From assembly GCA_022822005.1 (NCBI GenBank), contig JAJECO010000031.1:1-35028 (forward strand): a stretch of DNA of 35,028 bases, written 5' to 3'. Made by a program: the position numbers and the translations under genes. The notes beneath the pieces are model-generated. The model was not told the DNA's origin, did not search any database, and saw nothing but the letters and a program-made list of their open reading frames with translations. Source of the stretch: Candidatus Poribacteria bacterium (GTDB lineage: Bacteria; Poribacteria; WGA-4E; PCPOR2b). Positions 1-35,028 of the stretch are shown piece after piece (the first letter of the stretch is position 1; each line of letters begins with the position of its first letter).

Positions 1-2022
1 TTGGTCTGCGGTGAAGCCGACGAACTCCTGTTTCGCTGTGTCGAGCCGAATCACGACGGTTGCACCAACCATCTCAGCAAACGAACTTGCGGTGTAGGGT
101 TCTGCGGGCATCAGTGGTAAGGAGATCATGTTCAGACCGGAGGCCAACGTCATCTCAAACTTATACCCTGGTTTCTCTGGCTCGGGTTCTACCGGCGGTT
201 CCACAGGCGGCAGCCCAGCGGGCTTAACAATCAAGCGTGCGGTAGGCTCAGTCCAACCAAAAGTAGCTCCTACATCACCAACACCAGCGATACCGGGGTG
301 TGGCGTAATGACGCCTCCTTCAGTGGGTGCGCGTTCCATGCCGCCAAATGGGGGTCCCGGCACATGCGTCGCCAGTTCGTTGTTATCTTCCGTACCGGCA
401 TCATAGGATATTAGACCCATTTCAATCGTGACCGGGTTACCATCTTCGTCGAAGAGTGGCAAACTGTTACCCAACACGATCCCGTCATTGGTTTGCACAA
501 GCATCGTCGCCAATGAGAGGTATCCGGCATCAGAACTGGTGCTGATCGTTGCTGTGACAGTCCCACCGGGAATCACCACTCCTTCTGGAGGGGCGGGAAA
601 TGCAACGACACCGCTGACTGCGTCTGATCCACCAGCCAATGCAGCGAGAGGCGCATGGTTGCCGGTTTCCGCTAATTCGGTGAGTTCTGCGCTGGACGCT
701 TCACCTGAGGCACCGATTGAGAATCCGTGACCGTGTGTCACAAAGATGGGCGGTGAAAAGATCTGACCGCCTTGACCCGGCGCACCCATAGTTAGGTTTG
801 TCAGCATCACTTCGAAATCAACAGGCTCTGCGGGCATTTCAGGCATCTCGACCACCGCTTCAACAGTTACGGTCGCGGTAGGTTCCGTCCAACCAAAAGT
901 GGCTCCTACATCACCAACGCCAGCGATGCCGGGGTGGGGTGTAATGACGCCTCCTTCGGTTGGTGCGCGTTCCATGCCTCCAAATGGGGGTCCCGGCACA
1001 TGCGTCGCCAATTCGTTATTGTCTTCTGTCCCTGCGTCATAGGATATTAAATCCATTGTGAACGAACGTGGGCTACCATCTTCGTCAAAGAGTGGCAAAC
1101 TGTTACCCAAGACGATCCCGTCATTGGTTTCGACAAGCATCGTTGCCAATGAGAGATAGCCGGCGCTTGCACTGACCATCGTTGTAACGGACCCGCCGGG
1201 GATGACGACCCCATCTGGCGGAGCGGGAAATGCAACAATACCGCTGACTGCATCTGATCGACCAGCCAATTCAGCGAGCGGCGCATGGTTGCCAGTTTCT
1301 GCCAATTCGGTGAGTTGAGCGCTGGCTGCCTCACCTGAAGCACCGATTGAAAACCCGTGACCGTGGGTTATAAAGATGGGCGGTGAAAAGATCTGACCAC
1401 CTTGCCCCGGCGCACCCATAGTTAGGTTTGTTAGCGTCACCTTAAACTCAACAGCCTCAGCCATCTCAGGCATTTCCGGCATTTCCGGTGTCTCGGGCGT
1501 CATTGGTGTTTCTGGCATTTCCGGTGCGGGTCCGGTAACCATGCCACCTTGGACTGTTACGTCTATTGGGGTCGCTGTTGCATCAGAAACCAGGACATTG
1601 CTCAACCCGATCGCAGAATCTTTGGCTTCAACGATTGAAAAGGTCGCCGTCGCAAGCGTACCGTCCCCATCTGCGGTGGGAACACCACTTGCTGTGGGCA
1701 AGCCGGCTGCACCGACCGTTACACTGGTATCGGTGACAATTGGCGCCGTAGCGAACGCACCGGCTGGCAGGTAATCCCCGTTTGCAATGCTGACATAGGA
1801 CAGCGCGGTTGGATCGAATGTCACAGTTACTTGATAGCCCGCGACACCCACTCCGCCTGTGATGTTGATATTAACGGTCAACTGTTCTCCGGCGGCTGGA
1901 GATTCAATTGAGGCTGGATCAATCGAGACAGTCTGGCCATAAGCCATACCTTGAACTACGAGTAGTGCAAATACGGCGAAAATGGCTAAGAACGTGTTTG
2001 GATTGGCAATCTGACGTTTCAT
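1..2022 (-). CDS. Secreted cohesin - tandem Spondin_N surface protein (3' end outside window)
   Basis: The reading frame is open from ATG at 2022 to the window edge (674 codons, no stop), so the C terminus is missing. An AAAGGAG ribosome site lies 7 bases before the ATG. Residues 1-30 look like a signal peptide (basic start, hydrophobic core, cleavage near AYGQ). Residues ~31-165 read as a cohesin-type beta-sandwich: VSIDP start, a V-GYQVTV-FDP strand and a late T-SDATATPIDV strand. A spacer rich in Pro, Glu and Met (PEMPETP) follows. Residues ~191-385 and ~401-594 are two near-identical copies of a Spondin_N-like domain (LTNLT, FSPPIF-THGHGFS, GEAS-AELTELAETGNHAPLA, LSLATMLV-TNDG). After another Pro/Glu linker comes ASGLNMISLPL, a start also seen in other modular secreted proteins. 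Spondin_N occurs in animal matrix proteins and in some bacterial exported proteins. A role in adhesion or host-matrix contact is inference. The cohesin call is by fold pattern, not by search. Confidence 0.82.
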   Translation of the reverse strand, partial: MKRQIANPNTFLAIFAVFALLVVQGMAYGQTVSIDPASIESPAAGEQLTVNINITGGVGVAGYQVTVTFDPTALSYVSIANGDYLPAGAFATAPIVTDTSVTVGAAGLPTASGVPTADGDGTLATATFSIVEAKDSAIGLSNVLVSDATATPIDVTVQGGMVTGPAPEMPETPMTPETPEMPEMPEMAEAVEFKVTLTNLTMGAPGQGGQIFSPPIFITHGHGFSIGASGEAASAQLTELAETGNHAPLAELAGRSDAVSGIVAFPAPPDGVVIPGGSVTTMVSASAGYLSLATMLVETNDGIVLGNSLPLFDEDGSPRSFTMDLISYDAGTEDNNELATHVPGPPFGGMERAPTEGGVITPHPGIAGVGDVGATFGWTEPTATVTVEAVVEMPEMPAEPVDFEVMLTNLTMGAPGQGGQIFSPPIFVTHGHGFSIGASGEASSAELTELAETGNHAPLAALAGGSDAVSGVVAFPAPPEGVVIPGGTVTATISTSSDAGYLSLATMLVQTNDGIVLGNSLPLFDEDGNPVTIEMGLISYDAGTEDNNELATHVPGPPFGGMERAPTEGGVITPHPGIAGVGDVGATFGWTEPTARLIVKPAGLPPVEPPVEPEPEKPGYKFEMTLASGLNMISLPLMPAEPYTASSFAEMVGATVVIRLDTAKQEFVGFTADQ
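241..1452 (-). repeat. Tandem 630-636 bp coding repeat (two Spondin_N units)
   Basis: The segments 1452-871 and 822-241, read on the minus strand, are close copies with a period of 630 bp at the upstream end and 636 bp at the downstream end. The 6-bp difference is a two-codon insertion before the GYLSLATML motif of the second unit. Long stretches are nearly identical at the DNA level, which suggests recent duplication or continuing gene conversion. Confidence 0.9.
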
Positions 2023-2479
2023 CAGATGACTCCTTTCATCGCTGTGAATCACTAATTGTGTTATAGGTTGCCGAGTATGGCAATACTATTTTCTATTATA
2101 ATAACCTGAGTTGCTAGTTGCTAAACCGGCTCGGCTTGGATAGGCATATCCAAGCTATCTTGGCGCGTGTGCAGTGGATTTGTCAATCCACTGCGAGCAG
2201 TGAGGAACTCGATTTCGTTTTCATGCTTCCGCTTTGCGACATTTCACATCACTAACAACTTGCGTTATAATACATTACGATATCTGTCCAGAGAACGGGT
2301 TAATTATAAGGAATTTTCTATCTCTCGGCAAGGGTTTTTTTCCGAAAGAGAGAGATGGCGCATGGCAATTGTACTTAAAAAACCGTGCTGCGTTCCGCTC
2401 TGAGAACGGATTGACGGAAAATTTTTCGTGTAACGTCCGGAGTACCCATTTGACCCGCACCAACGCCAATTTTTCTTTG
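2023..2479. other. Intergenic region with hairpins; no convincing gene
   Basis: This 457-bp gap lies between the start of the cohesin-spondin gene and the end of the dehydrogenase gene, both on the minus strand. It is AT-rich and holds two perfect hairpins (2134-2194). A minus-strand TATAAT-like hexamer lies near 2090-2100 but I see no good -35 box. Reading the minus strand downstream of the dehydrogenase, a weak stem followed by TTTTTT at about 2380-2410 could end that transcript. The short ORFs here have no recognisable product and no good ribosome site. Confidence 0.6.
2134..2194. repeat. Pair of perfect hairpins upstream of the cohesin-spondin gene
   Basis: Hairpin 1 is GCTTGGATA, loop GGCA, TATCCAAGC (2134-2155, 9 bp). 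Hairpin 2 is GCAGTGGATT, loop TGTC, AATCCACTGC (2171-2194, 10 bp). Both are perfect. No T-run follows either, so they do not look like simple terminators. The paired arrangement resembles the elements at 10641-10693 and 13739-13811. Confidence 0.75.
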
Positions 2480-3433
2480 TCACGTTTTACTCTCCGCGTC
2501 TTCCTTCAGTCGATGAATTAACGCCCGGTTCATCTTATCGCGGATTTCGTCGATTTTTTCCGGCGTCCATTCGTAAAACCCTTCTCCTGACTTCACACCG
2601 AGTTTATCGTCCTCGACCATTTCACGGAGTAGGGGGTTAATCTCGGAGGCGCTGTTGAGGTCTTTGTAAAGTTCCTCAAACGCTGCGAGGACGAGATCCC
2701 ACCCCGCCAACTCAAACACCTGAAACGGTCCCGCGACGCTCAAACGTCTGCCAAAACTGTTACGAACCACCAGATCGACATCTTCTGCGGTCGCAATACC
2801 CCGTTCAACGATTGAGAACGCTTCACGGATTACAGCAGCTTGCAAACGGGGTCCCACAAATCCGGGAACCTCCTTCTGGATAATTGCTGGGGTCTTGCCG
2901 ATTTTCACCATCAGGTCGTATGCCACCTGCAATGTCTCATCCGACGTTTTGGGACTGCGGATCAGTTCGACGAGCGGGATGAGATAGGGTGGATTGAAAT
3001 AGTGAGTGTTCAGAATCTTATCTTGCCGCTGGGTAAACGCGCCAATCTGTGAGGGCATCTGCGCGGTCGTATTGCTTGCCAGAATCGTGTGCGGCGGGCA
3101 GATCTGATCCAGTTGTCGGAAAACCTCCTGCTTGAGGGGCAGATTTTCGATCACCGCCTCAATGACAAAATCCGCGTCTCTCCCAACAGCTTCAAGCTGG
3201 TCAGACCTGTGAACTCGCCTGAGTGTTTCATCAACCTGCTCTGGTTTAGCAAGGCTGTTTTCCACAAACAGGCGAAGGTTATCTCGTATCCGCTCTATTC
3301 CGGCGTCCACTTGCGCTTGGGTCACATCGTGTAGGTGAACCTGATAGCCGGCAAACGCAAATTCTTGGGCGATTCCGTGCCCCATCAGACCTGCCCCAAT
3401 CACAGCAATCTGTTGAATATCGTCAAGTGTCAT
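2480..3433 (-). CDS. 3-hydroxyacyl-CoA dehydrogenase family protein
   Basis: The protein has 317 residues, a normal length for single-domain NAD-dependent 3-hydroxyacyl/3-hydroxybutyryl-CoA dehydrogenases, which oxidise a 3-hydroxyacyl-CoA to the 3-keto form. The Rossmann motif GAGLMG is at 13-18 and is followed by an acidic strand end near 36. SNTT (120-123) contains the conserved Ser. H144 in THYFNPP and E156 in LVELI match the catalytic His-Glu pair. The C-terminal helical domain carries the GPFQVFELAGWDL pattern. One oddity: the family's GF-VNR motif reads GFVGPRLQ (191-198), so the usual Asn is Pro, and the substrate may not be a classical acyl-CoA. The start is supported by AAAGGAAT just before the ATG. 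It is separated from the next upstream gene by a terminator, so it is probably its own transcript. Confidence 0.88.
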   Translation of the reverse strand: MTLDDIQQIAVIGAGLMGHGIAQEFAFAGYQVHLHDVTQAQVDAGIERIRDNLRLFVENSLAKPEQVDETLRRVHRSDQLEAVGRDADFVIEAVIENLPLKQEVFRQLDQICPPHTILASNTTAQMPSQIGAFTQRQDKILNTHYFNPPYLIPLVELIRSPKTSDETLQVAYDLMVKIGKTPAIIQKEVPGFVGPRLQAAVIREAFSIVERGIATAEDVDLVVRNSFGRRLSVAGPFQVFELAGWDLVLAAFEELYKDLNSASEINPLLREMVEDDKLGVKSGEGFYEWTPEKIDEIRDKMNRALIHRLKEDAESKT

Positions 3434-3453
3434 ATCATTCCTTTCTAAGTGTA

Positions 3454-3600
3454 TTAGTTCATTAGTTCATTGGTCCATTAGGTCATTACACCCAACCCTA
3501 TACATTAGCGGAAGCCCACATGTCGCCTCGCCCCGATAAATCGGGATTCCAAACTGGGGTTAGGTTGGTTCATTGGGGCATTAGTATCGCTGAAGGCAAT
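3454..3600. repeat. Octamer array and degenerate dispersed repeat
   Basis: Positions 3454-3485 hold four consecutive 8-bp units (TTAGTTCA, TTAGTTCA, TTGGTCCA, TTAGGTCA). They are followed by CACATGTCGCC and by the palindrome CCCGATAAATCGGG near 3535. The same words recur in the better-preserved repeats at 20038-20199 and 23767-23948, so this looks like a degenerate or rearranged member of that intergenic family. Confidence 0.6.
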
Positions 3601-3626
3601 CAATCTCAAATTCCCGTAGAACTGAA

Positions 3627-3650
3627 AAAGCCCCGCAGCAACGGGGCTTT
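3627..3650 (-). terminator. Rho-independent terminator of the sulfatase-PhyH operon
   Basis: A perfect 9-bp stem AAAGCCCCG/CGGGGCTTT surrounds a 6-base loop. On the minus strand the stem runs into TTTTT. It lies about 30 bases past the stop codon of the dioxygenase gene, the expected place for an intrinsic terminator. Confidence 0.9.
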
Positions 3651-3679
3651 ATCGAGTGTATGACAAGTCTAATGTGGTA

Positions 3680-4567
3680 TCAGACTCCCCACCGTTTCCG
3701 CATCTCCTCCATCGGTACGGTTTCGCCTTGCGTCCATGCGTAATGCGCGATTGGATTCTCACCAATCCACCGTTCATCGATCGGTTCATCGGCACGCTGA
3801 TAGCGTGTATCGGTACTGAGACGGAAGCGATCGGCCGTATTGTCGAGCGATCCGTGCATGGTGAACATACCGAAGATTAGCACATCGCCCATTTCAAACG
3901 TACTCGTCCCCCACCGCCCACCGTAGCGGTCTGCCAATTCAATCGGATCATAAGAGAACGAACCGGTCACATGGTCACGATCAACGTCCATCTTGCCGTA
4001 GGTTTCCTTGAGGGCATCAAAACGGTGGGAGCCAACGAGAATCACCAGTGGTCCCATCTCGAGCGGCACATCGCCGAGCGGCGTCCAACAGGTGACAAGC
4101 TGCTGTGTGCCCCGTCCCATGTAGACGATATCGTAGTGTGCGCCGGTGAAGCCGTCGGGACCGACGACACGCAGCCACTTATAATCGTAGGTGATGACGG
4201 GCGCATCGTAGAAGCCTTCGCAAAAATTCATGATCTCCGGCGACTCGACCAGATTCAGAAACGCTGGTTCATGGGTGACAGCTTTGTTCCCACCCATAAA
4301 CATGCCGCGCTTGCCATCCGCAGGTACACCGTCCAGAAGTGGGTATTCGCGATCGATTTGCTCATTTTCGTCCAACTTTTCGAGGAGGAATTGACGGGTC
4401 GCTTTGACTTTTTCCGGATCGTGCAAGCCGCGGATCAGCAGATAGCCATCCTCTTTCAACCGGGCTTGAAGTGCCTCACGATCACCGAGTAGATCGTTGG
4501 CTTCACGCAGCCAGCCGAGGTATTTGCCGCCCAATTCCATCTCTATTTGGTTCATCGTTAGGATCAT
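3680..4567 (-). CDS. Phytanoyl-CoA dioxygenase (PhyH) family protein
   Basis: This is an Fe(II)/2-oxoglutarate oxygenase of the PhyH family, 295 residues from the chosen start. The iron facial triad is visible as H144-x-D146 (GAHYD) and H238 (TMHGS), and R249 in the following RFRLSTDTR segment is the likely 2-oxoglutarate anchor. The substrate cannot be read from sequence; family members hydroxylate many small molecules besides phytanoyl-CoA. An upstream in-frame start at 4651 would overlap the sulfatase by 83 bases. I prefer ATG at 4567, one base after the sulfatase TGA, with GGAGG placed 6-7 bases before it inside the sulfatase's last codons. This implies translational coupling. The pairing with a sulfatase suggests joint catabolism of a sulfated or complex organic compound, which is inference. 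Confidence 0.9.
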   Translation of the reverse strand: MILTMNQIEMELGGKYLGWLREANDLLGDREALQARLKEDGYLLIRGLHDPEKVKATRQFLLEKLDENEQIDREYPLLDGVPADGKRGMFMGGNKAVTHEPAFLNLVESPEIMNFCEGFYDAPVITYDYKWLRVVGPDGFTGAHYDIVYMGRGTQQLVTCWTPLGDVPLEMGPLVILVGSHRFDALKETYGKMDVDRDHVTGSFSYDPIELADRYGGRWGTSTFEMGDVLIFGMFTMHGSLDNTADRFRLSTDTRYQRADEPIDERWIGENPIAHYAWTQGETVPMEEMRKRWGV

Positions 4568-4568
4568 C

Positions 4569-6164
4569 TCAAGCCTCCGTTTTTCTCCCTTCCAGAATGT
4601 CACTCCAAGGTTCGACATAACAACGGGCCGCCCACTCCTGATAGAAGCCACTCAGTTCCTCAACCAGATCTGGGAATCCCTGAGAGAGGTCGTTGCGCTC
4701 GGTGCGGTCGGTCTCCATGTCGTAAAGCTCCCAATCACCCGGATATTTACATACCAGCTTCCATTTTCCTTTTCGAACCGCTGCATTGCCCTCATGCTCC
4801 CATATAAGCGGTGCCCTGTCATTATCTTCCCCCTCAAAGATCGGTGTGAGGCTGGTGCCCTCCAAGGGGTAGATCGGAACACCGTTGTGTTCTTCGGGAT
4901 AGGACGCGCCAGAGATCTCAAGGCAGGTCGCCATGATATCGGGAAGCTGACCCGGTTGATGGCGTAGCGCGCCCGCTGCCTGAATTTGTTGGGGCCAGTG
5001 CGCTATGAGCGGTGTCCCAATGCCGCCCTCATGAACCCAATGCTTGTATTCGCGGAACGGGGTGTTGGACAGATTCGCCCAAGGGACGCCGTAGCTTTGA
5101 TATGTGGTTTCCGGTCCGGGCATCATGCTCGGATCGTTGCCCCGATAGACCGGTTGCCCATCGTGGGTGGTCTCGGTCTCGATCAAGCCGTCTTTCCCGA
5201 CCCGATTGGCAGGTCCCTGAAGTTCTTCCGCACAGCCGCCATTATCAGCTAAAAAGAGGATCAGTGTATTATCCAATTGCCCTGTCTCCTCCAACACCGT
5301 TATGATGCGACCGATTCCCTGATCCATGCGATCAATCTGGGCGGCGTAGACCTCCATGCGTCGCTGGTTCCACTCCTTGTGCTCGGCTTCCTCCCACGGT
5401 GGCTGCGTCGGATCTCGATCGGTCAACGCCCAACCTTCATCAAGGATGCCCATCTCGCGCATCCGCTGCAGCCGTTCCTCACGGAGCTGGTCCCACCCGG
5501 CGGCAAAACGTCCCTCGTAGCGCTCGATATCTTCGTCATGGGCGTGGAGGGGCCAGTGGGGAGAGGTGTAGGCGACATAGGTAAAGAACGGTTGCTCCGA
5601 AGCGTTGCTGGCATGGTCTCGGATGAATGTAGATGCCTCATCGCTGATTGCGTCTGTCAGGAAAAAGCCTTCGGGGAGTTCGTCGTGTGGAATATGTGCG
5701 TTATCGCGGGTCAGTGTGTTCGGCTTCCAGTAGTTGGCAGCACCTGTGATAATGCCGAAATAGCGATCAAAACCGCGCTGTCGGGGCCAACTGTGTTTCG
5801 GTCCGTCCGGGTTGGTGTGTCGTGAGATGTGCCACTTGCCGCTCATATAGGTCCGATATCCCACAGGTTTGAGGGCTTCGGCGATGGTGACACAGCGGTC
5901 ATTCAGATCGCCCCGATACCCCTCCAGACCATCGTCCGTCATCATGTGTCCAACCCCCGTCTGATGCGGGTGGAGCCCGGTCAGCATCGAAGCACGCGAA
6001 GGACAGCAACGGGCGGTGTTATAGAACTGCGTGAATCGCAGTCCCCCGTTAGCCAACCGGTCCAGATTTGGACTGTGGATCTCGCCGCCGTAACAACCGA
6101 GATCCGAGTAGCCCATGTCATCGTTTAAGATCAGAAGTATATTCGGTTTTCTGTTTTCACTCAT
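4569..6164 (-). CDS. Formylglycine-dependent sulfatase
   Basis: This 531-residue alkaline-phosphatase-superfamily sulfatase hydrolyses sulfate esters. The start is taken at ATG 6164, which has GAGGAG 5 bases upstream; the ORF can be extended to GTG 6176, but that would place the start inside the ribosome site. The N terminus NILLILNDDMGYSDLGCYGG gives metal ligands D15 and D16. The sulfatase signature CCPSRASMLTG puts the cysteine converted to formylglycine at C53, with R57. K110 and H112 (SGKWH), H203 (SPHWP) and D307-N308 (LADNGG) complete the usual active site. No clear signal peptide is seen, so it may be cytoplasmic. No maturation enzyme (FGE or anSME) lies in the window. It is the first gene of a two-gene operon with the PhyH dioxygenase. 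Confidence 0.95.
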   Translation of the reverse strand: MSENRKPNILLILNDDMGYSDLGCYGGEIHSPNLDRLANGGLRFTQFYNTARCCPSRASMLTGLHPHQTGVGHMMTDDGLEGYRGDLNDRCVTIAEALKPVGYRTYMSGKWHISRHTNPDGPKHSWPRQRGFDRYFGIITGAANYWKPNTLTRDNAHIPHDELPEGFFLTDAISDEASTFIRDHASNASEQPFFTYVAYTSPHWPLHAHDEDIERYEGRFAAGWDQLREERLQRMREMGILDEGWALTDRDPTQPPWEEAEHKEWNQRRMEVYAAQIDRMDQGIGRIITVLEETGQLDNTLILFLADNGGCAEELQGPANRVGKDGLIETETTHDGQPVYRGNDPSMMPGPETTYQSYGVPWANLSNTPFREYKHWVHEGGIGTPLIAHWPQQIQAAGALRHQPGQLPDIMATCLEISGASYPEEHNGVPIYPLEGTSLTPIFEGEDNDRAPLIWEHEGNAAVRKGKWKLVCKYPGDWELYDMETDRTERNDLSQGFPDLVEELSGFYQEWAARCYVEPWSDILEGRKTEA

Positions 6165-6476
6165 ATTTCTCCTCACCAGTATGCTTGCAGGTTTTGAAGC
6201 GTACCACTGAATATATTTTCAGTTTTCCCGTTTCCCCATCTTCCCTGGATCCCAAACCGGGCAAAAGGTGACGCTGCTTCTCACGTTTCACGTTTTACAC
6301 TTTGCATTCAGTGTATCAAACATTTGTAGGAGGATCAAGCGATTTTTCATAAGTTGTGCATCAGGGTGCAAAGGTCTTGACGTGAATCTAAACTTGTGGT
6401 AAACTCGACATCTGAACCGTAGCCTTGTCACCAACTTAACTAAAAATCAAGATGCCATAACCCGTAAAATAATCCG
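6165..6476. other. Divergent intergenic region
   Basis: This 312-bp gap separates the divergent sulfatase operon and the DUF790 gene. It contains a word of the type ACGTTTCACGTTTTACACTT near 6281-6305 that recurs in variants in other gaps, and a good plus-strand promoter at 6377-6405. I see no gene in it. Confidence 0.6.
6377..6405 (+). promoter_or_regulatory. Probable sigma70 promoter for the DUF790 gene
   Basis: TTGACG at 6377-6382 and TAAACT at 6400-6405 are separated by 17 bases. This matches 5 of 6 and 4 of 6 positions of the sigma70 consensus and lies about 70 bp before the ATG. Confidence 0.55.
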
Positions 6477-7688
6477 ATGCTCCCACTCGACCTTCTCCGT
6501 TATGGAATTAAAGAAGACGAGGTTTTCGCTCGCTATGTGAACCCGGCGAACAGAAAGTACCGCGCCGTTGCACGGGATTTAATCGGGATTTATGGCGCAC
6601 ATCTCCAAAAAACCAAAGGGACGCTCGCATCGACGCTGGCGGATTATGAGGCGGCTGACACCAATTACCACGTCACGCGGGGCCTTGCCAAACTGCTCGA
6701 AGATCGCTCTGAATTTACGATCCGATCTCCGATTGAGCCGGAGGTGCTCCGGGAGCAAATCTTTGCGTACGCAGGCAAGGGTCATCCCGTTGTCACGAAA
6801 GCTGATCGGCTGCACCGGAGGACGCGTCCGAAGGCGTTGGAGAAAATCGCCGGTCAACTTGACGTTTCGTCGGAAGCGGTGATCGAGGGCATGTATGCGG
6901 ATCTGGAGGAGAACCGGATCTTGACAGGGTTTGCGGCACCGACCGTCGAGTGGTTGTTGGATCGGTACAACGTTGCGCTCGCACAAGCGATGCTCTACCG
7001 CGCCAGCGAGATGACTATCCGAATCTATCGGAATATCCCAACGAGATACAGGTTGGTGTTCCAGTTCATCAAGTTTTTTAAGCTGATGCACGTCGTCTCC
7101 GGGAATAACGCGGACGGCTATCAGATCGTCCTTGACGGTCCCGCATCAATGTTCCGCCTCTCGCAGAAATATGGTATACAGATGGCGCTGTTCCTGCCCG
7201 CCCTGTTGCACTGTGATCGGTGGTGGCTGGATGCAACAATCGTCATGAACAGAAACGACCATCTCCGATTTGAACTCAACGACGAATTTGGGCTACGATC
7301 TCACTATCGGGATCCCGGCGAGTTTGACAGCGAACTTGAGCGACATTTCGCCACACAATATGAGAAAATCGATACAGAGTGGACGCTTGAGCGCGAGACG
7401 GACATTATCGACCTCAAAGACACGGTGATGATCCCAGATTTCGCTTTCTCGCACCCCGATGGACGGCGAGCGTTGATGGAGATCGTTGGATTCTGGACAC
7501 CGGATTACCTCCAGAAAAAGCTGTGGAAACTGAAACGGACCGCTATGCCGAACATGATTATCGCTGTGTCGGATCAACTGAACTGTTCGACCGAAGATTT
7601 TCGAGATATCCCCGGCGAGGTGCTCTTTTTCAAAACGCGGATTAAGCCCAAAGAGGTGTTAGAGAAGGTTGAAGCGTGTGCGATTTAG
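6477..7688 (+). CDS. DUF790 / Bax1-like nuclease
   Basis: The 403-residue protein matches the DUF790 family, which includes archaeal Bax1, the nuclease partner of the XPB helicase in DNA repair. The N terminus MLPLDLLRYG, the GLAKLLEDRSEF segment near 69-80, and DGPASMFRLSQKYG at 220-233 are family landmarks. The C-terminal half carries a PD-(D/E)xK-like nuclease motif: P320-D321 in IPDFAFSHPDGR, E335 in LMEIVGFWTPDYL and K348. Length is typical. The start agrees with the family N terminus, although no strong ribosome site precedes it. The usual neighbour, an XPB/Rad25 helicase, is absent on both sides: the flanks are a sulfatase and a formate dehydrogenase. Family assignment is from memory of its motifs. 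Confidence 0.88.
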   Translation: MLPLDLLRYGIKEDEVFARYVNPANRKYRAVARDLIGIYGAHLQKTKGTLASTLADYEAADTNYHVTRGLAKLLEDRSEFTIRSPIEPEVLREQIFAYAGKGHPVVTKADRLHRRTRPKALEKIAGQLDVSSEAVIEGMYADLEENRILTGFAAPTVEWLLDRYNVALAQAMLYRASEMTIRIYRNIPTRYRLVFQFIKFFKLMHVVSGNNADGYQIVLDGPASMFRLSQKYGIQMALFLPALLHCDRWWLDATIVMNRNDHLRFELNDEFGLRSHYRDPGEFDSELERHFATQYEKIDTEWTLERETDIIDLKDTVMIPDFAFSHPDGRRALMEIVGFWTPDYLQKKLWKLKRTAMPNMIIAVSDQLNCSTEDFRDIPGEVLFFKTRIKPKEVLEKVEACAI

Positions 7689-7695
7689 GCGTGGG

Positions 7696-7709
7696 AACGC
7701 AGCTGCGTT
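7696..7709. repeat. 14-bp perfect palindrome
   Basis: AACGCAGCTGCGTT lies 8 bases after the DUF790 stop codon. No T-run follows closely, so a terminator role is uncertain. Confidence 0.6.
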
Positions 7710-7813
7710 TCCTTACGAATCGAACTCTTTGTTACTATAGACTCTCTTAGTGGACACTGATCGTTGTTCACTGCTACACGCTTATCGTAGTATGGAAAGG
7801 AAGGAAGTACAGA

Positions 7814-10549
7814 ATGAAATCACCCCTCCCGAAAGAAACCGAAACAATCACGCTCGATGGAGAGGAGGTCGCCTTCACCGAGGGGGAAACGATCTACGAG
7901 ATCTCGGAACGGCATCGGAAGGAGATTCCTACGCTTTGTTATGACCCTCGGCTCGAAGCGTTTGGTGGTTGCCGGCTCTGCGTCGTGGAAGTGGAAGGCT
8001 CCCGAAATCCGGTCGCTTCCTGCACGACGAAGGCGACATCCGGTATGGTCGTCCGGACGGCGACTGACGAGATTGAAAAATACCGAAAGACCCTGCTGGA
8101 GATGGTTACGTCCGAAAACCGCGAACTGGATGTCGATTCGCTACGCGGTTATGCGTCACAGGAACTAACTACGCTTGTGAATCGCTACGAGGCGCGGACA
8201 GGACGGTTCATCGGGGCACAGTCGGGGACGAGCAACAGCGACGACAAGAATCCCTTTATCCTGCGCGACTACGATCTCTGTATCTCCTGCTATCGGTGTG
8301 TCCGCGTTTGTGCCGAGCAAGAGGGTGATTACGCAATCAGCGTCATGAACCGCGGTTTCCACACGCAGATTACAACTGAGTTTAATGGAGAATTGAGAGA
8401 TTCTGCCTGCACCTTCTGCGGTCAGTGCGTGCAGACCTGCCCGACCGGTGCGCTCGCTGACAAGAAGGCGATGCGTGCGGTCGATCGACCGGGCGAAATC
8501 GAGAAAACGCGCACCATCTGTCCCTACTGCGGTGTTGGATGCTCAATCGATCTCCTGACCAAGGAAGATAGGATAGTCGGCATCCACCCGGCGATGGACG
8601 GTCCAGCAAACGAGGGCGCGCTCTGCGTTAAGGGTCAGTTCGCCTTCGATTTCGTGCACCACCCTGACCGACTCACAACCCCACTTGTTCGCGGCGAGGA
8701 TGGCGAACTTCACGAAGCGAGTTGGGATGAGGCACTCGATCGCGCAGCCGAGGGGTTTCGGCGGGCGAACAAGAAACATGGCAGACACAGTGTCTACGGC
8801 GTTGCCTCTGGTCGTGCACCGAGCGAGGCGGCGTATCTGATGCAGAAATTTATCCGTGTCGGTTTCGGTACAAACTACATCGATAACTGTAGCCGTGCCT
8901 GACACGCACCAACGGTTGCCGGTCTGGCAGCCACAATCGGACGCGGCGCGATGTCGAACCCACTGGCTGACATGGAGAAGCCGGACGTTATTTTCTGTAT
9001 CGGAACGAATATGACCGAATGCCACCCCGTGGCAGCGACACGCCTCAAGAAGGCGATTGCAGGGGGCGCGAAGTTAATTGTGGCCGACCCGCGGCGTATT
9101 GGGCTTGCAGAGATGTCGGATCTCTACCTGCCGCTCCGGGTGGGCTCGGATGTCGCGCTCCTGCTCGGCATGGCGCACGTGATCGCTCGTGAAGGGATGA
9201 TAGACCACGATTTCATAGAGAACCGCACGACGGACAGCGATGGGTTCCTGGAACATCTTGTCGAATTCACACCTGCCTGGGCTGAGGAGATTTCAGGGGT
9301 GCCGGCTAAGGATATTGAAACCGCCGCAAAGTGGTACGGCGAATCGGGGAAAGGGGCAATTTACTACACACTTGGCATCACCGAACATATCTGCGGCGTC
9401 GATAATGTGCAGAGTCTTTGCAACCTTGCACTCATGACCGGTAACATTGGTCGCGAAGGCACCGGCATCAACCCGATGCGCGGTCAGAACAACATTCAGG
9501 GTGCGGGGGATAGCGGTGCGCTCCCGAACAATTATCCGGGCTTTCAGTCTGTGATGGATCCCGCGAACCAAGAGAAGTTCAAGGAGCTCTACGGCAGAGA
9601 GATTGATCTCGACAAGGGGATTACGAAAGTGACCGCACTTGACCTGTGTGGGAACGAAATCCGCGCCATGCTGATCGACGGCGAGAACACGCTGCTCTCT
9701 GATCCCGACCGCGCCCATTGCGAACACGCCTTGAAGAGTCTTGATCATCTCGTCGTCATCGACATCTTCCCCACCGACACGGCGGAACTTGCTGATGTCG
9801 TTCTACCTGCAACCGCCTTCGGCGAGACAGACGGTGTTTGCTCGAACACAGAGCGTCGCGTCCAGCGTCTCCGTGCAGCGGTGCCGCCGCCGGGTCAAGC
9901 CCAGCCGGACTGGTGGATCATCTGCCAACTCGCGCAACGGCTTGGTTTGACAGGGTTCGATTTTGAGGAACCAAAAGCGGTCTTCAACGAGCTATGCAGC
10001 GTCTCACCAATTTACGCAGGTCTGGATTGGGAGCGGATTGAAAACAGCGAATATCAGTGGCCCGTGCCGCACAAAGATCACCCGGGTACTCCACGCCTAC
10101 ACGAGGAGGAGTTTGTGAACGGGCGCGGTATTTTCTCAATCGTGCGTTACCGAGATCCAGCGGAGACCATCAGCGACGATTTCCCGGTCTGGCTGACAAC
10201 CGGACGCCGGCTCCAATCTTACCACACACGTACCCAAACCGGTCGGGCACAGGGCATCGACTACCTGCTGTCCGAGGAAGCGCTTGAGGTGAATCCCACG
10301 GATGTTGAAGGATGGGGACTCAGGGACGGTGGCTGGTGCGAGTTGTCGAGTGTACGTGGCAGCGTAAAGGTCAAGGTGAAATCTACGAACCGCTCTCCAC
10401 GTGGAACGGTCTTTGCCAGTTTCAGCTTCAGCGATGTACCTGTGAATATCCTCACCGGCTCCGGCTACGACCCAATAACAGAGACAGCGGAACTGAAGGT
10501 GTGTCCGGTCCGCGTCGAACCGATTGACGCCCCGCAACCCGGAATATAG
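7814..10549 (+). CDS. fdhA: Selenocysteine-containing formate dehydrogenase, alpha subunit
   Basis: One 911-residue protein is encoded across an in-frame TGA at 8900-8902, read as selenocysteine 363. The flanks (NCSRA before, HAPTVAG after) match the Sec-His active-site loop of formate dehydrogenases, and a SECIS-like hairpin follows. Domain order: an N-terminal NuoG-like [2Fe-2S] domain (C42, C53, C56, C70); two ferredoxin clusters (C156-C159-C162-C166 and C199-C202-C205-C209); the [4Fe-4S] motif of the molybdopterin domain (C236, C239, C243, C271); the bis-MGD catalytic domain; and a C-terminal dinucleotide-binding domain (TTGRRLQSYHTRTQTGR). This layout resembles soluble NAD-linked or CO2-reducing FdhA. 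It interconverts formate and CO2. No FdhB/NuoF-type partner gene is adjacent. AGGAAGG precedes the ATG. Activity requires SelA, SelB, SelC and SelD encoded elsewhere. Confidence 0.95.
8900..8932 (+). promoter_or_regulatory. UGA selenocysteine codon with bacterial SECIS hairpin
   Basis: TGA at 8900-8902 is followed by stem GGTTGCC (8914-8920), loop GGTCT (8921-8925) and stem GGCAGCC (8926-8932). Seven base pairs form, one of them a G-U wobble. The loop begins GGTC, the same word as in the E. coli fdhF SECIS that SelB recognises, and it starts 18 bases after the TGA, the same distance as in fdhF. The frame is unchanged from 7814 through 10549. Confidence 0.92.
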
Positions 10550-10560
10550 TCCGATAAAGC

Positions 10561-10595
10561 ATCCGCGAATCTACACAAATCTGCACGAATGATTT
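10561..10595. repeat. Left copy of inverted 35-mer flanking the symporter genes
   Basis: The reverse complement of this 35-bp segment matches 12603-12637 at 30 of 35 positions. The outer 12 bases at each end (AAATCATTCGTG and AGATTCGCGGAT) are identical. The two copies enclose about 2.0 kb carrying the small membrane protein and the symporter. Confidence 0.8.
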
Positions 10596-10640
10596 GAAGA
10601 GCGCACATAATTGGAGACATATTATCACTGGATTCGTGCA

Positions 10641-10693
10641 TCGTAGGGGCGAGGTTTCCTCGCCCGATGGGTTGGGAAACCCAACCCCTACGA
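10641..10693. repeat. Cloverleaf-like palindromic element
   Basis: An outer stem TCGTAGGGG/CCCCTACGA (10641-10649 with 10685-10693) encloses two hairpins: GGGCGAGG-TTT-CCTCGCCC (10647-10665) and GGGTTGGG-AAA-CCCAACCC (10669-10687). Outer and inner stems share a few bases, so they may compete. The layout is that of a dispersed intergenic palindrome, not a terminator. Confidence 0.8.
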
Positions 10694-10787
10694 TTTTGCT
10701 TGGCATTTTGCACTTTACTTTTTACATGAGCCTCCGTTCTCATCAGCGAAATCTGCGTCCCTATCTAAATTCACAGCGAAGAAAAAG

Positions 10788-11003
10788 ATGACACGAACAA
10801 AACTATATTGCATATTAACATGCTTCCTTGTGGCGACCGTCCCTTGGCTCTTCACAAAATCCCATTCGGTGCAGATTCTTGGGTTTCCGCCTTGGGCGTT
10901 CTATAGCTTTTGTACGACAATCCTGTACGCCGTTATAGTGGCGATCTGTCTCCGCCGCTACTGGTCCGTGTCCGCCAAAGATGACGATGATCTTGAATCG
11001 TGA
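10788..11003 (+). CDS. Small membrane protein, probable symporter-associated subunit
   Basis: This 71-residue protein has two predicted membrane spans (about residues 5-23 and 33-55, the second containing GFPPWAFYSFCTTILYAVIV) and an acidic C-terminal tail (DDDDLES). Small two-span proteins of the DUF3311 type commonly sit directly before sodium:solute symporter genes; the size, topology and GFP-W motif agree, but I cannot confirm the family. It ends 49 bp before the symporter start, on the same strand, so co-transcription is likely. Only a weak AGAAAAAG ribosome site precedes the ATG. Confidence 0.65.
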   Translation: MTRTKLYCILTCFLVATVPWLFTKSHSVQILGFPPWAFYSFCTTILYAVIVAICLRRYWSVSAKDDDDLES

Positions 11004-11052
11004 AAATTCCTAATCCCTATTTGAGCATGCCTAAAGTCTGGAAACACACAAT

Positions 11053-12519
11053 ATGAATACCACAGCGCTGCTTGGTCCCGGTGGTGTCGTTTTTATGGGG
11101 ATCTATTTGACATCTCTGATTCTGGTCGGGCTTGCCGGACGATTCGCACGGCGCGAGAATTCGATGGCTGACTTTTACCTTGGTAACCGGAGGCTCGGCC
11201 TGTTTGTCCTGTTCCTCACCCTCTATGCGACGCAATACAGCGGTCTTACATTCATCGGATTTGTGGGCAATGTATATCGAACTGGCTATTTTTTTCTGGT
11301 CAGCGTAACCTTTTCGATGTCTATCCTTGGGGCGTATCTGATATACGCACCCAAATTTCACCGACTCTCTAGGCAGCACGGCTATATCACAGTCGGCGAC
11401 TACATTCAGCAGCGGTTTGGATCTACGGCGTTAACGGTACTCTCGACGATTCTCTTCATTATTGCCCTGGGAAATTATATCCTAAGCAACCTGAAAGCGA
11501 TTGGTTACATCGTTGAGGCATCGACGGGCGGGTATGTAACATTTGTCCAAGGTGTGATTGTTCTGTCCATAATCATGCTGATCTACGAGACGCTCGGCGG
11601 ATTACGAAGTGTCGCATGGACGGACGCTATCCAAGGGGTTCTACTATTGGCAGGATGTGTCTTTATCTTCGGCATAATCTGCTATCAATACGGCGGTTTA
11701 CCCGCCACCGCCGAAAAACTGATGGCAACCCAACCCGCCTTCTGGGAGCCCCCGACGTGGAAACTAAAACTCACCTGGTTGAGCACGTTGACGATCGTCT
11801 TTTTCGGACCGTCAATCTACCCACACGCCACCCAGCGCATCTACGCAGCGAAGGATGAACAGACGTTGCGGCGTTCCTTCCAGATCATGGTCTTCATGCC
11901 GATTTTCACAACTTTCTTTATGTTTGTGGTCGGTCTGGTTGGCGCAGCGCAGTTTCCGGGTCTGGATCGGCTCGGCAGCGAACAGGTTGCGCTGTTCCTG
12001 TTAAACGACATGGCGGCACGGCTCCCCGGTGTCCGAATCCTGCTTATCCTCTTTCTTTCTGCCGCTGTCGCTGCGATTATGTCCACCGTCGACTCCGCGC
12101 TCCTTGCGGTCTCCTCCGTTTTCACGCAAGATCTGTATAAGCGGATGCGTCCCGATGTTTCTCAGCATCACCTGACCGTTACAGGAAAAGTTTTCTCGTG
12201 GGGCCTTATGGCGGTGTTGGTTTTTCTGGCGATCCAACTCCCACAAACGCTCTGGCGATTGACGGAGATTAAACTTGAGCTGCTGTGCCAAGTCGCTCCC
12301 GCCATCTTCCTCGGTGTCCACCTGAAATCCCTCCGCACCGATGCCGTTCTGTCTGGGCTGCTCGTCGGCACCTGCATTGCGTTGGGAATCATGTTCGCCA
12401 ACCTTGCTGGGCTGGAGGTCGCAACAAAACCGCTGGGCATCCACGCCGGTGTCTGGGGATTGGCTGCAAATTTCCTGACAATCGGAATCGTTTCGAAACA
12501 GAAACAGAAACAGCAATGA
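11053..12519 (+). CDS. Sodium:solute symporter (SSS family)
   Basis: The 488-residue integral membrane protein has about 13 hydrophobic segments, as usual for the SSS/SSF family. Landmarks are the first span with the DFYLGNRRLG loop (residues ~37-46), TLYATQYSGLTFIGFVG in the unwound first core helix, the ALGNYILSNLKAIGYIVE region, the WTDAIQGVLLLAG span (~182-194), and the late AAIMSTVDSALLAVSS segment that forms the Na+ site (~335-350). It imports an organic solute with Na+. Substrate is unknown; pantothenate-, proline- and carboxylate-type relatives all share these motifs. Location next to formate dehydrogenase does not by itself show a formate link. The gene and its small partner are enclosed by inverted 35-mers. 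Confidence 0.92.
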   Translation: MNTTALLGPGGVVFMGIYLTSLILVGLAGRFARRENSMADFYLGNRRLGLFVLFLTLYATQYSGLTFIGFVGNVYRTGYFFLVSVTFSMSILGAYLIYAPKFHRLSRQHGYITVGDYIQQRFGSTALTVLSTILFIIALGNYILSNLKAIGYIVEASTGGYVTFVQGVIVLSIIMLIYETLGGLRSVAWTDAIQGVLLLAGCVFIFGIICYQYGGLPATAEKLMATQPAFWEPPTWKLKLTWLSTLTIVFFGPSIYPHATQRIYAAKDEQTLRRSFQIMVFMPIFTTFFMFVVGLVGAAQFPGLDRLGSEQVALFLLNDMAARLPGVRILLILFLSAAVAAIMSTVDSALLAVSSVFTQDLYKRMRPDVSQHHLTVTGKVFSWGLMAVLVFLAIQLPQTLWRLTEIKLELLCQVAPAIFLGVHLKSLRTDAVLSGLLVGTCIALGIMFANLAGLEVATKPLGIHAGVWGLAANFLTIGIVSKQKQKQQ

Positions 12520-12602
12520 GATCCGCATAAAAAGAGCACTACACCAACAGATAAGCTTTGAAACCATTAACATTTTTCCACGAACTTATGCGAATCCAAG
12601 TT

Positions 12603-12637
12603 AAATCATTCGTGAAAATTAGCGAAGATTCGCGGAT
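12603..12637. repeat. Right copy of inverted 35-mer flanking the symporter genes
   Basis: This segment is inverted relative to 10561-10595, with 30 of 35 positions identical. It lies between the symporter and the next oxidoreductase gene, 28 bp before the latter's ATG, so it may fall in that gene's leader. Confidence 0.8.
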
Positions 12638-12664
12638 ATTTTACCTTGGGAGAAAACAAAAACA

Positions 12665-13732
12665 ATGGACCCTATCAGACTGGGGTATGTAGGCTGCGGC
12701 TTCATGGCGCAGAAGGTGCATATCCCGAACTTCACCAGCCTCCCCAACTGCGAATTCACCGGGTTGGCGGAAGTACGCCCCGAACTCGGTCGAAAAGTGC
12801 AGCAGCGATGGGAGATCCCCCGTCTCTACACCGATCACACTGAACTTGCAGCCGATCCCGAAATCGAAGCCGTCGCGGTGTCCGCCGATTTTGCGTTGCA
12901 GGGAGAGATTGCGAAAGATCTCCTTAGTGCGGGGAAACAGGTCTTCATGGAGAAACCGATGGCGGTCTCCGTCCAACAGGCGGAGTCGATTGTCGCTGCA
13001 GGGGAAGCTGCCGGCACGAAACTGATGGTGGGCTATATGAAACGGTACGACGCCGGGAACGAACTTGTCCGGGCTAAGGTGGACGAATTTCGAGCAACCG
13101 GTGAATTGGGAGGGATGACCTATGTGCGGAATCACGGTTTCTGCGGGGAGTGGATTTGCAACCTCGACGTACCGATGGTGACAAGCGATGTCCCAAAACC
13201 GGACGCACCTGCGCAAACGCCCGACTGGCTGCCGTCTGAATGGGTGCGCCCTTACTTGGGTTACCTGCAGCAGTACACCCATAATATCAACCTGCTGCGT
13301 TGGTTTTTGGATGCCAAGGATCAGGTGCAGGTCAAACACGTCGACCTTGACAATAACGGTTATAGTGGCATTGTCATCTTCGACATGGCGGGTGTGCGGG
13401 TAACGCTTGAAACGGGCAGGGTTTCACACTATCGGTGGGATGAACATACGCAGATTTACTTTGAAGACGGCTGGGTACATACATGGGCACCGCCGCTGCT
13501 GCTGAAAAACACCCCCGCGGAGGTAGAGATTTATCGAGCCGGAGAGACGCAGGAGATCTCACGCCCAATCCCGAAACCGAACTGGACATGGGCGTACCGA
13601 CGGGAAGCGGAATATTTCATAGAAAATGTGCGGAATGACACACCGTTCAGGTCATCTGGCGAGGATACCTTGACTGATGTGCGACTGTTTGAAGACATCT
13701 TTCGGATGTTCTTAGACCAAAATCAGAATTAA
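12665..13732 (+). CDS. Gfo/Idh/MocA family oxidoreductase
   Basis: The 355-residue protein is an NAD(P)-dependent sugar or cyclitol dehydrogenase by family. The Rossmann motif is GYVGCGFMA at 7-15, and the family signature EKP is at 96-98 (VFMEKPMAVS). The C-terminal alpha/beta dimerisation domain has YTHNINLLRWFL where other members carry a D-x-x-x-H pair; the first Asp is replaced here but the His is kept. Substrate is not predictable. It starts 145 bp after the symporter and has GGGAG about 12 bases before the ATG, a long spacing. It could metabolise the solute taken up by the symporter, which is inference from proximity only. Confidence 0.88.
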   Translation: MDPIRLGYVGCGFMAQKVHIPNFTSLPNCEFTGLAEVRPELGRKVQQRWEIPRLYTDHTELAADPEIEAVAVSADFALQGEIAKDLLSAGKQVFMEKPMAVSVQQAESIVAAGEAAGTKLMVGYMKRYDAGNELVRAKVDEFRATGELGGMTYVRNHGFCGEWICNLDVPMVTSDVPKPDAPAQTPDWLPSEWVRPYLGYLQQYTHNINLLRWFLDAKDQVQVKHVDLDNNGYSGIVIFDMAGVRVTLETGRVSHYRWDEHTQIYFEDGWVHTWAPPLLLKNTPAEVEIYRAGETQEISRPIPKPNWTWAYRREAEYFIENVRNDTPFRSSGEDTLTDVRLFEDIFRMFLDQNQN

Positions 13733-13738
13733 ATGAAA

Positions 13739-13811
13739 GGTAGGAGGGAATTCCGATTCCCGACTCACCGCTCAATAGCAATAATGTCGCGATTCGGAGA
13801 TCGCTCCTACC
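13739..13811. repeat. Second cloverleaf-like palindromic element
   Basis: An outer stem GGTAGGAG/CTCCTACC (13739-13746 with 13804-13811) encloses hairpin GGGAAT/ATTCCC (13746-13761) and hairpin GCGAT/ATCGC (13789-13804). The design matches the element at 10641-10693 although the sequence differs, and it again lies just downstream of a gene. Confidence 0.7.
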
Positions 13812-13860
13812 CTGTAAATTCGACTGTGTAAGCCCTAGATTGATGAGAAAGGAGATTGTT

Positions 13861-14169
13861 ATGTCGTCTTATGAGACGGTTGCGAAAACGTCAGATATTC
13901 GGGAGGGACGGGGCAAGGCGTTCACCGTGAACGGGAAACGGATTGCGGTTTTCAACGTTGACAACGAGAATTTCTACGCCTTAGACAACACCTGCGCACA
14001 CGCGCGGGGCCCTCTTGGCAGGGGACGGGTTAGGAATGGCGCGGTGGTCTGCCCGGTGCATAGCTACGCTTACGATGTTACAAACGGACGCTGCTATACG
14101 GACGACCGGCTTCGCGTCCGATCCTACGAAGTGATTGTTGAGGACGATGAGATTAAGGTCAAGTGTTGA
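13861..14169 (+). CDS. Rieske [2Fe-2S] ferredoxin-like protein
   Basis: This is a 102-residue single Rieske domain of the NirD/biphenyl-dioxygenase-ferredoxin size class. The cluster ligands are C45-x-H47 (TCAHARGPLG) and C64-x-x-H67 (CPVHSYAYDV). It should act as a soluble electron carrier for an oxygenase or reductase, but no oxygenase gene is adjacent. The upstream in-frame ATG at 13840 is less likely because AGAAAGGAG sits 6 bases before ATG 13861. Its 3' end overlaps the 3' end of the convergent TrmJ gene by 11 bp. Confidence 0.9.
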   Translation: MSSYETVAKTSDIREGRGKAFTVNGKRIAVFNVDNENFYALDNTCAHARGPLGRGRVRNGAVVCPVHSYAYDVTNGRCYTDDRLRVRSYEVIVEDDEIKVKC

Positions 14170-15040
14170 GATCGTCCTCGTCCGAGCAATCGACGGAAGG
14201 GGGCTCCGGCTGGTCTTCCAGTTGGCGGTTGAGCCGGGTGATGTAGCGGAGCGTCGTTGAGAAGATCATATCCAGGGTGGCGATGTCTCGCTCTTCCAGC
14301 CGTGTCCGCGAAAACACACGCCGCAACGATTTCAGATAGGTTTCCCAATCGTGATTGTATGGTGTAACACCGATCCGTTGTAACAGTGCTGTGATACGAC
14401 CGTAAAACGCCTCGATCTCGTTGACGTCTGCATACTCCAACTCCGGCGGCGGGATGTCACCTGCGCTTGCAAGAAAGACTTCGTAGGCGAAGACCTGTAC
14501 CGCCTGAGCTAGATTCAGAGAGGGATTTTTCGCTGCCATAGGAACGCTTGCTATCAACTGACAGTGGCTGATTTGGGAGGTGGATAGTCCAAAATCCTCA
14601 CGCCCAAATAGCAGCCCGACCCCCTGATGTTGTGAAACAGCAGCAATCTCCTGTGCAGCTTCTCTCGCTGAGACAGAGGGTGGCAGTCTTGGGTCGCGTC
14701 GTCGGTGGGTGGTGCCGACGAGAAACTGAATTCCTTCGAGAGCCTCCTCCAGCGTATCCACAACGCAGCAGTTCTCGATAACGTCCGTTGCACCGTGTGC
14801 CATATACCATGTCGGTTTAGCTTCAAGAAATGGGACAGGATTGACGAGATACAGTTGCGAGAGCCCCATTCCCTTGAGCGCCCTTGCCGCAGATCCGATG
14901 TTACCCGGCTCACGTGGCTCAAACAGGATAACCCGAATGTTGTCTAGGTTTGTCGGCACATCAACCCGTATCGCTCGTTGACGGCCAATAGGTTCAGGAT
15001 TAGGATTTTTATCGTCGATATCGTCTTCACGTTCTGTCAT
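14159..15040 (-). CDS. trmJ: TrmJ-like tRNA (Cm32/Um32) 2'-O-methyltransferase
   Basis: The 293-residue protein belongs to the SPOUT (SpoU) superfamily, which methylates ribose 2'-OH in RNA using S-adenosylmethionine through a trefoil knot. Motif 1 is EPREPGNIGSAARALKGMGL (41-60). Motif 2 is LLFGREDFGLS (143-153). Motif 3 is NPSLNLAQAV (172-181). Substitutions and C-terminal extension fit TrmJ, which acts on position 32 of tRNAs. The start is set at ATG 15040, preceded by AAAAGG, rather than at the in-frame TTG at 15064. It converges on the Rieske gene with an 11-bp overlap and lies 63 bp downstream of the DAO gene on the same strand. Confidence 0.92.
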   Translation of the reverse strand: MTEREDDIDDKNPNPEPIGRQRAIRVDVPTNLDNIRVILFEPREPGNIGSAARALKGMGLSQLYLVNPVPFLEAKPTWYMAHGATDVIENCCVVDTLEEALEGIQFLVGTTHRRRDPRLPPSVSAREAAQEIAAVSQHQGVGLLFGREDFGLSTSQISHCQLIASVPMAAKNPSLNLAQAVQVFAYEVFLASAGDIPPPELEYADVNEIEAFYGRITALLQRIGVTPYNHDWETYLKSLRRVFSRTRLEERDIATLDMIFSTTLRYITRLNRQLEDQPEPPSVDCSDEDDLNT

Positions 15041-15103
15041 CGCTGACCTTTTTATTAAGTTCAAGGGTTCAATAGTTCAATGCGGCTTTCTCGTCTTCGC
15101 GTT

Positions 15104-16333
15104 TCATTCGTCGGCGCGGATACCGTAGTAGTTTGCGTAGAACTGTTCACTCTCTCGACGCAACCAGTCCTGATCAGCAGCTTGGGCACCGAACCGTTGG
15201 TGGGAGAACATACCCAGATCTTCGCCGGGGCTTCCGTTGATGATCCAGTTCGTAAGCCATCGACCGACCGCTGCGGAACCGGCGATTCCCAGCGCGGCGC
15301 AACCGGTGGCTAAGTAGAGTCGATCAATACCCGGCACGGGACCAATCAGATAGGCGCCGTCCGGCGCAAATGTGGTCATCCCACGTCGATACTCGGCAAT
15401 CTCAAGGTCTTTCAGGATCGGGAAGGTTGGAACGAGCCGTCTCTGCGCTTCCGCCATGACCTTCACAGGCGGTTCAATATCCCCTGTCCTGAAGTTGGAT
15501 GGCATCGCTTCCAGATCAATGCTGACCGGTGTTGGCTCAAAGAACCCGTAGAGGTAACCGTCTTTGTCGGGTCTCAGATAGCAGCTGACATCGGTGACAC
15601 GTACAGCAGGATGGTGGTCGGGGATTCCGGGACTTGCCACTGTGCGGACGCGTTGATGGCGAATCGGTTGTGCCGCCGTGGTTGCGCCAAGTTTCTTGGC
15701 GAGCGTAGCACCCCACGGTCCAGCGGTGATCACGAGTTGATTTGACTCGATTAAACCGTTTTCGGTCTCAACACCGAGAATCTCCCCATTGCGCTGTCGG
15801 AATCCTGTTACCGGCGTATTCAATTGGATTTGGACGCCCAAATCCCTTGCGGCAGCGGCATAGGCACGAGCGCACTGCTGAGGATCAACATATCCGTCGT
15901 TTGGGACGAAATACCCACCTTCAACCTTGCTGACATCCAGCGCGGGAGCGAGACGAGCCATCTCGGCGTGGGAGACAAAGTCCGCTTCGATCCCGTTTCG
16001 GTGGGATCGTTCGATTTGACGCCCGTAGGCTTCCATCCGTTCTGGTGTGAGCGCGACCATCAAACTCCCGGTCTGGCGCAGACCGGTATCATGTCCGGTT
16101 TCGTTTGGAAACTGGGAGAACAGTTCGAGCGCGTATCGGATCGCATTCAGCATGGTAGCCGAGGACCGAATTTGACCGACGAGTCCTGCCGCTTGTGGTG
16201 TCGTCTCGACAGCGATTTCCTCGTTGCGCTCAAGAACGAGCACATCCTTCTGTCCTGATTTAGCTAAGTGATAGGCGGTGCTCAGTCCCCAAATACCACC
16301 GCCAACGATTAAAACTTCTGTTTGTTGTGCCAT
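15104..16333 (-). CDS. FAD-dependent oxidoreductase of the DAO (sarcosine oxidase-like) family
   Basis: The 409-residue protein begins with the FAD-binding GGGIWGLS motif (11-18) followed by the acidic VLERN strand end. It contains GYVDPQQCARAYAAAARDLG (about 147-166), typical of the DAO fold in which an amine or amino acid is oxidised, and the late CAALGIAGSAAVGRWL second FAD-contact segment. Length fits the sarcosine-oxidase beta/glycine oxidase group. The substrate is probably a secondary amine or amino acid, but cannot be fixed. AAGGAAAG lies immediately before the ATG. It is divergent from the nitroreductase gene across 87 bp, which must hold both promoters. Confidence 0.9.
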   Translation of the reverse strand: MAQQTEVLIVGGGIWGLSTAYHLAKSGQKDVLVLERNEEIAVETTPQAAGLVGQIRSSATMLNAIRYALELFSQFPNETGHDTGLRQTGSLMVALTPERMEAYGRQIERSHRNGIEADFVSHAEMARLAPALDVSKVEGGYFVPNDGYVDPQQCARAYAAAARDLGVQIQLNTPVTGFRQRNGEILGVETENGLIESNQLVITAGPWGATLAKKLGATTAAQPIRHQRVRTVASPGIPDHHPAVRVTDVSCYLRPDKDGYLYGFFEPTPVSIDLEAMPSNFRTGDIEPPVKVMAEAQRRLVPTFPILKDLEIAEYRRGMTTFAPDGAYLIGPVPGIDRLYLATGCAALGIAGSAAVGRWLTNWIINGSPGEDLGMFSHQRFGAQAADQDWLRRESEQFYANYYGIRADE

Positions 16334-16420
16334 TTTCTTTCCTTACATGTGAAGCGTGGAACGTATAGGGTTGGATCCGCAGCTACGCTGATATATTACG
16401 CCTTGTGTTAGGAGATCCCT

Positions 16421-17194
16421 ATGGACCTTTTCGATGCTATCGCCCAACGCCGCACCCATCGCGGCGACTTTCGCAAAGACGCAATTTCTGAGGAACACCT
16501 TGACCAACTCATCCAATCGGCGCAGTGGGCGCCCTCCCCATTCAACACACAGCCTTGGGAGTTCCTCATTATTCGTGAAAACGCTGGGAAAAGCGCCCTT
16601 GCGGAGTTGACCGCGAAGAGTGTTGTTGATCAATTCAAAGACAGTACTTTTCTGGATGACAATAGCCGCTGGATGCGTCTGACAGAAGCGGAGTGGGAAG
16701 AACGCCGCGACGGCGTGCTGCTGACCGATCATGTTGATCTCCCGCCGATGTTCCGTAAAGATCCGACTAAACTCAAGCCACTTCTGAAACATGCGAAACA
16801 TCTCAGTATTCTGGGACATCTGGGCGCAGGCAAGGTGCCGGCCAAAGAAATCTCCGAGCTTGTCCGCAGTTCGCCGCTGCTCCTCCTCGTCCTGATGGAC
16901 GGTACCAGACGCCCGCCCGGCGAAGGCGGGGATCGGTGGATGTGGCTGGGCATGGGCGCTGCCGTAGAGAACCTACTCCTAACGGCCACAGCACTTGAAA
17001 TCGGCACACAGTTTGTCAGTGCACCGCTGGAAAGTCAGGATGATCGAGAAAAAATTCAGGAATCCTTTAATATCCCAGACTCCCATGAGATTATTACGCT
17101 GCTGCGACTCGGCTACCTTGACACGCCAAGCGGTAAATCCGTCCGTTTGTCCTCATCGACGGTTGTGCACCACGAAAATTATCAACCCAAATAG
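16421..17194 (+). CDS. Nitroreductase family flavoprotein
   Basis: The 257-residue protein has the FMN-binding N terminus of nitroreductases: MDLFDAIAQRRTHRGDF (R10, R11) and SAQWAPSPFNTQPWEFLI (about 33-50), where Ser and Asn contact FMN and the substrate. The central part is longer than in minimal family members (residues ~75-150). WMWLGMGAAVENLLLTATALEIGT (about 173-196) is the typical dimer helix. Members reduce nitro groups, quinones, or act in dehalogenation and cofactor metabolism; the substrate here is unknown. AGGAG lies 6 bases before the ATG. Confidence 0.9.
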   Translation: MDLFDAIAQRRTHRGDFRKDAISEEHLDQLIQSAQWAPSPFNTQPWEFLIIRENAGKSALAELTAKSVVDQFKDSTFLDDNSRWMRLTEAEWEERRDGVLLTDHVDLPPMFRKDPTKLKPLLKHAKHLSILGHLGAGKVPAKEISELVRSSPLLLLVLMDGTRRPPGEGGDRWMWLGMGAAVENLLLTATALEIGTQFVSAPLESQDDREKIQESFNIPDSHEIITLLRLGYLDTPSGKSVRLSSSTVVHHENYQPK

Positions 17195-17366
17195 GGGCGT
17201 AGACCGTAACCGTTGAACAGATCGGGTTCATCAGTTCATTAGTTCAAAAGTTCATTAATCACAACCATGAACAAATGCATCAGTGAACCAGACGGCGGTG
17301 CGTCCATCTCTCGCGCTCCAGAGGAGCACAATGTCCAGTCCTCCCATTCAATGAAGCAGTGGACTA

Positions 17367-19016
17367 TTACAGCCGTCGAGCGATTGCGCTTAGCAGTTGA
17401 TCCAGCTCTCGGATCCGCATTAACTTGGCGCCCACTACCAAAACCGCTACGCCCAACCCAATCGGGACAAACACACCGATGAGCCGAGCGGTAATGCTTT
17501 CGACACCCAGCCATCCCTCAATCTGTGTGTAACTCCACCAGCAGACGCCCCCCATAACAGCAGAAGCAAGTGCGAGTTTAATTAGTAGTAGCCAGATGCG
17601 GGCTAATCCCAATTCGCCTGCCCTTCCGCGCAGAAGAAACAGCAACGCAAGGAAATTCAGCGTAATCGTGCAGGAGGTCGATAGTGCAAGGGATCGGTGG
17701 TCGAAGCCGAGCTGGTAGATAAAGAGGTAGTTCAGGGTGATATTGAGTCCAACGGTGCACAGGCTAATTATAGCAGGAGTGCGTGTGTCGTTGAAGGTAT
17801 AAAATCCGTCCGTCGCGATTTTGACTGCCGAAAAACCGCAGAGACCGAAGGCGTAGTAGAACAGGGCGCCCGCTGTCTGTTGCGTATCGAGAGGACTCGC
17901 TTGCCCCCCCTCAAAGATGAGGCGACAGATCGGTTCAGCAAGTACCATCAACCCGATCGATGCAGGCACCGTGAGCAGAAAGGTCAGACGCAGCGCATAC
18001 GAGAAAGAACGGCGATACGCCTCCATGTCTCCCTCTGTGACCAATTTCGCGAGGTTCGGCAGGGCGACGGTGGAGATCGCAACGCCAAAGACACCGATCG
18101 GTAGGTGCATGAGCCGAAAGGCACGATTAATCCAGGTCAGCCAGCCCCCGCCCTGCGATGCAAAGATTGAGTTGACCAGCACGTTTATCTGCAACGCAGC
18201 GACCCCAAGGATCGCCGGTCCGATCAGCCGCATCACCTGTTGCACCCGTTCGTCACGAAAGCTGAGAAGGGGCTGATAGCGGAATCCAACCCGCCGTGCT
18301 GACGGCACCTGGATTAGGAACTGCAACGCGCCTCCAACGACTACGCCAACCGCCATCGCCGTTGTCCGGTGTAGGTCAAGGCTCGGTGCGATATAGTAAC
18401 CCCACACCCCAACGATTAACGAACCCACGTTGAAAAAAGAGGACGCGGAGGCGGGCAACCCAAACTTGCCCTTGCTGTTGAGAAGCCCCATCGTGACCGC
18501 TGCCAGCGAAACCAGTATCAGGTACGGAAACATGATCTGGGTCAGGTAGACGGTCAGATCACGCTTGGACTCGAATCCGGAATGTTCCGACGGATCGAGC
18601 GGCACCTCTTGGAACCCCTTGCCGGTGAATATCAGATCGACGATAGCGGGGGCAGCGAAAATCCCAATGACCGTTATCAGTGTTAGCAGGAGGAAACTTG
18701 CGTTAAAAACTCGACTCGCCAAACGCCAAGCGGCTTCTTCGCCGTCCTCCAACTCGGTCGCTGTAAAGGTTGTGACAAACGCCTTGCTCAACGCGCCTTC
18801 GCCGAACAGATCCCGCATCAGGTTTGGGATTCGGAACGCCGCATAGAACGCATCACCGCCAACGCCGGCGGCAAAGTAGTAGGCAATCACCTTCTCTCGG
18901 ACCAGGCCCAGCAGCCGCGACGCCATGACGGCGACACTCACGATCCCGGCAGATCGGGTGACGCGCTGCTGGTCCTCGGAGGTTGTGGTTGTGGCGGTAT
19001 CAATTTCACTTTCCAT
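17367..19016 (-). CDS. murJ: Lipid II flippase MurJ
   Basis: The 549-residue multi-span protein moves lipid II across the inner membrane for peptidoglycan synthesis. The N-terminal third is strongly diagnostic: SRLLGLVREKVIAYYF (about 33-48), then GGDAFYAAFRIPNLMRDLFGEGALSKAF, the core of the MviN/MurJ family. About 14 hydrophobic segments follow, with FRLMHLPIGVFGVAIST in the seventh-helix region and a typical C-terminal end. No clear ribosome site precedes the ATG, but the gene starts 21 bp after the DUF4268-like gene, so coupling or read-through is likely. Its presence implies a peptidoglycan-containing, probably Gram-negative-type cell. Confidence 0.95.
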   Translation of the reverse strand: MESEIDTATTTTSEDQQRVTRSAGIVSVAVMASRLLGLVREKVIAYYFAAGVGGDAFYAAFRIPNLMRDLFGEGALSKAFVTTFTATELEDGEEAAWRLASRVFNASFLLLTLITVIGIFAAPAIVDLIFTGKGFQEVPLDPSEHSGFESKRDLTVYLTQIMFPYLILVSLAAVTMGLLNSKGKFGLPASASSFFNVGSLIVGVWGYYIAPSLDLHRTTAMAVGVVVGGALQFLIQVPSARRVGFRYQPLLSFRDERVQQVMRLIGPAILGVAALQINVLVNSIFASQGGGWLTWINRAFRLMHLPIGVFGVAISTVALPNLAKLVTEGDMEAYRRSFSYALRLTFLLTVPASIGLMVLAEPICRLIFEGGQASPLDTQQTAGALFYYAFGLCGFSAVKIATDGFYTFNDTRTPAIISLCTVGLNITLNYLFIYQLGFDHRSLALSTSCTITLNFLALLFLLRGRAGELGLARIWLLLIKLALASAVMGGVCWWSYTQIEGWLGVESITARLIGVFVPIGLGVAVLVVGAKLMRIRELDQLLSAIARRL

Positions 19017-19037
19017 TTATAGCCAATGCTTTTTCGT

Positions 19038-20021
19038 CTATTCGTCCGTCTCGTGCTCTTCGGGGAGATAATCGCTGGCATCGAGCCCCTTAACCAGCGG
19101 CGAGAAGACCTTGTGAAAGATTTCGAGTTTTTTACATAACCACTCGTGCTGTCTGTTCCAGTCTGAGCGGTCTTCGAGATCAATTTTCTCCAGAGAGAGG
19201 CTTATTTCGCTTCGCTCCCAATCGTCCTTTTCATCCCACTTCAGCTTGTCACCAATCTCTTCTTCGATATCTGCCTTTTCCCTTTTCAAGAGCTGGAAGT
19301 GAGGTTTTGCATCGGGGCCTCTAAGCGTAAGGCTCACACAGATCCATTTGTCTCTCACGCTAGCAGAAGCAGCGAGCAGAAACTTTGAGCGACCAATGCT
19401 AACACCTAGCCAGTTCGCAGTCCGAGGTTCTCTGGGGTTAATCACGCCGTCACGTTGTTCTAGAAGATTTCGTAGCTTCGTCCAGTATTCGAGATACAAC
19501 TGATTTGTGGTGCTTAATTCACCTCGCGATATTCTCGTAACAGTTTTCTGCCAACTGTTAGGATGTGAGACCACGTTAAACTTCGGTGCCATCGGTGAAT
19601 CATTAATTCGCCACAGTTGAATCTCCAGCCCAAAGAAGCTAAACCTTTCATCTGTAATCTCGTTGAGCCAATCCAGTGCAGCACGGTGTTCATCCGTAAA
19701 GCGTTCCGCGATCCATACTACTGTTACAGCCTCCAACCCGGCGGCGTATGTCAATAACTGTCCGAGATGGGTGTGATTTGTCCGCTCAAGCTGATTTTCA
19801 ATGACTACCCAATTGTCCGTTACTGTATCCTTACACAGAATATCAGCCCTGAACGGACCAACATTTTTTTCCTGCGCCTCGACTTCAAGCTCAACTCCAA
19901 TCGTCTCACTGAGCAGGCTTATATTTTCCTCACGAGCTAACCAAGGGGTGAAAACACTCGCTTCACCTTCCCAGAACTCCCGGAGCGGTACTTTGATTAA
20001 ACGTCCAAGTTCTTCTTCCAT
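19038..20021 (-). CDS. DUF4268-like protein with PD-(D/E)xK-type N-terminal domain
   Basis: The 327-residue protein is soluble. Residues ~30-110 look like a restriction-endonuclease fold: D60 in FRADILCKD, E75-x-Q77 in WVVIENQLE, then THLGQLLTYAAGL. Gln replaces Lys of the classical motif, as is common in this type of protein. The C-terminal half (about 150-320) resembles the DUF4268 domain, with WLGVSIGRSKFLLAASA and paired acidic and aromatic residues. Proteins of this kind are often found alone and their role is unproven; DNA repair or defence has been suggested by fold only. AGGAG and AAGG precede the ATG. It appears to be co-transcribed with murJ. Confidence 0.75.
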   Translation of the reverse strand: MEEELGRLIKVPLREFWEGEASVFTPWLAREENISLLSETIGVELEVEAQEKNVGPFRADILCKDTVTDNWVVIENQLERTNHTHLGQLLTYAAGLEAVTVVWIAERFTDEHRAALDWLNEITDERFSFFGLEIQLWRINDSPMAPKFNVVSHPNSWQKTVTRISRGELSTTNQLYLEYWTKLRNLLEQRDGVINPREPRTANWLGVSIGRSKFLLAASASVRDKWICVSLTLRGPDAKPHFQLLKREKADIEEEIGDKLKWDEKDDWERSEISLSLEKIDLEDRSDWNRQHEWLCKKLEIFHKVFSPLVKGLDASDYLPEEHETDE

Positions 20022-20037
20022 TAGCCTTATCTCCTCT

Positions 20038-20199
20038 ATAACCTTTGGTGCTAGTTAGTGAGAAAGCCGTTTCCACATTGTTCAAATCGCTTTGGATCCC
20101 GATTTATCGGGGAGTTCATTGGTTCATTCATTCTCCTTACGTTCTGCCTTTCGGATACACATGTCGCCCCTCTGGGGCTAAATGAACCGATAAACCAAT
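20038..20199 (+). repeat. Dispersed intergenic repeat, copy A
   Basis: This ~160-bp segment aligns on the same strand with 23767-23948. Shared landmarks in order are AACCTTTGGTG, GAGAAAG, CTTTGGATCCCG, the palindrome CCCGAT-TT-ATCGGG, GGGGAGTTCATTG with TTCATT words, and an identical 33-base block from 20154 that contains GCCCC-TCT-GGGGC. No ORF with a plausible product is present. It lies upstream of the DUF4268-like gene and may hold its promoter. Confidence 0.85.
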
Positions 20200-20253
20200 G
20201 ATTTTCACGCATCACGTTATTAACAACTGCAAACTAGCACCATTGGTTCTATA

Positions 20254-21486
20254 TCAATTCCAATCTACCGGCGATTTCATCTGTCCGAGCAGCGTGCGGC
20301 GCACCCAATCCAAGGATTGGACAACCAACCACCGACGAATATGATCGCTATCCTGATAATTGCGACTCCGCTCAAAGAGACGAGTCTTCCCAGGTCCATT
20401 CAAGGCAATAAAGGTAGAAGAATCTTCATAGGGTCCAATCATTGCAAGTCCCATACCACCCGACGGTGTCACATCCTCAGCGAGGGACACAGCGAGGGCA
20501 CGCGCTTCTTCAACATCCGTAGGGTCCGCGATGGCAGCATCCGCGTGTTTCGACGCCTCGGCTAAGTTTGCCGGGGATAGGTTAGTTGTAACCAAGTCGG
20601 CGTAGCCGGACTCAACGAGATCTCGTGCGAGTTGACCGCCGGCGAGTGTATCAACGACACCTATCTTGAGCGATTTTTCCTGCATCAACTCACCGACAAC
20701 CTCAGCCACCGTTACCTTCCCCACACCATACACGGCGACCCCCAACCGCTCACGGAGTTTTTCTTCCATCCCAGCGACAAGCGTATCGGCTTCCTCGTCC
20801 GTATCCGCCTTTGCGGTGATCCGCACGTCCGTCTGACCGATATGTGCTGCCAGTCCGACGGTAGGATTCCCCTCCGTCATCAGATCACCGATGCCCCGAT
20901 CGATATTACTCTCTCCCACCGCGCATGTGCGCAGCACACGAACCCGCGTCACCTTGATGCCACCCATGCGTTCAATCAGCAGCGGGATGACGGTGTTCTC
21001 CATCATGTGGTCCAGCTCCCTCGGAACACCCGGCAGCGAAATGATGCACCCACGGCCATTCACATCTTCGCTCAAATAGCAGGGGGCTGTTCCCACCGGG
21101 TTTGTCAACGGGGTTGCGCCTTCGGGAATGTAGGCTTGGCGTTTATTGTTGTCCGCCATTGGTCGACCAAAACGGTTGAAACGTGCGGCAATCTCCGCCT
21201 CTAATTCCGTGCTGTAAACCAGTTTACGGCCTGTCGCATTCGCAACCGCTTGGCGTGTGACATCGTCCACCGTCGGACCGATGCCGCCGGAGGTGATGAT
21301 GACATCCGACCGATCCAGCGCCAGGTTGAGGACCTCAGTCATTCGGTCAAGATTATCGCCGACAGTTGTTTTGTAGTATAGGTCAAGCCCAATATCTCGG
21401 AGTGCGAGTGCCAATCTGTTAGCGTTCGTGTCGACAATCTCTCCGAGCAGGAGCTCGGTTCCAATCATAACAATTTCTGCGTGCAT
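20254..21486 (-). CDS. cinA: CinA-like protein with intact N-terminal and degenerate C-terminal domain
   Basis: The 410-residue protein has a clear N-terminal COG1058/MoCF domain: EIVMIGTELLLGEIVDTNA (3-21), ITSGGIGPTVDDVT (about 64-77), and the SLPGVPRELDHMM segment. In CinA this part has ADP-ribose pyrophosphatase activity. The C-terminal half is recognisable as the CinA/PncC NMN-deamidase domain by position and by the end pattern (RRWLVVQSLDWVRRTLLG). However, the ESCTGG active-site motif reads DTLAGG, so the catalytic Ser is missing, and the TGIAGP segment is poorly kept. Deamidase activity is probably lost. The start is set at ATG 21486 with AGAGGT upstream; an in-frame TTG lies one codon earlier. 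Confidence 0.85.
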   Translation of the reverse strand: MHAEIVMIGTELLLGEIVDTNANRLALALRDIGLDLYYKTTVGDNLDRMTEVLNLALDRSDVIITSGGIGPTVDDVTRQAVANATGRKLVYSTELEAEIAARFNRFGRPMADNNKRQAYIPEGATPLTNPVGTAPCYLSEDVNGRGCIISLPGVPRELDHMMENTVIPLLIERMGGIKVTRVRVLRTCAVGESNIDRGIGDLMTEGNPTVGLAAHIGQTDVRITAKADTDEEADTLVAGMEEKLRERLGVAVYGVGKVTVAEVVGELMQEKSLKIGVVDTLAGGQLARDLVESGYADLVTTNLSPANLAEASKHADAAIADPTDVEEARALAVSLAEDVTPSGGMGLAMIGPYEDSSTFIALNGPGKTRLFERSRNYQDSDHIRRWLVVQSLDWVRRTLLGQMKSPVDWN

Positions 21487-21543
21487 CAAATACCTCTTAT
21501 GTTAAAATAAGGTTTAAGATTTTTCCGGATGTGCATCATACGA

Positions 21544-21577
21544 AGAAACCGAGTTTTGAAGAAAAAACTCGGTTTCT
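21544..21577 (-). terminator. Perfect 14-bp hairpin, probable terminator
   Basis: Arms AGAAACCGAGTTTT and AAAACTCGGTTTCT surround a 6-base loop. It lies about 60 bp past the stop of the unknown gene at 21639 and before cinA, both on the minus strand. The T-run is inside the stem instead of after it, so termination is plausible but not certain. A near copy occurs at 26963-26995. Confidence 0.55.
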
Positions 21578-21638
21578 GTTCCTATGGGATTTGAAGGGAA
21601 TGCAGATCTGTGTTTGTCACTGACAATGAATTAGTGGA

Positions 21639-22499
21639 TTAAACTGGATTATCCGCTCGTAACACAACATTGGTGGCTTCGAACTCCCAGACCTCGTTAT
21701 AAACGGTTGGACGGGGGCGGGCGGGCGGATAGTTGGGCGGTGGGTTGTTCGGATCTCGCAGTTCCAGACGATCTCGACCACGAGGCTTGTCCAGCCATTC
21801 CCGATCCGCATCCGATGCGTTGATCTCCCGCAGCAAGATGAACTCCACCCAGTCAAATGCGGAGATAGCGACCTGCGCCTGAAACACACGTTTAACGTCG
21901 TTTCCGTCCCAAGTGCGGAGGTCGGGCAGCATGATGGGACCTGTGCAGACTTGGAACTGCTTATTATCCTCTACATTGAGGTTCATAACATCTACAGGAT
22001 ATTCGACCGAGATCGAGAGTCCACGGTCGGCATCGCGGTAGGTTGACCTTGCGTTCAATAGATCGCCGTTCAGGGTTGCGTCACAGATCTCACCGATATC
22101 GGTTAGCTCAGAAAAGTTTTCATGAGAGCGCACATCAACCTTGTAACTTTGATAAATCTCGCTGAGCTTTCTCGTTGAGGCTTCCTCGGATTCGTTGCTC
22201 GGTCTTCTCGCGATGCTCAACTGGGATTCATCGCTGAAAGCCATACGCCACTCACCGCTTGGAATCTGGAACATGTTTCGGGACGCGATTGTGTACTCAC
22301 TCCGACACGGTGCCCCGAGAAACATTTTTCTAACATGTCCGCTCGATTCGTCTCGGACTTCGCAGCTGGCTTCGAGGCCGAATCGGACATGATACGCTTG
22401 GCCAGGTTCTCCCACAAAACCGCCAGTCCAACGATAGTAGGGATCGGGCGTCCATGGAAGTGAATGCCAAGTAAACGTGGAGCGTGAAAAATCAATCAC
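21639..22499 (-). CDS. Protein of unknown function
   Basis: I do not recognise this 286-residue protein. It starts at GTG 22499 with AAAGGAG 6 bases upstream, a strong ribosome site. It has no signal peptide and no membrane span. It is acidic and aromatic-rich (WHSLPWTPDPYYRWTGGF near 11-28), contains several Cys, and ends with a Pro-rich stretch (NPPPNYPPARPRP, about 252-264) before a short beta-like tail. The alternating pattern suggests a beta-sandwich. It starts 51 bp after the aldo/keto reductase gene on the same strand and is probably its operon partner. A hairpin follows its stop codon. Confidence 0.8.
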   Translation of the reverse strand: MIDFSRSTFTWHSLPWTPDPYYRWTGGFVGEPGQAYHVRFGLEASCEVRDESSGHVRKMFLGAPCRSEYTIASRNMFQIPSGEWRMAFSDESQLSIARRPSNESEEASTRKLSEIYQSYKVDVRSHENFSELTDIGEICDATLNGDLLNARSTYRDADRGLSISVEYPVDVMNLNVEDNKQFQVCTGPIMLPDLRTWDGNDVKRVFQAQVAISAFDWVEFILLREINASDADREWLDKPRGRDRLELRDPNNPPPNYPPARPRPTVYNEVWEFEATNVVLRADNPV

Positions 22500-22550
22500 A
22501 GTGTATCTCCTTTCAGGGGTTCATCAATCCAATATGCCAATGAACGAACA

Positions 22551-23501
22551 CTACCGATCCTTCAGGTAGACATAGGGTCTTCCCCGCCACCGCATCCGAC
22601 GGCCCCGCCCGATGATGGTCAGTTCATACCAATCATCGCGCTCCAGCGTAATATCCGCAGCCTTCGCGCCTTCCGCAATGTGGTCGGGATTGCCGGTGCC
22701 TACGAGTGGGATAACGCCGCCGGGCAGTGCCATGAGCCACGCCAAAGCGATCTGCCCCGGGGTTGTGCCGTATCGATCAGCGACTATCTTTACCTGTGCT
22801 ACGACGCCCTGCTCCCGTTGTTCCTGCCAATCACCGAACCCTTGATCGAAGGTGTGCGGCAGCGGTTTACTTCCCGTGAGCAGTCCACCTGCAAGTGGAC
22901 TGTAGCAGAGCATATTCATCTTCTTTTGTAGGCAGACCGCGGCGAGACCACCCTCCAATGGCTCTTGGATTAACAGGTGAAATAGCGTCTGGAGTGCTTC
23001 TACGCGGGTATAAGCGGAGATGGCGCGGATCTCATCTGGCGTATAGTTGCTGACGCCGACATGTCGAATCTTCCCTTCTGCTTTCAGATCTTCCAACGCA
23101 CGGGCGGTTTCCTCGGGATGCGCGAGATAGTCAATTCGGTGCGGTTGATAAAGGTCTATATAGTCCACCCCCAGCCGCTTGAGCGATCCCTCACAGCACT
23201 CCTTGATGTAGCCCCCGGACAGATTCCATGTATATACATTTTCGTACCGCAGGGCGGCGCATTTGGAGGCGATAATCACCTTTTCACGAGGGATATTGCC
23301 CTCTCGGATGGCTTCTCCGAGTATCTTTTCGGATTCGCCGTCACCGTAGATGTCAGCAGTGTCATATAGAGTGATGCCGAGTTCATAGGCACGATGGACG
23401 GTTGCGATGCTGCGTTCCTTCGCGGTGGGTGTTAGGCTCATGCACCCCAAGGCGACAAGAGAAACCTGCTCTCCGGTTGTGCCAAGCTCCACATATTTCA
23501 T
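22551..23501 (-). CDS. Aldo/keto reductase
   Basis: The 316-residue NADP-dependent (beta/alpha)8 barrel protein carries the AKR catalytic tetrad: D47 and Y52 (YDTADIYGDGES), K80 (IIASKCA) and H121 (LYQPHRID). Cofactor-loop features are SPLAGGLLTG and the C-terminal GTGNPDHIAE. The start is placed at ATG 23501 because AGGAGG lies 5 bases before it; the ORF can extend five codons further upstream, but that overlaps the ribosome site. It is upstream of the unknown gene and likely co-transcribed with it. Substrate unknown; sugars or keto compounds are usual. Confidence 0.93.
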   Translation of the reverse strand: MKYVELGTTGEQVSLVALGCMSLTPTAKERSIATVHRAYELGITLYDTADIYGDGESEKILGEAIREGNIPREKVIIASKCAALRYENVYTWNLSGGYIKECCEGSLKRLGVDYIDLYQPHRIDYLAHPEETARALEDLKAEGKIRHVGVSNYTPDEIRAISAYTRVEALQTLFHLLIQEPLEGGLAAVCLQKKMNMLCYSPLAGGLLTGSKPLPHTFDQGFGDWQEQREQGVVAQVKIVADRYGTTPGQIALAWLMALPGGVIPLVGTGNPDHIAEGAKAADITLERDDWYELTIIGRGRRMRWRGRPYVYLKDR

Positions 23502-23766
23502 TATTTCCTCCTGCATTGGTCGGCAGTGTCGGGTTCATTTGCAAAATTGGGTGGGGATTAAAAATTGTGTGTGACTGATAATATTCATTCACCCGCATAG
23601 TAGGTATAGACAGTGAGGGATTTTAGAAAGTCATTCGTTGGATCTACTGTCTTCAGGATTTTCGTATTGAGTAGAATTATAACTTTCAAGAGATAGAATT
23701 GCAAGCGGTAGTTTTGACGGGAAAAATGGGAATTTGGGCCATTCCTGTTTTGGTCCTAGCGGAGTA

Positions 23767-23948
23767 TTAACCTTTGGTGCGAGCTAATGAGAAAGTTGTT
23801 TCCAGCTTGTTGAAGTTGCTTTGGATCCCGCCTGTCCCGATGTATCGGGGAGTTCATTGATTCATTAGTTGGTTCATCCATTCTTCTTGCGTTCCGCCCT
23901 GCAGATACACATGTCGCCCCTCTGGGGCTAAATGAAGCGATGAACCAA
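23767..23948 (+). repeat. Dispersed intergenic repeat, copy B
   Basis: This is the same element as 20038-20199, with ~20 extra bases around the palindrome (CCCGAT-GT-ATCGGG) and the TTCATT words. The final block around ACACATGTCGCCCC is identical in both copies. It ends 9 bp before the -35 box of the next promoter. Confidence 0.85.
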
Positions 23949-23956
23949 TAAAGAAA

Positions 23957-23985
23957 TTGACAGAATAAACGACATTTATTATAAT
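23957..23985 (+). promoter_or_regulatory. Perfect-consensus sigma70 promoter
   Basis: TTGACA (23957-23962) and TATAAT (23980-23985) are separated by exactly 17 bases. The expected start of transcription near 23992 falls at the ribosome site GAGGAGG itself, giving a leader of only ~14 bases before ATG 24006. It should drive the three-gene operon to 26953. Confidence 0.85.
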
Positions 23986-24005
23986 CGCACTGAGGAGGAC
24001 GATTC

Positions 24006-25028
24006 ATGTTAAGAGCAGGAATTATCGGTTGTGGTGGAATTACTGAACGTCGGCATGGACCCGTGCTAGCAAGTCTGGAGGGACGTGTCACAGTTACCGC
24101 ACTGGCAGATCTCGCCCAAGGACGCCTTGATCTAATGGGCGGAAAACTGGGGGTTGCATCGGGGCATCTTTATACCGATTGGGAAGAGATGCTTGCCAAA
24201 GAAAAACTGGACTTGGTGCATATCTGCACCCCTCACCATCTGCACGAACCCCAAGCGATCGCTGCGATGGAGCGTGGTGCTCACGTATTTCTCGAAAAAC
24301 CTATCGCTACCAACTTGGAAGAGGTTGACCGGATGATCGCTGCGTCAGAGCGCACCGGTCGCAAGATGACGGTTGGGCATAATCAACTGTTCTCGGCGGC
24401 ACACCGGGCGGCGATGGAGCAGATACAGGCGGGCGCGATCGGATCGGTGTTTCTGGTGCGTTCCGAGGGCTTTGGTGGGTCCCACGTGGTGGGCAGAGGC
24501 GTCTCACAGCAGTGGCGCACCGAAGCCAGAGCTGGGGGCGGGGGTCCCCTAATCGACAACGGTTATCATCAAGTCTACACCGCACTCAACTATGTCGGCT
24601 CACCTGCGGTCAGGGTCTATGCACGAATCGGTCGCCATGTACAGGATATCGAGGTGGAGGACACGGCGCTAGTTCTGATTGAGCACACCAACGGGGCAAC
24701 AACTTCGATACAGGTCGGCTGGTCGGCGCTGGTGGGCGGCATCAGTGTGAATGAGATTTTGGGCACTGAGGGGCAGATCCGCTTTGGCGGCGAGGCACCG
24801 GTGGCGGTGTGGCGTAAGGAAACAGGAGAGTGGGCACATCCACCGGTGGAGAGTGAAGGACCGGACGAGCTTGGGTTGCCGGTGGCGGTGCGATGCTTCG
24901 TGGATGCGATTGAAAACGATGGGGAGGTTCCGGTCTCCCCTGCAGCAGGCCGTCATGTCTTGGCTATTATCGAGGCAGCATATCAGTCCGGTAAGAGCGG
25001 CGAATCGGTGGAGGTGGATAAGCCATGA
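24006..25028 (+). CDS. Gfo/Idh/MocA family oxidoreductase
   Basis: The 340-residue NAD(P)-dependent dehydrogenase has the N-terminal motif GIIGCGGITERRH (5-17), the EKP signature at 97-99 (VFLEKPIATN), and the catalytic pair D184 and H188 in PLIDNGYHQVY. It is of typical length. GAGGAGG lies ideally before the ATG. Its stop codon overlaps the start of the next gene (ATGA), so the two are translationally coupled. With a TIM-barrel isomerase and an aldo/keto reductase following, it probably acts on a sugar, sugar acid or inositol-type compound. Confidence 0.93.
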   Translation: MLRAGIIGCGGITERRHGPVLASLEGRVTVTALADLAQGRLDLMGGKLGVASGHLYTDWEEMLAKEKLDLVHICTPHHLHEPQAIAAMERGAHVFLEKPIATNLEEVDRMIAASERTGRKMTVGHNQLFSAAHRAAMEQIQAGAIGSVFLVRSEGFGGSHVVGRGVSQQWRTEARAGGGGPLIDNGYHQVYTALNYVGSPAVRVYARIGRHVQDIEVEDTALVLIEHTNGATTSIQVGWSALVGGISVNEILGTEGQIRFGGEAPVAVWRKETGEWAHPPVESEGPDELGLPVAVRCFVDAIENDGEVPVSPAAGRHVLAIIEAAYQSGKSGESVEVDKP

Positions 25029-25867
25029 ATGACACACCATTTGAATTAAACTATATCTTGGCTTCGTGCATGTACGGCACAATCTCCTTAGCTGAAATCG
25101 TCCCCGAAGTGAAGAAGATTGGGAGTGAGCACATAGATATCTGGCCGCGTGTCCACGGCGATCAACGGGAGCAGGTTGAGTCGATGGGGAACGAGGCTTT
25201 TGCGGCGCTACTTGCGGATCACGGGGTGGGTTTAGGGGTATCAACCCGTTTCGATCTGGGTCCCTTCGGTTTAGCGGACGAGATGGCGTTTTGCCAAGAG
25301 TTTGGTGCTTCCTTAATTGTGACTGGTAGCAAGGGACCTAAGAATTTAGCGGGTGAGGAGTTACGTGCAGCGGTCGCCGAGTTCGCAGAAGGGTTGAAGC
25401 CGCACATCGCAACTGCCGAGCAGCACGGCATCACCATCAGCATCGAGAACCATAGCAGCGCGCTGATCGAATCGCCAGACTCGATGCAGTGGTTGATTGA
25501 GTTCACGGATTCCCCGTATCTCGGCATCGCCTTGGCGCCCTACCACCTTCCAGACGATGCGGAATTGGTGGCGCAGCTGATTGCGGATCTGGGGCATGGT
25601 TTAGCCCTATTCTATGCGTGGCAACACGGCATGGGCTGCCACGAGAAGTTACCCAAAGAACAGGAATTGATGCAGCTGCCGGGGCGGGGTACTTTGGATT
25701 TTGCGCCGATTTTATCTGCGTTAAAAAAGATTAACTTCTCCGGATGGACGGAGATCTTTATGCATCCGGTTCCGCGTGGGATCCCGATCCTTGATACGAC
25801 CGCAGAGGTGACCGACGAGATTAACCGTGCCCGACACCACCTAGATCAGTTCGCACAGAGCGTGTAG
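25025..25867 (+). CDS. Sugar phosphate isomerase/epimerase (xylose isomerase-like TIM barrel)
   Basis: The 280-residue protein matches the AP-endonuclease-2/xylose-isomerase-like fold. Candidate metal ligands are E141 (ISIENHS), H174 (APYHLPDD) and E243 (WTEIFMHP). GRGTLDFAPILSALKKINFSGW (about 220-241) is the characteristic last barrel strand of the family. It likely isomerises or dehydrates the product of the upstream dehydrogenase. Start ATG overlaps the previous stop by four bases. Confidence 0.9.
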   Translation: MNDTPFELNYILASCMYGTISLAEIVPEVKKIGSEHIDIWPRVHGDQREQVESMGNEAFAALLADHGVGLGVSTRFDLGPFGLADEMAFCQEFGASLIVTGSKGPKNLAGEELRAAVAEFAEGLKPHIATAEQHGITISIENHSSALIESPDSMQWLIEFTDSPYLGIALAPYHLPDDAELVAQLIADLGHGLALFYAWQHGMGCHEKLPKEQELMQLPGRGTLDFAPILSALKKINFSGWTEIFMHPVPRGIPILDTTAEVTDEINRARHHLDQFAQSV

Positions 25868-26008
25868 TGTAATTTACGTCGCTAGCGAAATCTTACGCAC
25901 ACCAACACCGGGCGTGAAACGTGATGCGTGAAACGTGAAGACAATTCCATTGGTTCAATCCTACATGAATGAACTAATAAACCAATGAACCAACCAAGCG
26001 AGGTTACC

Positions 26009-26953
26009 ATGAAAACGAAAATTCTGGGACGCACAGGGCTTGAGGTCACTATCATTGGGCTTGGAACCATATACATCGGCAGCCAACCATCGGAGCCGCC
26101 CCGAGACTTAGATGAAGAGATGGGGGCACGGGCGGTTCACGCTGCTATTGAGGCAGGCTGCAACCTGATCGACACCGCTCCGCTCTATGGGGGTACAGCC
26201 GTTGAGAAGATTGTCGGCAACGCTCTAAGAGCCCGGCCGGACCTTGCCGCTAAATGCACGGTTGTCACCAAAACGGGCGCTTATCGCGAGGGGAAAGACC
26301 ACTCTTTTGACGGCACCTTACGCAGCGTGGAAGCGAGCCTTGAACGGCTTGGATTGGAACAACTTGATCTGGTCTATATCCACGATGCGATGGGTGTGCC
26401 GATGGAAGATGTGATGAGCAAGAATGGCGCATTGGGGGCGTTGCGACGACTTCAGAACGAAGGGGTGGTGCGATTTATCGGTTCGGCGTCCAACGATCCG
26501 CCGACCAACACGCCCTATATCGAAACGGGGGAATTTGACGCAGCGGTTGTCCCCGATGCGTGGAGTCTGTTGAACCAAGAAGCAGCTGAACGTATTCTGC
26601 CTGCTGCGGAGAGATATAACATCGGAATTTCATGCGCCACGCCGCTTGAGATAGGACTTCTGGCGACGGGACCTATACCGGGGAGGGATTACGGCAGGCG
26701 ATCCTTCAGTCAAGAATGTTTGGATCACGTTGCCAAGATTCAGCGGCTTTGCCAAGAGTACAAGATTCCGCTCGTCGCTGCGGCGTTGCAATGGCCTACC
26801 CGGCATCCGCAGGTGACCACGGCAATTCCGGGCGCTCGAACCCCTGAGGAAGCGGTGGCAAATGTAGAAGCCGTTGAGTTAGAGATTCCAGACACATTCT
26901 GGGATGATCTTGACCCACTCGTTCGACACTGGGAGAAAGGGGTTCACCGGTAG
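26009..26953 (+). CDS. Aldo/keto reductase
   Basis: This 314-residue AKR-fold enzyme has D55 and Y60 (LIDTAPLYGG), K88 (VVTKTGAY) and H125 (VYIHDAMG) as the catalytic tetrad. The family's C-terminal cofactor segment appears as TTAIPGARTPEEAVANVEA. The longer ORF begins at 25985, but that ATG lies in an intergenic repeat word (AACCAATGAACC); ATG 26009 has GCGAGGT at the right distance and matches the AKR N terminus (KTKILGRTGLEV). It is 141 bp after the isomerase. The closest subgroup resembles L-galactose/D-threo-aldose dehydrogenases, a tentative view. Confidence 0.9.
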   Translation: MKTKILGRTGLEVTIIGLGTIYIGSQPSEPPRDLDEEMGARAVHAAIEAGCNLIDTAPLYGGTAVEKIVGNALRARPDLAAKCTVVTKTGAYREGKDHSFDGTLRSVEASLERLGLEQLDLVYIHDAMGVPMEDVMSKNGALGALRRLQNEGVVRFIGSASNDPPTNTPYIETGEFDAAVVPDAWSLLNQEAAERILPAAERYNIGISCATPLEIGLLATGPIPGRDYGRRSFSQECLDHVAKIQRLCQEYKIPLVAAALQWPTRHPQVTTAIPGARTPEEAVANVEAVELEIPDTFWDDLDPLVRHWEKGVHR

Positions 26954-26962
26954 GGTGCAAAG

Positions 26963-26995
26963 AGAAACCGAGTTTTTGACAAAAACTCAGTTTCT
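26963..26995 (+). terminator. Hairpin of the AGAAACCGAGTTTT family
   Basis: Arms of 15 bp with one mismatch surround loop GAC, starting 9 bases after the reductase stop codon. It sits between convergent genes and could end transcription in both directions. The core word is the same as at 21544-21577. Confidence 0.5.
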
Positions 26996-27002
26996 GTTAC
27001 AC

Positions 27003-27102
27003 AGCTGCTTAACATGAATTATCAAAAATATAAGAGAATCCCTGAATTTTTTCGCTTTTCTCTGCGCTCTTTGCGTCTTAGCGACTTTGCGTTAAATTCG
27101 GA
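27003..27102. other. Intergenic segment with TTTGCG-type words
   Basis: Between the reductase and sialidase genes there is a stretch with repeated CTCTGCGCTCTTTGCG and GACTTTGCG words, the kind of degenerate low-complexity word seen in bacterial intergenic repeats. No gene is seen. Confidence 0.45.
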
Positions 27103-28737
27103 TTACTGCTTCAACTCTGCCACACGCGAATCCAACTCCGCCAGATTGAAGCGCACACTGACGACGGAATGTTCTTCGCCCGGCTTGTGGATGAGATATG
27201 TGGTTGCGACAAATGTGCCGTCCGGCAGCACCTCTAAACCAGCATAGCCGCAGTCCCCGTATTCCTCAGGTGGGAAGTTGCCTTGATGCTGTAGCAGCAG
27301 CACACGATATTCTCCCTCTCGACCGTTGACAAGATCGTCGTAAGTACCGACCCACGCGACAAAATTGAATTTCGTCCTGCTGGCGAGCGCGGTGTCTCGG
27401 AAAACAATCACCAAACGACCGTCGGGCGCATGGGCGAGATTGTGCCGATCTCCGGTGACGCCCGCAGCGGCCTCCCCGCATTCCGACCACGTCTGCCCTT
27501 CGTCATTGCTGGTGATGATCATCGCGTTATACGCTCGCGACTGCTCACGCATCACCGCTGCGATCTGAGTCCCGTCTGGTGAACGGATAACGCCCGGTTC
27601 GTCCGGCAGTGCGTCCTCGTGCTTGGCGATTAACCGCTGCTTCTCCCACGTCAACCCACCATCAGCGGTAATACTCTGCATGATGACGTGATCGCCGTGG
27701 CTTCTGGTCCCATGGTCTACATATATGGCTATGTGTCGTCCGTCTGAAAGCGGTAGGACACGGTTCGGGACGACAATGCAGTGCAGCCCGTTCGGCTCAA
27801 ACGGCGTCCACGTCTCACCGTTATCCTCCGAAATTGACTGGCGCATATCGCCGTTGCCCTCCAGAACAATCAGGCGTTCTACCCCGTCCGGACCGACGAG
27901 CCGATGAATACAGGGGCAGTTTTTTGCGGTCTTCCAGTTATCGGGGACAGGCAGGCGTTCGCTCCACGTCAGGCCGCCGTCCGTGCTCTTCTTCAGCAGG
28001 CACGCGGGGCCACCATGTCCGAGCGGATAGGTGCAGAACATCGTTCTGTTGTCCGGCATTAGCACCGTGTCTGGATGACCGAGATATTGCCCGGGCTGCT
28101 TGTCCACGACAACCTGCCGATCCTCCTCACCAGACACATCAATCGTGGGAACAGCGATGTCAATCGGTTGCGACCGATTCCAGTCCAGTGGAATGGTCTC
28201 GCCCCGAACGGAAAAATCGTGTACCCGCAACGTTCCCTCGTAGGAGCAGAATCCAAATCTTGTTAGCTCGCCGCCAAATAGGAAATGCTTGACCGCCTTC
28301 CCGTCAACAATGATCACAACCCGCGTTCCCTTACGCACAATTTCAAAGTTGAACGGTACGCCGGGGGTGACCCAATCGGAGGAGAATGCCATCTGCTGAT
28401 GTCCAAGCACCTCACGGGGCCAGAAAACGTAGCTCAGACGCTGAAAACCGCTGATTCCAATATTATCCGTGCCGACCACAAAATTCGGTTTGTCGTTTTC
28501 GCTGCAGACCGAGAGTCTGGCTCGGAGATGAAAGTCGTTACGACCGATCCCACAGCCCGCGTATAGCAGGGATTTTTTGCCATACATCTCGATGTACCCC
28601 GTTTCAAACTCCCAGCCAAGCCCGATCTCTCGAATGTTCTTGGGAACCCCATTTTCAACGAAAACGGTTCGGGCGTTCGTCTCGCCATCGGTCACGCCAA
28701 AGGTTAATCCGACGAGGGAGGGACTATTCATGTACAT
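27103..28737 (-). CDS. Sialidase-like BNR/Asp-box protein with N-terminal lectin-like domain
   Basis: The 544-residue protein has four Asp boxes (S-x-D-x-G-x-T-W type) at about 251-258, 301-310, 355-364 and 408-417, which mark a six-bladed sialidase propeller in residues ~200-540. Residues ~1-185 look like a concanavalin-type beta-sandwich (GWEFETGYIEMYGKKSLLYAG; VPFNFEIVRKGTRVVIIVDGK). Enzymes of this kind release terminal sialic acid or related sugars from glycans, but the catalytic Arg triad and Asp/Tyr/Glu cannot be fixed by eye, so specificity is open. No signal peptide is evident. AGGAGAAG precedes the ATG at 28737. It lies downstream of the LRR protease gene on the same strand, 68 bp apart. 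Confidence 0.85.
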   Translation of the reverse strand: MYMNSPSLVGLTFGVTDGETNARTVFVENGVPKNIREIGLGWEFETGYIEMYGKKSLLYAGCGIGRNDFHLRARLSVCSENDKPNFVVGTDNIGISGFQRLSYVFWPREVLGHQQMAFSSDWVTPGVPFNFEIVRKGTRVVIIVDGKAVKHFLFGGELTRFGFCSYEGTLRVHDFSVRGETIPLDWNRSQPIDIAVPTIDVSGEEDRQVVVDKQPGQYLGHPDTVLMPDNRTMFCTYPLGHGGPACLLKKSTDGGLTWSERLPVPDNWKTAKNCPCIHRLVGPDGVERLIVLEGNGDMRQSISEDNGETWTPFEPNGLHCIVVPNRVLPLSDGRHIAIYVDHGTRSHGDHVIMQSITADGGLTWEKQRLIAKHEDALPDEPGVIRSPDGTQIAAVMREQSRAYNAMIITSNDEGQTWSECGEAAAGVTGDRHNLAHAPDGRLVIVFRDTALASRTKFNFVAWVGTYDDLVNGREGEYRVLLLQHQGNFPPEEYGDCGYAGLEVLPDGTFVATTYLIHKPGEEHSVVSVRFNLAELDSRVAELKQ

Positions 28738-28805
28738 ACTGCTCTTCTCCTGTCACATTCCAAAAATAGTAGTATAATTTAGGTTGATGGGTACGAATCT
28801 CGCTT

Positions 28806-31800
28806 CTACTTGAGAATCACCATCTTCCGTGTGGTGGAATAATCACCCGCTGTCAGGGTGAAAAAATAAACTCCACTCGCCACCTGTTCACCGACCTCGT
28901 TTCTGCCATTCCAGTAGATTGCCTTTGACCGACTCTCATAGACCGCCGCAATCCGATGCCCCACGTCAAGGGTGCGGACACCCTGACCGTTTAGGTCATG
29001 GATGGTCAGGGTGACGAAACCGTCCTGTGCCAACCGATACGGGATCCATGTCTCTGGGTTGAACGGGTTCGGGTAGTTGGGCAAGAGTTCGGTTTCTGTT
29101 GGTATCTCATAAGCGACAAGTGCCGGCAATTGAATCAGACTCCGCTTCACATCTTCAGCCGTGACGGTATACTGCAGCGGTTTCACACCGACAGACGGGC
29201 TGGGAGACTGAGCGGAGATTTCGAGGACATCCCCAACCGTAGCGCCGCGGCCTGTCTCTATGTCAACGACGGTGGATCGATAACCTGCCTCATCGGGTGT
29301 GGTAACAGTGGCAACTGCTCTACCGGTTGAAAGGTTCTTGACGGTTACTCGAAAGCTTTGCCTGTTTAAGCCCGTCGTTCCTTCGTCAACAATGGCACCT
29401 CTCAATCCCCAGACAGGGGTGGTATTCCCCACTTCGATACCCTTGAGTGCTACCGGTGGTGCGGCAGCCGTTCCAGAGACGTTAGTCCACGCCTCCCCGG
29501 AGATATCAACTATCGCCGCTCGCTGGACGGTCATGATAAAGCCTTGTCCCCCGGTGATTTCTATATCCCCCGGATCACCCGCGCGTCCGACCGCTTTGAA
29601 CTCCCCGCCCTCGGTGAGGATAATCACAGAGACGTTGCCGTCAATCCCGTCGAGCGCAAATAGATGACTTACACGCTCTATTCTTGAATCTCTCAACGGC
29701 AGCCCCACAACGTTGAGTCCTTGATTCAAGGTGATAGCGCTGCTTCCGTTGGCCCCTAGTGGAGTGCCACCGAGAGGAACCGAGACTTGGGCTATCATAC
29801 CAGCAATAATCCCCATATCATCAGTCAAAATTCTGTCGGCAAGAGTGCCTGCATCTGAGACACCGAAATAGCTGCGCCACTCCTGGGCTTGGGAGTTATA
29901 GGTGATGAGGAAATTGACTCTTGACGCGCCACCGAGTACTCCGTAGAGGTCTGCGATAGATGTGATGGTCTTTGCCCTCCCGTCAACCGCTGTCACCCTT
30001 AATGGGACATGAATCAAGCTGATGCCCGCTGGCACGGAGAAATGAAACTCAATTTCGGGAAGGGCGGTAAAGGTCGCTATTTCGGCAATGCCTTCGACGC
30101 TGGCTTCAACCGTGTTTGTGCCAAAGTCACCTCCAAGGGTCAGTGTAGTCTGTGCCCTACCGTCTTCATCAGTTATCGTGTTTGTTACACTGAGTGTGCC
30201 CTCACCTGCGGTGATGGCAAATGTCACCGGCACCCCTGCGAACGCTACCCCGTTCTGATCCCGGACTTCAACAACAAACGGTTGCTCGAGTGTTCCACCG
30301 GGTGCGCCCCGCTGGTTGTCACCTAAGATTTTCAGGGGAGGCGTGGGCGCGCGGTCATTAAGCCGAACTGTAACCCCTCTGCTTTGGAGGGTTGGGATGT
30401 GCGTGTGGATGGATTGGTAACTCAGAGGATTTACCCACACAATAACCGTGTCTCCACTTCTTAATCCCGTATTTGTTACCAAGGGTGAGATGTCAGAGAT
30501 GAAGTTGGTGTTAAGATCCAGGAAGAACAGGTTGGTTAAGCCTGCCAACGATGAAATGTTCGAGATGCGATTCTCTCGAAGGTGCAGCTGTTTCAGTTTG
30601 GTTAATCCTGCCACCGCCGAGAGGTCCGAGATATTGTTGGTACTAAGATACAACGAGCTCAACTGGGTTAATCCAGCAAGTACTGAGATATCCGAAATAT
30701 TGTTGTCGCTAAGATATAGGACCGACAGTTGGGTTAATCCTGCTAACGGTGAAATGTCAGAGATGGAGTTGGAACTAAGATGCAGCTCTTTCAGGTTGGT
30801 TAAGCCTGCCAGCGGTGATATGTCCGAGATATGATTCTCTCGAAGGAGCAGATGTGTCAATGTGGTTAATCCTGCGAGCGGCGAAATATCCGAGATGCGA
30901 TTCTTCCGAAGGCTCAGGCTTCTCAAGTTGGTTAATCCTGCCAGCGGTGACATATCCGAGATGCGGTTACTCCAAACCTGCAGCACTTTCAGCCGGGTTG
31001 CAAACTCAAGCCCGATCAAATCGCTTATGTTGGCTTCGGTTGCGTTAAGATAGGTCAATTGTGCTATCCAACCCCGGATAATGGAGGCACTTGGCGACAC
31101 CCCGATGGCTTCCGCAACCGCAGCGCGGAGGTTGGGGTCGGGGATATTGACCTCGACATCCGCATCAACCCGATCTTCCGGGATTATAAGCCTAAAAACC
31201 TTAACACTCGAATCTCCATCAGTATCAACAGCCTCGACAGAAATCGTCCGTGTAACAAGGTCAGAAAAACTCGTAAAACCCTTCTCCGTAAAAACGCCCT
31301 TATAGTCAAATTCAACGACGGCATTTTTTTTACCCGCTAATCCGCGACAATCTATCAGACTGGAAATTGCACCGCGTAGGAGCACTTGGTGGAGCCCCTT
31401 TGAATCGTTGATCTTGAGTCTAACCGAAACGCTCTGTGAACCTACCGGATAGGCACGTGGCGAAAGAAGTTCGATGGTGGGTGGCTCTCCCTCTTCAATT
31501 GGGGTATCGGGATTGAAGTAGGGGTGCACGGACAAATATTCGGCATCGCATGCAGATAACCGACTCCCCGATAGACTAGTGCCATACCCCATGATGTACG
31601 CACGCTTTCGGAAATCGTGACTCAATCCGAAGGCGTGTCCCAGTTCATGTGCCACGATTTTCCAATCGGTTACGGTCGGAAGCAACGCCCATCCCTCTTT
31701 TTTGCTTATCCTGACTCCGGCGCCGCCGTGTGAGGCGCGATCAACCACGTCCGTACGATTGTCAATGAGGATGAAGTAAATATTTTTTGCGAGATCAAAC

Positions 31801-32276
31801 CGCTGTTCAATCTCATCAAAAATAAACTGCAGATTATTGATATAGTGATCATGCGGTCGATCGGCATTGACGCGATGCACCATTGGCTCGCCTTGGGCGT
31901 CAGTTTCGATGCGGAAGCTTAGCTTCCCGTAGCCGTGCGCCTCCATCTGCTCGGCAAAAAACTTCTGAGTGGTGTGCAAATCATCTTTCATCCGCTGGAC
32001 GATGTCAGCGTTATACGAGCGATTATTGGGCAAGAAGTAAATCATCCGCACCGTACGAGGTTCGCCGCCGTTCAAATTCGCAACAGAAGTTCGGGCATAG
32101 TGGCGGTAGGGGAATTGGCCCGAGAGTTGTTTGTTCCATTGATCATCAATAACACCACGAAAATGTGTCTCGTTGCCTCCCGATGGTGGGGACGCAGTAA
32201 CGGCGGGATTGAGTGCGCTGCAGGTGAGATAGATTATTATCACAGACAAGGTGAAACGAAAAATGACGGTTTTCAA
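28806..32276 (-). CDS. Secreted metzincin protease - leucine-rich repeat - Ig-like modular protein
   Basis: The 1156-residue protein starts at TTG 32276 with AGGAGG upstream. Residues 1-28 are a signal peptide. A metalloprotease domain (~75-260) has the full metzincin zinc motif HELGHAFGLSH (H210, E211, H214, G217, H220) and a Met-turn (YIMGYG, M229). An Ig-like segment follows (~265-365). Residues ~380-640 form an internalin/SDS22-type leucine-rich solenoid with 22-residue units (NxISDISPLAGLTxLxxLxLx). Residues ~645-740 resemble a Big_1/invasin Ig domain. A region beginning FHFSVPAGISLIHVPL comes next, and the last ~100 residues are an NYPNPFNPETWIPY sorting domain (FlgD/type-A style) ending in RKMVILK. 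It should be exported and cell-surface bound. Combining a protease with ligand-binding LRRs suggests targeted proteolysis of a host or matrix protein, which is inference. Confidence 0.93.
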   Translation of the reverse strand: MKTVIFRFTLSVIIIYLTCSALNPAVTASPPSGGNETHFRGVIDDQWNKQLSGQFPYRHYARTSVANLNGGEPRTVRMIYFLPNNRSYNADIVQRMKDDLHTTQKFFAEQMEAHGYGKLSFRIETDAQGEPMVHRVNADRPHDHYINNLQFIFDEIEQRFDLAKNIYFILIDNRTDVVDRASHGGAGVRISKKEGWALLPTVTDWKIVAHELGHAFGLSHDFRKRAYIMGYGTSLSGSRLSACDAEYLSVHPYFNPDTPIEEGEPPTIELLSPRAYPVGSQSVSVRLKINDSKGLHQVLLRGAISSLIDCRGLAGKKNAVVEFDYKGVFTEKGFTSFSDLVTRTISVEAVDTDGDSSVKVFRLIIPEDRVDADVEVNIPDPNLRAAVAEAIGVSPSASIIRGWIAQLTYLNATEANISDLIGLEFATRLKVLQVWSNRISDMSPLAGLTNLRSLSLRKNRISDISPLAGLTTLTHLLLRENHISDISPLAGLTNLKELHLSSNSISDISPLAGLTQLSVLYLSDNNISDISVLAGLTQLSSLYLSTNNISDLSAVAGLTKLKQLHLRENRISNISSLAGLTNLFFLDLNTNFISDISPLVTNTGLRSGDTVIVWVNPLSYQSIHTHIPTLQSRGVTVRLNDRAPTPPLKILGDNQRGAPGGTLEQPFVVEVRDQNGVAFAGVPVTFAITAGEGTLSVTNTITDEDGRAQTTLTLGGDFGTNTVEASVEGIAEIATFTALPEIEFHFSVPAGISLIHVPLRVTAVDGRAKTITSIADLYGVLGGASRVNFLITYNSQAQEWRSYFGVSDAGTLADRILTDDMGIIAGMIAQVSVPLGGTPLGANGSSAITLNQGLNVVGLPLRDSRIERVSHLFALDGIDGNVSVIILTEGGEFKAVGRAGDPGDIEITGGQGFIMTVQRAAIVDISGEAWTNVSGTAAAPPVALKGIEVGNTTPVWGLRGAIVDEGTTGLNRQSFRVTVKNLSTGRAVATVTTPDEAGYRSTVVDIETGRGATVGDVLEISAQSPSPSVGVKPLQYTVTAEDVKRSLIQLPALVAYEIPTETELLPNYPNPFNPETWIPYRLAQDGFVTLTIHDLNGQGVRTLDVGHRIAAVYESRSKAIYWNGRNEVGEQVASGVYFFTLTAGDYSTTRKMVILK
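30479..31064 (-). repeat. 66-bp periodic coding repeat (leucine-rich repeats)
   Basis: The region encodes eight or nine 22-residue LRR units. The 66-bp period is visible at the DNA level through repeated GGTTAATCCTGC and GAGATATC/GAGATG words. Units differ at their variable solvent-facing positions, so the array has diverged while keeping its frame. Confidence 0.9.
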
Positions 32277-32403
32277 ACGTTTCCTCCTCAGGAGCGTCGT
32301 GTTAAAGCAAAGGGTAGAGGGAAAGATCGACGTCCTTATCTCGACTCACTTTCCCACCTACTCGCCTTCATCATTCAACCTAGTGTTGTACGCATCCCAA
32401 CTC

Positions 32404-35028
32404 CTACTTGAGGATCACCATCTTCCGCGTGGCGGAATAATCCCCCGCGGATAGGTGATAGAAATAGACACCACTCGCCACCTGCTCTCCGAACTCATTT
32501 TTGCCGTTCCAATAGATGGCACGGCTGCGGTTCTGATACTTCCCGGCAGCTTGATAGCCCAGCCCAAACTGCCGAACCACCTGTCCATTCATGTCGTAAA
32601 TAGTCAGGGTGACATCCGCATCCGCTGCAAGATGATACGGTATCCATGTCTCAGGATTAAACGGATTGGGATAGTTTGCCAACAGGACGGTTTCTTTCGG
32701 GAGCAGTGCTGCGAGCAGTTGCTCTAAGAAGCGAATGTCCTTCAGGGATGTTGGGTCGGTGAGATTGAGTTGCTGTGCGTGGGAAAGCCACGATTTTACA
32801 TCTGCTGCGGTGAATAGCTCAAGTATCTGTGGATGGACTGAAGGTGCGGTTCCAGCGCTGTCTAGTGCGCCAGTGACCACGAGAACGTCGTCAACATCTA
32901 CCACGCCATCGCCATTGACATCGGCACTGTTTGTCCCTGTCTGTCCGTAGTTCGATGCCACCAACACTAAATCTTCGACGCTCACCACACCATCGTTATT
33001 GGCATCTGCTTCAAGCCCGGCGGTGACGGATATTTCTGCTGTGAGTGCAGAACCGGTGTAGTTTGCTATGGCATCTGTCCCCACAGTGAAGATTAGACGA
33101 CTGTCGGTTTGGAAGTTCCCACTGAATTCGAGTTCAATTGTCACAGTTGTGTCGCTTACGCGGTCTACACCGAACGTGTCAACGGTGACACCGTCAATGC
33201 CGGATACCGTCACGGCATTTCTGATGCTGAAACTGGACCGTTCATAGCTACGACCGCTTAATGTCAGTGTGACCACGCTCCCATCCAAGGTTGACTCTGT
33301 CAACGGAGACGCAGTTGAGGCTGTCACCGATTCCGTACTTGCACTAACGGGGATTTGGTTAACAAATGCAGGACCGCTGTAACCTACTATCGCGCCTGCT
33401 TCCACAGTGACGGTGAGTGTGGCATCGGTGTCAAAATCAGTGCCATCAAACGTCAGTTCAACGGTGACCTCGGTGTCACTCACGCGGTCAACATCAAATG
33501 TCGCGACAGTGACACCCGATATGCCGGATACCGTCACGGCACGTCTAACGCTGAAACTGGAGTCTTCATAGACTCTACCGCTCAGCGTCAGTGTGACCAC
33601 GCTTTCATCTAGGGTAGCTTCTGTTAGCGGTGCAGCGACTGAAGCTACCAATGCCTCCGAACCCGAGGCGACGGGTATTTGGGCGGTGAATGCGGCGCCA
33701 CTGTAGCCTACGATTGCGTCTGCTGTGATGGTGAATATGAGCGTACTATCGGTGTCGATGTTACCGCCGAATGTCAGTTCAACGGTGACTTCGGTGTCGC
33801 TCACGCGATCGATATCAAACGTACCAACAGTTACACCTGGGATGCCAGAGACCGTCACAGCGTCTCTAATCCTGAAACTGGAGCGCTCGAAAGTCCTGCC
33901 ACTGAGTGTGAGGGTCACGATGCTTCCATCCAACGTTGCTTCCGTTAACGGAGCGGCGGTTGTGGCAACCAATGATTCTGTACTCGCGGTGACGGGAACC
34001 CGGGCAGTGAACCCGGTGCCACTGTAGTTTGCGATTGCGCTGGATCCCACAGTGAAGGTGAGCGTGGCACCGCTATCAAAGTCTCCGTTGAATTCGAGCT
34101 CCACAGTGATTTCTGTGTCGCTTATGCGATCAACACCGAACGTGTCAACAGCAACACCCTCAATACCGGATAGCGTTATAGCATCCCTGATCCTGAAACT
34201 GGAGCGCTCATAAGTTCCACCGTCCAGCGTTAGTGTGACCACACTTCCATCTAAGGTTGTCTCTGTCAGCGGAGCTGCTGTCGAAGCGGTTATCCCTTCT
34301 GGCTGGCTCTCGCTGCCTCCACCCGTATTATCACCAAGTTCCTCTATTTCCCACGAACCACCGGAGAGTTCTGTGGCAACGAAATGATAATCCTCATCGT
34401 TGATCGTTGCCGTAATACTCAGCGAACCACCAATGGATACGTTATTGATCCACGGGGGTAATTCGGGGATATCCAGCTGTGCATCCCCGTTATCAAGCAC
34501 GGAAAATGTGGCATCGGTGTCGGGGTAACCGCAGCGCTCCCCGGGTGCGAGAATATCCCCAACTTGACAGGTTGATTCCGACTGCTGCGATGCGGAGGTT
34601 GGGGTGGTTTCGGACGTGATTTCCCACTGGCGTACTCTACCGTCCTGACTACCAGTAACGAGTACGTTTCCGTCAAAAGCAACGCTCTCAACAGGCGACT
34701 CATGCCCAAGCGTGGCTTTATGTTCCGGCATATGAGGGTCCCACAAACGTGCTACCCCGTCCGTACTTCCAGTTGCAAGTAAATTGCTGTCAGGACTAAA
34801 CGCAACACTCAAAACAGGTGATTCATGGCCAAGTGTGGCTTGGAGTATTTCTGTGTGGGTATCCCATAATCCCACCAAACCATCAGCGCTCGCACTGGCG
34901 AGCAGCGCCCCATCAGGACTAAAAGCAACGCTCGACACGCTATCCATATGTGCTTCGAGCGTAGCCTTGACTGTTTCCGTACTGGTGTTCCATAACCGAA
35001 CAGTGCCATCCATACTTCCACTGGCAAG
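32404..35028 (-). CDS. WD40 - fourfold repeat - dockerin surface protein (5' end outside window)
   Basis: The frame is open to the right edge (874 codons visible), and the first visible residues LASGSMDGTVRLW are the end of a WD40 repeat, so the N terminus is missing. Three further WD40 units follow (35000-34620), then a Cys-pair domain (CQVGDILAPGERC, 34575-34350). Next are four ~107-residue beta-rich repeats (34305-33030). A type-I dockerin-like pair of EF-hand loops lies at 33012-32862 (DANNDGVVSVEDL and DVNGDGVVDVDDV). The protein ends with an NYPNPFNPETWIPY sorting domain closely similar to that of the neighbouring protease. It is probably exported and surface-attached. The dockerin could bind Ca2+ and a cohesin. 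Confidence 0.92.
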   Translation of the reverse strand, partial: LASGSMDGTVRLWNTSTETVKATLEAHMDSVSSVAFSPDGALLASASADGLVGLWDTHTEILQATLGHESPVLSVAFSPDSNLLATGSTDGVARLWDPHMPEHKATLGHESPVESVAFDGNVLVTGSQDGRVRQWEITSETTPTSASQQSESTCQVGDILAPGERCGYPDTDATFSVLDNGDAQLDIPELPPWINNVSIGGSLSITATINDEDYHFVATELSGGSWEIEELGDNTGGGSESQPEGITASTAAPLTETTLDGSVVTLTLDGGTYERSSFRIRDAITLSGIEGVAVDTFGVDRISDTEITVELEFNGDFDSGATLTFTVGSSAIANYSGTGFTARVPVTASTESLVATTAAPLTEATLDGSIVTLTLSGRTFERSSFRIRDAVTVSGIPGVTVGTFDIDRVSDTEVTVELTFGGNIDTDSTLIFTITADAIVGYSGAAFTAQIPVASGSEALVASVAAPLTEATLDESVVTLTLSGRVYEDSSFSVRRAVTVSGISGVTVATFDVDRVSDTEVTVELTFDGTDFDTDATLTVTVEAGAIVGYSGPAFVNQIPVSASTESVTASTASPLTESTLDGSVVTLTLSGRSYERSSFSIRNAVTVSGIDGVTVDTFGVDRVSDTTVTIELEFSGNFQTDSRLIFTVGTDAIANYTGSALTAEISVTAGLEADANNDGVVSVEDLVLVASNYGQTGTNSADVNGDGVVDVDDVLVVTGALDSAGTAPSVHPQILELFTAADVKSWLSHAQQLNLTDPTSLKDIRFLEQLLAALLPKETVLLANYPNPFNPETWIPYHLAADADVTLTIYDMNGQVVRQFGLGYQAAGKYQNRSRAIYWNGKNEFGEQVASGVYFYHLSAGDYSATRKMVILK
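32862..33012 (-). other. Dockerin type I domain
   Basis: Two Ca2+-binding loops of the pattern D-x-N-x-D-G-x-(V/I)-x-x-x-D are spaced ~24 residues apart, each followed by a short helix. This is the dockerin I signature. In cellulosome systems dockerins bind cohesins; the partner here is not known. Confidence 0.82.
33030..34305 (-). repeat. Four tandem ~320-bp coding repeats
   Basis: Each unit encodes about 107 residues with the order APLTE-TLD-S-VTLTL, (Y/F)E-SSF, R-A-(T/L)SGI-GV, D-(V/I)DR-SDTE-TVEL-F, then a Y(S/T)G turn. Unit starts are near 34300, 33985, 33660 and 33330. The units stay similar at the DNA level, which suggests expansion by recombination. Confidence 0.9.

Follow-up and report, generated by a model that had tools for sequence, protein, structure and literature searches.

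A gene at the edge of a poribacterial contig encodes a secreted protein in which a cohesin domain is joined to two tandem Spondin_N (FS) domains, and in a sister family the related gene is followed by one that encodes a Reeler-type domain and, as a rule, a dockerin. The gene lies in the 35,028-nucleotide stretch of DNA analyzed here (the window), which is contig C10, from base 1, of a Candidatus Poribacteria genome of 6.0 Mb in 97 contigs (G000). Poribacteria are a classically sponge-associated lineage. We hold, with a little more confidence than doubt, that the protein and its relatives would act as exported adaptors, with the cohesin holding a dockerin partner that itself lacks a sorting tail, and with FS domains that bind Ca2+ contacting a surface ligand. 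Confidence is much higher for the domains and the gene pairing than for the steps that involve binding and a ligand.

The coding sequence occupies positions 1 to 2022 on the minus strand, with 674 codons from an ATG at 2022; an alternative start is a GTG at 2052 (frame 1–2052). From the N-terminus, a signal peptide and the cohesin are followed by a Pro/Glu linker, the two Spondin_N domains and the start of a conserved beta domain. Residues 1–30 (1933–2022, minus strand; MKRQIANPNTFLAIFAVFALLVVQGMAYGQ) read as a signal peptide region, with a basic N-terminus and a hydrophobic core, and this leader is aligned in every orthologue. The cohesin domain (residues 38–155; 1558–1911, minus strand) is separated from the first Spondin_N copy by a linker rich in Pro, Glu and Met (1453–1530, minus strand), recognizable from its translation and its 9-base repeat units (repeat family D3), whose length varies widely among orthologues. 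The first Spondin_N copy covers residues 192–388 (859–1449, minus strand) and the second lies at 223–819 on the same strand. Alignment with full-length orthologues places the start of the GLNMISLPLMP beta domain, which precedes a T9SS-type tail, at 1–171 (minus strand); this beta domain and tail recur in about 16 proteins of G000. There are no cysteines in the window protein.

That the frame is still open where the window begins reflects the end of the contig. Bases 1–141 are shared exactly by contigs C9, C10 and C49, as expected of an assembly-graph branch point at a repeat, the repeat being a stretch identical in a pair of paralogues. The paralogue on C9 is 91% identical to the window protein and has one Spondin_N domain. 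C49 extends the window frame by 249 residues to a stop, adding the remaining beta domain and a sorting tail; since C49 overlaps both C9 and C10, this continuation may belong to either paralogue. An earlier note, made from the window sequence alone, had remarked that the frame runs off the window, and the contig end accounts for this; the paralogue and the T9SS-type tail, like the Reeler-dockerin partner of relatives, had escaped that note.

That note had also read the gene as a cohesin with two Spondin_N domains in a secreted protein of what looked like a sponge symbiont, and had suggested HMM searches and structure prediction; both approaches bear out the reading, with Pfam and NCBIfam matches above curated cut-offs and matching folds. 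Pfam Cohesin (PF00963) matches at 7.2e-10, with 39.6 bits against a cut-off of 24.1 (own-genome match C10:1558–1911). Pfam Spond_N (PF06468) matches two stretches (3.5e-14; 53.8 bits against a cut-off of 24), as does the NCBIfam model NF038123, “spondin domain-containing protein” (1.9e-67; 227 bits against 40). The AlphaFold model spans residues 31–395 (mean pLDDT 78), a range chosen because homologues with a single FS copy offered no counterpart for the second one in a full-length alignment. The model matches many solved cohesins at Z 14–16, including the non-cellulosomal Archaeoglobus fulgidus cohesin 2xdh (Z 16.0), and it matches the C2-like 8-strand sandwich of the mindin and F-spondin FS domains (3d34: Z 18.8, 191 residues aligned, rmsd 3.3; 3q13: Z 17.1). 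Agreement of two HMM libraries with the fold matches indicates that the architecture is real; it also rules out chance similarity of a low-complexity protein.

The two Spondin_N copies are 86% identical over 202 amino acids (84–86% at the DNA level), in line with their earlier description as near-identical. In another genome of the window's family (G001), identity between the two copies reaches 97%, so such duplications are recent or have been homogenized. Copy number in Poribacteria varies from one to two, and tandem Spondin_N domains also occur in other phyla (L162, L166, L175, L178); the idea that the tandem pair is a unique feature was therefore rejected. In F-spondin, the FS domain coordinates Ca2+ through a main-chain carbonyl and the side chains of two aspartates, which belong to the segments PSPDW and DAGTD; in mindin, the triplet LEV binds integrin (PMC3117680). 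Both copies in the window protein have the two aspartates, equated by sequence: Asp301 and Asp513 in a TND segment, and Asp329 and Asp541 in DAGTE. Both columns are invariant in a 31-row orthologue alignment, and the FS domains are predicted to bind Ca2+. The LEV triplet is absent from the window protein.

Other Spondin_N genes have varied layouts. Long, regular interdomain linkers, of Asp-Ala or Glu-Thr-Pro-Ala-Glu-Gly runs, are found in the Spondin_N proteins at L084 5867–8521 and L086 6656–9529. One protein (L112 5930–8257) contains Spondin_N, a dockerin and a tail, and another (L076 4133–6139, the same as L107) has two CHRD (chordin-type) domains, Spondin_N and a tail; the latter gene adjoins one for an Ig-like protein with a dockerin and a tail.

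All cohesin–Spondin_N relatives found on GTDB contigs are from Candidatus Poribacteria, and no cohesin fused to Spondin_N was seen outside this phylum among the loci examined. NF038123 is present in 56 of 85 Poribacteria genomes, almost all in the window's order. Cohesin-free Spondin_N domains are found in Calditrichia, Gemmatimonadota, Ignavibacteria, Nitrospinota, Gammaproteobacteria, Desulfobulbaceae, Euzebyaceae, Planctomycetota and others, and one is found in a Haloferacaceae archaeon (L173). Given this spread over many phyla and an archaeon, the domain alone is no sign of acquisition from a sponge or of symbiosis. A window Spondin_N copy is 37% identical to an Ignavibacterium sequence, and the match of the window protein to human spondin-2 is weak (E 0.025). 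An animal or sponge origin of the domain, judged from these sequence comparisons, is not supported, the bacterial model scoring far higher. A reading of Spondin_N as the mark of an animal-derived or host-directed module lacks support on three counts: the many phyla, the scores of 1.9e-67 for NF038123 versus 0.025 for spondin-2, and the missing LEV triplet.

Evidence on export came from the C-terminal tails. Full-length orthologues score 25–31 bits against TIGR04183 (T9SS type A sorting domain; cut-off 23), and the continuation on C49 matches, at 9e-60, a tail model built locally; the tail lies beyond the end of the window sequence. Many proteins of G000 share this C-terminal region, with a total of 76 matches. 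Sorting-tail proteins were already known from Poribacteria in 2014, when structural Por secretion genes were reported as not found and the export route as unknown (PMC3909097). A translocon search covered SprA-like proteins and the PorV family. It recovered a SprA-like protein of 2,170 amino acids (L202 5870–12382, on contig C44 of G000) that matches TIGR04189 at 1.5e-43, with 148 bits, below the cut-off of 200. A SprA-like protein is present in 58 of 59 genomes. PorV-family matches in G000 reach 2.4e-65, and eight are over the cut-off; PorV-family sequence lies at C44:71386–72366. These are candidate translocon genes for poribacterial sorting-tail proteins, and a T9SS-type route is likeliest for the window protein.

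The clearest evidence on a partner comes from the sister family, f3. At all 30 cohesin–Spondin_N loci outside the window's family f1 that have downstream sequence, a Reeler-type gene lies downstream on the same strand. The partner is secreted; it begins with the Reeler-type domain, continues with Ig-like repeats and as a rule ends in a dockerin, which has two canonical Ca loops. The C-terminal dockerin is present in 24 of 25 complete partners, the 25th (L113) having its dockerin in a separate ORF, and none of the 25 has a sorting tail. As a background, 4 of 206 other ORFs of at least 250 amino acids in these loci contain a dockerin. In all 28 genomes that have the two genes on a single contig, these lie near each other and point the same way, and the same holds for three further genomes that were checked separately. 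The f3 loci are related by descent and share wider synteny, so these counts are not independent trials; the shared gene order runs past the pair to genes whose sequences, judged by eye, suggest a Gfo/Idh-like oxidoreductase and a MacB/FtsX-like permease, which indicates that the adjacency is partly general synteny. Of 59 genomes, 43 have the Reeler-type domain, each a single time, and all 43 belong to f3. In a further genome of those checked separately (G039) the anchor gene is without Spondin_N, and the cohesin, the tail and the Reeler-dockerin neighbor are kept. Such an orthologous anchor gene, with a cohesin and a tail and no Spondin_N match, lies at L193 4093–6225 and is followed by a Reeler-dockerin gene.

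Assignment of the partner's N-terminal domain rests on several comparisons. It belongs to choice_anch_V (NF041895; 4.2e-29), and PF02014 (Reeler) matches five of six scanned partners at 22.7–26.3 bits against a cut-off of 21, the partner at L077 being undetected. The top three matches to an AlphaFold model of the partner are human F-spondin Reeler structures (3coo, 2zot and 2zou; Z 13.0–12.0; rmsd 2.7–2.8 over 123–128 residues), and other matches mostly superpose poorly. In the Foldseek ranking long multi-Ig proteins came out on top, and the F-spondin Reeler domain came first after a second alignment. The partner profile matches PDB sequences weakly (E 0.26). An invariant Cys-Cys-His near the start of the domain in the Reeler-type partners (L114 4747–8160, L117 8971–10104 and others), spaced C-x2-CH in 20 ORFs and C-x4-CH in 12, could be a site for c-type haem or a metal. 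In animal F-spondin, a single chain holds both the Reeler (reelin_N) and the FS domain (PMC3117680). With a Reeler type and FS encoded on adjoining f3 genes, the two N-terminal domains of animal F-spondin are split over neighboring genes, and these bacteria appear to hold a two-piece F-spondin that cohesin–dockerin contact could link. In the open-licence literature, no relevant paper treats Reeler, bacteria and spondin jointly, and none treats Poribacteria with dockerin or with spondin; this split arrangement, built of known domains, was likewise not found there.

The window's own family differs. A sister-family profile that works in 43 relatives found no Reeler-type protein in any of the nine f1 genomes, and PF02014 gave no match in G000, where the control was also silent. 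In the f1 genomes G001 and G003 the next gene encodes a protein with a dockerin, a cohesin and a tail (in G001 an M36-type protease), and G002 and G005 have no dockerin neighbor. On C9, a secreted beta-propeller protein ending in a dockerin (L071 1525–2802) lies directly upstream of the single-Spondin_N paralogue and is a candidate cargo in the window's own genome. In f1, then, the cohesin is kept and the cargo is not fixed.

G000 has ample material for such contacts, with 17 cohesin matches and 48 dockerin matches, 31 of the dockerins having a sorting tail close downstream and 17 lacking one. The earlier proposal of assembly through cohesin–dockerin contacts is plausible on these numbers, and the case is stronger in the sister family, where the dockerin gene adjoins. 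One of the 48 belongs to a separate window gene for a WD40-repeat protein with a T9SS-type tail (32407–35013, minus strand; dockerin C10:32863–33009), which is thus a theoretical partner of the window cohesin. Next to it, at 28809–32276 (minus strand), lies a sorting-tail protein with LRR/Big_1 and a reprolysin-like metalloprotease match. In a cohesin tree with many weak forks, the window cohesin falls together with that of the C9 paralogue, with those joined to Spondin_N in relatives and with a triple-cohesin protein; most cohesins whose protein also contains a dockerin lie elsewhere in this tree. A cluster of genes for cohesin-dockerin-tail proteins on contig C71 (about 15779–34247) includes a triple-cohesin protein and looks like a Poribacteria scaffoldin locus.

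We propose that a Sec signal peptide would take the protein to the periplasm, where its C-terminal type A sorting domain would hand it over to a T9SS-type translocon. Outside the cell, the cohesin would provide a socket for a dockerin protein without its own sorting tail, and because that partner lacks a tail, the adaptor would both recruit and anchor it. The one or two Spondin_N domains, as Ca2+-binding C2-like sandwiches, would stick to a surface, for which an anionic glycan, LPS, a lipid, or the matrix of a neighboring cell or host are options. In f3, the Reeler-Ig-dockerin protein from the next gene would dock there, giving a non-covalent counterpart of the Reeler and FS half of F-spondin. 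In f1, the absence of the Reeler protein means that the socket would have to serve other dockerin cargo, such as the beta-propeller protein on C9. We infer the export route, the cohesin–dockerin binding of the two f3 proteins, the ligand, the adhesive role and any sponge contact. A more elaborate version, which we regard as tentative and rather unlikely, is a true two-piece F-spondin: the Reeler-Ig-dockerin protein would sit in the T9SS-exported anchor and depend on it for export or retention, the complex would form a Ca-dependent adhesive matrix between symbiont and sponge, and the window protein would be a variant with doubled FS and swapped cargo.

The adaptor reading has to be weighed against a simpler one, of about the same modest probability as the two-piece version, in which the cohesin fold is structural, a T9SS-type route exports the protein as a stand-alone Spondin_N adhesin or matrix component, and the dockerins dock elsewhere, for instance on a triple-cohesin scaffoldin. 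A second, cohesin-free Poribacteria class with the layout DUF3108_like-Spondin_N-tail (L109, L111, L116, L122, L123, L127, L130, L133, L134, L141) is consistent with this: its genes are flanked, mostly on both sides, by tail-less proteins ending in a dockerin (with DUF3108_like where scanned), which shows that dockerin genes can flank a Spondin_N gene without their products necessarily binding its protein. The C71 triple-cohesin protein and the 17 cohesins could also take the 17 tail-less dockerins, and the window-family copy has no fixed dockerin neighbor. However, the Reeler-type pairing at 30 of 30 loci, mostly with a dockerin and with a tail in none of the 25 complete partners, argues against this simpler reading, as does retention of the cohesin in G039 where Spondin_N is gone.

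Two further possibilities assign the complex a particular purpose. If the adaptor held dockerin-borne enzymes or binding proteins, such as the protease and the beta-propeller, at the surface, with Spondin_N binding glycan, it could form an envelope or nutrient-uptake complex that degrades sponge or dissolved organic polymers. The beta-propeller-dockerin beside the C9 paralogue and the dockerin, cohesin and tail genes in G001 and G003, with the M36-type protease in G001, point this way; these neighbors, however, are not conserved across the family, and the commonest partner is a Reeler-Ig protein with no enzyme domain. This explanation is improbable. Host mimicry or a host-receptor role, the direction taken by the earlier note, with Spondin_N binding sponge matrix or cell receptors, is more improbable still. 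The Poribacteria genome, the two F-spondin N-terminal domain types in f3 and the conserved Ca site would suit it, but Spondin_N is found in many bacterial phyla, the 37% identity to Ignavibacterium contrasts with the weak likeness to human spondin-2, and the mindin LEV motif is absent. The adaptor reading takes in the pairing and the missing partner tails. Under it, a sponge-type lineage of bacteria would have, as a concrete example, a surface complex comparable to a matrix protein of animals; it also points to cohesin–dockerin use beyond polymer-degrading enzymes.

Among animal proteins, the parallels are with F-spondin (spondin-1) and mindin (spondin-2): the window protein has their FS fold and, where PSPDW and DAGTD would lie, both aspartates of the Ca site. 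F-spondin is further paralleled by the F-spondin-type Reeler domain encoded next door in f3. Unlike these animal proteins, the window protein has a duplicated FS domain and lacks TSR repeats, cysteines and LEV; neither a Reeler nor a TSR domain was found in it or in orthologues of full length. Another difference from F-spondin is that in f3 the Reeler and FS domains are on two polypeptides, equipped with a dockerin and a cohesin. Among bacterial proteins, those of NF038123 share the same domain model (1.9e-67) and have tandem copies elsewhere, but among those examined outside Poribacteria, most are small and secreted or consist of nothing but tandem Spondin_N, and none has a cohesin. Paired Spondin_N genes are known from the LAAO operon of Pseudoalteromonas luteoviolacea (PMC6316408). 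The f3 partner's N-terminal domain belongs to the choice-of-anchor V family (NF041895) and is Reeler-like in its predicted structure; what sets the partner apart is that it ends in a dockerin, for which the cohesin protein of the adjoining gene is the candidate anchor.

Cellulosome scaffoldins offer a parallel for the cohesin. They share the cohesin–dockerin logic, and some are attached to the cell surface, through S-layer or sortase signals. In contrast, the window protein has a single cohesin, no carbohydrate-binding module or hydrolase, and a T9SS-type tail; neither a CBM nor a hydrolase domain was found above cut-off in it or its full-length orthologues, which have one cohesin each. Non-cellulosomal cohesins, such as 2xdh of A. 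fulgidus and the Clostridium perfringens modules, likewise place the cohesin fold outside a cellulose-degrading scaffoldin, whereas here it shares its chain with Spondin_N and with a tail of the T9SS type, and in relatives it is paired with a Reeler-dockerin gene.
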